Source: Hyaloperonospora brassicae
Lineage: Eukaryota > Oomycota > Peronosporomycetes > Peronosporales > Peronosporaceae
Length of the DNA: 64,000 nucleotides
Direction: 5' to 3'
Assembly (NCBI GenBank): GCA_947650285.1
Contig: CANTFL010000174.1
Coordinates: forward strand, 806,001-870,000
The stretch's first letter is position 1; the number at the start of each line of letters is the position of its first letter. The position numbers and the translations under genes are program-made. The notes beneath the pieces are model-generated. The model had not been told where the DNA came from, searched no databases, and was given only the letters and a program-made list of their open reading frames with translations. Of the stretch, positions 1 through 64,000 are shown in pieces.

Positions 1-1103
1 ACATGAAGATAATGCCTTGGCCGGGAATCACGCGGCCGAGACGTGGCACGACTCCAGCGTAGAAGGACGCGACGCCTTCGTGCCGAAGCATTTGGTGGAA
101 GCAATCCAATGTGCTTTTGTAGTTTTGCGCCTGCAGCCCCTGCATTCGCGTCTTCACCACGTCAAATGCTGTTTTTGCACAACCAGAACCACGCGTTAGC
201 CGCACTATTCCAGGCAAAAGCGAGTTCACGAGACGCTCTGACGTACGGTTGTTGCCGAATACGCTAAAGATGCCGGCGGTCATGCCACCGATGAGACTCA
301 GCGACGCGCGCTGACTACCAGTCATATTCTGTGCATCACGGATGACCCCATGGCGCTCGAGAAAGTCCGGGCTAACATGCTTCTGGAACTCGCTGAACCA
401 CATGAAGCGCAGGCCTTGGTTTGTCGACTGCCGAGCCATAAAGCGTGACACAGATCAGTCGCTCCGTCAGACGCAATGCTACTACCTATTGATTGTACTA
501 AGCAAGCACAAGCACCTGTTTCAGAATCGTTGCCCACAGCCCCTGATACATGCCACGAAGACCCTCCTGTGCCACAATCAGCTTTGTTCCTTCCCACACA
601 CCGGCGTTTGCACCGATCAGCTTGGTCTTGACCGTCTCAATCTACAGAGCCATTTGCGACAACGAGGAGCTCAAACACCGTGACCTGACTGTGCCGATCG
701 TCAGATAATAGCTACTTACTGGTGTGGTGGCGAGTATGGCTTCGACTGCACCTGCCATCATACCTGCTGCGAGATTCCGCGTGGCTGATGTTGTGCCGTT
801 CTCGTCCGCGAGCTTTCGCTTCATGTAGTCAAAGGCCCCGAAACGGATACCTGCTTTCGGTATCGACCCTACGAGCACAGGCGCCAGTCCGCGGTACAGC
901 GATCCCACGCCATCCGTCTGAATGTGGTAGCGGAAGCCACTGACCATTCCTGTGTACTGAGCGCGCATCGTGCCCAATTGCAAGTTGGTCTTGATCATCT
1001 CCATGGGCCAAATACTCAGCGTCTCAATGCCGCCGGCGATGGCGCCTGCTGTCGTCGCTACCATTGGGTTCTTTGACTTGGTCACCATGTCTGGTTGCGA
1101 CAT
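1..1103 (-). CDS. SLC25A1: mitochondrial citrate/tricarboxylate carrier (SLC25 family), 3' end outside window
   Basis: Inner-mitochondrial-membrane carrier that exchanges citrate for malate. Exons complement(<1..168, 247..427, 516..641, 720..1103), all with GT-AG introns of 78-88 nt. ATG at 1103; the first repeat carries the SLC25 signature PMEMIK (P-x-[DE]-x-x-K) and repeat 3 carries PFDVVKTR. Citrate-carrier features are SIPKAGIRFG in repeat 1, IETVKTKLI in repeat 2, KQ-STNQGLRF across the 428-515 intron, and SVFGNNP-FDVVKTRMQGL across the 169-246 intron. In repeat 2 the motif reads TPIETVKTK, with the 642-719 intron falling exactly between P and I (phase 0). The last helix and stop lie beyond position 1. 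Family assignment is firm; citrate specificity rests on resemblance to SLC25A1/CTP1 and is slightly less sure. Confidence 0.9.
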
Positions 1104-1415
1104 GGCACTTGGATACTTGGATACCGTCGCGTCGGACGAGTTTTGCTTCAGTTTTGAAGTTCAGCCACACGATTTGATTGGCAAGCGCGTTCTTGCGGGG
1201 CACAAACAGCACTGTCTCTTGGCGTCATATTGTGCCAATGAAGGGATCCGATGTAAACATTGGCGTACATTGCAGTGGTCGAACACAGTGACATGTCATT
1301 CCGCTGCACGACATGTCGTTGAACCCGATATTCCTATCTGTCATTGTGTTTGCTGTTTCTCGTGCCCGAGACTGCGTTTCGATCCGACCTGTTCAAGTCG
1401 GTCTTTCTGCACAAA
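1104..1415. other. intergenic, carrier promoter side and aminotransferase 3' flank
   Basis: 312 bp between the carrier start codon and the aminotransferase stop, both on the - strand. No coding frame continues from either gene, and I see no RNA gene or repeat. Confidence 0.5.
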
Positions 1416-3154
1416 CTACTCCAAGCTGGCAAGAGCGCTTTGCAACCGCTGGATACCTACGCGGATCTCGTCTTCGCTGTAGAACGCAAACGACAAGCGC
1501 GCACATCGTGTCACAGCTGTGTTCATGACCGATTCACCAGCTCCATCGCCGGACGCAGTTTTCATCGAGCACCGTGTGCCGGGCGTGAAGGCCACACCAT
1601 GTCGAGCCTCGGCTTCCTTGAGTAGTAAGTCCGTATGCACTCCTTCTGGAAATTGCAGCCAGATGAAGTACCCGCCAGACGGCTCGGTAAAGACGACGTC
1701 CGGGCAATGCGCACGCAAGGCAGCACACATGGCGGTCTTGCGGGATCTCAAGACACGTCTCAAGTGGTCGATGTGAGGAATCAAACGGCCCTGCTTCAGT
1801 ACTGTTCATTGGCCACGCGTCACGAAGCATGGCACGCAGTAGCATCAAGTAAGTCACTAATGAGCGATTGGGAATGCATAACAGCAACGCGCGTACCGGA
1901 GTGAACGAGCGCTGCAGTGACAGGATTCTGACCGCCGCCACTACGAAGCGCACCGATTTTCGACAGCTGGTCGATCGTTGCTTTGCTGCTTTGCGCCCAA
2001 CCTGTCAGTACGCATAAGTGAGCAGCTACTTCTACCTGGCACAACGATACATCCAATCGCAAGGTCTTACCCAGACGAAGTCCTGGCGCAAGGATTTTCG
2101 AGAAGCTCCCGAGCGATACAACCAAACCAGAGTCGTCATACGACGCGAGAGGCTGCAACGCGTCGCCGTGTAGGTGAAGCAAATTGTACGGCTCGTCCGA
2201 AACAATACGGAATCCAAACTTTTGCGCGAGAGCTACAAGGCGTTTGCAACGGTCTGCAGACATGACAGCGCCCGTCGGGTTATGGAAGAACGGAATCGTG
2301 TACAGAAACGCCGGGACGCGGCCTGCGTCCAGCCTCGCTTCTAGTGCGTCCAGCTATAGAAACAACCGGAACACTGTAAGCAGCAGCCACCACGACGCGG
2401 CACGAGTGTTGCAAACACGCCAACAATCACACCAACAAACAAACAAAACGAAACACACCACGCACATCAATGCCATCTTCTCCCATGTACACTTCTTCCA
2501 GGTCGAGTCCGAGCTCCTGAAAAATCTCGTGGGCCAAAAAGTACGTCGGCGTTTCCACAAACACGCACTTGTTGGTCTTGGCGAACGCCAGAGCAGCGTG
2601 TGAGATGGCTTGGGAATTGCCTGCAGTCACCATCAGCGTGTCAGGGTCCACCGCTTCCATTGAGGTGGTGCCTACGTATCCACACACAAAGAGCACAAGC
2701 AGTCAGAGAGAGAGAGATTCATTAGTTAGATAGATGGAGATGGAGATGGATACATAGATAGAGCGAGCGAGCGAGCGATCAGTTGTACTGTACCTGCCAC
2801 GAGCTGAGCAATCTGCTCCCGAAAGCCGACAAATCCTTTTGCAGCTCCGTACTGCAGCATCAGTGGGTCCTGACTCGGTGTGAACCGATCGAGCGCAGCG
2901 TCGCGCAATGTGTTCAGAGAGAGCAGCAGCGACGCAGACGGCTGACCGACGCCAAAGTTAATCACTCGACTGGACGTGTGCGTCTGCACGTACGGCGACG
3001 ACTGCACCGCCGTCTTCACGGACGTCGCGTCCAGTGGATCCTCTGATAGAACACGACAGAGGTCAGCAGTGCGTTGGAAGTGGGAGACGCGTCGAGCGCT
3101 GCGGCTGCTCCGGTGGCCGAGTTGAGCCGCCATCGTGGCGTGCCATCGGGTCAT
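1416..3154 (-). CDS. class I/II PLP-dependent aminotransferase (aromatic/2-aminoadipate type)
   Basis: Transfers an amino group through a pyridoxal-phosphate intermediate. Exons complement(1416..1801,1897..2001,2071..2353,2466..2671,2794..3154) sum to 1341 nt, 446 residues, with consistent phases (0, 1 and 2 nt splits rejoin in frame). The PLP lysine lies in SFSKILAPGLRLGW, the classic S-x-S-K-x-x-x-P-G-x-R-x-G block, split by the 2002-2070 intron. Other family blocks are TAGNSQAI, FHNPTG, SDEPYN and PSGGYFIW near the end. The first ATG (3154) precedes an Arg/Ser-rich stretch (RRVSHFQR) that could be a mitochondrial presequence; an internal ATG (MAAQLGH) is an alternative start. Fold architecture resembles the ARO8/AADAT group, but substrate cannot be read from sequence. 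Confidence 0.87.
2700..2780. repeat. simple-sequence tract in aminotransferase intron 1
   Basis: A run of GA, TAGA, GGAGAT and GAGC short repeats fills the intron between exons 1 and 2 of the aminotransferase. Confidence 0.7.
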
Positions 3155-4273
3155 TGTTTACCTTCGCGCGACATTCGAACTTCAACTGCTCGTCGTCTGC
3201 TTCAATGCTGCGCGGATTGGTACTGCACTTGATGGGACTGTCACATGATAGCGATTAATTGTACGTACGACTGTGCTGTGCTGTGGACTACAAATATTAC
3301 GATAGAGCCCTTGGTCGCAATGTAAAGATTGACTACTTGGTCGAGATATACGCGAACGTCGTGCTTCAAAAGCGCATGACTAGTTGGCAGATACCCTTTT
3401 GTAGCTAGTTTTCGAAATGACAAAGCTGCCCCGTCTCGTAAGCCGTTGTCACTTTCTTCTCTGTACGCAATATACAACTGCAAGTGTCGGAGAGCAATTG
3501 CCGTGTTGGGTGCGCAGCTCGTGTCAATTGACACTATGTGGACGGACGTCATCGAACGCCATGAACTCACTCCGTCTATTGACTGTAGTCGTGGTATGAG
3601 CCGCACCGCTATCCCGTGACCACGCTGTCGTAAGTCAACGAGTGTGCGAAAGCAGTAGAAGAATGCAGGACTTCAAGCTGCAGTAGACATAGCTTTGTGG
3701 CGTGACAACGCTCACGAGACTCGTTCATCGAGACTTTCTCCTGCGACGTTTCAACGATCTTCTGCAGTGGTCGCCTCGATCAACTTATCGTGATTGCGCA
3801 GGACACATAACTCGACGGTCTCTTGCGCATTGACACTCCGTTGTAGTTCATGCTCAAAACCGTATACCCAATATGTCGACACCCCCATTTGAACTACATC
3901 GCATGACCACACAATGGCAATGTACAGAACGACCGAACATGTCGTTCATTACGCATCATTCCCGTCGTTGCGGCCTTCTTGCGGCAAAATCAGCCCAAAT
4001 ACAAGCGAACAACGGACCGTCGTCGATCGAGAATATTGTCACTGACCCAAAACAAGCAAACAGACTTTTCGCAAAAAAGGCATTCGGACGCGTGAACCGC
4101 GGACCGTGACCGCAGCCGTGTTTTTGTCCGCTGGGAAGTAAGCGGTAAAGTAAGCGCCTTCTAGCCAGCCAATTCGCCGCAGCCCGGGTGAAGTAACGAT
4201 AGTGTGGTGCGCCGCCTAAAAGCCCGTCCAGTAGCTCAATTGGCATAAATTCTCCCGAGAAGACTGCAGCAAA
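3155..4273. other. intergenic, 1.1 kb, no recognisable gene
   Basis: Lies between the divergent aminotransferase (-) and RPL24 (+), so it holds both promoters. A 121-codon open frame on the - strand (3241-3606) has no recognisable motif, no partner exons and no clear start context, so I do not call it. Around 4220, 'GTAGCTCAATTGGCAT' superficially recalls a tRNA A-box, but no B-box or cloverleaf follows. Confidence 0.45.
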
Positions 4274-5203
4274 ATGGTGATCAAGTAAGTACACGCGCAG
4301 CCGATGCGAACGTAAATGAGGCAACAACGAGGCAGACAGCAGACAGAGATGCAGTGACATGCAGTGACACGCAGTGGCCTCTTTCCGTCACGCGCAAAGC
4401 TGTGTACATGTGCAGATCAGCTATCGATCGCGTCGATCGCCTGACCTGTGTGCCTTCCTCAGTGCAGCGGTCCGGTTGCCAGCTGCGCAATTGATACCGA
4501 AGAGCGCTTCTAACATGTGCGCGCTTGTGCCCTCAGGACCGAGACGTGCTCGTTCAGCGAGGGCCGCATCTACCCTGGCCACGGCTCGCGCTACATCCGT
4601 CGCGATGGCTCGGCGTACGTGTTCATTAACTCGAAGAGCAAGTCGCTCTTCTTGCAGCGCAAGAAGGCCACGAAGATCGTGTGGACGCTGGGCTGGCGTC
4701 GTATGAACAAGAAGCTCAAGGTGTGTGGCAGGCGGTGGTAACGCCGAGGTGAAAAGAAAGTCGGCGAGCGCTGACTGTGGTGTTTTTCTGCTGGCTCTGG
4801 ACCAACTATGACAGATGGAAGACGTGACCCGCCGTCGTGCTCGCAAGACCACGAAGATCCAGCGTGCGATCGTCGGTGTTTCGGCTGAAGACGTACGTAG
4901 TTGCAGAAAGCTGTTGAGACGATGGATGTGCTTGGGTGGGGGGAGAGATGGTGACGCAGCAACCATTGACGATTATCTGATCCTTCCTGTTTGATGATTG
5001 TCTCGACACGACCACAGATCCACAAGAAGCGCAACCAGAAGCCCGAAGTCCGTGCTGCTGCTCGTGCGGCGCTGAAGGAGGCCAAGGACCGCAGCAAAGC
5101 CAAGAAGTCGCTCAACAAGGCCGAGCGCGCACAGAAGGGCCCTAGCGGCAGCAACGCCGCCCCGCGTGCGCAGAAGAAGTCGGGCAACCGCGGTGCCATT
5201 TAG
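4274..5203 (+). CDS. RPL24: 60S ribosomal protein eL24
   Basis: Large-subunit ribosomal protein located at the subunit interface. Exons join(4274..4284,4537..4720,4815..4892,5018..5203) give 459 nt, 152 residues. The first exon codes only M-V-I-K and the intron splits the Lys codon, a common arrangement in ribosomal protein genes. Diagnostic blocks are CSFSEGRIYPGHGSRY, the WRRMNKK segment, FQRAI-like IQRAIVGVSAEDI and KRNQKPEVR, followed by an Ala/Lys-rich tail. Usual family length is about 150-165 residues. The first intron (252 nt) is the longest, as often seen for ribosomal protein genes with regulatory first introns. Confidence 0.95.
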
Positions 5204-5608
5204 GTCGCTTTTGGCTGGGATTGACGTGCAGTTAGCTACTCGGGAGTGTCGTCACCACTTGAATGCCAATCATTGACACAGACGTCTGCTCTACCTGCGA
5301 GGTCCAGCCACAATGGCCCTTGCGACTGCTTTCGACAGGCCCTTACTACTTCCATCCTCGACCTTGCGGCCACAATCGCTGCACACGAGTCGTGGGTGTA
5401 CCACATCGCTAGGTACGCACCCGCCTGTCACCACGCAGCTGCCCACACTCCCTCGACATAGTCACCACGGCGTCGCTGTGGTCCAATCAACTCGCGCACT
5501 CCCCCCACCGTTCCCTCCAGTCACGGACGTGCCCGTCCGTCCGTCCGTCCCACCCTCTTGACTACCAGCCGACTGACTGCCCGTCCTCCTGTCGCTGCTG
5601 CCTTAGAG
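5204..5608. other. intergenic, RPL24 to PRMT1
   Basis: 405 bp with pyrimidine-rich sequence and a short CCGT tandem (about 5533-5550) just upstream of PRMT1. No gene seen. Confidence 0.5.
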
Positions 5609-6637
5609 ATGGCGACGTCTCCGCCCGCTGCCGCCGCTGCTGCTGCTCGAGCGGCAGAGCTCACGAGCAAAGACTACTACTTTGACTCGTACTCGCACTT
5701 TGGCATTCATGAGGAGATGCTCAAGGACTCTGTGCGCACGAAGGCCTACATGAACGCCATCTTGCAGAGCAAACACCTGTTCAAGGACAAAGTCGTGCTC
5801 GACGTGGGCTGTGGCACGGCCATTCTGTCCATGTTTGCCGCCAAAGCCGGGGCGAAACACGTCTACGGAGTGGACTGCTCGGGCATTCTGACCCAAGCGC
5901 GGACGATCGTCGCAGCCAATGGCTTTGCTGACCGCATCACGCTCTTTCAGGGCAAAATGGAGGACCTCACGCTGCCAGTGGACACGGTGGACATTATCAT
6001 CTCCGAGTGGATGGGCTACTTTTTGCTGTACGAGTCCATGCTGGACACAGTGCTCTTTGCGCGCGACAAGTACCTCGTGCCCGACGGCCTCATGTTTCCA
6101 GACCACGCGACGCTCTACCTTGGCGCGATTGAAGACGGCGAGTACAAAGCAGAGAAGCTCGAGTTCTGGGACAATGTCTACGGCTTTGACATGAGCTGCA
6201 TCCGGGACATTGCCAAGGTCGAGCCGCTCGTGGACACGGTGGGCAGCGACGCCCTGCTCTCGAACGTGTGCCCGATTCTGGACATTGACCTGACCAAGGT
6301 GACGAAAGAAGAGCTGGCGTTCTCGTCCACGTTCAAGCTCACGGCGTTTCGTCAGGACTTTTGCCATGCACTCGTGGCGTACTTTGACTGCACGTTCTCG
6401 GCCACGCACAAGCAGCTGAACTTCTCGACGGGACCCAAGGCCGAGTACACACATTGGAAGCAGACTGTGTTTTACCTGGAAGGAGAGCTCGCGTGCAGCC
6501 CGGGCGAGGTGATTGAAGGCGAGCTCACGTGCAAGCCCAACGCGCTCAATCCGCGGGACTTGGATATCAACATCAACGTGCGCTTCGATGGCGCCAGTGG
6601 ATCGTACAGCAAGCTGCATGAGTTCAAGTTGCGCTAG
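5609..6637 (+). CDS. PRMT1: protein arginine N-methyltransferase 1
   Basis: Asymmetrically dimethylates arginines in histone H4 and RNA-binding proteins using S-adenosylmethionine. Single-exon, 342 residues from the ATG at 5609; the frame stays open upstream to a TTG at 5558, which I reject because the ATG is the first methionine and gives the normal family length. Motif I is VLDVGCGTAILSMFAAKAG (residues 63-81), the double-E loop is SEWMGYFLLYE (132-142) and the THW loop is THWKQ (281-285). The two catalytic glutamates of the loop are present. Oddity: motif I usually reads G-x-G-T-G, but here the last glycine is alanine (GCGTA). A poly-Ala N-terminus (residues 7-13) replaces the usual acidic leader. 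Confidence 0.96.
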   Translation: MATSPPAAAAAAARAAELTSKDYYFDSYSHFGIHEEMLKDSVRTKAYMNAILQSKHLFKDKVVLDVGCGTAILSMFAAKAGAKHVYGVDCSGILTQARTIVAANGFADRITLFQGKMEDLTLPVDTVDIIISEWMGYFLLYESMLDTVLFARDKYLVPDGLMFPDHATLYLGAIEDGEYKAEKLEFWDNVYGFDMSCIRDIAKVEPLVDTVGSDALLSNVCPILDIDLTKVTKEELAFSSTFKLTAFRQDFCHALVAYFDCTFSATHKQLNFSTGPKAEYTHWKQTVFYLEGELACSPGEVIEGELTCKPNALNPRDLDININVRFDGASGSYSKLHEFKLR

Positions 6638-6951
6638 GAATGAGCTCGGGTTGAGCCGGGTTTGAAGCACATGCTCAGTGGAGGGAGCACTAGCTTCCGT
6701 TGCAACGACTAGACTAGACAACCAACCATAATCCGATACGAACGATACTCTAAACAATTGCATTATCCTGCGCACGTTGGTGTCACGTGGTTCCTCTCTC
6801 CTCCCTCGAAGCGTCTGCCACTCATTGCTCACTGCGACGCTCGGCACTGTCCATCTTGTTTTTTCTCTATAAATATCGTATCTTCCTCCCACTGGTCACG
6901 CGGCCACAACGCACAAGCTTCAAGCCCAATCGATGGTCCTCACTGACCAAT
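6638..6951. other. convergent intergenic PRMT1/ASF1
   Basis: 314 bp between two converging genes; carries their 3' ends only. No feature seen. Confidence 0.5.
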
Positions 6952-7931
6952 TCATTGCTGCTCAATATCTTCCATCTCCATGTCACCATCGGCATCTTCT
7001 TCCTCCGCTTCTTCGACTGCACTCGCCTCGTCATCTTCCTCCTCCTCTTCCTCATCGTCCTCTTCCTCCAAGTCAATGTCCTCCTCCATCCCGTCGGCCG
7101 TGTTCCCGCCAATGACAATGTCCGTATAATTGTGGTCAAGCTGAGCCGCGGCTTTCATGAGCTCCTCGTCATCGACAAAGTCCATTTCCAGGTCGTTGCC
7201 ACCGCCCGTCTGCATGGCACCAAAGCCTGTAGCCGTGGCTGCAACGTTGTTGGCATCTTCCATAGCATTCGGGTCCTGAGCACCGGCAGGGGACCAGTCA
7301 ATAGGGAAGCGCGTGACCCGTGGCTTATCGGCCAAGATGTTGCGCTGCAGCTTCGAGATGTCGACGTGGGCGGGCGGGTTCTCCAGCAAAAACGGGTCGG
7401 CATAGTCATTGTTGACGTAGTACCCCACCCGCACAAACTCCCGGCCGCGGTACGAGCACGTGACGAGCGCCACGGTAACGCCCACTTTGTCCTCGTCTGG
7501 AATCAGGTCCGGGTTCGGCGGGTCCGACTGGAACACAAACTTGTTCGTGCCCACGGGCACTGGCCCCACGAGCACTTCTTCGAGCACTTGATCGCGACTC
7601 TCGTCTTCAGCGCTACCGACGTACGTGATCTTCCACTCGAGATCTAGAGAGGTCAGCAGGACAAGACAACCAGGTACCGCGTTAGTTCTTACATTAGCTT
7701 ATCCGTCGTCACCAACAGTCAAAACGTCAGCTAAGGAGGGAGTCAGTAGTTTATTAGTTGTTAGTTGATTAATTGGTGGGTGGGTAAGTCAGTCAGTAGT
7801 ATGGAAAGGAGGGGCGACGAACCGGCTTCGAGCTGCTGGGCGCACTCGAACGTGACTTCGAATTGGAACGGGTTCGTAAAGGCCGTCGGGTTATCGAGCA
7901 CTGTGATGTTCGTGAGCGTGACGTACGCCAT
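6952..7931 (-). CDS. ASF1: histone H3-H4 chaperone ASF1
   Basis: Binds the H3-H4 dimer and hands it to CAF-1 or HIRA in the nucleus. Exons complement(6952..7643,7823..7931), 266 residues. The start [15 protein letters not shown] (ATG at 7931) is close to the universal ASF1 N-terminus, and the 179-nt intron splits the Asp codon of [15 protein letters not shown]. The core block [15 protein letters not shown] and the YYVNNDY segment are intact. Residues after about 155 form a long Asp/Glu-rich tail with runs of 5-8 acidic residues, as in fungal ASF1. Intron 1 contains a TTAGTTGTTAG-type repeat. Confidence is very high. Confidence 0.97.
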
Positions 7932-8393
7932 CGAATCAGACGGTCGAAGCTGCAGCGGGGGGGAGAGGTCAGAGGTCAGAGGTCGTGAGTGAGTGAGTGA
8001 GTGGGCTCGAGCCGAAAGCGCTTCAAGTGGTCTTTCGCACCACAACGAACGACTGTTACTACAACTGCTCCCTCCGCCGGCCTACTCACTGGATCAACGA
8101 GCGCCAGCGTTGGTGGGTGATCGACTAAGTACGATCGTATCCCATCCTGCCATTCCGAGGGACACGACTGGCGCCACGTACAGTCACAGTACACTGATCC
8201 TTTTGTCTCGGCGTACAACTATAACACTGTACAAAACGACACGATCGGACGGGACAAGACGGGCGCTACTGGCGATGGAACAACAGCAGCAGCAACAACA
8301 TCAACAACAACGCGCCTGACAATCACAAGATTTCGTTCTGCGTGGAGCTGCCAGCTGAGGAAAAAAAACGGCACAGCATCCAGTCTGCTGTAG
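7932..8393. other. intergenic, ASF1 upstream region
   Basis: 462 bp holding the ASF1 promoter and the 3' flank of the next - strand gene. Contains a GTGA tandem (about 7985-8001) and a CAGCAACAA-type tract (about 8280-8312). No gene supported. Confidence 0.5.
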
Positions 8394-9843
8394 TCACTTT
8401 GTCGACGACGGTCTCGGCTGGAAAAAGCGGTCGAGCGTCAGTTGATCAGCTCTTCGTCGCTTTCGCGGCAATCGCGGCTGGAAACCCATCGACCAACTTG
8501 TACCACCAGGCAGGGAGGACGAGGCAGCAGGTATCGCGTCCGTCTGAAACGACGAATGGCTGCGAGGGGCCTCGGCACCCCCTCCTTGGAAACCCTCACT
8601 CGAGTCGAAACAGCCGTCCTTGAGCTCAATCACCCTGCCACCGCATGACTCGTCCATCGTGGCGGACGTCGCGGTGGCTGTCGTGAGCAGCTGCCGCCCG
8701 TTCACGGAGCAGCTGCGAGAGTTATCGAGGAAAGAGCAATCACGCTTGACCGAGCGTCGCTGTTCCCATTGAGGCTGGCAAACCCATCCAACAGTCGTAG
8801 CGCATCAGCGACAGAAAGCTACACAAACAAACAGCTCACGCACCTCAGACGCCACGACCGGCCTCGTACCGCTGCCGCTCAATCGGACGGCAGTGGTTGC
8901 GTCGTCAGAGCCATCTTGCCAGGAAGGACCGCCAACAGAAGCAACACCGCTCGTTGGGAACCCGCTCGTGGCTTTGGTAAATGTCGCATCACCAGCGCAA
9001 CACGCATCGCTCAACGAGCCTTTGCCGTCTCCACTACGTCGGTCAACAACTTTGTCCTCTTCGGGAATGGCCTTGGCCTTCGCCAGATACGAAGGGCAGG
9101 TAAACGCCCTTCGTTCGTGCGGTCTGCAGGACATCGACGTGCTGCTACTCCCATTCGGGACTGGAGTACGCTGCGGGGCATAAATAACGTCTACAAGAAA
9201 GAAGAGCCACTTGTTCAATCCATATGTTGACATCAACACGGACTGCAATATACAACGGACGACGTACCGTCAAACACTTCCGACGCGTCTTCCTGGATCT
9301 CGTTTACTACAACACCGAAGAGCATCATCATCATCATCATTATCATCATCATCCCCACAACACACTTTGTCGACACACACGGCCCCTCTTCTCTTCTCGT
9401 CCATCCTCAAAACACCATCCTCACCATCCGTCACGTCTTCCCACGAACACGACTGCATGTACTGAGACGACTGATCCGCAAGGTCACACGCTTCCTCATC
9501 TCCTACTCCACCAATCCAAACACAAGCCATGTCATAAGCATTACATCACCACATCCACCAGCACGTTATATATCCCCCACACGCACACACGCACCATCAA
9601 AGTCCTGGCTCGGCTCGACGTCCAAGCTCTCCATCTCCGTCGCATGCTATCTCCCCACCACCACACCAACACCACAACACCATAGCGTCCACATCAGCGA
9701 CTCGCCGCAACGAAAAACACGACAGCCGAACCGTAACAAACAGCTCCGGAATCGATCGACAATAACACCCCACAAGACCCCAACCACTCGCTGCTGCGTC
9801 CGAACGTACATAGTCAACAAACTCCGTGAGCTGCTCGTCCATC
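8394..9843 (-). CDS. unrecognised protein with C-terminal PIP (PCNA-interacting) box
   Basis: I could not match this protein to a family. My model is complement(join(8394..8774,8844..9190,9268..9306,9425..9502,9595..9646,9811..9843)), 309 residues, with every junction GT-AG and phase-consistent. The C-terminus reads KRRRADQLTLDRFF, a full Q-x-x-[ILM]-x-x-[FY]-[FY] PIP box preceded by a basic cluster, the arrangement used by p21, FEN1 and other PCNA clients. N-terminal exons are acidic (DFDGDEEACD, NEIQEDASEVFDD); the middle is Ser/Gly-rich and low complexity. The inference is a nuclear replication or repair factor. The 5' end is uncertain: the frame stays open but without ATG from 9844 up to about 10016, so a further upstream exon is possible, and the purine-rich acceptor at 9647 is the weakest junction. 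Confidence 0.6.
8400..8441 (-). other. PIP box and preceding basic cluster
   Basis: Codes for KRRRADQLTLDRFF just before the stop. Q, L, F and F occupy the four PIP positions; four basic residues immediately precede, a pattern that strengthens PCNA binding in known ligands. Confidence 0.7.
9321..9353. repeat. CAT trinucleotide repeat
   Basis: About ten CAT/CAT-like units in the intron between the third and fourth 3'-most exons of the PIP-box gene. Confidence 0.8.
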
Positions 9844-10291
9844 TCCACCAGACGCTCCTGTTCGTCGTCACGGGCAGAAAGACCCGTCGCCCACTTGCGC
9901 TCGTTCGGCGGCCTCCAATCGCTTTGATAGTCAGTCGCTCGGCCAGCGACCGCCGCGTGGCGATGCGGACGTGCGGCGGGCGTCGGGGGGAGCCATTGCC
10001 ACGGACAGCCACTGCGTCAGCTCCCGCACAGAGCTCTCGCGTCCCCTCGCGTCGCGCGACACGAGGAGCATGGGCGGGTCGCTTTGGCTCGGGCAGCAAC
10101 AGCTGCGACGGGGGAACGCGCGCGCGGGGAGTTCAGCAGCGGCCGACTTGCGGGCGGCGAGTGGGCGGGCACTAGAACGAGGGAAGAGACACAAAAGACC
10201 CACCACCCACCCGAAACACAGCAGTGGGCTCAGGGAGAATCGATTGACCCACGCGCGTTTTTGGGTTCTCGAGACGCGAGACGCGCTTTTG
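9844..10291. other. region between PIP-box gene and TAF13
   Basis: 448 bp, GC-rich. On the - strand a frame contiguous with the PIP-box gene stays open from 9843 to about 10016 (residues such as WRPPNERKW and RDDEQERL look coding) but has no ATG. It is either 5' coding sequence lacking its first exon in my model or a chance open frame. Confidence 0.4.
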
Positions 10292-11030
10292 TCAGTACAT
10301 TTTCTCGTCGCTCGGGTCAAAGCCGCTATTCAGGGCCGCGCGGAACTCGTCGTTCGCGCGCAAGAGCTCAGCAACGCGCTCGTAGCGCGCGGGATCTTTG
10401 CGGATGAGAAAGATAAAGCACTCGGTGTCCAGTTTGCCCTTGATGGACGCAAGGTCCATTGCCTTCTTCGTCTACAAGAGATGGACAGATAGCACAAGAC
10501 AGAGCATTAGTGCACACACACACGTAAGGCGTTATGATAACGCGCGCGGGCGTATCTATGTATATATATATATCATACCATCGCGTGCACGTATTCCACG
10601 ACAAACTCTTCCATGAGGTATGCCGTCTCCTCGAGCGGCTCGTTCGCGTCGCCAAAGCCAAAGAGCATGTGCTTAACTGGACATTAGCACCGAAACAAAC
10701 CGACAGAAAGAGAGACAGAGAGAGCCACACAACCACATGCGTTAGTCATTGACATTGTCATCAGTATTAGTATGTACCCATCCGTCCGGCTCGTGCAAAC
10801 CTACTGCTGTCCGTTAACTCGCCACGCGCCAGTGGCTTCAATTGAGCTGCTGGACCTGTCTGGACGTCCGTGTAGCAGTCGCTCCCGGCGAGCGCGGAAT
10901 CCGCGTCGGTGAGCAAGCGCTTCCCCGGCACGAGAAGCGACTTGCCAGTCGTAGTGCCCGCGTCACTCGTCTTGCGCTTGCGCGACTTGGGCGCCGCCTT
11001 CTTCTTGCTGCCGCCGTCTGAGCTCATCAT
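10292..11030 (-). CDS. TAF13: TFIID subunit TAF13
   Basis: Histone-fold subunit of TFIID that pairs with TAF11. Exons complement(10292..10471,10579..10676,10778..11030), 176 residues, both introns phase-consistent. The conserved core begins KHMLFGFGD, continues LEETAYLMEEFVVEYV and ends with CFIFLIRKDPARYERV, all matching TAF13. The N-terminal 80 residues are Lys/Ser-rich and not conserved. Tandem ATGs at 11030 and 11027; the first is used. A CCAATCA motif lies about 50 bp upstream of the start on the coding strand. Intron 1 carries short CA and TA repeats (10511-10575). Confidence 0.93.
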
Positions 11031-11356
11031 ATCCTGCTATGCGTGCTTGGCGCCAAATGTCGCGCCGGTGGGCTTTTTGATTGGTTGATACTGGAAAAAG
11101 GGTCAAATGTTGTCTCGACATGGGTACGTTATTATCGCTCGCTACCGGTTTCGGCGAAACGTAGGAGGCGTTTGCGGAAGGGGACGTCATAACGGATTGA
11201 TAAAGGCACAACGCGCAGGTCGCTGCAAGTAGTGAGTGCACTGCAATTGTTTCGGATGTGTCGCACAATATCGACGTGCGCGTGATGTAAAGAGTCGTTG
11301 ATGGCAAAACATGTGCTGGGAATGCGCAGGAGCTTCTTTGGTGCAACTACTTCCGC

Positions 11357-11388
<32 letters not shown>

Positions 11389-11934
11389 CTCCTACTTTGT
11401 CTACTTCAACAGTGCCAATCGGAGATTCCAACGGAGCAGCAGCAATTACGTTGAGTATTCTGGACCGTAACTTCGCCTTTTTGGCAGTCTTTTGTAGTCA
11501 TGATCATGTAGTTCAGCGATCTTGCGCACTCGTCGAACGAGTGAGATACACTCAAAACGCGCCGTCTCGTGAGAGAGCGTGTGCGACTGTATTGAATGCA
11601 TGGCCTTCGCGGAGGACCTTCGACGCACCTATTGACAAATACTGAGCATCGCAGAGAAGACATCATTGGCATACACCTCGCTTTCTACATTCGTAGTTTG
11701 CGACCGAGGCAAGTGACAAAGTCACGACCAAATACCTTTCTCGCTCGCTCGGCGGCAATAGAGGATCCCTAGCGATCGTTTATGATTCTGTCAATCTCGT
11801 GTCGTCGTCATCGTAGTTGTTGTTGACGCTGTTGTTGTTATTGTCCTTGTCGCATAGACAAGATCAGGTCTTGCTTATCGTTCGTTACTCCGTCTCTTCA
11901 GCACATTGACAACATCCGTAAGTTGCTTCATCGG
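11031..11934. other. intergenic, TAF13 upstream
   Basis: 904 bp. Contains the TAF13 promoter and a CAA microsatellite; several short open frames overlap the microsatellite and show no motif. Confidence 0.5.
11356..11389. repeat. CAA microsatellite
   Basis: Uninterrupted run of about eleven CAA units. Confidence 0.9.
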
Positions 11935-14507
11935 CAGGCCTCCCTATTTACGGGTCTCCCGTAAATACCGTAAATAAGCTGTTTACGGGACGAGATCCGA
12001 CCTTAGATACGGTTATTTACGGGTCCATAATTAAACTACCTCGAAGAGCGAAAGCAAAAAACCGTGTTTGTATTCATTGTCTCCGCTTAGAATGTAAGTT
12101 TCTGCAGAAGCTTGAACTGCCTTGCGTGCATCACGCCTTCCAGGGAAAAGTCTGTCAAGCTCATCCGGTGGATGTCTATTTCCCATTTTAGAATGGAGAA
12201 GTCGCTCTCTACAGAGGACGTTCCCGGAAAAGTGCTTGCCAGTCCACCACAAAACATCTCCAGCTTCTTAGATCGACCACTTGTGAGTTTCCAGGCCTTG
12301 CTGAAGGGCGTTTGGTAGGTTTACCCGTCCAATGCATTACGTAAGGGCGTTTCATTGCGGTAAGCATTTTTGAGATCACGGAATTCGGTTTCAATGTAGT
12401 CCATTGTCGCTTCTGCAGAAATAGGGACCCAACGAGCAGCAAGACGCTCACGTTGTGCGCGTACAATAGCGGTAAAGTCACGTCCATTCAGTGTCACCAG
12501 CTCGTGCGGCAGCACTGGTGGCAACACGTCCGAGGAAACGCCATTCAGGGAGTTTCGTTCGGCCACGACTTCGTCCAGCCCAGCGATCAAATTCAACAGG
12601 CCCTTGCTCAAGTTTCTTGCCAGGTTTTCCATGCTGGCTTGCCCGGCATGTTGCATGCGATTGGATACAAAACCACCCATGTCTTCCAGAAACGTGGTCA
12701 TATCTGCGACACGAGCTGAGTAGAAATCGTTGCTGGACACATCGTCTCTCTCGATGTCGATGTATTCACGCTGTCCAGAAGATAATGGGCCGTTTGCTTT
12801 GACATAGTCTTTGTAGCGAGTCCGTAGATTGGCGATGGCTTGGCGCTGCCGCGAGACCAGAGTGTCATCCTTTTGAAGTTGCTTGAAGGTAGCGGTGGTG
12901 GCTGCGGACACATCTTCGACGAGCATTAGGACTACCCACCATTCATGCGGCGGTTTGCAGGACGGGTTCTTCGTCTCCAGGTACTCTCTGATGGCCACAC
13001 GGTGCGTTTTGAACCAGCTGGCGACCTTTGACATGGATTCCCACCTTGTTTCTGCGAGTGTGCGACATTTCGTTCCCGTGTCGTTAATCAGGTTCTGTTG
13101 ACGGCGCAGGTATCCAATGAGTGCTGTTAGCATTGACACAAATTATTTGTCCATCAATTCTTCGTAGAACGATCGCAACTTCAAGTCCAATTGATGTAAA
13201 CCACACCAGATGCGTTTAAAATCCAGCTAATGCTGCTTGTTCAAATAGCGTGGCCACCCCGCCAATGTGGCCGGTCATTCGCGGTTCGCCGTCCGTTGAG
13301 ATTGAAATCAGCATAGTCTTCTGATCAGTGCAGAGTACATCCAGCACTGCCGAAGCGTGGCGGTACAGTTCTGATGCCGTATGCCTGCAGAAAACCGGAT
13401 TCCCAATCAAGTGCAAGTTGAGGGTCTCGCCATGCCAGAAGGGCCGAATGCGGATATCCAGGTAAGAAGTCGACATGTGAGTGGACATATCCAAAGCTAT
13501 TGAGAATGCCCAGCCATTTTCCAAGATGTCGTGGATATGTTGCAGATTCAAGGCCAAAATAAAGCGAGCGTACTGAGCGACCCTTTCATCCTTAGCAGTG
13601 CCGATCTCCGCAACGTCGGTGACTTCTTTCGTCATGGTAACCAGAGCTATTGCTTGGCGAAAGGAAACTCCAGTGCTGAGGAATCCCGCCACCAGATTGA
13701 ATTGCTTTGGATTCGAGATGTCGATTCGATATTTGGTAGTGGCCAATCCAGGGTCTTCAACGGTGTTGGGATCGATATCTTCGAAGATTCTAAGTGCTCT
13801 TTCCCTACACATGTTCGGCAGCCCATCGTCGTCGTCCTGGTCGAGAAGTAGGTTCCCGATGATGACGTCAACAATCGCTTTGTTGATGTAAAGCTGCATT
13901 GCCGTCTGGTTGCCGGCGAAGTGCGATGGAATGGTGTTCCTGTGCCTGACTGGTGCATTTCTTTGGAAAAAGGTGGCCTTTTGGTCCCTGACCAGGATCT
14001 TGAATTGTTCCCAGCGAGCCTTGTGCTGGCGGCTGAAGTGCTGTACGTGATTGTCGGTTCGAAATGGTTTCGTGAAAGACTTGATATTTTCGGTTCTGCG
14101 CCGCTTCCGTTCCTCCTGGGCGGTGCTCGTGTCTGTGTCCTCTCGGTCAAAGTGAATACAGAAGAGACAATCTACTGAAACGACCTCCGACGTGGCTACG
14201 TCCCGACTTGCGATGGAAAGTCCGTAGTTGACTTGGTGGTCTGGGTTGAAGGGTGTACGCAGCGTCGCGCGCGGCATAGCGGGAGCACGGGAGTTGAGTG
14301 TGAAGCTGGTAATAAGGCTTGCTCGAGACAGGGTGCGAGGAGAAGGGAGGTGGGGAGGGCGAGTTGAAGGAGGGAAGACAGGCAAGAGCGCCGGTATAGA
14401 TTAGGGTGCCGCCAAATAAAAAACCTTTTACTAAGGCCCTTATTTACGGGACAACTTGGACCTTATTCACGGTACAAGTACTATTTTCCCGTAAATGGGG
14501 AGGCCTG
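11935..14507 (-). mobile_element. hAT-superfamily DNA transposon, inactive
   Basis: About 2.57 kb. Ends are inverted: CAGGCCTCCCTATTTACGGG at 11935 and, on the opposite strand, CAGGCCTCCCCATTTACGGG ending at 14507. The flanks form an 8-bp target duplication with one mismatch (TTCATCGG 11927-11934, TTCATCGC 14508-14515), the size expected for hAT. Subterminal copies of TTTACGG (several in both ends, often inverted) are probable transposase-binding sites. The single internal gene is a broken transposase on the - strand. Confidence 0.9.
12087..14385 (-). pseudogene. hAT transposase pseudogene with BED-type N-terminus
   Basis: Open segment 13216-14385 has an N-terminal Cys/His pattern (CLFC followed by H-x-x-x-x-H, HFSRQH) like a BED finger, then DMSTHMS and STDGEPR, where catalytic acidic residues of hAT enzymes fall. 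A +1 frameshift near 13216 moves the frame to a stretch reading RIWCGLHQLDL; an in-frame TAA follows just before the segment 12321-13139. Another TAA ends that segment, after which the same frame reads SVESDFSILKWE to the natural stop at 12087, the usual hAT C-terminal dimerisation block. One frameshift and two stops make it non-functional. The most likely ATG is internal, near 14277 (MPRATLRTPF). Confidence 0.85.
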
Positions 14508-14876
14508 TTCATCGCACACTTACATGGCACCTTTGTCGTACATTTCGCAACGCACACGCAACTTTTCCTTCACTTGTCAACCACAACTGTTTGCAAAATG
14601 GTACGTGGTAACCCAAAACTCGATGCAGTTTCCTAAACTGAATTACGTGGATCAGAGGAAGAGCTCTGGAGCCTCCTCTCGATCTCAGTACCTACCTGCT
14701 CAATCAGCAAACAAATACATAAATTATTGCTTTAAATATTTATGGCGCTGCACCTGCAAAGTCCCGAACCATATTACACCAGGCTGGCACAAGCACACAA
14801 GAAAGCAGCTATCTAAGAAACTACATGGAAGGTGCTCGCGGAAGCAGTAGAAAACACATCAGAACGACTAGCGTCA
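14508..14876. other. intergenic, 3' of MED12
   Basis: 369 bp between the hAT element and the MED12 stop. Nothing recognised. Confidence 0.5.
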
Positions 14877-17800
14877 TCACACGCAACGGAAGACTCTACG
14901 TGGCCGTTTCGGGATCGGAGTGGGCAAATCTGGAACAACGGCGTCGCTAGGTAGGTGCGGCAGGTGTTCGAGCAAACCCCACGGATCGACGGGTGCGTGT
15001 GTCGGTTCCTCCCTCGTTGACTCAGCATTGCCCTGAGCAGCACATGTCTGCACTGAGCAATTTACAAACACATTTGCAGCTCCGAACGTGTTCACAGGAC
15101 GTGGCAGCACACACCAAACACGTCGCTTGAGGTCACTGGGGAGCTGTAATGCTTCGACTAGTTCCTGTAGTGATCCATCATAAAGAAGGTCAGCATCCCG
15201 CGCTTTTGTATGCAAAAAACACGTACAGCAGTACTCACATATTGTCGGCTGTGAAGCACCGAGGCGTTAACGACTGGAATGAGGTCCAGAATCCAGCTAA
15301 AGAGTGAAAGGCCTGGTCCAGTCGAGACTGCGGAGGTACCCAGCAAAGCAAACAGAGTTTTGACGATGCGGTCGCGATAACAAATAGTCATCACAGCATG
15401 CTTGCTGGGTCCGATCACGCCTACCAGCTGCAGTCGCACCGCCAGCTTGCAGCGAAGTCGACGCAGTAACGAGTTGTTGCGTGGATCAGGTTCAACCAAT
15501 GCAGATCGTTGCTGCTTGTCATGAAGCATACAGCCCTCGTACAACCACTCGAGCTGGGTGGCGAGTGACATCATGTAGCGTGGCAGAAATGCGTTCCCAG
15601 GAGACGTGCACATAATGCCACTAACGAGATGCACAACCGACGTCGTGTTCAGTCGGCGGGTAAACTTGTCAGGTTGCGAGTGCTTCACATCGTCTTCGAG
15701 CACTTGCAAAGCTTTGGCAATGACTGACCCCATAGCGCGTCTCGAGATGCTGCAAACTGTAGCGGCATACAAAGACGCCACTGCCGAGTTTTGCGCCTCT
15801 CGAGCTGCTTCAAGCATACGAACTTCGCACGGGGTCAACGAATTGTACATTGCTGCGACAGACATAGGCAACGCTTGCACCGGTGTCTTTGTCTCACTGT
15901 CATCATCAAGACCTGAAGTACCCCCGCGTTGTTTGCCGTCGTTGCCTTCATCGAGATGAACTTGGTGCGGCGTATTACAAAGTTTGGGAGTAGCAAGTGG
16001 TGACGATGACGAGAAATTGGTCATGGCTGCTGGTGTTGACTGCGACACCGGTACGAATGAGGACGTCGCAGTGGACGATGACAACGCAGTCAACCCTGCC
16101 CCGATAGGCGGTCGTGAGCTGCGCTTCAGGGTACGCAGCACAATCAGGCTCGACAAAATTTCGGTAGCACTGCTTGCCTCGTCATAGCCTAGTTCAAGCT
16201 CAAGATCGCCGTCAGCTGCTTCCTCTTCTCCATCGGGAATAAAGGTGCCCAACAGACTGCCACCGAACGAGGTCTCCGTATCTGCTCGACTACCGAGACA
16301 CGTTCTACCGTCAGCATATCCATTCACTCCAGCTGCCACGACACTCTCACTGCCATCTGCCGCTACTCGCTTGGTCAAGCGCGTAGATGGATCAGCTTGA
16401 AGAGCTTTTCGCTTATTGCAACCTGCTGGATGCGTGGGCACTTGTTGGCGCTGAAGTCGTGAGCGTCGCTTCGAGCGCTTTACCTTCTGCTGCTGTCGGC
16501 TCATTTGCAGGTCGAGATAAATAGAGCCACCACGATGAAGTGTCCAGACGTTCATCTGATCGATAATTTGCCCCACCTTCAGCAGTTGGACCTGTCCATT
16601 TCCGTCCTCTGCTGGCGATGACGGCGGCCGGAAGAAATGTGTCAGCAGAACGGCCGTGTGCCATTGCTTCTTGTGGTACACGGGGAGAATGTGCTTCTCA
16701 CGGGCCTCTTTCGTGTCATGGAAAATGGTGTCGCGAACGATGCCGTCTGATGTCAAGTTGAAAAGAGTGGCGCTAGCCAACGTGCCACGCTCCTCGCGTT
16801 TGCGAAGCAGGAAGTTGTCCTCCATCTGGTAGGAGATCTGGCACAGCAAGAAGCACAACGGGAACATCAAGCAGGCTGGCACCTGAGTGCGCAGAAAACG
16901 CAGATGATACTTTGTCTACGATATCGAGCGCGCACGATTGGTGAGAACAGATCCAACACATAACGACGTGCAGTAAACGGAATCTTACCAAAGGCTCGTC
17001 AAACATGACCAACTTTTGCACATCCAGCAAGAGATTTTGTGGCGGTTCAGAAAAAAGCTGAAAGACAAGAGCCATCGCTAGAAGCTGCGTCGGTAAATTT
17101 GGGGGCGGGTCACGGGATGCGCGGCGCTAGAATAGCAACAGCCATGAGTCGTTAGCAGTACGCTTCAATGTAGCAACCAGTTGATAAGCAAAAAACATAC
17201 TAATCGCGGGAAGAGCGGCACGAGTACCAATCGAAGCATCTGGGACAGATTCAACACTTTATGCACCGCCAAAGATACCAGGAAACTCTTCAGTCCGTAC
17301 TGCACACGGTCTAGGCGGCCTTTCTGGTTGAGCGCAAAAGCCTCCTTGCTGTTGTCAGCGTTCAAAAATGGATTGCGCGAACGCTTGGGCGTGTCACTGC
17401 CAGCAAAACCAGGCAGCACTTCTTTCTGCAACCAGACGACGAGAGTGTTGGCGAACTTCTCTCTGAATTCCTCGCCGTTGTCGGGATGTTGTTCTACCAC
17501 CTCTCGAATAAGACGCACGCAGCGGTGCACATAGTGCGGAGTCGTGATGGGTCTCTTGCAATTTGACTTTACTCTTGCCAACATATTAGCCATCCATTTG
17601 TCCATCACCTCGCTCAGCACAGCTCGAAAGAAGAACACGTAGTTAGGTGTGCGCCGCTCCCTTGTCGCATTCGCGTTCGTGGACCCCACAGCAGACGACG
17701 TCATGCTCATGTTGATTGCAGCCACCGCAAAGTCGACAGCGCTGTCGCGCGACTTAGCTTCCGATGACGGTGTTGCTTCGCCAGTGACCTCCTGCCATGA

Positions 17801-20800
17801 CATGCTCGCGTGACTGGGCGTGAAGGCTGCAACGGGCTCAGCTGAAGCTGAAGCGTCTTGATTCGTGCTACTCGGACTCTGCAGCGGGGTACTACCGCCA
17901 GTGCCAGGAGTCGCAGGTGTCTGCTTACCATCCGCACCAGGACCATCAAAGGAACGCGCTTGCAAGGCTTTAAACGCCCGGGCAAGTGCACCCTTCAGCT
18001 CCGGAGGAAGCACCTCGCGGGGCGGTGGGATGCGCACGATCGGGTTCGTAGTCTCCAGCGTCATCTCTTTGGCCTTCGAATTTCCGCTAGTCCCGCCACC
18101 AGTCGTGTTAGCCCCCAAACCATTCACGGTGCCTCCAGTTGCGGTTGCGTCTTGGTTTTTTCGAGCTGTTTCTGCAATCGGCTTAAGCAGCGCAAACGGC
18201 AAGTCCAGCTTCGCAATCTCTTTCTTCTTGATGTGCGCGTAATACATCTTGCAGAAAAACTGAGCCACATTCCCGGCCTTATCGTCGGCGTGCTTGGGAA
18301 TACGATGGAAGCGGTCCACGAACGACTGCAACAAAAATGGGATCTGGTCCGTAGCACAGAACGCAAGTTCGTGGCGCTCGATCATTGCCAAAACTACATT
18401 CTTGACAAGGTAACACGGAGAACGCCGCAGGAAGTGTACAAGCACCTCGAGAAGACCCAGCACGTCCACAATTTCAAGTATAAGGCACACAAGCCGCATC
18501 ACGTGCTCCACGCTACCATAATCGGAGAACCGAAAAAACGTGGTCTCTTCGTAGACGTTGTGCAGGAACCAGCGTGTGAACCGCCCTTTGTCATGACCGC
18601 ACATGGTTTTCACAGCTGACACCAGCTCACCCACTTTGCCCTGATACTCCACTTCACGTAGTGCTCGGCTACTATCCGCGCTTCCAGATCCGGCAGCTGT
18701 ACCTGTCGTCCCCGGTGTTCCAACAGTCGGTGTGTCTTTCACCTGACCGTGCGTGTGAAATACATAAATGCAAAGTGATTGAGCACGTTCGAGTGTTTTC
18801 GAGTGGCTGAGATGTTCTTGACGGAGATTCATCACTTCGAGCCATCGCAGATAATTCAGCTCGCCATCGTAGCTGTCTTCTGGTAGCATGGGCACACATG
18901 TTGGCAGTGGAAACGGGCTTCGCGGAAGCTGCCACATATAAAGCTTCAATCGATCGTTTGAAGACAGCAAATACACATCGCTGGATTTGTACCCTCGCCC
19001 TGGTGAACACTCGATGTTGTACGCGGTGTGAACTACCGGTGCCGACTCGGTTCGCTTAGTAACGCCAGTATTTCCTGCGGCTAGCGCAAGCAATGGGCTG
19101 TTGCCCATGCAAGCCGCTGCTTCATTGCAGCTCGATGCGAATTTCACAAAGCTTGGCACACTGAATAGTCGACGCCGCACGAGAAGACAGAAAAGTTCGA
19201 TAACTTGAGTGATCTCCGTAACCGCCTTAGGCTCGTATCGTTGCAAAAAATCTTGCAGAGCACTCTGAAGAACTACTTGGTGGTCCTTTGGTCCGCAGTG
19301 AGGCAGTAAACCTTTGCTGTAGAAACAAAATCAATCAGACATGTATCAGCATACACTATTGCAGCTTTTTGCTACGCAAACGTACTCTTTGCCGTATTTC
19401 AAAAGCGCGGTGCTATGCATCTCGATCAACGCGAGCGCAGACAAATACCGGTACTCTGCTGGGCGCTGACTTGTCACTGCCCACTCGCAAACAAGGAAGA
19501 GTGCAGCGATGTCGACTGGCAAGTCAGCTGGCGATTCTTTGCCGCTAGGGCTTACAAGAGGAAGCGGGCAGAACACTTCGCTATAGACCCGATGCCAGTC
19601 CAAGGTCGAATCCACGCGATGAAAACGGTCTAGAGTCTGCAAGATTTGTGCATCATTGCGCATCGCAGCGGCAAGCACCCGACCACCGCCCACAGAACTC
19701 GAGGACGGACACGCCTGTTGAAGTCGAAGAATGCGCCCTGTAATATCCCTGTTCTTCCTGTGGCAGCGATCGATACATGCCTGTATTGCTGCAGCCCCGT
19801 AAGCGTCGCGATTGAAGAATCGGTCGGTGAACACGTAAGCTGGCCATAATGGTGGTGCTGTGCATATATACATCAGGTTAGACAAGTATGCAGCAACGAC
19901 AGCTTGTCGACTGACAAACACTACCACGCACCGTTGTTCTCAAGACGAACGAGAACATCACTGCCATTCAGCAGGATGTCTCGCAGTAGCTGACATAATG
20001 CTACTAGAAGCTCTTCCTGAAGTGAGCCCCCTCTTGTCTCCGGCGGAATCGGACAACTAGGGGGAAGCAGGTACCGCAGCTGCTGCAACACTATCTTTAC
20101 GAGCATCAATACTGTATCCGCAGAAAGCAGTATCTCTGGAAGTAATTTCTGCACCACGGATAGTAGCTCCATGATACCGTTCACTCCAAGTGCCAGCACA
20201 GCCGAACATCGCGTGGGACCATTTGAACCGCGCTGCGATCGCGGTGTCAAGGATTTCTGCAGCAGCGATAGGAGCCCATCGAAATAGCGCACTCGGTCTA
20301 GTATCCCCATCTTGAACTGATATTCCGACAGCTTGAGTGCGTATGACCATTTTTCATACCACGATGATAGCGCTGTCGGAGGAATCTCCAATTCACCACT
20401 ACTAGCTGCTGCCTGGCTTCCAGGGCCTCTTCCAGCGTTTTCGATCGCTGGCACCTCTCCGTGTCGCAGCCTCGGAGCCATCTGCGTACCTTGCTTAATC
20501 AACCCTTTACTTGTTGCTTGAGACGGTGCAGCCGCTGCGCTGCCTTTATTCGAAGGCGTCGGGACAGCATTTGCCGTGTTCGAGGCGAGCTCTGTCGACC
20601 TGCTTTCCGCCGCTGCGCTCGAATCTGATGCTGCCTGACGCACTACCACGTGGAGGTAATCAATAAGCTTGTCCGTCCATCCTTGGCTACGTCGCTGGTT
20701 GCGGCGGGGGCTGAAAAACCAGTCGCCTGTCCGAATAGCGCCGTCCCGCTGCAGCTCTCGCATTTCTGTGTACACGACATTGATCCGTACAAACCACGTA

Positions 20801-21831
20801 GCGTCCGCGTACGCCGGTCGATACTTCACCACAAGTTCGAGCAGTGGGCACTTGGAAACACCCGGCACAGCCCGCCACTGCTTAAAAGGTACGCCATGTG
20901 CTTGTGTGAGTTCTGCCGCACTGCGAGCCCCGCTCGAGAGTTCACTCATCCAGATATGACACGTGCGTTCATCGAGTCGCCGCACGTGGCGAATCAGATA
21001 GTTGGTGAACGCGTGCTCGACTGCAGCCGCTGCTGCTGCTGTCGTTCCATCATCGGTCGACGCTGATGGCGCACCTTGCGCACGTGTCGCGCTGTCGTGC
21101 GCACTGTCTTCCTGCAAGCGCGCAATCGCGCGCGTCGCCCGCGTGAGGTCGTCAAAGATCGCCAGTTTCTTGTCCGTGAACGCCGAGTACTGCAAGTGCC
21201 ATTGCTGGTTGAACCCACGCGGCAGTGGACTCACGAACGCGGCGTTCCGCAGCGCGTGGACGCGAAACTTCTCTTCCGGGAAACTCGCACTCGTCGGGAA
21301 CACACTGGGGAACATGGCCAACTTGTCGCTCACGTACGGGTGGGCAGCGTCCTGCAATTACAAGCCACACAGCCACACAGTCACACAGTCACACAGTCAG
21401 CACAGTCAGCACTGTACGATTGTCCCCATCGTCCCAGCAAACACCCCCCCCACCACCTCCTGCTCCGTACCTCCATGTACTTCACGTCCATCCCAATCAC
21501 GCGCATGGCCACGTCAGCAGGCGACAGGTCCTTCAACTTGGCCCCTGTGCGGTGCATCAGCAGCAGCTGCTTCCGGTCGCGCAGCCGCAGCGCCGCGTTC
21601 CCCGCCGCCCCCAACGAGCTGCGGCTGCCCGTCGCCCCCGCCCGCCGGTCTTTGGTGCTGTCCCTCGAGCGCGAGCGCGGCCGCCCGCGACTGTCGCGCT
21701 CCCACTCGCGCGGGCCCATTGCGTGGGACGCGCCGCGGCGGAAAGCGCCCGTGGCCGCGTAGCTATTGCTGTGGCTGTGGCCACGTCCGCCGTGCGCCAG
21801 TGAGCCGCGGTCTTTGTACGCGGGAGCGCTA

Positions 21832-21864
<33 letters not shown>

Positions 21865-21911
21865 TTGGGGCCGCGGCCGCCTTTGCTGTCGCTCGCGTGG
21901 TGACTTTCCAT
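14877..21911 (-). CDS. MED12: Mediator complex kinase-module subunit MED12
   Basis: Large scaffold that activates CDK8/cyclin C and links it to core Mediator in the nucleus. Exons complement(join(14877..15164,15239..16882,16989..17084,17201..19316,19386..19857,19932..21351,21471..21911)) total 6477 nt, 2158 residues, exact in frame. The Med12 domain is followed by the LCEWAV region, which gives that Pfam domain its name: here FLVCEWAVTSQRP in the third exon. WTDKLIDYLHVVV and YQFKMGILDRVRYFDGLLS match the conserved N-terminal half. The N-terminus is Ser/Asn/Arg-rich and the segment near 16450 is a Lys/Arg cluster (QKVKRSKRRSR). The last intron (15165-15238) is my inference from a GTGAGT donor and a pyrimidine-rich acceptor; the alternative unspliced frame stops about 20 codons later. 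Confidence 0.93.
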
Positions 21912-23342
21912 GGCGCGGCCGTCGTGGAGCGGTCGGGGGGCTCAGCTTTGTGTCGAAAGCGTGGGAGGGGGACCCGAAAAAAGTGGGGTACGCTGGTGGT
22001 TTGGTCGGGACTAAAAAAGCACGCGGACGCTCTTTTGTGACAATGGGAAGTGTCTGTGCAAGTGCGAGAGTGAGGGAGAGCGGTGGGGGTGCGGGGTACG
22101 TGGATTGGGTCCGTTTTGTGGAAAGAAACAATGGGTCGCTGGGTGTGTCTGCGTACCCCCGAAAAAGCGCCCATTTGGTTTTTTTTAGTGATGTGTGTGT
22201 GTGTAGCCATTTGCTGACGTCTGGTCAAACCCACGACGCGTTGCTGTGGAGAGCGTCCGTCTTTTTGGACACAGGGGATGAAGAAGAGCGCGAATGGAAG
22301 CAGAAGACTATTGTCGGAGGCTTACGTGGAGTCTCACGGTCGTGGGCGTTCGGACTCGTGCACTTTGAGACGGTCATTGCAGCCACAATGTGTCGCTGCG
22401 GTTATTTCTGATGCAAGTTCCTGCGATTTTGCACAGTAGCGTGCGATGGACTGACCGTCTGCTTCGTAGTCGGTTTGCCTGACCCACTCTGATTGTCTGC
22501 TGCAATACACAGCGACATAGACCGGTGGGTGTCGTGCACACCGACAACATCGTCATGACGTCGTCAGTGGTAGCGTCCTGACTTGCACGAACGAACGAGC
22601 ACTGAGGTCTTTAGTGCTGGTTCAAGGTACCGGTTACTTTGCTGCACGAGAGCAGATTGACTCGGCCCCACAAATCTGATGTCAAAGCCGCGGCTGTCGA
22701 TCCCGAGAACGATCGAGAGCCGAGAAGTGTGCTGAAGCCATTGGAAGTCGACCAAACGAGAGGGAGAATGGCTGAGCTTTGTCGGTCTGGTAATGGTGTG
22801 GCAACTTGCTTGATGTTTTCCCAATAGCTTTGTACGTATGCTCACAGGCCCGATCCGAAACCAGACCCTTCTCACTTTGCACGCGAAGTGCTGCGTTGTA
22901 GCAGTCCAAGCGATACGTACGTGTCCATCTGCGCGGTCCATAACAATGTTGTGATCAGCCATGTTGCGGATCTTGATACTGAGTCTGGACGCGTCGCGTC
23001 GGCCGGTGCCCATCCACAACCGTTTGATACCCACAGCTCAAACGCATTTCGCAGGTACATGGCAGCATTGCTCGCGCTGGGGTCAGTGAAAGAAAAGCAC
23101 TTTATGCGAGCAGACAGCAGATTGGAAGGGAAAAAAGCGTGCCACGTTACACCACAGCCGATCAACTCGACCAAGAACTCTCCCCGATGCTGCGGACCAG
23201 ATAGTGAGTAGCCCAAAAGCTACGAGAGACCTAAGACGTCATAACCAGTGATTGGCACTCGCCCTCGCTTGGATAGTCTGCTTTTTCCTCTTCAAGCAGA
23301 GATTCAAGTACCCATTGGAGCAAGACCCCACATACTGCACAC
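21912..23342. other. intergenic, MED12 upstream; possible unassigned gene
   Basis: 1.4 kb. Holds the MED12 promoter (poly-purine and GT-rich, with a GTGTGT run near 22190). On the - strand 22564-23216 contains long overlapping open frames (156 and 114 codons) with coding-like pieces such as DCYNAALRVQSEKG and VLGIDSRGFD. The latter recalls the PRPP-transferase block of adenine phosphoribosyltransferase, but no neighbouring APRT motif exists and I could not assemble exons. A + strand frame (22888-23211) is equally unassignable. Confidence 0.35.
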
Positions 23343-23739
23343 CTATCGTTGCGGCTCTTGAGCTGCTGTGAGTGCCGTATCACAGTGTGACTGCACGCGA
23401 CTTTCGTAGCCCTTCCAGACTTGACACGTGAACGTGAGGTCATCCCGGAACGAATCGCTTTTCTGAGCGTGCGTACGAACACAGAGAGTCGGTCAACATG
23501 GGATCGCCACACACACGTCGATAAAAAAGCGGAGAACGACACACCTCAATTTGGGTGTTGATCTCTTTGAGCACCTCGTGCAATCGAGCGACCGAGCCGG
23601 TAATGCGCAAGAGCAGTGCCTTCTGCTTCTCTTCATGAGGATCTGCAGCATCGGGTCATGCATACACAACACGGCGTTCGACACGTCATGCGGGGACAGG
23701 TGAAAAAAATAGCGAGGACGGGCAGCGCCTACTCTGCAT
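23343..23739 (-). CDS. DAD4: DASH/Dam1 complex subunit DAD4
   Basis: Kinetochore ring-complex subunit that couples chromosomes to microtubules. Exons complement(join(23343..23462,23545..23642,23733..23739)) total 225 nt, 74 residues. The first coding exon is 7 nt (ATG CAG A); splicing creates MQNPHEEKQKALLLRI, matching the DAD4 start M-E-N-P-H-E-x-Q...LL-x-R-I. The next segment is ITGSVARLHEVLKEINTQIE, a heptad-like helix, and the third exon has the W-x-x-Y element (VWKGYESRV) expected in this family. Typical DAD4 length is about 72-80. Both introns are GT-AG (82 and 90 nt) and phase-consistent. Too short and too split to show as a long open frame, so easily missed by gene finders. Confidence 0.85.
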
Positions 23740-24410
23740 CGTGGCGGGAAAGGAGAAAAAAGCACTTTGTTAGTGGCAGAAACTATCGCAGCGAAGATAC
23801 CGTCGCGTAACGTATGTGTAGCCATGTTGGGTTGCCGCACCCTGGCTCAGTCGGTCGTACGACCGCGCAAGGATATATACCCTCCAGTAGCTATACGGTC
23901 GTCCACCGTATAATTCCCCGTCAACGATGTTGCACTGAAGGTGGGGAGCTGCAGATGCAGATACAATTGAAGTATACGTGTGAAGAAACTGCGGCATTGG
24001 TGACCTTCCGTTGAACCTAATGGGACCGGACCTGCATCGTACGAAGCCGACTGATTTGTGGCGAATGCCGATACCGGCAGACGTCATAATGACGCATCGC
24101 TTGTACTGTGCTTGAAGATGTCTATATCCCTCACGTCTTCTCGCGAGGAGACTGGAGCGCACAGAGTGTGTACCTGTCTCTGCTCCAATGTGGTTGGCAA
24201 GGATAGCCAGCAGCACTGTGTGTGCAATTGCGCGTCGAGGTATCTGAGAATCGCTTCTGCACGAGAACCACATACATTGATGCAACGCAGGCTCATCGAA
24301 TATGCAGGTGACTTCGCCGGACACAACACTGACCTTTCCATTCCCAGTATCCACTTTTCTTCCACGCCATCCTATCCGTATCCATTCCCAGTCTGCTTTC
24401 AAGTTAGGGC
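23740..24410. other. intergenic up to retrotransposon E1
   Basis: 671 bp with the DAD4 promoter. A 211-codon - strand frame (23770-24402) shows no motif and is not called. The E1 insertion splits the sequence at 24415. Confidence 0.4.
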
Positions 24411-24415
24411 GTACC

Positions 24416-24805
24416 TGTAACGGGGCAGCCCGTTACATGAAATTGTCACTTTAAGTAAAGTGACAATAAAGAATATAAAGATGGATATTCTTTAAACAAT
24501 ATCACCAAAGTGGTGATATTGAAGGGTCGACCAAAGGGTCTGTTCATTGGTTGATATCGTGATGATATCAACCCACCAATCGCCGCAAGACGCGCGCAAT
24601 GAGTGGTGACGAGACGTCACCATACATGCAGTTATATTAGTATGATTGAATTAAGTCAAACGAAGAGACAGTAGTTTGAAGACTTAATTTATTAATATAA
24701 CAGTTCTACTTTTACCCTACCTACGCTTCCTCGCTCGCCACGTGTACGTCCGTCGGGGCACCCAAATCCCTTGCGTTAAGTTACGCAAGGGTGTGCCCCG
24801 TTACA
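24416..24805 (+). repeat. E1 5' LTR
   Basis: Begins TGTAACGGGG and ends CCCCGTTACA, perfect TG...CA borders. The first 106 bp are four consecutive perfect hairpins with 9-11 bp arms (24416-24437, 24443-24466, 24468-24493, 24497-24521). Confidence 0.95.
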
Positions 24806-24849
24806 CCTGGTAGCACTTTGTAGTCCTTCCAAGGACCACATCATCCAAC

Positions 24850-26004
24850 ATGAACATGTTGGATGAAGAAGACACCTTTCACGCCACGCGTGAAGGGATT
24901 ACCCATTTGAGTGACATCGAATGGGGTGCGGTAGAACGAATGAGTTCTACCGTAGGCGAACTCGTCGTCAGCACCATGTTGGAGTCTCTAGACAGAGACC
25001 AACAACATACAGCTATCGCCAAGTTCATTCACAATGAACTTGCTCTCGAGAGGGAGAAAGTAGCCTTGCTTCACCAGCAAGGCTCTCAACAGGCCGAGCA
25101 GTTGAGAGAACTCGGTGCTCAACAGACGGAGCTGTTGAGACAGCAGCAATTCCATGCTGCTGTGGGCGGGACGGCGCATGCGCGTCGTCCCGAAGTGATG
25201 AAAGTCGACATCTCCAAGTACAGTGGAGTCCCGGAGGACTCCCTGTTACTATGGTTTGTCGAACTCGACAGAGCCCTAAGGGCTCGTCGCGTCGAAGATG
25301 AGCAAATGAAACTCACATTTGCTCAGACCCACTTGGCAGGGCGTGCCAAAACTTGGTCCCTGGGACTCGAGAGTAGCGACCTAAACGTGTTTAGGTCGCT
25401 AGATGACTTCAGGTCCCGGCTCAGACAAACGTTTGAGCCGCCACGTGCTGAGTTCAGGGCTCGTTCAGAGCTCCTGAAACTCAAGCAGGGTAAGCGTGAT
25501 GTGCACGCTTACGCACAACATATACGACTCCTTGCGAGTAGTATAACTGCAAACCCAGTTCATGAACACACGTTGATTACGGTGTTCATGCAAGGGCTCG
25601 CAGAAGGGCCCGTCAGGAGCCACCTGTTCCGCCTTGAGCTGAATACGCTTGAAGAAGCGATATCAGCCGCGGAACAGGAAGACTTTAGCATGAGACAGGC
25701 TCATGCTAGCTCAAACTCTTGCCGTCCACCGAGACGACAAGAGATCGGAGGTCCAGAACCAATGGACCTCTGTTATGTTGAGAGCGAGAGACCTCGCTCT
25801 ACAAGCAACAAGCGATTGCAGAGGTGCAATCGCTGTCAGAAGTTAGGGCACTACGCATACGAGTGTAGTGCTCCACGCCCAGTACCAAACAGTACTGAGC
25901 GAAATGGACGACCTTTAGACAGAAAGGGCAATGGGCGTGGGTCCAGCGCTGTTGCGAAGCCGCAACAGCGAGACGGACCATCAAAAAATGGTCGGGGTCA
26001 GTAG
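24850..26004 (+). CDS. E1 gag polyprotein
   Basis: Nucleocapsid precursor, 384 residues, intact from ATG 24850 to TAG 26002-26004. The middle is a retrotransposon-gag domain (around residues 125-260; LLLWFVELDRAL, LKLKQGKRDVHAYAQ). A CCHC zinc knuckle C-x2-C-x4-H-x4-C (CNRCQKLGHYAYEC) sits at about 326-339, and the C-terminus is Arg/Gly/Lys-rich. The N-terminal Gln-rich region may be coiled coil. gag is not interrupted, unlike pol. Its stop lies inside the stem of the frameshift hairpin. Confidence 0.92.
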   Translation: MNMLDEEDTFHATREGITHLSDIEWGAVERMSSTVGELVVSTMLESLDRDQQHTAIAKFIHNELALEREKVALLHQQGSQQAEQLRELGAQQTELLRQQQFHAAVGGTAHARRPEVMKVDISKYSGVPEDSLLLWFVELDRALRARRVEDEQMKLTFAQTHLAGRAKTWSLGLESSDLNVFRSLDDFRSRLRQTFEPPRAEFRARSELLKLKQGKRDVHAYAQHIRLLASSITANPVHEHTLITVFMQGLAEGPVRSHLFRLELNTLEEAISAAEQEDFSMRQAHASSNSCRPPRRQEIGGPEPMDLCYVESERPRSTSNKRLQRCNRCQKLGHYAYECSAPRPVPNSTERNGRPLDRKGNGRGSSAVAKPQQRDGPSKNGRGQ

Positions 26005-26026
26005 GGGCGGAGCGCCCTACTGATCC
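25983..26026 (+). promoter_or_regulatory. -1 ribosomal frameshift signal joining gag to pol
   Basis: Slippery heptamer A AAA AAT (25983-25989) in the correct gag phase, a 5-8 nt spacer, then a stem TCAGTAGGG (25998-26006) pairing with CCCTACTGA (26015-26023) around an 8-nt loop; three more outer pairs (one wobble) are possible. The pol frame is -1 relative to gag and overlaps the gag end. E2 keeps the same A-run and identical stem with a changed loop. Strongly supported by pattern; untested experimentally. Confidence 0.8.
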
Positions 26027-29000
26027 AGCAACCTCAATAGAATTTGCAAATCTCTTGACGAAAGTTGCTCCAGATACACAATCATTGTGTGTCTCTGCAC
26101 CTGGTGATGACGTTTCGCTCATCACCTTGAAGTTGGAAGCGACAAATGATTTGTCGCTTCGTGCCCTAGTAGACTGTGGGGCGTCGAACAACTTTGTTCG
26201 TCGCCAGTCACTAGAGGGTCGTAGGCTCAAGTTCGTTGAGCGCGACATTCCCCTCACAAGGATGACGGTGCGCCTTGCAACAGGCGCATCGATAACCGTT
26301 GAGAAACGTGTAGTAGGAATCCACTACACGTTAGAGGGCGAGCAGTACGATGATGATTTCATCGTACTAGATCTGGATGACAAACTTGATGTCATCCTGG
26401 GATTACCTTGGCTCAGAAAATACGAGCCAAGGGTGAGCTGGCAGCATCGATCCGTGAAGATGCCTGCTGCTTGTTCATCAGATGGCCATCTGATGAACAT
26501 CTTGGAGCGTCCACAAGCGTGTGGATGTTCTGCGAGTGAGTGCGATGGCCTCACTTGCGGTACGGTCGTTAGCACGACTGCACAAGGTCACAGTGTAGTT
26601 GATCACCACACTGTGGAGCAAGCTCCCGGCGGCTGTACAGAAGTACAGGCTGCGCCGAAGGTCCACCACTCGAACAAGTCGAGTGGACCGGGACATGGAT
26701 GCATACCTAGCGGGCAGCATCTTAGAAGAAAGAAATCTGTTGCCCCCAAGGGGCAACATGAAAATCCTAGGTCGACTGGAGAGTCGACCGTAGAGGATCG
26801 GTTCCTGACTGTGGTTGCACAGCCACAGTCGGAAGACGTCGAGGGAATAAGTCCCCACGTACTTGAGGAAGGAATTCCTCAAGAGTCGCTTGCTGAGGGA
26901 TTAGGCCCTCAGCAACCTGTGGAAGCAAGTTCCCAGGAAGAAACTGAGACGTTGAACGTCTTGGTTAATGACGGATCAAGCGTAGGCGCTTATACGCTTG
27001 ATCTGATTGTGCCTCCGAAGTTGACTTCGGAGATAACTCAGTTGCCAACGCTAGAACCGAAACGGTTCTTGCGTGATCTGCGTAGTGGCAAAGTCAAGCA
27101 GATCTGCATACTCGTCACAGAGGACGAGTATGTGACCGACATTCGGTCGGCAACAGTATTTGCTGAGAACGAACGGGTTATCAGCAGCTCATCGATGGAC
27201 GAAAGTGTCCTCGATGAGAAGACTCGGATTGAGCGATACGCGTCCCAATCCTGGGAGTCACTTCAGGCAAATCCTTTGTATAAGGATTTGATCGAATTCA
27301 GGGATGTGTTCCCTGAATCCGTACCTTGCGAGTTGCCTAAGGACAAAGGCACTCGACACGAGATCGAGCTCAAACCGGGCTCGAAATACTGTGTCATGAA
27401 GCAGTGGCCACTGCCTCGTGAACAAGTGATAGCGATCGACAAGTTCTTTGCCGATCGCTTAGCAGCGGGCCATGTGAGGGAATCAACATCCCCTCACAGC
27501 TCTCCGACCTTCTGTGTGCGAAAGGCCACAGGAGGGTGGCGGATAGTGCACGCTTTCAACAAGTTGAATGCTGCAACGGTACCGGCTCAGACGCCGATAC
27601 CGAGGAAGGACGTAATCATAGATGGTATGTCAAAGAGTACCATCTTTTCGTCCATGGATCTGATGGATGAATTCTATCAGATCATGATGCGTGAACGGGA
27701 CGTCCCGTTCACGGCAGTGAGTACCCCCAGCGGGATGCTGTGGGAGTGGCTAGTGATGCCACAGGGGCTGAGTAATGCCCCTGCAACATTCAACAGATGT
27801 GTAACAAATCTGTTGAGACCGGTGCGAGACTTCGCACCGAGTTACTTCGACGATGTGTTCGTCCATAGCCGGGCTATGGACGGAAGGACGGACGCGGAAG
27901 CTCACAGATGACACGTTCGTCAGCTTCTTCAACTTATGCACAAGCATAAGTTGTACGTAAACCTCAAGAAGTGTATATTCGCGGCTAGCGAAATACCACT
28001 TCTTGGGTGCATCGTGGGGAAACACGGCATACGCCCTGATCCCGAAAAGATCAAGACGATCACCGACTGGCCCGTGCCAGTCGACGTCAAGGGACTGCGG
28101 AAGTTCCTTGGGCTAGCGGCGTACTTGCACAAGTACTAGCGCAAATACGCCGAGATGACTGTGCATATTTCTTGTTTACTCAAGCAAAATGTGAAGTGGT
28201 CATGAAACGATGACTATCAGCGTTCATTTGAAGGTATCAAGCAGATCTTCATGCAATCGCCCATACTGGCGATTGCATATCAGGAAAGGTCATTTCACGT
28301 GGTCTGTGACGGCAGAGATTTTGCGATCGGATGCGCGTTGACGCAATTTGACAGAGATGGCGCGGAGCGCGTCAGCTGCTACCAATCGCGTCAGCTGCAA
28401 GCAGCTGATCGCAATTAACCAGTGCATGACTAGGAACTCCTTGCCATGAAGTACGCACTCGCTAAGTTTCGCGTCTATACCTTGGGAGATATACCGTTTG
28501 TTGTCTACACGGACCATGCGTCACTACACTGGCCGTAAACAGCCCGCACCTCTCGCAAAGAATGGCGAGGTGGCTGTCTTTCTTCGCGGAGTATAACTTC
28601 TCCGTGGAGTATAAACCGGGACGACTCAATGTCGTCGCGGATGCTCTTTCGCGCCGGCCCGATTTCGAGCCGGACGCGCAATCCAACAGTGAGGACAAGC
28701 CCACTATTGCGACACTGTCAGTCAGTGTCCCGTCGTCAAGCTTTACTTGACGACGTACGAAAGGCATACGCGGAAGATAAGGATCTTCTGCGATTGATGG
28801 ATCATCTGGTGAATCCATCCAGTAAATCCATGAGGGATTTACCGGCTTTGTACCGATCCTCGTCGGATCGGTATAGTAACACGCAACGGATTGCTGTACT
28901 ATACAGCTGTTGCCGACGACACGCCTCGTGTCGTCGTACCCGCTCATCATGATTTGCGATTGCGCATCATGTATGAGTGTCACGATGCCCCAACAAGCGG

Positions 29001-30899
29001 CCATCGTGGTAGAGAAAAGACTTACCTCACGGTAAGTCGCGACTTTTACTGGCCCCGCCAGTATCAGTTTGTTCGCAAGTACATACGTGCTTGCGAAGTT
29101 TGTCAACGGGTGAAGCCTAGTCCTTCATCCCGTGCGCCATTGCAGCCTCTGCCTGTTCCGACAGAGTGCTGGCAGTCCGTTTCAATGGACTTCGTCTTCG
29201 GGTTTCCCGAAGACGCTCACAAGAATAATGGTATTCTTGTGTTTGTAGACCGATTCAGCAAGATGGTCCATCTTGCTGCTGTCCCTGAGTCAATCAAGGC
29301 TCAAGGTTGTGCTCGTGTCTTTCTAGACACGGTCTTTAGACTCCACGGGTTACCCCGTGAACTCGTATCCGACCGTGACCCTCGGTTCACGGCGGAATTA
29401 TGGCAAACCGTGTTCCGTACTCTCGGAACACGATTGAAGATGTCCACTTCTGACCATACAGAAACAGATGGTCAGACGGAACGTGCGAACCGTGTCCTCG
29501 AAGAGATTCTTCGAGGATATGTCCACTCGTTTCCGAGTTGGAGCGAATTCCTACCCATGGTGGAATTCGCCATCAATAATTCGGTGCATGCTTAAACACA
29601 GCACACACCGTTTTACGTGAATGGCCTACGCCATCCACGTGTGCCCACCCTTATAGAGTGTGACTCTTGGATAAGGGGGGGAGGGACTCGCTCGAGCAAA
29701 AACCGTTTTGGCTCTTGCTCATCACGTGTCGACGCAAACGTCGTCACGTATGATGCCGATGTCGATCAAGTCGACATCGATGAAGAAGATCATCTCAATA
29801 ATAGCGAAGACGCTATTATTGATTCAGATGATAATGACGATGCTGGTATATTCAGCATCGCCAACGATTATGCCAGCGAGGAAGAAGACAACCTCGCTGA
29901 AGAAGAGAGCAATCTCTTAGCAGTGCGCACGAAGCGCACTGACAGACAAAACAAAGAGTCAGCAGAGAACTTCCTGCTGACTCGAGAAGCGGTAGTCCGT
30001 TTCGTTCAGGACTCCATCGCAAATGCGGTGGACCGTCAGAAACGGAACGCAGACAAGAATGGAAGAGCAAATGTTCTTTCATTTAAGGTTAATGACCTAG
30101 TACTACTGTCAACGGTAAACCTACCTGGACATGCAGTCACTAGTGTCGGCAGTAGTAAACTACTGCCGAAATACATTGGGCCATTTCGAGTGTTGCATCG
30201 CAAGGGCAATGCATACACACTCGAATTGCCACGTAGGATGCGCACGCATCCTACGTTTTACGTGGGGAGGCTTAGGTCGTACTGTCAGTACGAGCCTTCT
30301 TCTTCCGATGAAGATAGCCCCCACGTTCAAGAACATCCATCAAGTTCTTGCGTTCGCGCTCCAGACGATCCGTCTGGTCGCGCAGATATGATACCTCGGT
30401 ATTCAACCGAGTTATCTCTCCGCGAGCTGTCGCCAGCTCGCCGAAAAGGAGCGGACATCCCGCTCGACCTGAAGCTGCGCCGTGGCATAATCGGCGCGAT
30501 CCCTCGCCCGATCAGCCTCGTGACCCTTGCGGTTCTTCCGCACGGTGTCGGTCAAAGCGTAGCGTCGGTCGCGCTCGTGCTTCAAGTCATCGCGCAATTC
30601 ATCGATTGCGCGATCCATCTCGTAAGGATCGAGATGGTGGGCCTGGGGTTCTGGAGGAGGTCTTTCCTCCTCCACCACATCCTTTGGTGGATGCTCACGG
30701 TGATCAACGCTTTCTAGTGGAGCGTATCTTGAATCACCGTGACGATTCAGGATCAAGGACGAGCTACCTCGTCCAGTGGAGGGGGTATCCACCCTCTTGG
30801 AACAGCTGGGAGCCCCGCTCTCAGCTGTTGATGGATGTTGAAGGTCTCGTCCGCCAGTATGACGAGACCCATCCGATGAGTCCTGTGGCCCATCGGTAA
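25990..30899 (+). pseudogene. E1 pol (protease, RT, RNase H, integrase, chromodomain), interrupted
   Basis: The -1 frame is open from the gag overlap to a TGA at 27909-27911 (protease VDCGASNN; RT motifs SSMDLMDEF, PQGLSNAPATF and catalytic YFDDVFVHS). After it the same frame continues with LLGCIVGKHGI, stops at TAG 28137-28139 and again near 28202. In RNase H, TAA and TAG follow in what should be PVHD-ELLAMKYAL, and a frameshift lies near 28540. Integrase (28891-29595) has the HHCC finger, CEVCQRVK, and DFVFGFPED; a TAA interrupts it at 29593. The C-terminal GPY/F region reads LLPKYIGPFRV and a chromodomain (about 30690-30880, YLVQWRGYPPSWNSWEP) is in a shifted frame. The product could not be made as one chain. 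Confidence 0.9.
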
Positions 30900-31869
30900 A
30901 CACGCGTTCGAGGCGCTTGTAGACGGATTGCAAGTTTGCAATCGCGTCACGCATCTCAGCCGAGATGTGTGCCCTTCCCCAGGGCGAATCTAGGGAATAC
31001 ACATCCCTATGTGCACGCTGCGAGTTGTCAACACAACTCGCACAAGGGTCTCCCCATGTGAGGCAAGGAATGCCTGCCTCACTAGATAAACAATGCAACC
31101 GGTACCTAGCACCGGTTGGCGTTCGCCGTTCGAACCTGAGGCGTGTTGCCTCAAGTTTCTTGAGCCAACCCTCTCGTCCAAAATTCTTGACGTTTTGGAC
31201 GAACGCGTTCCACGCAGCCAAAAGCGATGTTTTGTCACGCTTTTGGTTGCTGTTGTACCATCGATGTCTAAGGAAGACATCGAGATAAAAGTCTTCTTCA
31301 GCGCGAAAGTTCTTCGCGCTGGAACTCAAGCCGTGAAGCTCGGTTGCATCGAATAAGGGTATTCGATGGTGTTGGCCTGTCTCGTGAGACAGGCTATTGA
31401 TGAGTTGTTCGGGCAAACGCCACGGCTTCAACTCATCACGCTTCACAGTGGTACCCTTGTCGGTACCACGGCTCCCAGATTGACGACGGCTCGCGCCATC
31501 GTCATCACGCTCGAGCGAATACGCACGAGCCGGAGGTGGTGAAGAATAGAACTCACCACCCTGATCATCGTCATCACTGCCGAACATACTGTGATGCGAA
31601 TCACGAGTCCGTTCGTTCGGCAGTGGCCTTGGCGAATACTGAGGCGTCGCCGGTGAGCGAGACGCCTCTGGAGCATTGCCCGAGTCAGACACGTCTGACT
31701 CGCCAGAGTAGATGACCTCCACATCGGGGTCATCGTGCGCACGCGGCGTGGTACCGCGTGCACCTGCAGCACCTGTTGCTGCAGGCGAAGAAGGGGCGGC
31801 AGACGACGAAGCGTCTGCCGCAGAGGCTTGCACAGCACCAGGCTGTGTGGGTCTTGAGTCACCTCGCAT
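30412..31869 (-). CDS. E1 antisense ORF, unknown function
   Basis: 485 codons uninterrupted from ATG 31869 to TAA 30412, antisense to the pol 3' end (overlapping the chromodomain) and to the pol-LTR spacer. I recognise no domain. N-terminal about 150 residues are Ser/Pro/Asp-rich and low complexity; the middle (roughly 160-300) looks folded, with RIPLFDATELHG, VFLRHRWYNSNQ and SREAG/SSEAGIPCL-type blocks; the C-terminus is a charged coiled coil (ERDRRYALTDTVRKN). E2 contains a diverged homologue in the matching antisense position, in which these blocks are kept at protein level, which argues that the frame is coding. Plant Ty3/Gypsy elements such as RIRE2 and Grande carry unrelated antisense genes in the same place. 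Confidence 0.7.
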   Translation of the reverse strand: MRGDSRPTQPGAVQASAADASSSAAPSSPAATGAAGARGTTPRAHDDPDVEVIYSGESDVSDSGNAPEASRSPATPQYSPRPLPNERTRDSHHSMFGSDDDDQGGEFYSSPPPARAYSLERDDDGASRRQSGSRGTDKGTTVKRDELKPWRLPEQLINSLSHETGQHHRIPLFDATELHGLSSSAKNFRAEEDFYLDVFLRHRWYNSNQKRDKTSLLAAWNAFVQNVKNFGREGWLKKLEATRLRFERRTPTGARYRLHCLSSEAGIPCLTWGDPCASCVDNSQRAHRDVYSLDSPWGRAHISAEMRDAIANLQSVYKRLERVFTDGPQDSSDGSRHTGGRDLQHPSTAESGAPSCSKRVDTPSTGRGSSSLILNRHGDSRYAPLESVDHREHPPKDVVEEERPPPEPQAHHLDPYEMDRAIDELRDDLKHERDRRYALTDTVRKNRKGHEADRARDRADYATAQLQVERDVRSFSASWRQLAER

Positions 31870-32004
31870 AGAGATGTTAACTATGCGAGGTCAAGCGGAA
31901 AGTGAGTGGAACGGACCAAACAAGTGCTCCCTGTCCCAATGGTGGCCAACGGGTGGCCTCCATATTTCGATAGTCACACGGTGACTATCAGTTAAGGGGG
32001 GTGA

Positions 32005-32395
32005 TGTAACGGGGCAGCCCGTTACATGAAATTGTCACTTTAAGGAAAGTGACAATAAAGAATATAAAGATGGATATTCTTTAAACAATATCACCAAAGT
32101 GGTGATATTGAAAGGTCGACCAAAGGGTCTGTTCATTGGTTGATATCGTGATGATATCAACCCACCAATCGCCGCAAGACGCGCGCAATGAGTGGTGACG
32201 AGACGTCACCATACATGCAGTTATATTAGTATGATTGAATTAAGTCAAACGAAGAGACAGTAGTTTAAAAGACTTAATTTATTAATATAACAGCTCTACT
32301 TTTACCCTACCTACGCTTCCTCGCTCGCCACGTGTACGTCCGTCGGGGCACCCAAATCCCTTGCGTTAAGTTACGCAAGGGTGTGCCCCGTTACA
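32005..32395 (+). repeat. E1 3' LTR
   Basis: 391 bp, about five differences from the 5' LTR (four substitutions and one inserted A). Same TG...CA borders and hairpin series. Confidence 0.95.
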
Positions 32396-32400
32396 GTACC

Positions 32401-33293
32401 TCACACCTGGTCGCTACTTAACTCTCAAGCCCATCTGGAGGTACCGAAGATCCTCTTCGTCAGCTGTATGATCTCGACCGGAGCTGGCACAATTTGCAAA
32501 CTCTGCATCCATTGGTTCCTTGTACGTGATGTTGCACATTTCGACAGTAGTCATAGACAATGAGCGGCCCAGTCTGGACATCGTCATAAGTCTCTCCCGA
32601 CTTCTCCGCCGTCAACGGTTTGTAGCAGCACCACCACCAATAACTTCATTCGTAGTACCTTCGTTCCTATCATCATACTAAAAGGCTCCATCTGCTTGAG
32701 CTGATTGCACAAGTCGAGGCTTATGACGACACGGCGCAGTGTGATCGCAAACTGGCGCGTGACAGTACTGCTGCATACAATACGCGATCCATTGTGACGG
32801 GGTAGCTAAACACTTCCACAGACACACACGTGTCACGTCTCCTGGTCACAGCGGCGACCTTGCTACCAGGTGTGTCCACCGACATCTCGTTGACCTCACC
32901 ATTGTTATGCCATTTGCTAAAGGTATCACGAGCTCAGCGCTCTATCAGGCGTTTTGCGCATTGCGTCAGCGTCCGAGGTAGCACTTCGGGAAAGAGGCTC
33001 ATGTGCAGAGCACAGTTAATGTCTGATGTATAGCTCCTTTGCGAAAGTCATTCAACATTACACGAAGCGCGTGTTGTAGCGTAGCACCCTGGCGATTACC
33101 GGAAGAAGTGCGGCACACAATGAGAGCACGCAGCGAAAGAGAATGCCATTCAGCCATGTCCTGGACCGCTCCTGCTGCAACAAACCTCATCAGCGGCTTC
33201 GTTGCTTGTGTCGCTGGGAACGACGCTGACGAGCCTGGGAGGTCATTTGTGATGACATTCAGCAGCCCCGCACAACTGGTGCTTCACCGTTGG
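32401..33293. other. spacer between E1 and E2
   Basis: 893 bp of non-element sequence. Short coding-like pieces exist on both strands (for example + strand LELIAQVEAYDDTAQC near 32700 and - strand AGAVQDMAEWHSLSLRAL near 33150), but none forms a gene I can assign; probably host gene debris between insertions. Confidence 0.35.
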
Positions 33294-33737
33294 TGTAATG
33301 GGGGCACGCCTTGCGTCAATTTAACACAAGGTTGTGTGCACCCAACGTCACGTACACGTGGCGGTAGGAAGCGCAACCAAAGCAAACAGAACCCGAAAGC
33401 TCGTTCTGAAGAAAAAGTAAAACTGTTGTTTAATATAGTTAAGTTTCTTCCCAAATTATCTTTCGCCTCAATCTAACTATATTAAACTACCATCTCCTAT
33501 GTGGGTCTTTTGCTCACCACCCATTGCGCGTGTCCAGCAGCGATTGGCGGTTAAATTGGTTGATGTACCGTGTACGTCAACCAAGAAGTGTAGACCGCAC
33601 GGATATTACCCTTGAAGGCAATATTCCGACAACATCAGTCTTCTCAAGTGATGTTTTTTGAACATTATCAAAAATAGATAACGTCCAAAAATTGATACGA
33701 AAGCATCAACTTTTATGTAACGGGGTAGCCCGTTGCA
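33294..33737 (-). repeat. E2 3' LTR (left in window)
   Basis: 444 bp, starts TGTAATGGGGG and ends CCCGTTGCA on the + strand. Aligns with 40978-41419 and with the solo LTR at 43291. Confidence 0.85.
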
Positions 33738-33989
33738 TCACTCCACCCTTGACCGTCAGTCACTATAGTGACTGATATGATTGATTGGTGAAGGAGTGAC
33801 CACCGACGTGTTGATCTGGGGACGGGGAGCACTTGTTCGTCTTTTCCTGCTCATTTTGACTTTTCAGCGCATGACGAGTCTGTCCATGCGCTGCGCGAAC
33901 AAGGCCGCGTTTGAAGAGGCTGCACGAATGAGTGCAGCCGGAGAATAAGCTGTCCAAGACTCAGCAGCAGGCGATAATACGCCTGCAAC

Positions 33990-35533
33990 ACTCATAGTTA
34001 CATCTGCACGTGGTCAACGACTTGCAGCTTCGGCTGCGGGTGGTAGTCCCGTGGACCATGGTCCCGATATAGAGGTGCTCTATTCGGGCGAGTTGGATCC
34101 CCCGTCCGACTCGAAGCCGTACGCAAAGCCCGACCGTACGCTTGCTGAAAAGATGACTGCCGCGCCTCGCCCCAGTGTCGATCCTGACTTGCGCCATGAG
34201 ATGTTCGGTTCATCCGACGAATCTAAGAACTCGTCGTCGGGATCGAACCGATCGTGCTCGTATGCGTAAGAGGCGAGTGCAAAACATGAGGACTTACGTC
34301 CTCATGAGGATGTCGATGAGTATTCACGGATTCATTGTAGCCATAGCCGCAGCAATACTACGTATTGCGACGATCGAGGTGCCAATTCTTATGCTGGTAC
34401 CACGCAAGAGGAGCAGGATCGTAATGCGTTACGACTTGCTCCTGAGATCAAACCATGGATTCCTGCCTACCTTGAGCGAGCTGAGAGAGTGGTATGGATA
34501 TACCACTGGGAGTTGTCGAATTCCACTCTTTAACTCGTCAAGGATCCATGGTATTAATTCCAGTGCGATAAATTATCGAACTGAGCATGATTTTCACATC
34601 GATGTCTTTTTCAGACATCGATGGTACCACGGCAAACACAACCGAGACGAGATCTAGTTGGCGCAGGCGTGTAATTCGTTCATCATCAACATCGAGAATG
34701 TTGGCCGCAAGACTTGGCGGGACAAACTTGATGTTGCTCACAACAGGTTTGAACAGAAGTCGCAAACCGATGCTCGGAACAAATTGCACCGGTTGTCTCG
34801 AGAGGCAGGTTTACCTTGCCTCTCGTGGTGAGAGAAGTGTATGAGTTGAGCTGACAACTCTGTTAGCGCCCCTAGGGAGACATACCTCCCTAATCAACCC
34901 TACTGGAGGGCGCACATCTCGTCCGAGATGCACCAAGGGATTAAGACTATACAATCCTATTACGAACGCGCCGGTCGTTCGTACGACGATGGCCCTCCAT
35001 CAAAGGGTGCGTCTCGTCGTATTGTTCGATGAGACCGGGCAAACCCATCATCAGCTGGGAGCGGGGCTCCTAGCTGTTTCACGAGGGTGGGTACCCCCGC
35101 CGCTGGACGAGGTAACTAGTCCTTGATCCTAAATCGTCATGGTGGTACAAGATACGGCTCACAAGGAAGCGTTGACCACTGTGTGAGTCCATTAAAAGAT
35201 GTGGAGGAGAAGGAAACCCCTCTTCCAGGTCGTTTGGCCCACTATCTCGACCCACACGAGATGGATCGCGCAATTGTTAAATCGTGCGAGGATTTGGATT
35301 ACGAGAGGGACAGGCGCTATGCTCTGACCGATTCTGTGCGGAAGCAACGCAATTATCGCTAGGATGATCGGGCGAAAGATCGTACCGATTACGCCCTCGC
35401 ACAACTTCAGGTCAAGCGCGATGTTCGCTCCCTTGTTGACGAGCTGGGGACAGCTCGCAGAGAGATCTTTCACTTGAAAATGAGAGATCTCTTCCCTACG
35501 CGCCCAGACTGATCGTCTGGAGTGCAAGCGCAA
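33990..35533 (+). pseudogene. E2 antisense-ORF remnant
   Basis: Homologue of the E1 antisense ORF, on the strand opposite E2 pol. Matching pieces in order: PDIEVLYSGELD, HEMFGSSDES, IPLFNSSRIHGI, FFRHRWYHG, REAGLPCLSW, LDPHEMDRAI, ERDRRYALTDSVRKQ and AQLQVKRDVRSL. Frames change between pieces and stops are present, so it is dead, but the protein-level conservation outside the chromodomain overlap supports coding function in the ancestor. Confidence 0.7.
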
Positions 35534-35598
35534 GAGTCAGATGGAGGTTCTTGAACGTTGGGTCTATCTTCATCGTCGGAATAGGGCTCGTACTGGCA

Positions 35599-38500
35599 TC
35601 ACGGGCGGAGACGCCCCACGTGAATCGTAGGATGTGTACGCATACTACGCGGCAGTTTGATCGTGTATGCGTTGCCTTGTCGGCGCAGCACACGAAAGGG
35701 GCCTATGTACTTGGGTAGTAGTTTACTGCTGCTCACCTTAGTCATGACGTGTCTAGGTAGGTTTACCGTTGATAGTAGGACTAAGTCACCTTCAATAAGT
35801 GAAAGAACACTTGCTCTTCCATTCTGGTCAGCGTTCCGTTTCTGTCGGCCCACCGCGTGAGCGATGTAGTCCTGCACGAAACGGACAACTGCTTCTCGAG
35901 CCAGCAGAAATTCTTCTGCTGAATGGAAAGTGCTTTGTTCAGTTCGCCTTGCGCGAACTGCAGAAAGAGTCCTTTCTTATTTGTGTTCATCTGCGAGGGT
36001 GTCATCATCCTCGCTGGAATAGTCGTTGGCGATGCTGAAGATACCAGCATCGTCATCATCATCTGACTTAATAATAGCGTCGTCGCTATTATTGTGGTGA
36101 TTATCTTCTTTCAAGTCGACCTGATAAACATTGTCATCATACGTGACAGCGTTAGCGTCGACACGTGATGAGCAAGATCCAGAACATTTTTTACTCGATC
36201 GAGTCCCTCCCCCTCTTATCCAAGAGTCACACTCTAATAGGGTGGGCAGACGTGGATAGCGTAAGACATTCACGTAGAACGGTGTGTGCTGCGTTAAGCA
36301 TGTACCAAATATGATAGCGAATTCCAACATGGGTAGGAATTCGCTCCAACTAGAGAACGAGTGGACGTATCCTTGAAGTATGTCTTCGAGGATACGTTTT
36401 GCACGTTCCGTCTGACCATCTGTTTCGGGATAGTCAGATGTTGACATCTTCAAACGCGTTCCGAGCTATCGGAACACGGATTGCCAAAACCCTGCAGTGA
36501 TCCGAGGTTAACATTCGGACACGAGCTCACGAGTTAATTCGTGAAGTCGAAACATCTTATCGATAACGACACGAGAACAGCCCTGTGTCATGATCGACTC
36601 GGGTACTGCAGCAAGATGCACCATCTTGCTGAACTGGTCAACGAACACAAGAATACTATTATTCTTGTGAGTGTCTTCGGGTTTCCCGAAGATGAAGTCC
36701 ATGGAAAGAGACTGCCAGCACTCTGCCGGGACCGGTAGAGGCTGTAATGGTGCACGGGATGAGGGACTATACTTCACCCGTTGACAAACCTCGCAAGCAC
36801 GAATGTACTTGCGCAAAAACTGATACCGGCGAGGCCAGCAAAAGGCAAGGCTTACCGTAAGATACGTCATTTCCCGAGTATGATGACCACCTATTGCGGC
36901 ATTGTGACACTTATATATGATGCGCAAGCGCAAATTGTTATGAGCGGGGACGACGACACGGGTCGTGTTTTTTTCGACGACGGCTGTATAATATAGCAAC
37001 CCGTTGCGTGTTGTTTACCGATCTGATGAGTATCAGTACAAAGCCGGTAAATCTTTCAAAGATTTACGAGATCGATTCACCAGATGATCCATCAATCGCA
37101 GAATATCTTTATCTTCTGCGTAGGCCTTTATTACTTCGTCAAGAAAGGATGAAGACGGTACACTGACCGTAAGTGTGGCAACAGTGGGACTAACATCACT
37201 GTTGGATTGCGCACCCGGCTCTAAATCGGGCCGGAGCGAGAGCGCATCAACGACGATGTTGATTTGTCCTGGTATATACTCGACGGAGAAGTTATACTCC
37301 GCGAAGAAAGACAGCCACCTCGCCATTCTTTGCGAGAGGTGCGGGCTGTTTACGGCCAGTGTAGTGACGCATGGTCCGTGTAGACAACAAACGGTATATC
37401 TCCCAAGGTATAGACGCGAAACTTAGCGAGTGCGTACTTCATGGCAAGTAGTTCCTAGTCATGCACTGGTTAATTGCGATCAGCTGCTTGCAGCTGACGC
37501 GATTGGTAGCAGCTGACGCGCTCCGCACCATCTCTGTCAAATTGCGTCAACGCGCATCCGATCGCAAAATCTCTGCCGTCACAGACCACGTGAAATGACC
37601 TTTCCTGATATGCAATCGCCAGTATGGGCGATTGCATGAAGATCTGCTTGATACCTTCAAATGAACGCTGATAGTCATCGTTTCATGACCACTTCACATT
37701 TTGCTTGAGTAAACAAGAAATATGCACAGTCATCTCGGCGTATTTGCGCTAGTACTTGTGCAAGTACGCCGCTAGCCCAAGGAACTTCCGCAGTCCCTTG
37801 ACGTCGACTGGCACGGGCCAGTCGGTGATCGTCTTGATCTTTTCGGGATCAGGGCGTATGCCGTGTTTCCCCACGATGCACCCAAGAAGTGGTATTTCGC
37901 TAGCCGCGAATATACACTTCTTGAGGTTTACGTACAACTTATGCTTGTGCATAAGTTGAAGAAGCTGACGAACGTGTCATCTGTGAGCTTCCGCGTCCGT
38001 CCTTCCGTCCATAGACCGGCTATGGACGGACACATCGTTGAAGTAACTCGGTGCCAAATCCCGCACCGGTCTCAACATATTTGTGACACATCTGTTGAAT
38101 GTTGCAGGGGCGTTACTCATCCCCTGTTGCATCACTAGTCACTTCCACAACATACCGCTGGGGGTGCTCACTTCTGTGTACGGTATGTACTGTTCACGCA
38201 TCAGGATCTGATAGAATCCATCCATAAGATCCATGGACGAGAAGATGGTACTCTTTGACATACCATCTATGATTACGTCCTTCCTCGGTATCGGCGTCTG
38301 AGCCGGTACCGTTGCAGCATTCAACTTGTTGAAAGCGTGCACTATCCGCCACCCTCCTGTGGCCTTTCGCACACAGAAGGTCGGAGAGCTGTGAGGGGAT
38401 GTTGATTCCCTCACATGGCCCGCTGCTAAGCGATCGGCAAAGAACTTGTCGATCGCTATCACTTGTTCACGAGGCAGTGGCCACTGCTTCATGACACAGT

Positions 38501-40927
38501 ATTTCGAGCCCGGTTTGAGCTCGATCTCGTGTCGAGTGCCTTTGTCCTTAGGCAACTCGCAAGGTACGGATTCAGGAAATACGTCCTTGAATTCGATCAA
38601 ATCCTCATACAAAGGATTTGCCTAGAGTGACTCCCAGGATTGAGACGTGTATCGCTCAATCTGAGTCTTCCCATCGAGGACGCTTTCGTTTATCGATAAG
38701 CTGCTGAGAACCAGTTCGTTCTTAGCAAATACTGTCGCCGACCAAAATTTCGCCCACATACCCATCCTCTGTGACGAGTATGCAGATCTGCTTGACTTTT
38801 ACACTACGACGATCACGTAAGAATCGTTTCAGTTCTAGCGTTGGCAACTGAGTTATCTCCAAAGTTAACTTCGGAGGCAAAATCAGATCAAGCGTATAAG
38901 CGCCTACACTTGATCCGTCATTGACCAAGACGTTCAACGTCTCGGTTTCTTCCTGGTAACTTTCTTCCACAGGTTGCTGAGGGCCTAATCCCTCAGCAAG
39001 CGACTCTTGAGGAATTCCTTCCTCAAGTACGTGGGGACTTATTCCCTCGACGTCTTCCGACTGTGGCTGTGAAACCTCAGTCAGGGTCTGCTCCTCTACG
39101 GTCGATTATTCAGCCGACCTAGGATGACCGTGTTTACCTTTGGTGGCAACAGGTTTCTTTTTTCTTGGATGGTGCTCGCTAGGCATAAATCCATGTCCCG
39201 GTCCACTCGACTTATTTCAGTGGTGGACCTTCGGCGCTGCCTGTACTTCTGTACAGCCACCGGGAGCTTGCTCCACAGTGTAGTGGTCAACTACACTGAG
39301 GTATTGTGCAGTCGTGCTAACGACCGTACCGCAAGTGAGCCCATCGTACTCACTCGCAGTACATCCACACGCATGTGGACGCTTCATGTCGTTCATCAGA
39401 TGGCCATCTGATGAACAAGCAGCATTCATCTTCACGTAACGATGATGTCAGCTTACTCTTGGATCGTACCTTCTGAGCCATTAAAATCCCTGGATGACAT
39501 CAAGTTTGTCATCCAGATACAGTACGATGAAGTCATCATCGTACTGTTCGACCTCTAACGTGTAATGGATTCCCACTACACCTTTCTTAACGGTAATCGA
39601 TGCGCCTGTTGCAAGGCGCACCTTCATCCTCGTGAGGGGGATATTGCGCTCAACGAACTTGAGCCTACGACACTCTAGTGACTGGCGACGAACGATTGTG
39701 TATCTGGAGCAACTTTCGTCAAGAGATTTGCAAATTCTCTTGAGATTGCTGGATCAGTAGGGCGCTTTGCCCCTACTGACCCCGACCATTTTTTTATGGT
39801 TTGCTTCGCTGTTGCAGTTTCGTAACAGCGTTGGACCTACGCCCATTGACGTGTTTGTCAAATGACCGATCATCTTGATCAGTACTGCTCGGTACTGGGC
39901 GTGGGGCACTACACTCGTAAGCGTAGTGTCCCAGGTCATGACAGCTATTGCACTTTTGCAATCGCTTGTTGTTCGTAGAGCGAGGTCTCTCGATTTCAAC
40001 ATAACAGAGGTCCATGGGTTCTGGACGTCCAGTCTCTTGTCGTCTCGGTGGACGATAAGGGATCGAGCTAGCATGAGCCAGTCTCATGCTAAAGTCTTCC
40101 TGTTCCGCAGCTGCGATTGCTTGTTCGAGCGTATCCAGCTCTAAACGGAACAGGTGGTTCTAGACGGGTGCGTCTGAGAGGCCTTGCACGAACGCAGTGA
40201 TCAACGTGTGTTCGTGTACTGGATTAGTAGTTATGATACTCGAGAGGAGTCGCATATACTGAGCATAAGCGTGCACATCATGCTTACCCTGCTTGAGTTT
40301 CAGGAGCTCTGATCGAGCCCTCAAATCAGCCCGTGGAGGTTCAAATGTTTGTTTGAGACGGGTTCTAAAGGGTCCGAGCGACTCAAAAGCGTATGGGTCG
40401 CTCATCTCCAGCCCTAAGGCCCGAGTCTTGGTACGTCCCGCCAAATGGTATTGAGAAAATGTGAGTTTCATTTGCTCATCTTCGATGCGACGTAACTTAA
40501 TGGCTCTGTCTAATTCGACGAACCATAACAGCAGGGAGTCTTCCTTGACTCGTCTGTACTTGGAGTTGACAACCTTCAAGATTTCGGAACGACGCGTGTG
40601 TGTCGTCCCGCCCACAGCAGCATTGGATTGCTGCTGTCTCAACAGCTCTGTCTGTTGAGCACCTAGTTCTCTCAACTCGTGACCTGTTGAGAGCCATGAT
40701 GGTGAAGCAAGGCTACCTTTCTCTCTTTCGGCGACAAGTTCATTTTGAATGAATCTGGCTATAGCTGTATGTTGTTGGTCCCTGTAAAGGGACTCCAACA
40801 TGACGCTAATGGCGGTTTCGCCGATGGTAGCACTCATCCGTTTTACCGCCCTCCATTCGATGTCACTAAAATTGCCAAAGCCTTCACGCGTGGCGTGAAA
40901 GCTCTCCTCCTCATCCAACATGTTCAT
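35599..40927 (-). pseudogene. E2 gag-pol remnant
   Basis: gag starts at ATG 40927 (MNMLDEEE, as in E1), is broken near 40160, and keeps a zinc knuckle (CNSCHDLGHYAYEC near 39950). Protease is degraded. RT/RNase H run 37280-38612 with TAG, TGA, TAA and TAG at the same sites as E1; the catalytic box near 38030 reads FND instead of FDD. Integrase 36508-36999 has CEVCQRVK and a frame change; the GPY/F region lies at about 35660-35877. Heavily mutated outside the E1-identical tract. Confidence 0.85.
39754..39795 (-). promoter_or_regulatory. E2 copy of the -1 frameshift signal
   Basis: On the - strand: run of seven A then T, the same GGTCGGGG spacer, and the identical 9-bp stem; only loop bases differ from E1 (GCAAAGCG versus GCGGAGCG). 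A C-to-A change just before the heptamer creates a TAA in the gag frame, so the site is no longer usable here. Confidence 0.7.
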
Positions 40928-40977
40928 GTCGGATGTGGTGGTTATGGTCGCTGGACGGACTACAAAGGGCTGTCAGG

Positions 40978-41419
40978 TGTAACGGGCACGCCTTGTGTCA
41001 ATTCAACACAAGGTTGCGTGCACCCGACGTCGCGACACGTGGCGAGGAAGCGCAGCGAAGTAGGCAGAACTCGAAAGCTCTGTATGAGGGAAGAGTAGAA
41101 CTGTATTATTGTAGTTAAGACTTCCTAATAAACCATCTTTATCTTTACCTAACTATATTAAACTACCATCTCCTATGTGGGTCTTTTGCTCACCACCCCT
41201 TGCGCTCTTCCAGCAGCGATTTGTGGTTAATCTGGTTGATGTACCGTGAACATCAACCATCAGGTCGAGCAACCCATCAAAAAAATATTACCCTCGGAAG
41301 TAATATTCATCTAAATTTAACCCTAAAGAGCAATGTCAATTGAACATCATCTAAATGGATAATGTTCAAAAATTGATACAAAGAAATCAATTTTTATGTA
41401 ACGGGCTCACTTCATTACA
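40978..41419 (-). repeat. E2 5' LTR (right in window)
   Basis: 442 bp, TGTAACGGGC to TTCATTACA on the + strand. Includes perfect hairpins, for example CCTTGTGT/ACACAAGG at 40991-41013. Confidence 0.85.
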
Positions 41420-41603
41420 TACAAAAAGTCAGATCGACATCCACTCGGGCATATTGACGTCATTTCGACGCACTTTTGACGCGTCGTAGCAGGCACCTGA
41501 ATCTCGCAAAAGCAGAAGCTACAATCGAGACGACGGTCAAGAGATGACTGGTCCAGCGTTGACACCGTCCTGCGATTCATCCCGACTCGCATAGATCCTT
41601 CCG

Positions 41604-42581
41604 TCACGTCGGGCTCGAAGCCGCAACTCCGGGCTTAAGTTGCGGCTGAGCCACGCCACGAGACTGAGCATAGTTGAGGAATTGTTCCTTTGTCACTGTA
41701 TCCATTTCAACGAGCAAAAGCCACCACGATTCACCAACGGAAAGCGCAAGCTTCGAGCCCTCCTCTCGCAACAGCTTGACGTAGCGAAGCCATTGCACCG
41801 CCGAATGTTTCACCCCTACAAGCGATATCTTCAGGTTAATGTTCAACATCTTGGCGACTTTCTTCGGCTGCCACCCCAACGCCTTCCACTTCATAGCCAT
41901 CAGCATACCGGAAGCGTCGTCGTCCGGCTTATACAAGAGCTCTTCGGCAACTTTGTTGTACATGAACGCGACCATTGCGCGATGGTCTTCCTCGTAGACG
42001 TATCCGAGCGATGTGAGTCGCTCGAACACCGTTTCTGCTGGCTGCCCTTCCTTAAACGCCTGGTATACGGCGTGTAGGGTAAATAGCCCACCAGATTCTT
42101 TTCGATACCAGCTAACATGCTTCATCCATGTCTGGAGGTGTGCAGGGCTGACTTACCCATTACCATCGATGCCGATTGCTCGAGCAGCCTGAAGGGGTGT
42201 AACCTCCTGCATTTGCCACGACTCGAGAAGGCGTTCGATTGCGAAAGACTGGTCAGACCACCAGCCCGAAAGGCCCTTATACACCCGTTCTAGTGTCTTT
42301 GACAAAGGCGCAGACCCCACTCGCTCTTCCCTGTTGCGGTCAGACCGCGACAACGACGAGTCATTCGACTGCAAATTTTGACCGGAAGTCGATGCGATTT
42401 GGTCCATAGCTGTGCTATAAGACCGCAAAAGACATGGCGAGTCTGACGGATTGTCATCAGGGCGGGACATATTCCCCGCGCTGTGCGTCGCAACAGCCGA
42501 TTGATGGCCGTCGCGAATTGATAGGGTACTTCCACTGGAAAGGGTGCCGGACGCCACGAGCAGAAAGCAGAGATTACGCAT
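41604..42581 (-). pseudogene. RxLR-like secreted effector with in-frame stop
   Basis: ATG at 42581 starts a hydrophobic signal peptide (MRNLCFLLVASGTLSSG). A degenerate RxLR motif, CLLR, is at residues 50-53 and EER at 85-87 (NREER), the usual spacing. A WY-type helical segment follows (GWWSDQSFAIERLL). A TAA replaces codon 143 (42153-42155). The same frame then continues for 182 more codons with further Trp/Leu-rich helices (WMKHVSWY, MKWKALGW, WLRYVKLL) to TGA 41604-41606. A 25-nt GTAAGT...CCAG stretch spans the stop but is far too short to be an intron and would shift the frame. Either a pseudogene or a truncated allele. Such proteins act inside plant host cells; target unknown. Confidence 0.75.
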
Positions 42582-43290
42582 GTTACTCACTAGTCGGGTG
42601 ATTGATAACCAGTAAATTTGAACATTGAGAAAGGGAGTTCGTGCTTTTGATTGACAACAGTGAGTAAACGATCCACATGAGCCTAATCATAGACGCGGGA
42701 TTGGGTCTCGACTTTTTTGTGCGGGGTGTAGAAACGCACCAGACAGTCACGACTATAGAAATGTGCACCGCAAGATATGAATGTAAAATAATGAGCCACA
42801 TGATATGCAAGAAAAATAATAAACCTTTGATGTATACGACCGTATGGGTGGATATTTACAAGCTTGGGATCGTTCATGAATTTGTACGTATATTTTATCC
42901 AATTTCTCTCTTTTCTCAATGTTAGAAATTGCTCATTTGCATCGGTCGACAGGCGCTTTACGTGAGCGAAAAGGCGGGTTGACATTGCAGTGCGATCTGA
43001 AAGTGTTGTCAGCCATTCGATCGGTTGTATAACCACGTACCTGCTGCTTCTCTTTTGTCCAGATCTTTCTGCTTTGGTATTGTCGCAATGTGCAGCCATC
43101 GTCTTATTGGTGTGGTGTCCTTTAAAGTGAGACATCGCCGTGTCAAATGGTACGCAGGCGTTGATGTGATAAAGGTCCATGGAACGACATAAGGCAGCGT
43201 AGGACGACGAATCGAAAATCATCAACAAGAGGCGACTAGAAAGTGAAAAGCTGACATAATTATTTTGGCACTGTTGCAGATAGTCGCCCA
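42582..43290. other. effector upstream region with an unassigned - strand frame
   Basis: A frame of about 200 codons (42683-43303, - strand) reads through to the solo LTR and contains IQPIEWLTTLSDR and LRKERNWIKYTYKF; no family recognised. The solo LTR cuts its 5' side, so it may be a disrupted gene or transposon remnant. Confidence 0.4.
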
Positions 43291-43724
43291 TGGAACGGGG
43301 CATGCCTTGTGTCAGTTTGACACAAGGTTGTGTGCACCCGAAGTCACGTACACGTGGTGAGGAAGCGCAGCGAAGTAGGCAGAACTCGAAAGCTCTGTAT
43401 GAGGGAAGAGTAGAACTGTATTATTATAGTTAATACTTCCTAATAAACCATCTTTATCTTGACCTAACTATATTAAACTACCATCTCCTATGTGGGTCTT
43501 TTGCTCACCACCCCTTGCGCTCTTCCAGCAGCGATTTGTGGTTAATCTGGTTGATGTAATCACATCGACCAAAAGTGGAACACCCAAGAATACTATCCTC
43601 AGAGGTAATATTCCGCCAACATCACCTCTTCTCAAGTGATGTTGATTGAGTATTATCTAAATAGATAAGACCCGAAAATTGAGACATTGGTATCAATTTT
43701 ATGTAACGGGCTCACCCGGTTGCT
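43291..43724 (-). repeat. solo LTR of the E2 family
   Basis: 434 bp, close to the E2 LTRs over its whole length, flanked by the perfect 5-bp duplication GCCCA (43286-43290 and 43725-43729). No internal region: left by LTR-LTR recombination. Confidence 0.9.
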
Positions 43725-43729
43725 GCCCA

Positions 43730-44290
43730 TGGACACACAAGGTGGATTGAACGGTAACACGCCATGCTGAGAGATCGTTATGGTCGCTACAAGAAAGGAG
43801 GCTGCCGGTGGCAAGGATGATGTTCTTGTGGATCTCGATATTGCAGTGTAGATTATGTGGAGATGGACGCACTATTGCTAGTGCAGTGGAGTACGTAATG
43901 CAAACAAGCATAGCAGCTCGGACCTCTGGATCTACGTCGAGCATTTATCACAAACGGATGATATGTCAGAACACCACATTCGTCACGTTCCTCTTCCGCA
44001 ACCACATTGCTTAGTGATGACCGCGCGGTAAGATTGAATCAATCTCTGGCCGAAACACCAGCGCGTCGACAGATCTTGCGTTGTCGAAGTAATCAATGTA
44101 TCCAAAGACTAAATTAGCACCACCAAACTGCCGGAAATGCTTTCCATTGCGATAGGCTTATACTATAGCATAAATATTATCTAAAATATCAATACTCTTA
44201 CATGAGACCCCTTGCATGTGCATGTTCGGCCGAAAGTACACATCTGTGATGTTTTTTTGTCACACAGTTATCGATGCATTCCTCTTTTTT
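43730..44290. other. AT-rich spacer
   Basis: An 81-codon - strand frame (43730-43944) faces the solo LTR from the other side and might be the 5' part of the disrupted frame at 42683-43290. Otherwise nothing recognised. Confidence 0.35.
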
Positions 44291-44297
44291 CGCATCT

Positions 44298-44430
44298 TAT
44301 AGTGCACTTTTGCTACCAATTATCGAGTGCACTTTTTGTCCTAACTTGCAGTGCACTTTTACTTTCATGAGTATCTAGTGCCTTTTTACTTTCCCTTTTC
44401 TTGTGCACTTGCTCATGCACCACGTGCACT
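44298..44430. repeat. degenerate tandem of GTGCACTTTT
   Basis: Five to six copies of a unit centred on the palindrome GTGCAC followed by a T-run, spaced 20-30 bp, ending about 70 bp outside the left end of the Mutator-like element. Confidence 0.75.
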
Positions 44431-45776
44431 TTAACATGTAAGAGGTGAGAGCCGGACGCACGATGCACCAACGCGATCTTCCGATGTGTGAAGAAATCAT
44501 TCGGGAGCAAATCCAGAAACCAGCAGTAGATTCGTGCAAAGGTCCTGAAACCAGCACCAGTTCTTAGACGGGCCAACATAGAGTACGACAGATGTTAAAT
44601 ACACCATTTTTAACTGCCTGATTAAATAAAACTGCGTGATTGGGTAATATACTTTCTATTTTAATCGAGCCGTTGAATGATCTCATTGGGCAGACTTTAT
44701 TCGGCAAATAAAAGGCGCTTTGTTCATTTTGCGACGAACGAGCTCATGCGTTGAAGGTCGGAGGTCTCTGTGTTGGCAATCTATCTTTTCTGGAAGCCTA
44801 ACAGCGATGTAAAGGTAAGAGACGTGGTGTTTATTTATCAGTAGCTGATTAGAGAGTGGGTGTCGAGTCAATCTTTATTTCTGTGCACGTGACAATGCAG
44901 GGGACGCGGCGTGCGATAAGCAGACGAAAGAGAACCTACCGGACAGTGTGTAGGTACGAAAGTCGACGATTTCTACAATTATATATGTTTTAACACGATT
45001 TTATGGGATGTATATTGCTGTTTGTGTAATGCCTGCACCTTGGAATAGGTTGGACGTTATCAAGATCATAACTATCTCTCGTTTGGTACTTTTCAGGTCG
45101 AATGCGAATTGTTGGCGCCAGTTCTGATGTACGTATGGAGTATTTCTGACGTCTTTACGCTTTGTTTTACTATAAGGGATCGGATACAAGGGCTTTGCAA
45201 GTCGCGTAACAAGGTCAAGGTGTAAAATCGCGCCATAAAGGCGCGATTTGTGATTGCCAAGCACAGAGTGAACCCCCTGATGCACAATGTACGTGAAAGA
45301 AGCATGTATGATGCTTCATGATCTATGTGAGTGATGTCCCGCAGGTGCAGGTAGAAGGAAGTGTATTTTAGAGGTCTAAAAGATGACACACGTTATGTTT
45401 TAAGCACTTTGTTTACAGTAAATGTTAGCAATGAGAGTTAAAAAACAAATAATATATAGCAAGCGTGTTTAAAGCAAAGTGTTGTTGTATTTATTTGTTA
45501 TAAAAGCTATGCACAGTACGTATAATTAAGTATAAAGGCAACAGATCCACGCGGGTGGCATTCATTCGAGGTGGTGTCGGACATCACTGTATTCGTCACG
45601 AATACTGGGGCTGGATGTACAGACCTTCTCGGGTCACTTAAGTCAATTGACTTTGCTTCAAATGTTTGTTCATTTGTTCCATAACAGTCGCATGGCGTCG
45701 ACATGTTAACTTGTTGTGTCCCTCTTGAAAGCAGTAGCGGCATTTGTAAGTAGCTCCAGACTTCGAATCCCCAACG

Positions 45777-47864
45777 CTACCGAAACGTCTTTTTTGTCGT
45801 CGTCCAGTTTTTTTTATAAAACAATGGCGAATTATCCTTCACTTGTGGTGTTCTAATGTTGACAACCAATTTAATCGACTTATCGAGGAAACCTTGCTCA
45901 AACGTTTTGACCAAATATGCAGGATGAAAAGATGCTGTTATGTCGATTGTAGATCCATTAGCATGCAATACGGCAACAAGGTGTCGGCAAGGCAATCTCA
46001 TTTGCACAAAAGTTGAACAAGAGCAACTTAAAGCCTCAACATCAATGCGCCGATATTTTGCGTAGCCTTGTTTTGAGGCAAACCATATAGTGGAGTTCGA
46101 CCGCACAACTTCATATCCACCTGCAGCTGCTTGTTCTTTTTTACAAAAAGACCTCGCACGAGGGGTCACAGTAAGTTTCTTTGTTCTCATTGTTTAATTT
46201 GATCTTGACGCATGCAAAATTTTCATAGTCGCCTGTGTTAAGATTTTCAATGCTTCGAGAGGCGATGCGTCACGAATTCCATGAACGAGCATGGTGTTGT
46301 TATTGCTTTCGACAAAGTTAGTGGTGCGCCACCCAAAAAGAGAACATGGTATCATTGGTAAAGATAGATGATATTGGTGATACGTGCATGAGACCGAATT
46401 TGTGCTTGACATCGTGAACTTTCTGACAGATAAATTTTCGTCAATAATTTCCATTTGCATATTCGCAAATACAGTCCAATAAATGGGACCGATTTTCTTG
46501 ATGTATGTGGCAACATCATTTCCAAACTTTATTCGCACCTTTGTAAGAGCAGCGTTGTATTCGAACTCGGATTCTGCTGCTTGAATTTTCCACACAACGG
46601 CTCCTGGCACCCTCCCGTGAAAAGTGCTGTCGATTCGGGCCAGATCGGACGCGCATCACGCTCGTTTGTCTGAAGGGGCGAGCAGTCAGTGGGACGGCAA
46701 CGACTAGTTCATATCATGCCATCACACGTTTCCTGACCATCCCGCTGTTTTTGATCTGAGGATGGATACACTAGCCGCTTTCTGGGGCCGCTTTCACTGG
46801 GATGGCAATTCTTGGATTCAAGGGCCAGACGGCAAGACCCTCGAGCGGTCTTATAATACCCGGACACCTTCATGTTCAGCATTCTCGAATCCAGATCCAG
46901 AACATCCAAAATTCCGTTTGATTTTGCGCAAAATATGCAAAGTACAGAATCGAATCTGGAGGATGATACCTGTCGTTGCGTATACATCTTTCACGGAATC
47001 TTGTATCTTCCCACGATCAGACATTATCGCGACATTCACTAAATTAATTCCAGCATTAATACACTGAATGCAAAACCATAAAATGTTGTCCTTGTTCTCC
47101 ACATTTACGAATGCAGTAGCCAACGTAATGTTTTGTCAATTTCCGTCTCGACCAATGAGAGAGAGTATCACGCCATTTAATTTGTGATGTCGTGAATGCG
47201 TTCCATCGAATCCAACCACCGGAACATTATACTGTTGGCTGTTTACAGACACTCCAAAGGCCACAAACAAGCAGAAAAATCAATTCTCTTGGTCCACTTC
47301 GAGCGCCACAGTGCTGGATACGTTCAAGCGCTTTAATTCAATCAAATGTGGAGCTAAAAGCTCAAAAGACGACTTCCACTCGCCTTTCATATCACCAATT
47401 ACCGCTTCTTTGGCTTCGTAAGTCTTAATTCGATAATTTTGAAGGTTAGATCCATCACGAACGCGGACTAGAGCCACAATTGCCTTGCGCTCGATGCCCT
47501 TGTCACCTCGAACCGCAGCACTAAAAGTAGGAAAAAGCTTGATTTGACGTGCTGAAGGCTTGGCAGTCGCAAGGCATACATCCGAGTGAACATCGACAAG
47601 CGTCGAAATGTAGTGCTCAGAAGATGCACCCTTCCGCTGTCGCCTCGTCACGCGGACTTCCCACGGGTACCCGTCTTGTGGGCACACATACGTTTTGCTT
47701 TCACCACTGCATCTCTTGACCTTGCACTGTCGATTTTGGTTAAAACAGTAGTCCTGTATAAACACAGTTGCAGCAGCGCCCGTCTGGAAAATTTGTTCCT
47801 TCGACAGTACATTGGTACCGTAAATTTCTTCCATGTCAATCATCGTCATTTTGGGGGAAACCAA
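45777..47864 (-). pseudogene. MULE transposase pseudogene
   Basis: Read on the - strand: N-terminal segment 47280-47864 with a Cys/His DNA-binding region (CPQDGYPWEVRV, FLYWCH-like), then after a TGA the DDE core in the same frame: VVGFDGTHSRHH (first Asp), a second TGA where Trp is expected, and AIMSDRGK (second Asp). Further on are FVESNNNTM and a SWIM zinc finger CSCSTFVQMRLPCRHLVAV (C-x-C-xn-C-x-H) near 46000, typical of MULE transposases. Two stops and frame breaks inactivate it. Confidence 0.88.
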
Positions 47865-47919
47865 GGTGTATTATTTTATGTGTCTACATAATAAACTTGA
47901 CTAGGACACCGCACATAAA

Positions 47920-48048
47920 AATAATGTGGTCCAAATTATTAAATATGTGGTCCACACTTAATAAATGTGTGGTCCACATTATGGACTGTGTGGTAAATAT
48001 TTATAAACTATGTGGACCACATTAATAAACTGTGTGGTCCACATCTGT
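47920..48048. repeat. subterminal TGTGGTCCACA repeats of the MULE
   Basis: At least six copies of TGTGGWCCACA or close variants separated by AT-rich spacers, next to the right inverted repeat; none at the left end. Possible transposase-binding sites. Confidence 0.75.
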
Positions 48049-48140
48049 CATACTCTATGTTGGCCCGTCTCAGAACTGGTGCTGGTTTCAGGACTTTTAC
48101 ACAAATCTACTGCTGGTTTCTGGATTTGTTCATCATTCGG

Positions 48141-49082
48141 TCCCGCATACGAAGATACCATGGTCATCAATAGAAAAAGGTCAAGCGGCTAAGTCGTCTT
48201 GGGGCCAAGTTTCTGACCTTTTATCTCGTCAATTGTGAAGGCAGGTACGATCGTGGTCCCCATTGAGCAATCAAAGGCCGATGCGACTGGGCACATCGAC
48301 GTACATGCACGACATTCACGACCTGTTCTTGTGAAAAGAGTAGGTACATAGCAGCTCAGGCATAATATGGCACGCAGACGACCAGAGCACGCACTTCGAT
48401 CAGCACTGCAGCCGTTATCAACTTACTCAGTCTTTCCATTGTCGCAGGACAGGAGGTGTCTCACATAAGCTGATCTTACCTCACACCGATTATTTGCGGA
48501 CCACATGGACAAATGCACTGAGAGCCTGGAACGAACCGAGAGCGAGTGTGCGCAATACATGGAGGGTCTCAGAGACATTTGAGGTATTTGAGGTCTGAGG
48601 TAGAACGGCCAGGACACTCGTAGGCCCGTACACGTAAGATGCAGCGTATCGGTGATACCAGGGGGGATTTGCCGTCGAGCACACCCACTTGCAACAAAGT
48701 TTGGCGATTCAGCAGAAAGCGCTCTGCGTTCCCTTCGGCTGTCTCATGATGCAACTGAACAATACGTGCCCCAAAGCGTCAAGACGTAATGATAGATACA
48801 CTGTGCTCGTGTCTGTGGCGTGTCGTAGTCATGTATGACACCACGCACGACGATGGAGAGCTTCTGAGGTCCGCACCGCACTCACCATGACCGTCCTAAC
48901 GTGCTCTTATCCTGTATCTGCTCAAATCCATCCTATCCTACCACACCGACCTACAACCCTCACCTCGACACACCCTGCGCAACCCCCCCGTCTGTCCTCT
49001 TTTGGTAAGTGACCAGATCTAGCACCTTCCAGACTCCAGTCCACCCACTCCCTCCGCCCACGTCCGCCACCTCCGCCCGCTC
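48141..49082. other. intergenic, TRAPPC8 upstream
   Basis: 942 bp. Short overlapping frames on the - strand (48423-48754) have no motif. The last 150 bp are pyrimidine-rich and probably hold the TRAPPC8 promoter. Confidence 0.5.
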
Positions 49083-52000
49083 ATGGAGCGACTCGAGCGC
49101 TGGGTACAAGACGCGTTCGCGCCCGTCGTGCTCACGTGCGCCACGTCAGAGGCCGAGCGCCTCGTGCAGAAGAACGGCCTGTCGCCCGCCGACCTCTTCA
49201 ACGGCTTCTCGCGCCTCGAAGACGCCGATACACCGCTGCGCTCCGTGACGCATCCGGTGCAACTCGCGCGCTGGACGTTCCGCTTCCTCGCGGCCGCGGC
49301 GCTCCGCGTGTCGGGCCCGCAAGAAGCCTCTGCGCTCCTGAACGACAGTGTCGAGAGGTGTCCGCCGCGCCACAGCGCCGCGTCGGCCGTCGCGCTCAAT
49401 GTCCCGCGACTCGCGAGGACCGAAGACGTGGCGACGTACCTGCGCGTGACTGGCCTCGACACGGACGAAGAGGAGAGAGAGGCCGAAGACGAAGAGGAGA
49501 GAGAGGACACGTGCAGTCTGCCGTGGTACCAGTCGTTCAAGCAGACGCTCATGGACACGTTTCGCTGTGAAGAGTACAGTCTGCTGAGTCACCCCGTGGC
49601 GATGCTGGTCGTCCTTAGCTCGACGGACGCGAACCCACGTCACTGTCTCGAAGAGCTCGTGGCGCCGCGGCACCTGCCTGCACCGTTCCAGCAAGGCCTG
49701 TACGATGCGGCGCTGGTGCCCAAGTTTTACGTGGTGCTGCACGATGTGCAGGAGACGGACGGCACGTCGATTGATCCGGACGGGATCTTGGCCAGTGTGA
49801 ACGTCACGACGGCCAATGGAGCTGTGCTGCGGATCAACTCGGTGCCGGTGGCAACTGCCGTCGTGCCGTCGCCGTTTGCGACACGGTGGACGGAGAATCC
49901 GTACGTGAGACCACTGCTGTCTCGTCGTGAGAGTGGGACTCAGCTGCAAGTGAGCGACGGAGTGGGCGCGTTGCTGTCGGGGGAGGACGTAGCACAGATC
50001 CAGGCGTTTGTACGGGAGTTTGGCCTGCGCTTCATGGTATCGTCGCTCGAACGACGGATCGTGCAGCTGAATGAAGTGGTGTCGGCCATGAAAAAAGGCG
50101 TGAAGAACGTTTTCAAGTCGTGGCTGCGCAAACCCAAGGACTTGCGCTCGTCGAGTGCCTCGACGTCGGGAAGCGTCACTTACAAGTACGACTCGATTGA
50201 GTCGCAGACCCGCCTTCTTGCCGACACTGCATTTCTGGTACGAGACTACGACTTGGCTCTGCAAATGTACCGCTTGGTGCGTGAAGACTTCAAATCGGAC
50301 AAGTCCATGTTCCATTGCGCCAATGCCAATGAGATGCTTGCCCTCTGCCTGCTTCTGACGAAGGGATCGCCGATGCAAATGACAAATGCTCTTGAGTCGG
50401 CCATGTCAATTTACGCCAAAACGCTCTCTCCATTGACCCAGCGTCTATCTGTTCGTGCGGCGGTCATTGCTGGTGAGATCTACCACACGCTAAGCAAGTC
50501 CGGTCTGTTTACAGACTACATGTATCATGCATCGGCTGCCCTGGTCCGTGGCTCAACGGTGGAGCAAGGCATTTGCGCGGCAGTTCTCATGGAGCGTGCA
50601 GCGCTGTGTGATCTTCGCGCGCGACAGCCGAAATTTCGCAAGTACGGGTTCAGAATGGTTATGGCTGGTCACGCGTATAGTTCCCTCGGGCACGAGCAGC
50701 ATTCTGCGAGATGCTACTCTTTGGCGCGCGCAGTATACGACTGCAGTGGCTGGTATCTTGTCGAAGACCATATCAACTTTATGCTCGCGCAGCAAGCAAA
50801 CAAGACAGGCGATCGCATGGCCTCCATCAATCTATTCCTCAAGCTCATCGGCACGGGTCGGAACTCTGCAAGTCAGCAAGAAGCGATGCTGTACGACTTC
50901 GGTGTGATGGTGAAGGACTTTCTGTCGTTAGGAGGGGCTGACGCGCCCCCATCTCCATGTGCTCCGGGCAGGCCGATACTGACAATAAATAGTGGCGGCA
51001 CGAAGACACTTCTCGTGAAGGATTTATGCATGCCCGAGCTGGACGACTCGTCGACCGTTGTGTTCGCCTCGACCAACGCGTTCGGTGTTGACCGGTCCAT
51101 TGATGGCAATGTAGCTGAAGCGGAAATGTGGCAAGAGCTTGAGGAAATTATCGACAAGCAGAATCGACTGCACCAATATGTCACGTCGTGCAAGACCAAC
51201 GAAGCAAAGAGCTGGTTTGTATCTTCGCACGTGTATGCTGGCTATCGCGGCAAAAGGGATGCTGCACCCGAGAGACCGCAAAACCATGTCGTGGGAGAAC
51301 AAATCTACGTCGAGTTTGTGATGAAAAATGCGCTTTCGTGTGCAGTGGACGTCAAAGAAGTTCATTTGTATGGAAAATTCGAGACCCACGACGACAACCG
51401 AGAAGTATTTGATGTTCCCGAGAAGAAAGAGCTTGGTAGTCAACGTGTTGTGGTCGACAGTGTGAACCTTCAACTTTTGCCGTGCAGTGAGGAACGCGTC
51501 CGCGTTGCAGTATGCCCGAACATTTGTGGCAAGCTAAGTCTGACAGGCATCCGATGGTCAATATGCGGAGGGGACGTCCAGGGCGAGCACGCCTTCGACA
51601 TCCCTGGCCCGCTGCTGCAAGATACTAGAGCGCACCGAGAAGCCCGAGCTCGAGCACCGAACATGAGTCTCATCGCTACGGTTGTTAAGTCTATGCCATG
51701 GCTCGGTGTAAAAATTGAAGGCATGCCTGCCGAAGCTTTTGTTGGCGAGCTCATAAACCTCGATATCGTACTCGTCAACTCGGGCACGGCAGCTCTATCT
51801 GGTCTCCAGGTTTGCTGCACTGACCTGCTGATATGCGTGTCGGAAACGGGCGCCGCAAACAATTTGTGTGGATATATTGGAGCTAGCGGTCACGTCGCCG
51901 ATTTGAGTGACGTGGTATTGGCGCCCGGCGAAACAAGGAAAGTCACGATGTGGGCACGAGGACTTACGCCTGGGCGACGCGATGCGGCCCTCTTGTTTAA

Positions 52001-53390
52001 ATACGCGACTTTGTCCGACGTAGGTACAGTGGGTGCGAACTCGACGCTGACACGTACAGTGAGAGTGAAGCTTGATCTGGACTTCTTGCCGTGCGTCGAT
52101 GTGTCTTACTCCGTCGAACCAAGCTTTGGTGCCAGCAACGAATACATCATTGGTATCACCGTGTCAAACCAGCGGGAAGATTACAGCGAAGTGAGTAGGC
52201 CTCTGGATGGAGAAGTTCGACTGGAGGAGCTGCATTTTGTAAGTGAGTCCTGGACGATTGAGACCTTGGCACGTCCACATTATCAGAAAACTACGGAGGT
52301 GCGTGATTCACTAAGTTTGGGGTTTCTCGAAGCTAGCACGAGCTACTTTCGCGTAATTCCGCGGCCGAGTACTTCTACAGGTACATTTGCATCGTGCAAG
52401 CTAGCTCTCCATGCAGCGCGCAGCGGTGTCGATTTGTCTTTAGCATTGCCGATTGAGCAATTTCTGTGTTCGGAGAATGCTGCGGACCTCGTTCGCACTG
52501 GTCGTGCTGGAAAAAGTGATGGCTCAGGAAGTAAAGGAAAGCGCGGTGGTGGCTTTCGAACGATCCAAAGTGTGCGACGAGAGAATAAGGCAATGAAAAA
52601 TGCGGCTGCTGACGATGACAGCGACAGGAAGATACAGCAAAACTTTCAGCCGACGTCGAGAGATGCACTGCTGTCTGAGCTCCACACGGATGGACATCTT
52701 GTGCTTGTGTGGTCGACTGGGAGCACCTCACCGTTCAGCAACAACTCTGCTGGGGTATCTTCTCGTCAAGCAATAGGTCAAACTAATCTGACGGCAGTGC
52801 AAGTCCGGCCGCCACTTCAGAACAGCTCATGTCCGCTGACTGTCACGCTCTGTTACGAGAACTCTGTAGACCTGAAGTGCACAAAGCATCATGGATTAAC
52901 AGCAGCGTTAAGCATTGCGGAATTAGATATCGCAATGCGCGTGTGCAACGCCTCATCGCCTGGTTCAGCTCCACTTGATGTCACCATCGAGATGCTACAC
53001 CCCGAAGAAGCCCAGGCATCGCCTGCCACTGTTGCATCATTGACGAAGCTACACGCAATCGATTCTGGGGCACCTTCACTGCGTAGCGCACCGCGTTTTT
53101 TCTGGACGGGCGTTGCCAAGAAGAAGTTGGCGCGCTTTTCGCCCAACAGCCACGTAACGATTAACCTAAAGGCTTGCTTTGTCGAGCCAGGCGTCTACAA
53201 TCTCAACCGGTTTCGATTCATTGTGCGATCTGCCCTACCAAACGGGCAGTCGGCAGGTACATATGTGATCCCCGCAGAGTATCTCGTATACGTGAGAGAC
53301 CCGCAGCGAGTGTCAGCTGCGCTTTCGCAAACACAATCCAAGCAGACGATCGATAGTCTACTTGCACCGTTTGACATGCTTGCGGTCTAA
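49083..53390 (+). CDS. TRAPPC8: TRAPP III complex subunit TRAPPC8 (Trs85)
   Basis: Subunit of the TRAPP III Rab-activating complex acting in autophagy and early Golgi traffic. Single exon, 1435 residues, ATG at 49083 in MERLERWVQDAFAPVVLTCA, the family's N-terminal start. Core Trs85 block near residues 340-410: FKSWLRK then YDSIESQTRLLADTAFLVRDY and YRLVREDFKSDKS. The C-terminal half is beta-rich, as in metazoan TRAPPC8 (about 1435 residues). An acidic insert EEEREAEDEEERED lies near residue 130. First 500 bp are markedly GC-richer than the rest. Confidence 0.92.
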   Translation: MERLERWVQDAFAPVVLTCATSEAERLVQKNGLSPADLFNGFSRLEDADTPLRSVTHPVQLARWTFRFLAAAALRVSGPQEASALLNDSVERCPPRHSAASAVALNVPRLARTEDVATYLRVTGLDTDEEEREAEDEEEREDTCSLPWYQSFKQTLMDTFRCEEYSLLSHPVAMLVVLSSTDANPRHCLEELVAPRHLPAPFQQGLYDAALVPKFYVVLHDVQETDGTSIDPDGILASVNVTTANGAVLRINSVPVATAVVPSPFATRWTENPYVRPLLSRRESGTQLQVSDGVGALLSGEDVAQIQAFVREFGLRFMVSSLERRIVQLNEVVSAMKKGVKNVFKSWLRKPKDLRSSSASTSGSVTYKYDSIESQTRLLADTAFLVRDYDLALQMYRLVREDFKSDKSMFHCANANEMLALCLLLTKGSPMQMTNALESAMSIYAKTLSPLTQRLSVRAAVIAGEIYHTLSKSGLFTDYMYHASAALVRGSTVEQGICAAVLMERAALCDLRARQPKFRKYGFRMVMAGHAYSSLGHEQHSARCYSLARAVYDCSGWYLVEDHINFMLAQQANKTGDRMASINLFLKLIGTGRNSASQQEAMLYDFGVMVKDFLSLGGADAPPSPCAPGRPILTINSGGTKTLLVKDLCMPELDDSSTVVFASTNAFGVDRSIDGNVAEAEMWQELEEIIDKQNRLHQYVTSCKTNEAKSWFVSSHVYAGYRGKRDAAPERPQNHVVGEQIYVEFVMKNALSCAVDVKEVHLYGKFETHDDNREVFDVPEKKELGSQRVVVDSVNLQLLPCSEERVRVAVCPNICGKLSLTGIRWSICGGDVQGEHAFDIPGPLLQDTRAHREARARAPNMSLIATVVKSMPWLGVKIEGMPAEAFVGELINLDIVLVNSGTAALSGLQVCCTDLLICVSETGAANNLCGYIGASGHVADLSDVVLAPGETRKVTMWARGLTPGRRDAALLFKYATLSDVGTVGANSTLTRTVRVKLDLDFLPCVDVSYSVEPSFGASNEYIIGITVSNQREDYSEVSRPLDGEVRLEELHFVSESWTIETLARPHYQKTTEVRDSLSLGFLEASTSYFRVIPRPSTSTGTFASCKLALHAARSGVDLSLALPIEQFLCSENAADLVRTGRAGKSDGSGSKGKRGGGFRTIQSVRRENKAMKNAAADDDSDRKIQQNFQPTSRDALLSELHTDGHLVLVWSTGSTSPFSNNSAGVSSRQAIGQTNLTAVQVRPPLQNSSCPLTVTLCYENSVDLKCTKHHGLTAALSIAELDIAMRVCNASSPGSAPLDVTIEMLHPEEAQASPATVASLTKLHAIDSGAPSLRSAPRFFWTGVAKKKLARFSPNSHVTINLKACFVEPGVYNLNRFRFIVRSALPNGQSAGTYVIPAEYLVYVRDPQRVSAALSQTQSKQTIDSLLAPFDMLAV

Positions 53391-53491
53391 GTTGCGTCCA
53401 GCGGCTCAGAATGACGGAAGCGAGTGTGCGATCGTAACAAGAGGTTAAAGATAGTGTACGTGCTTTACGGGTGAATAAACGTGCGTGAGAG

Positions 53492-56455
53492 CTAAGCCGT
53501 CGATTGCTGTGCTGCCATCAATCGTTCGTACTTCTGCTCGATACGGCGAACCTCTTCGTCGTCTGAATCAAACTCCGGAGTCTCGCTCAAGAACTTGATA
53601 CGAGGCACGCAGAAACTGTGGAAATCCAACGATGGTGTTGTGAAACAACCACCGTGGTGGTCGACAAAGCCTCCAACCTTTCGGAGATAGGAGTCCGGAG
53701 GCAACAGGCGCTCCACAGGATTCGCGCCGCTATCGTCGCTATATCCTGCAGGCCCCGCTCCGCTTTTGCCGACAATGCTGAACGCTTCTTCGTCTAAGTC
53801 GCCGTCGAGTCTGCCAACATACAAATCTCGCGCACCGGTGCTGCTGTCGGCGCCGTCACGTGCATCAAATTCCTTTTCACTCGATTTCTCCACTTTGACG
53901 TTGGTGTTGTCAACTCGAACTACCGCCGTATTAGTATCGTTTGCGTTCGTATCAGAGTTCGACAACTGAGACTGATCCAAGGCTTGGGCACAACCGACTG
54001 CAGGTTCCACACCCATCGCCGTCTTCTGGCTTCGTATCGAGCCAACGACTGACGGCTGTTCGCCCATCAACGACGAGGAAAGCGACGATAAGTCAGCTCC
54101 GGAGTCGCAACTAATTGACGACAAGCTCAACGAGCTCAGCGAAAGGCCCGTATGTTCGCTGCCTTCTACATCCTTCTCGTTGTCATGAGTGCGAATCGAC
54201 CAGTCGTCGAGAAATGAACCATTACTACTTCGCTGGGCAGTGCTTGGCAAGGCCGACAACTGTGAGGCGGAGCGATTGTCTTCGTGTCTGCTGGATGTAC
54301 CAGTTACATTGAGGTCGTTCGCTACCGCCCCGAAGTCAGAAGTACCCGCATCAGAAACATAGCCTCCATCCACGCTTGAGCCACAATGTGTGTCTCTCTT
54401 GGCCTTGTTCTGCGCTATATCTAGACAGCGCCTCAATTGTAAAATCTGTTCTTGCATCTCGTGTAGCTGCCGCTGTTGGTTCTCCAGAATTTGCTGGTGC
54501 TGGATCGTCAGTAGCTGCTGGGTTTTGCAGCAGCTTCGATAGTTACTGGAACCCCTGTCCGCCCACTCACGCTGCGCAGCATCTTGCGTCTTGTCCGGCA
54601 GAGTCAACGAAGGGACACTTTCAGCAACTTGGTCACAAGTTGCATCACCTGACGCATTTGGCGGCGTTGCGGTATGCATTGTTGCGTCAGGCTTAGACCC
54701 AAACACGGCTGTCTGACTGCACGTTTCTTTCTGACCTCGTACCGAAGCCCGACTCTGTGCGTTCGATCCTCGAGCAGCACTCGTACGAATGATATCGGAC
54801 GTAACAGTCCAACCTCTCGTCATGCTTTTGTGCTCGTCTTCATCATCATTACACAGCGAGTTACTCTCTGACGTCAACAAGGAGTTACGTGAGGTGCTGC
54901 GAGCCATTGCGTGAGGCTTGCTAGGCGCTGCACCACTTTCTTTCAGGCACAAGATCGTAGGAAGTTTCGCTTGACACGCAGCTGCTTTCCACTCATTTGT
55001 TGGCGCAGCCGACAACGTCAGCTCCAGATCCGACGAGTACTTTGGCACTCCAACAAAGCACGACCGTTGTTGCGAAAATAGCTCCAAAGGGAGAAGCCGC
55101 GTTGGGAGGGACAACGACTCGACAGGGAACGTACACTCGAAAAAGCGCGGCAGCGATCCAACGGTGCCACCAGTATCATCAGAGTGATTACGAGGATACA
55201 GCGCCACCAAAAACGTATTCGGCTCAGGTCCGACACGCTCTTTGATCGTCTCCGACATCAAGTAGCCGATGCACGCAAAATACAAAAGCGGATCAGCCAA
55301 CTGCCGTCGCGCCACCTCCTCATTCCAAGCGTCGTCGACGTGGACACCGTATACCCATACACCGACGAGCGGCTGTTGTGAAACAAGAGGGTCCACCTTT
55401 AGCAGAGGTACCGCCTTCCGGGTTTGGTCAAGTGTCAGGTATCCAGATCGCAAACTTCCAGTTTCGGCGCTAAATTCGCGTTTTGATAGACTTGCCGCAA
55501 GCGGGGTCATCAGAAGTGGTAAATTTCGTATGAGCGAAAACTGGAACGGCATCGGCGACGCGGCACATTCGAGCTGGAAATCGAGCTGCGCGACATGTGG
55601 TGACGATTGAAATACCAGCAATTTACACTGAAGCTTCGAGGGGAGGCTGTCATCGTATTCATCACGATAACCGGCCTGAACAGCCGCAATGGTCGACAGG
55701 TAACTCTCCTTCGTCCGTCCCACAGCGTTCTTTACAGCAACCATGTGAACAGGTATACACCAAGTCCCTGCAGCACGTGCATCCTCCTTCTTCAGCTTCA
55801 TCCCTTCCAGACGCACCCGTTTCATCTTCGGCGACGTCGCTTCTCCGTGCAAAAAGCACAACGCACCACCGCTTTTTCGTACCGTGCCACTCATTTCTCG
55901 CCACAGCTGGTAAATGTCCTTCAGCGCCTCTGCTGACACACTAAATTGCGGCAAAACCTGTGCCAACGATACACTTACTGGTGCGCCTGATAGTCGACGT
56001 CGATCCCTACATGTCCAACAACCAAAACAACACCGTAAGTTCTCGACAACAATACACAGAAATGTCCAAAAGCTCCGCTCAGGTACGTACCAGAGCACCG
56101 ACCGCGTCACGGGGAACTGGACAGCATCCACACGGAGCCTCGGAGCGTGACTCGCGCGATGCGGTCGCCTACGTCTCCTTCTACCGTCTATAGAGAGACT
56201 ACAGACGCTTATAGCGCCGTTTGTAAGCCCAGAAGACGGTTGTGGGACGTCCTCGTCGGTCGTGTCTGCGAAAAAAGCTGACGTCGGGAAGCGACGACAC
56301 GGGGGCCTGGCGCTACCGCTGCTGCTTCGCTTACTGGCGTCAGCGACTGTAGGGAGACGTGGACGTGGATGCAGATGGCGCACGGGCGGGGAGATGGTCT
56401 GGTCGCTGTCTTGCAGCTCGTCGTCGAACTGGGCAAAGAGCCCGTGGGTGCGCAT
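53492..56455 (-). CDS. STIL: centriole duplication factor STIL (SAS-5/Ana2 family)
   Basis: Recruits SAS-6 to the PLK4 site to build the centriole cartwheel. Model complement(join(53492..56006,56091..56455)), 959 residues from ATG 56455 (MRTHGLFAQF). The STIL N-terminal domain is clear: SVLW|DRRRLSG across the intron, GYLTLDQTRKAVPLL at about 310 and QPLVGVWVYGV, then TIKERVGPEPNTFLVALYP. A coiled coil (QHQQILENQQRQLHEMQEQ) at about 620-650 matches the STIL oligomerisation helix; the C-terminus has an acidic SDDEEVRRIEQKYERL helix. The 84-nt intron is a multiple of three without stops, so an unspliced mRNA would remain translatable. Fits a flagellate, zoospore-forming ancestry. Confidence 0.88.
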   Translation of the reverse strand: MRTHGLFAQFDDELQDSDQTISPPVRHLHPRPRLPTVADASKRSSSGSARPPCRRFPTSAFFADTTDEDVPQPSSGLTNGAISVCSLSIDGRRRRRRPHRASHAPRLRVDAVQFPVTRSVLWYVPERSFWTFLCIVVENLRCCFGCWTCRDRRRLSGAPVSVSLAQVLPQFSVSAEALKDIYQLWREMSGTVRKSGGALCFLHGEATSPKMKRVRLEGMKLKKEDARAAGTWCIPVHMVAVKNAVGRTKESYLSTIAAVQAGYRDEYDDSLPSKLQCKLLVFQSSPHVAQLDFQLECAASPMPFQFSLIRNLPLLMTPLAASLSKREFSAETGSLRSGYLTLDQTRKAVPLLKVDPLVSQQPLVGVWVYGVHVDDAWNEEVARRQLADPLLYFACIGYLMSETIKERVGPEPNTFLVALYPRNHSDDTGGTVGSLPRFFECTFPVESLSLPTRLLPLELFSQQRSCFVGVPKYSSDLELTLSAAPTNEWKAAACQAKLPTILCLKESGAAPSKPHAMARSTSRNSLLTSESNSLCNDDEDEHKSMTRGWTVTSDIIRTSAARGSNAQSRASVRGQKETCSQTAVFGSKPDATMHTATPPNASGDATCDQVAESVPSLTLPDKTQDAAQREWADRGSSNYRSCCKTQQLLTIQHQQILENQQRQLHEMQEQILQLRRCLDIAQNKAKRDTHCGSSVDGGYVSDAGTSDFGAVANDLNVTGTSSRHEDNRSASQLSALPSTAQRSSNGSFLDDWSIRTHDNEKDVEGSEHTGLSLSSLSLSSISCDSGADLSSLSSSLMGEQPSVVGSIRSQKTAMGVEPAVGCAQALDQSQLSNSDTNANDTNTAVVRVDNTNVKVEKSSEKEFDARDGADSSTGARDLYVGRLDGDLDEEAFSIVGKSGAGPAGYSDDSGANPVERLLPPDSYLRKVGGFVDHHGGCFTTPSLDFHSFCVPRIKFLSETPEFDSDDEEVRRIEQKYERLMAAQQSTA

Positions 56456-56709
56456 GGTGGCCGCGCACGACGGTATTGTTGTGATTGTGGTTGTGTGTGC
56501 GCGACTTTTGTCCAATACAGAGCGTTTCAGTCGTTTGTAAATAGCGCTGATTCGTGGAAATGTTTTTTTTGCAATACACTGAGTTCTAGCGAATGAACGT
56601 TGCGCAAACGTCGCGACGAGCGCGTGATGAGGATGATGATGCTGATGCGTTCTGCAGTCTTGTAATCAGTGGTAAACAAACATTCAAATACCTACTCGAT
56701 CCCAGCTGC
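56456..56709. other. STIL promoter and COPA 3' flank
   Basis: 254 bp between the STIL start codon and the COPA stop, both - strand. No further feature seen. Confidence 0.5.
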
Positions 56710-59700
56710 TTACTGGGCAGCAGTGACAACGAGCCCAATGGTCTCCTCGCCAATCTTCGAAATGCCACACACGTCACAGAGCGTGCCCTTGCTCTCCAAG
56801 CCGTACACCGCAGCGCAGTACGGGCAGCGCACCTCGGGCTCGCCCAAGTAGATTGGCGTGAGGCTGCGCGCGTTCAGCACAAACGGTTTCGAGTCTTGGT
56901 AGTCCACGGCATGCTCGTTGCGGGCCTCTTTTTCCGCTTTCTGAAGCACTTTGCGAGCAGTTAGACGCAGCTTCTCGTGACGAGGGTGCTGTGCAACCTC
57001 TGGGATCTCGAGCAACCGTCGGCAGAACGATGCAGCCGAGATGAAATTGCCAGCCTTGAACGCACTGGTCATCGCAATCTTCAACGTCAACACCAGATGC
57101 GGTAGCTGTAGCTCGCAGTGCGTGAAGTACGCGCTCAGCTCAATGTTGCGCTTCGGGTTACTCTCCAGTGGCACCGCAGCGACCTCAGCACGGACACGAC
57201 AGGCAATCAAGTACTCACGGCATACCGTTAGCAAGCCTTTGATCTTGTCAGCTTCTTCCTTCGAGTCCACAGACAGGAATGGAATTGCGTACAAAATCGA
57301 CTGGCAGTGTGCCTTGACATCGTCGAATTTGGCGCTCGTGAATGAACGGTAAGCTTGCTTCAGTTCTTCGACGAGGGCGGCGAAGGAGACCACGACCGCA
57401 GACTGGCTCGCATCGTTTCGCTGCAGCCACGCCTGCAGTGACGGACAGTTGCCCTGCGTAGGCAGGCAAGCCGATCCACCCGAAAACACCTGCAGGAACA
57501 CGGCCTTCAGAGGCTCAAAGTTAATCACGCCGATCTGACGGTGCAACAGTTGCATCGCAGTCTGGAATGACCCAGCCGCAGCGTGGTCGGCCGCCAACGA
57601 CGAGTTGCGCACCCATTGCACAGCAAGACTTGTGCCAACAGTAGGAGCCGCCACAAATCCTGTGTCTGTATTGGGACCAGCAAAACTGTTTTCCAGAGCA
57701 GCGGCATCCGTGGCTAGCGACTGACCATCTACTGCGTCGTCCAGGTCGAGGTCACCATCCATATCCCAAGCTTCGTCGGCACCGTCGGCGCCGTCTAGCG
57801 CCAAATCCATCGACGACTTGCGAGTAGGGCGTTCCTCCGCCGAACGATGACCCTGACTCTGTTGCTGTGGTTGCAGACTGCGCTCAGCTTCCCGCTTTTC
57901 AGCGGCAATTGCGTGGTCTTGAATCGTCGGTTCGTTGATCTCCACCAGAGCCCAGTTCTCGTTCTCTAGACGGCTCAAGGACAAAGGCGGAGACAGGAGC
58001 GTAGGGTTCGGTAGCATCTCGCGCGCTAAAAACGCATCCGTGTCAAAGTCCGGGTTCGCTTCTTGCAGCAGTCCACGCAATCGCTCAACGTGCTCAGTGA
58101 GGCCGTGAGTGGCTGCTGTCAGCAGCGCCAAACCGAACTGGCCAGCGGACTCCAGCGTCATCACGCGGACCTCCACATCGCCAAGGTACAGCGCATTGTG
58201 AAAGCGCGCCATGATATCGTTGCGCACTTCAGCGATCTTCAGCATCTTTTTTAACTTATCACGGTTGCCAGTGACCAGATAGAGAAAACTCAGGCGCTCG
58301 AAATTCTTTGTGCGCTGGTAAGCCATCTCCACAACCTGAATGTTACCTTGGCGAAGAGCTTCCACTCCCAGCTGGTACCAGCACTTGCTGTCATCCAGCT
58401 CGTAGGCCGAATTCAGTGCAACCTCTAGATTGCCGCACGAAATGGCCAGCTTGAAGCGAGTTTTCTCGTCATTGACAAAGTGCAACGCAACTTCTGGGTA
58501 GCCCTTCTTTGTCAGGTACGAGATGATGGCTTGGCCACACAGCCTCGAGTGGCGCACCATACGCATTACTTCTGTGTAGTTCTTCTTGTTTAGTGCAATC
58601 TTAAACTCGCATTCCGTGAGGTCGACGGCCATCGTGCGCATCTTGGCCTCGCGGTCGAGGCAGTAGAGCTTTGATCCTTCCAGGTGCGTCAGGTAAACAG
58701 GCACGTCCAGGGTGCGAATGATACCAGCATCTCCATTGGTCAGCGAGTACTTGATGTGATTCAGCGTGGTGTAGACGAATATCTCTGCAGGTGCATTAGC
58801 CCAGATACCGCTCTTGATGCGCACGGACTCAGTAATAGTGCACAGGTACGTGAGCTGCTTGTCCGCAAGCACGATAGAGTGTTTGCTGATTAGAGCCACG
58901 TATTCGTAGTTCGGGCTCCAAACCACGTACTTCACGCGCCAAGCTTGCACGTCAGCTAGCACACGGCGGCTCTGAGTTTCGTACAGGACCATCTTGTCGT
59001 CAATGTGTAGCAGCACGCGACCCACCACACCACCGAAATACATTCCATGTGCCGTGCCAGTGGGCGGAGTGATCTTCTTCGTCACTTCATTCTGGAAATT
59101 CTTGATTACAATGTGGCGCGACTTGTCCAGGACAGCAAAACGATTGCGGGCCACGAATACGGCAAACAGTCCCGGTCCGCGGTTAGACTCCGATGTGTCG
59201 CCGTTTGATCCCTGTGAAAACGTCACCAGCTCATACGAGCCACCCTCAGCATCGCTGGTCATTATCACGCTGCTGGTGCCTGAGTTCTGGTCGTATGGGT
59301 TGTAGGTAAGATTACGCGGCAAGTTGCCCGTGCCTGCTCCGGCAGTGCCAGTGCGACGCACAGCTGCCACAGGTACATCGGTGCTGTCCACGAACGAGTA
59401 CATACGCACGTAACGCTCCTTGACGTAGTACGCACGGCCTTCGTGGATATCCATGGCGGGACGTTCACGCTCTAGCTTAAACACAATCATACCCGAGTCA
59501 TGACCCGCAGCCAGCAAGTTTTGCGAAGGGTGTGCCGCAAGCATCCAGAAGCGGTCATTTTCACGACGGAAAGTCTGCAACCCCATGCGTTTCGAAATGT
59601 CCCACACACGAATCGACCGGTCTTCACTGTTAGAAATAATCAGCTCTTGACGAGGGTGGAACAACACGCACGAGATGTTGTTTGTATGTCCCCGCATCGT

Positions 59701-60447
59701 GTCCACTTCCCATGCCTTGGTCTCGTTCATCCTCCAGAGCTTCACCTGACGGTCATCAGCCCCCGAGACAATCAGCGGTAGCGTCGGGTGGAAACTGGCC
59801 CAGTTGACGCCGCGGTCGTGGCCTTCTAGCACGTACTTGACGATCGCATCGGTCGCTCCAAAAATGTCGTGGTTGTTTGAGCGCGACGTAGGTGGGGCCA
59901 CCATGTCGTCTAAGGCAGTAGGTGCGCCGCGCACCGTCTTTTTACGGAGACCCGTGGTGTCCCAGACCCGCACGGTCTGATCCAGCGATGCCGAGACGAT
60001 CAGATCGTCTTTCGGGTGAAATTGGGCGCGCATGACGTAGTGGTTGTGGCCCGTAAGGATCGACACACAGGATCGCGACTGCCAGTTCCAGATACGAATG
60101 GTCTGGTCGTCACTGCAGCTCAAGATCCACGGATACTCGTGGTGGAACTGCACCGTGCGGATATAATCCAAGTGGCCCAGCAACGTGAACAAACAGCGAC
60201 GCAGCTTAAAGTCCCACACTTTGAGCTTGTAGTCATCTCCGCCTGATACGAAAAGTGGCTGCGATCGGTGAAAGTCCACGCCACGGACGGGGCCGTCGTG
60301 CTCGTCAAAACGCTCCAAGAGCGTCCCCATCCGGTAGTCCCATAACTGGATCACGCCATTGTGCAGCGACGTGAGGATCCACGGACGGCTGGCGTGGAAC
60401 GCCAGTCCCTTCACGCGGTTGCTCTTGGACTCGAACTTGGTCAGCAT
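56710..60447 (-). CDS. COPA: coatomer subunit alpha (alpha-COP)
   Basis: Largest COPI coat subunit; its WD40 propeller binds KKxx retrieval signals on Golgi-to-ER cargo. Single exon, 1245 residues (usual 1200-1235). Starts MLTKFESKSNRVKGLAFH, which is almost invariant in the family. WD40 repeats follow up to about residue 320 (GHLDYIRTVQFHHEYPWI, GHNHYVMRAQFHP, GADDRQVKLWRM, GHTNNISCVLFHP), a second propeller and alpha-solenoid make up the middle, and the C-terminal COPI_C domain has the paired CPYC and CDVC zinc-ligand motifs. Contains a Gln/Asp-rich linker at about 855-910. Confidence 0.97.
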   Translation of the reverse strand: MLTKFESKSNRVKGLAFHASRPWILTSLHNGVIQLWDYRMGTLLERFDEHDGPVRGVDFHRSQPLFVSGGDDYKLKVWDFKLRRCLFTLLGHLDYIRTVQFHHEYPWILSCSDDQTIRIWNWQSRSCVSILTGHNHYVMRAQFHPKDDLIVSASLDQTVRVWDTTGLRKKTVRGAPTALDDMVAPPTSRSNNHDIFGATDAIVKYVLEGHDRGVNWASFHPTLPLIVSGADDRQVKLWRMNETKAWEVDTMRGHTNNISCVLFHPRQELIISNSEDRSIRVWDISKRMGLQTFRRENDRFWMLAAHPSQNLLAAGHDSGMIVFKLERERPAMDIHEGRAYYVKERYVRMYSFVDSTDVPVAAVRRTGTAGAGTGNLPRNLTYNPYDQNSGTSSVIMTSDAEGGSYELVTFSQGSNGDTSESNRGPGLFAVFVARNRFAVLDKSRHIVIKNFQNEVTKKITPPTGTAHGMYFGGVVGRVLLHIDDKMVLYETQSRRVLADVQAWRVKYVVWSPNYEYVALISKHSIVLADKQLTYLCTITESVRIKSGIWANAPAEIFVYTTLNHIKYSLTNGDAGIIRTLDVPVYLTHLEGSKLYCLDREAKMRTMAVDLTECEFKIALNKKNYTEVMRMVRHSRLCGQAIISYLTKKGYPEVALHFVNDEKTRFKLAISCGNLEVALNSAYELDDSKCWYQLGVEALRQGNIQVVEMAYQRTKNFERLSFLYLVTGNRDKLKKMLKIAEVRNDIMARFHNALYLGDVEVRVMTLESAGQFGLALLTAATHGLTEHVERLRGLLQEANPDFDTDAFLAREMLPNPTLLSPPLSLSRLENENWALVEINEPTIQDHAIAAEKREAERSLQPQQQSQGHRSAEERPTRKSSMDLALDGADGADEAWDMDGDLDLDDAVDGQSLATDAAALENSFAGPNTDTGFVAAPTVGTSLAVQWVRNSSLAADHAAAGSFQTAMQLLHRQIGVINFEPLKAVFLQVFSGGSACLPTQGNCPSLQAWLQRNDASQSAVVVSFAALVEELKQAYRSFTSAKFDDVKAHCQSILYAIPFLSVDSKEEADKIKGLLTVCREYLIACRVRAEVAAVPLESNPKRNIELSAYFTHCELQLPHLVLTLKIAMTSAFKAGNFISAASFCRRLLEIPEVAQHPRHEKLRLTARKVLQKAEKEARNEHAVDYQDSKPFVLNARSLTPIYLGEPEVRCPYCAAVYGLESKGTLCDVCGISKIGEETIGLVVTAAQ

Positions 60448-60709
60448 GGCGCTTGGATGCGGCAGCGATAGTCACGTGGACGTGGCGCCGGTGCAGGTGC
60501 GCAGAAGATTTCGGAACGGGGCGTCTGCGTGGCGGGCGTCGTTGGCAGGTTGTGATTGGATGAAAAGATGCATCCGTGGCAAGCTGGCGATTGATGTCGT
60601 GGACACGAACTACCAGAGCCCTCGGGTCGTTTTTGACACGCGTGTCAAAAACAAAAGCCGTCAGTATTTGTTTACGCTTTGGATACGTCCGTAATCCACA
60701 CATGTGCCG

Positions 60710-62951
60710 CTAGAGTTTACTTGTACGAAACGACATGTGAAATTGCTGCTGCCATACTCGCGGGTCCTTTCCGACGTACGCGCGCAATGCTCTTGACTCG
60801 ACTTGAATCGCCTTCACATCGTCGTATGGCAGCAACAGCAAATGCGTCGACGTCTCGGCACGGACAGTGAATGCCACAGGCTCATCATTCAGTGACTCGC
60901 GTTCCCCAAACGTACGACCCTCTGACAGTGTGTAGGGATGCGCAGAATACACGCGTACTGTGCCGGACCTGTACCAACAATTTGCATGGATTGGAACACA
61001 TCAGTTTGTGTACAGTCCGACAACCGATCAAGCCGAGAGCATACACGATGAAGTAGATTGCCGTGGGCAGCGATCCACGTGCGCTGATCACTTCACCGGC
61101 TTGAAACACTTTGGCAAACAGTGGTGTGTTGCGCTCGTCCTTGAAGCGCTCAAGCTCTGCATGCACAAGAACACCGCGGCGGGATAAGTAAGATGAAGCG
61201 ATCGTGCGAATCGGACCATGAAACAAGCATTGCTACGCTTACCATCCAATATAACGCTGTCTGCCGGCCAAAAAAGCCGAGCTGCAGCAGGGGACACAGC
61301 AGCGAGAGACTCACGTTTGTATGACGCAGACGTCACGTCAACGGACATCATACAGTAGCGGTAATTGATCATCATGCCCAACGCGGACGTCAGTGCCGAG
61401 GGGGTCGTATCGGCCAGGAAGTTGACTTGCTCAACCTGGGCACCGTTTTGAAGATGAAAGTTTGCTACGGGGTCCAAGATCTTATCCCGCTTTCGCTCGA
61501 AGAGGACATAGCGAGCACAGGCAGCTGTCATAATGTCTCGAATGTTCTCCAGTAGCCCAACGTCTTTGTGCCACTCGGGATCGCTGAGCCTGTGTAAGAG
61601 CCACTTGTGCAGCCCCAGCTGATCTGCATCATATACCGACGCGAGACGCCGCGCCTGCTCTGCCGTAAAAAAGCTTCGTTGATGGGGTTCCAGCCGATGT
61701 AGTTTCAAATTCTTGGATCTCTTTGTTTTCCGAGCACTCTTGATGTCGGCCAGAGCCTCCAGCTGTTGATCGCCATTAGCAAGTGCAGCCTTGAACCATC
61801 GCGCGAAACCTGGAACGGGTGATAACGTTGCTGCCACCGAGCACTGCGGAAACATGCTGCTCATACGCTGGATGGTCAAGAACAGCAAATGGCTTGCAAT
61901 GTTCAGTCCCCGAAGACCAGTGTTCGACGTTGAGACTGAGTAGAAAATGATGTGCGAGGGGTTCTTCACCACCGGAGTCTCCTGCTCAAGAATCGGATCG
62001 ATACTGTTGCACAAGCCGTTCGTCACTGCCGCCTGCACGAACACCAGCGGAGCGCGGGGCATATGCATATGAAATAGACCAAAGCAGTAGCGTTGCTGTC
62101 CGACCAGTCTGCGCTGGAGATCATGCCAGCCCCGAACTTGATGCACCCGCTCGTTTTTCAGCACGAATGCAGCCAAGTCTTCCGACGACAAGTCAATGCG
62201 GTGAAAACGCATGCTGCCTTGCGTGGCGAACAAGTCCCGCATGATCAAATCCAAAAGTTCCAGCGCCTGCACACTGGCTGCCGGAAGTTCCTGCCGGTTG
62301 CGCTCGATCAGTGTGGCCAAATCGACCCTCAGGTTCAGCAAGAACAACGGGCCGGGCTGTATCGTACCGACCAACAAGAAAAATTGCTCAGCAAGTGGTA
62401 CAAGCCCGCGCTTGACGCTTTTGGAAATGTTCGGATCGTTCTTGCGACTAAAGCCTAGCGCCGCTGCTGTCACGTTTAGCACCAATCCAGACCGTTTGAT
62501 CGAAGGCAACGTCTTCATCATTCGAGCCAGGTCGCGCACTCCAAGATCCACTGCTAGTGCCAGCACGAGCTCCAGCTTCTGTGCCTCGGTAAACATCTTG
62601 TAGTCTTCGCACAAGCGCAGTGCAAATTCTCTGCGGTGTTTCAGACCAATCACAAAGCCGTCGCTCACGTCTGCATCTAGTAGTGCCTGCACGTAGTAGT
62701 ATCGTACACACGATCACTCAAGCTCTCAGGCCACGTCCATCGGGACGCAACTATGTACCTCGATCGCTCCTGCGTACCTGGATCTGCTTCGTAAACTCGG
62801 CGCGATCGAAGCGCACCGTCTCGACGGCAGTGGCGCTGCAGCCAGGACCTTCCCGCTTCACACGTTCAGCATCTCGGTACGTCAAATGTCGCCGTACCCA
62901 CTCGTCGTCTCCATGGAACGTCCGAGGCGCTGCCGTCCGCGCCGCCTGCAT
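60710..62951 (-). CDS. MLYCD: malonyl-CoA decarboxylase fused to a cNMP-binding-like domain, peroxisomal SKL end
   Basis: Converts malonyl-CoA to acetyl-CoA and CO2. Exons complement(join(60710..60968,61045..61156,61243..62686,62778..62951)) give 1989 nt, 662 residues, all phases consistent. Residues about 60-535 are the decarboxylase: HMHMPRAPLVFVQAAVTNGL, FYSVSTSNTGLRGLN (catalytic serine region), VANFHLQNGAQVEQVNFLAD (catalytic histidine region), MMINYRY. A phase-1 intron then leads to residues 540-655, a cyclic-nucleotide-binding fold: FQAGEVISARGSLPTAIYFIVSGTVRVY and FGERESLNDEPVAFTVRAET. The phosphate cassette keeps FGE but lacks the Arg that contacts the cyclic phosphate (PVA instead of PRA). 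The protein ends SKL, a canonical PTS1, as in animal MLYCD, so the extra domain sits between enzyme and targeting signal. Confidence 0.9.
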
Positions 62952-63104
62952 CGGTGTGCCGACTCGATGTTAATAAACACACTACCGCACCGTTTGATTT
63001 GTAACAGCTCCGAAAACGTTTTAATCCATGCGGATGCAAATATTACAATAACAAAGTCACAACACCGTTTGTGTTCGTATTGTGATTATTTGGCGCAAAC
63101 GACC
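62952..63104. promoter_or_regulatory. shared divergent promoter MLYCD/PRPF4
   Basis: Only 153 bp separate the two start codons on opposite strands, so the genes share one promoter region. AT-rich centre (63000-63060) with GC-rich flanks. Confidence 0.6.
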
Positions 63105-64000
63105 ATGAGCGAGCGCAAGGGCATCTACTTTGGCGCTATTGACGCGAGCGCCAGCGACGCGCAGCGCGTCCGTCCTGACAGTGGTGTGTCACGTACGAAC
63201 GCAAGCCTCGAGGCGGCTGTTCGTGCGGGTAACGTGAACGTGTCGGGCAACGTGGAGACGGAGGTGCTCGAGCTATCCGAAAGCAGTCGCGCCGCCCAGG
63301 AAAAGCACGCGCAGCTCTTACGACGCGTTGAGGCGGAGAAGCGCGCGCGGCACGTCACGGTCCCGACGATAGTGGAGGAAGTTGTGCAGCGACTGCGTCA
63401 GATTGGCGAGCCGATCACGTTGTTCGGCGAGCGACCGGCGGACCGTCGCGAGCGACTGCGCGATATTCTGTCGCGACTGGACGTGGAAGCCGAAGAGAGC
63501 GGCTATGTCCGTCAAGTATTCGGAGAAAGTGAGCAGAACGGTGTTCAGGGATATGATGCTTCTGGTGAGAGGGCTGGATCAGCTGGAGAGGCTGCTTCTG
63601 CTGCTGCCAAACTCTCGACGACACACGAGGACCAGTTGTTCTATGTACCTCTTACGAACGAGAAGCTGAAGAAGGTGCGAGCTGCTATATTTGAACATAC
63701 TGTGATTGTTGTAGGAGCACGGCTGAAGCGAGAGCAGCAGGAGAAGCATATGGGTGCGGGAGAGCGAGCCCGTACTGTGGATCATCACACCGCTGAGCTC
63801 TATGCTACGGCACAAAAGATGGCAACTGTTGCCAGCCAGAACGGCGATGTGCGGCTGATTTCGGCCGTGAGGTTCTCAGCCGATGGCGGACATGTGGCCA
63901 CGGGGTCATGGAGTAGTCTGGTCAAGGTCTGGGACGCAGCGAGCGCGAACGAAGTCAAAGTCTTTCGTGGGCATGAAGATCGTGTGACTGGAGTGGCGTG
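63105..64000 (+). CDS. PRPF4: U4/U6 snRNP protein PRPF4 (Prp4), 3' end outside window
   Basis: Splicing factor of the U4/U6.U5 tri-snRNP that binds PRPF3 and cyclophilin H. ATG at 63105 (MSERKGIYFGAID); the frame is open for 298 codons to the window end. The SFM (PRP4-like) domain reads VPTIVEEVVQRLRQIGEPITLFGERPADRRERLRDIL (split here only by description; residues about 86-122). Around residue 245 the WD40 propeller begins: SAVRFSADGGHVATGSWSS then VKVWDAASANEVKVFRGHED. No intron in the visible part. Confidence 0.95.
   Translation, partial: MSERKGIYFGAIDASASDAQRVRPDSGVSRTNASLEAAVRAGNVNVSGNVETEVLELSESSRAAQEKHAQLLRRVEAEKRARHVTVPTIVEEVVQRLRQIGEPITLFGERPADRRERLRDILSRLDVEAEESGYVRQVFGESEQNGVQGYDASGERAGSAGEAASAAAKLSTTHEDQLFYVPLTNEKLKKVRAAIFEHTVIVVGARLKREQQEKHMGAGERARTVDHHTAELYATAQKMATVASQNGDVRLISAVRFSADGGHVATGSWSSLVKVWDAASANEVKVFRGHEDRVTGVA

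Follow-up and report, generated by a model that had tools for sequence, protein, structure and literature searches.

Short perfect hairpins run the length of a chromodomain Ty3/Gypsy retrotransposon of Hyaloperonospora brassicae and may be held by selection on single-strand folding

Some positive-strand RNA viruses have genome-wide ordered RNA structure (GORS). As in E1, the retrotransposon described here, their folding exceeds that of shuffled controls from end to end, in coding regions as well. Both E1 and F2, a second family of the same genome, have computed folding energies below those of shuffled sequence along their length. In its order gag-PR-RT-RNaseH-INT-SH3-chromodomain, E1 resembles the Ty3/Gypsy chromodomain elements (chromoviruses), in which we know of no hairpin loading. 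Like E1, Chronos is described as an oomycete Ty3/Gypsy element with a chromodomain (PMC5348765).

The window analysed here is a 64,000-nt stretch of Hyaloperonospora brassicae DNA (GCA_947650285.1, contig CANTFL010000174.1, positions 806,001-870,000, forward strand), and the DNA evidence on the hairpin trait comes from this single genome. E1 (24416-32395) is an LTR retrotransposon of the Ty3/Gypsy type that carries a chromodomain. An LTR pair, a target-site duplication (5-bp GTACC at 24411-24415 and 32396-32400) and the order PR-RT-RNaseH-INT are all present, and its closest solved-structure match is Ty3 Gag-Pol. The 5' LTR (24416-24805; plus strand, like all following features unless stated) opens with a terminal hairpin, TGTAACGGG-gcag-CCCGTTACA, and aligns to the 3' LTR (32005-32395) in two ungapped pieces of 96% and 99% identity. 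Judged by position, TGGTAGCACTTTGTAG (24808-24823) is a candidate primer-binding site, with TGGTAGCACTTAGTAG at the same place in F2, and AAGGGGGGTGA (31994-32004), directly 5' of the 3' LTR, is a candidate polypurine tract. The gag ORF (24850-26004, 384 aa) matches Retrotrans_gag, and its zinc knuckle scores under the Pfam cut-off. The protease-reverse transcriptase ORF (26055-27911, 618 aa in the E1 copy; RVP_2, RVT_1) is followed by the integrase part (28891-29595; Integrase_H2C2, rve) and a Tf2-1-like SH3 domain found by Pfam (30094-30282). In F2 and the E1 copy L011, a Ty3-type RNase H lies between RT and integrase, PF17917 and PF17919 overlapping at one place. The chromodomain (PF00385, 30714-30866) lies 3' of integrase, with E = 6.3e-14 in E1 and 6.1e-9 in F2, and on this ground both families are chromovirus-like. 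On the minus strand, hairpins run through an antisense ORF without a Pfam match (30412-31869, 485 aa in E1), whose stop-to-stop frame of 491-540 codons is kept in all nine full copies examined. No structured RNA family of Rfam reaches its gathering score within 24000-33000.

Hairpins were counted as a disjoint set of perfect inverted repeats with arms of at least 7 bp and loops of 1-20 nt. E1 holds 129 of them, roughly fifteenfold the 8.3 ± 1.8 of 20 dinucleotide shuffles; the counts are 105 versus 2.2 for arms of at least 8 bp, and 38 versus 0.15 for arms of at least 10 bp. They are found in the LTRs and in coding and non-coding parts, and the longest, a loop-free perfect 28-bp palindrome with 14-bp arms, lies inside PR-RT (26472-26499). 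Synonymous-codon shuffling (200 shuffles per coding part, arms of at least 7 bp) gave 1.9 hairpins for gag (maximum 6), 2.9 for PR-RT (maximum 7) and 0.95 for INT (maximum 5), versus 20, 33 and 13 observed. An earlier note, made from the sequence alone, had stated that this density is beyond chance in coding DNA and absent from the neighbouring host genes. The first claim is upheld by both kinds of shuffle, and the second by the rest of the window, which is at baseline as a whole, with TRAPPC8 and COPA left unseparated within it: outside E1 and its neighbour E2, 45.5 kb hold 18 hairpins with arms of at least 8 bp, while E1 alone holds 105. The note's "about fifteen" in 24880-25500 agrees with 16 disjoint hairpins at arms of at least 6 bp (11 at 7 or more). 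The seven hairpins that it quoted all lie where it placed them, with arms of 12, 12, 10, 10, 11, 10 and 9 bp; the first had been given as 11 and can be lengthened to 13 bp at 25374-25401. Its picture of an element built almost wholly of hairpins was overstated, as arms of at least 7 bp make up 30% of E1, and 3363 of its 7980 nt lie in arms or loops. As means of 120-nt windows with one mononucleotide shuffle each, the computed folding energy of E1 is -46.8 versus -31.2 kcal/mol shuffled, that of F2 -39.5 versus -34.3, a modest excess, and that of a host gene -34.1 versus -34.8. The antisense strand folds as well as the sense strand. A repeated inserted palindromic element was rejected, since the arms differ in sequence.

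The trait extends beyond E1. Eight further full copies carry 102-114 hairpins with arms of at least 8 bp per fetched stretch. E2 (33301-41259, minus strand) is an older relative in reverse orientation with 82-85% nucleotide identity to E1 across two main aligned blocks; most E1 hairpins are still in place there, in part decayed, and its density is 3-7 per kb (arms of at least 8 bp). F2 is a second intact hairpin-rich family, whose RT is 58% identical to that of E1. Three Gypsy loci of the same genome (~50% RT identity) lack hairpin loading, as do ten copia loci. According to the RT tree, the trait may have arisen once with loss or arisen twice. In that tree L020 sits on a very long branch and L025 covers only 38% of the columns; both were scored as lacking the trait on little data. 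Searches of viral and genome contigs for DNA of relatives in other genomes returned none and left the trait traced in this one genome. Among the 120 of 370 protein matches listed, oomycetes account for nearly all of those with a named organism, and one carries the label Nitrospira MAG.

Most hairpin positions differ between E1 and F2, and the mean hairpin stabilities are alike, -12.03 and -11.83 kcal/mol with RNA parameters. The arms average 8.77 nt and 55% GC in E1, and 8.02 nt and 65% GC in F2. Chance hairpins average -8.6 kcal/mol. In E1 arm length falls with GC (rho -0.46, versus -0.03 in chance hairpins), a relation that F2 does not show (rho -0.08). Pairing beside an outer seed does not exceed chance for D ≤4 and again past D of ~28 in E1 and ~25 in F2. 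Given an outer seed, pairs closing a loop shorter than 4 nt occur at chance level, and the spacing between arms ranges from 0 to beyond 20 nt, so a folding strand fits better than double-stranded DNA palindromes serving a dimeric protein; the inner-seed profile is uninformative on such palindromes, as its seeds contain these same pairs. Loops that appear to be 0 or 2 nt long number 14 of 34 in E1 and 5 of 22 in F2, where 25% is expected with a free centre, and the excess in E1 counts against the folding-strand reading. On the sense strand, loops favour A over T (z 2.1 in E1, 1.9 in F2 and 0.6 in L043). The 5' arms of F2 are biased, with G as the outer base in 43 of 76 and a purine as the innermost base in 54 of 76.

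Six relatives with 80-93% identity carry 69 compensatory pairs in E1 hairpins, versus 17.6 by permutation, although ~5 of the 69 are counted twice where both E1 LTRs align to one LTR, a flaw shared by the null. In each of the six, the true register exceeds all six slid registers. At least two Watson-Crick states occur at 65 of 1146 pairs (~4 being LTR doubles). A 13-bp-arm hairpin in gag (25374-25401) has one or two compensatory pairs in four relatives; its pair 25382/25393 is C.A in nine sequences, C-G in four and T-A in E1. Arms are better conserved than loops (.907 vs.807 in L017,.896 vs.795 in E2), a comparison that, like the compensatory counts, is biased toward E1-like pairing by the definition of the hairpins on E1. 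Among nine close copies, shared variants occupy 17 of 2161 arm sites versus 113 of 5796 elsewhere (p=1.4e-4), and private variants 109 versus 401 (odds ratio 0.71). The depletion is stronger in shared than in private variants (heterogeneity z -2.07) and thus increases with age, the pattern expected of purging.

Selection for the fold is better supported than a copying process because of the compensatory changes, the equal mean stability and the depletion of shared variants in arms. We give an even chance to the reading that the whole sequence of the E1 lineage is held by purifying selection as independent short stem-loops. The selection would act during the copying cycle on a unit of ~8-9 Watson-Crick pairs with a loop of mostly 4 nt or more, a span of up to ~24-28 nt and ~-12 kcal/mol. 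Its object would be a single strand folding on itself, that is, the genomic RNA, the first-strand cDNA or both. In terms of benefit, much of this strand might be locked in local hairpins of about small-RNA size; TE siRNAs in Phytophthora are reported as 25/26 nt (PMC3804510). A locked strand would be hard for small RNAs to reach and would anneal poorly with other copies, and no duplex would ever reach the length needed by Dicer. This pay-off is a hypothesis. Several points weigh against selection: each of ~2000 paired sites would need to have an effect, the overall depletion of private variants in arms is also what a mutational bias would produce, both strands fold equally well, and F2 lacks the relation of arm length to GC and has a modest folding excess. 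A bolder version, an element-wide "hairpin code" with a set-point of ~-12 kcal/mol and spans near the ~21-26 nt of oomycete small RNAs, giving passive silencing evasion on both strands, appears somewhat unlikely. Under it, coding and non-coding sequence alike would be held to the set-point, which would leave little unstructured target on either strand and every stem too short for Dicer.

The mismatches bear on which strand is selected. E1 stems show no clear preference for G.U over A.C: fixed mismatches are GT 17/AC 12 at 8 or more pairs, 8/11 at 9 or more and 5/5 at 10 or more, intermediates of compensatory change are 15/15, and shared variants among the nine copies are 2/9. In F2, one-mismatch stems of at least 8 pairs give GT 7/AC 1 (six distinct, one LTR hairpin being counted twice), which would fit RNA, and helix ends give 7/12. 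In structural RNA genes, G-U pairs are reported in 78.5% of two-step compensations (PMC8794818), and the absence of a clear preference is unusual for selection on RNA. Therefore, the selected strand may be RNA or first-strand cDNA, and the compact RNA fold proposed in the earlier note is supported in part.

A mutational ratchet, in which mutation in a single-stranded intermediate is faster at unpaired than at paired bases and sites drift into pairing and then freeze, would need no benefit. Loops are indeed the most variable (shared variants per site.0274, versus.0185 in the rest and.0079 in arms), the unclear preference for G.U agrees with it, and it would naturally yield both a minimal loop and a threshold of stability. 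By our estimate, a per-base bias of ~1.7-fold is arithmetically enough for the hairpin counts. However, coding private variants are equally common in arms (58/1044) and in the rest (128/2351), the stronger depletion of shared variants is as expected for purging, and the ratchet must also beat protein constraint. We regard it as unlikely.

Template switching, in which nascent cDNA folds back as its own template and perfects and re-perfects inverted repeats, has been described as a source of perfect hairpins (PMC8794818). It would account for perfect Watson-Crick stems without a clear G.U preference, short loops with a limited span, hairpins in every region and compensatory changes. Pair orientation in F2 leans with the same-strand rule given in that source (TA 118 > AT 98, GC 201 > CG 191); E1 follows it for GC 335 > CG 299 and contradicts it for TA 248 < AT 289. 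The process predicts matched double changes, yet the nine copies contain no matched double Watson-Crick change beside 126 one-sided arm variants, where our rate-based estimate gives ~11 for the case that correction had removed the missing shared arm variants. Among 209 hairpins of relatives aligned to E1, eight show at least three broken pairs in E1, and in just two of the 209, both within these eight (L024, L017), are all changes confined to one arm. Nor does copying predict that GC-rich arms are shorter, as they are in E1 (not in F2). The copying process that the earlier note had offered as its other cause is thus disfavoured, and we consider it quite unlikely.

Dispersed packaging or assembly signals, with Gag bound to stem-loops along the whole RNA, would explain many dispersed stem-loops of like size and stability, and RNA viruses have been proposed to use multiple such signals (PMC6281560). 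The loops share no strong motif, though, AAG being the commonest loop trinucleotide (11 in E1, 5 in F2). Hairpin spacing in E1 is less even than random placing gives (cv.667 vs.573), and in F2 it is only a little more even (cv.653 vs.760, matched by 7% of random placings). All this makes the explanation very unlikely. Nothing was found in favour of chance, sequence composition, codon bias or an artefact of assembly, and these can practically be dismissed, as the shuffles fall far below the E1 count, the nine full copies are spread over eight contigs and other families of the genome are at baseline.

If selection on single-strand folding can shape every ~60 nt of an 8-kb element, its coding sequence included, structure constrains transposon evolution far beyond what is assumed, and the families would be a natural test of structure against silencing or of its guidance of reverse transcription. 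A mutational cause would instead make the families a clear example of hairpins being written into a genome by a copying cycle. As the earlier note had supposed, no earlier description of hairpin-loaded LTR retrotransposons was found among the titles and abstract openings listed, and the literature matches listed hold no description of passive sequence-wide silencing evasion by transposons.

Compared with known systems, E1 stands apart from each. Unlike it, three other Gypsy loci of the genome are without hairpin loading. Chronos is described with a second, plant-like RNase H (PMC5348765), which Pfam (E ≤ 0.001) did not find in F2 or in the E1 copy L011. Template-switch hairpins as described in PMC8794818 share perfect stems, compensatory changes and short loops with E1, but E1 shows no simultaneous two-arm change in nine close copies and its arm length depends on GC. 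In contrast to GORS, finally, E1 has no clear G.U preference, and it is an LTR retrotransposon with short, span-limited, almost wholly Watson-Crick local hairpins.

The perfect inverted repeats of E1, the Ty3/Gypsy LTR retrotransposon at 24416-32395 (gag, protease, RT, integrase, Tf2-1-like SH3 and chromodomain), were counted as disjoint hairpins with loops of 1-20 nt. With arms of at least 7 bp they number 129, against 8.3 in 20 shuffles, and with arms of at least 10 bp 38 against 0.15, which bears out the dense hairpins described in the earlier note. The excess persists against synonymous shuffles that keep the protein (gag, 20 versus 1.9; PR-RT, 33 versus 2.9; INT, 13 versus 0.95). The seven hairpins cited there are exact or nearly exact, and the rest of the window indeed lacks the excess, with 18 hairpins (arm at least 8 bp) in the 45.5 kb outside E1 and E2. 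To call E1 hairpin-built "almost wholly" was excessive, as the arms make up 30% of it.

Eight other full E1 copies carry 102-114 hairpins (arm at least 8 bp) per 9.8-9.9-kb stretch, and the dense 33-41 kb part of the window is E2, a reverse-oriented E1 relative. In twelve other 10-kb stretches, picked by coordinate mostly from E1-LTR-bearing contigs and not by hairpin content, 227 hairpins lie in 30.7 kb related to E1, F2 or the locus L043, against 63 in 89.3 kb elsewhere. F2, a second family (C605:108740-116426; LTRs 99.7% identical), is hairpin-dense end to end, LTRs included; its single open frame of 1795 codons has 49 hairpins (arm at least 7 bp) versus 6.6 in 100 synonymous shuffles. At arms of at least 8 bp, a further F2 copy (L046, 99.6% identical) has 23 in 3.1 kb, and L043 is intermediate with 15 in 4 kb. 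Three Gypsy loci with RT ~50% identical to E1 (L040, L044 and L045) have one hairpin each at this threshold in 4-5 kb, and 7, 1 and 3 at arms of at least 7 bp; in ten copia loci the density is 0.3-1.3 per kb. Because these loci are low, the trait is a property of some Gypsy lineages in this genome and is not genome-wide. In the RT tree, the E1 relatives and F2 with L043 lie on branches apart from L040, L044 and L045, compatible with one or two origins.

E1 is flanked by a 5-bp target-site duplication, GTACC, and its LTRs of 390-391 nt are 96% and 99% identical in two ungapped pieces. The LTR has at least 44 matches in the 100.6-Mb assembly, at least 41 of them at 98-100% across almost the full LTR, both lower bounds with 40 of 2593 candidates scored. 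The full copy L011 encodes PR-RT-RNaseH-INT-SH3 in a single frame, and its top solved-structure match is Ty3 Gag-Pol. An antisense ORF of 485 aa (30412-31869, minus strand) gave no match in a Pfam search; in 9/9 E1 copies examined an antisense frame runs for 491-540 codons between stops, and E2 has a frame resembling it, judged by eye, at 34175-34657 (plus strand). At L014 (9256-9901; C853), a full E1 copy is followed by a third LTR and internal sequence, as if tandem copies had one LTR in common. In L022 the LTR matches the E1 3' LTR at 84% identity, yet a 6.5-kb alignment is at 93%, and L028 is 73% identical to E1 in gag and 90% in RT; such mosaics would point to recombination between subfamilies. 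A Pythium oligandrum protein (P0009) matches 54% of the E1 PR-RT ORF (26055-27911) at 80% identity, which may reflect horizontal transfer or slow evolution; a Peronospora matthiolae protein is equally close (80% over 72%). Elsewhere in the window, the host gene TRAPPC8 (49083-53390) is 77% identical to that of P. matthiolae and 65-72% to those of other downy mildews and Phytophthora among matches near the top of the list, which very probably places the host among the Peronosporales oomycetes. E2-type LTR pieces are repeated at 40983-41259 and 43297-43574, and the minus-strand ORFs between them (41604-42125 and 42153-42590) have no Pfam match; 40983-43574 may represent a host gene trapped by the flanking LTR pieces. 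A minus-strand ORF at 45777-46190 has a SWIM zinc finger (PF04434), its neighbours at 46194-46610 and 47280-47864 are without Pfam match, and we take the SWIM ORF region to be perhaps a decayed MULE-type DNA transposon.

Most E1 hairpins are kept in place in six relatives of 80-93% identity. Matched two-sided changes in these number 69, against 17.6 expected by permutation; about 5 of the 69 are double-counted where both E1 LTRs map to one LTR, an effect the permutation shares. Observed and expected values are 17 and 3.2 for L017, 12 and 3.5 for E2, 17 and 3.3 for L028, 16 and 5.7 for L021, 2 and 0.6 for L022, and 5 and 1.3 for L024, the last two being inside the permutation range when taken singly. 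Two or more Watson-Crick states occur at 65 of 1146 pairs (~4 LTR doubles among them). Between E1 and F2 (55.6% nucleotide identity), 4 of 50 hairpins are co-located within 1.5 nt, with 1.2 expected. Since close relatives keep positions and E1 and F2 mostly differ, single hairpins persist at moderate divergence and are replaced in the long term, while density is maintained. Among nine full E1 copies, with gapped columns dropped, shared variants occupy 17/2161 arm sites, 18/657 loop sites and 95/5139 other sites, and private variants number 109, 60 and 341 in the same classes. Arms are depleted of both (odds ratio 0.40, p=1.4e-4, shared; 0.71, p=0.002, private), in small numbers and with all copies from one genome. 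Within coding parts, private variants show no arm depletion (58/1044 in arms versus 128/2351 in the rest), and the shared ones are not significant alone (7/1044 versus 37/2673, p=0.09). In arms, shared variants are more strongly depleted than private ones (z -2.07), as expected under purging, and codon positions 1-2 against 3 behave likewise.

What the hairpins bring to their carrier may be approached from their size. The longest perfect arm in E1 and F2 is at most 14 bp, and Dicer needs a longer duplex. The hairpin span limit (~24-28 in E1, ~22-25 in F2) is near Phytophthora small-RNA sizes; one study gives chiefly 25/26 nt for TE small RNAs and 21 nt for those from inverted repeats (PMC3804510). 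Span and arm length together would make evasion of silencing a fair hypothesis. It is also possible that the hairpins pay through packaging, through protection of first-strand cDNA, or through avoided annealing between copies.

Hairpins with arms of at least 7 bp and loops of 3-12 nt have equal mean stability in E1 (-12.03 kcal/mol, sd 2.7, n=105) and F2 (-11.83, sd 2.8, n=62), despite longer, less GC-rich arms in E1. Higher GC goes with shorter arms in E1 (rho -0.46), against rho -0.03 (n=697) and a mean of -8.6 among hairpins that random sequence (1.5 Mb) yields by chance; in F2 alone the two are uncorrelated (rho -0.08), which weakens the argument for constant stability. DNA parameters give the same pattern (E1 -8.05, F2 -7.87), and therefore energy cannot separate RNA from DNA. 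In structural RNA, G.U is the intermediate in 78.5% of two-step changes, according to PMC8794818. In E1, G.T and A.C are about equally common: as intermediates there are 15 and 15, at pairs with one Watson-Crick state and mismatches in at least two sequences 27 and 33, among shared variants of the nine copies 2 and 9, among fixed mismatches 17/12, 8/11 or 5/5 by threshold, and at helix ends 25 and 19. One-mismatch stems of F2 (G.T 7, A.C 1; six distinct) would fit RNA, and its helix ends have G.T 7 and A.C 12. Sense-strand loops favor A over T (z 2.1 in E1, 1.9 in F2, 0.6 in L043). This hints weakly at a strand preference and would agree with loops that are A-rich in RNA or T-rich in minus-strand cDNA. 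At arm ends, the outer base of F2 5' arms (L039, L041 and L042) is G in 43/76 and the innermost a purine in 54/76, with a pyrimidine-rich middle; E1 is less biased (outer C-G 50, G-C 36).

A less likely origin of the hairpins is copying, one arm being corrected from the other. In relatives' hairpins aligned to E1, at least three pairs are broken in E1 at 8/209, and all changes are one-armed in 2 of these 8; among the nine copies, such correction is estimated to leave ~11 pairs with two Watson-Crick states, and none was found; these counts are low, and a single genome supplied every copy.

Where an outer seed is present (its outermost pair having D 19-24, with D the distance that separates two paired bases), bases pair at the chance level for D up to 4 (loop up to 3 nt), increasingly often from D=5, and again at the chance level past ~28 in E1 and ~25 in F2. 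This is the profile that a self-folding single strand gives, although loops of 0 or 2 nt run counter to a free centre (14/34 in E1, 5/22 in F2; a quarter expected). A double-stranded palindrome site would have no reason to spare the centre, yet short-D pairing is at chance. We found no earlier description of a hairpin-loaded LTR retrotransposon in the literature searched. The nearest known kind is the pervasive RNA structure of RNA viruses, to which E1 and F2 are likened, RNA being here only a candidate for the selected strand.
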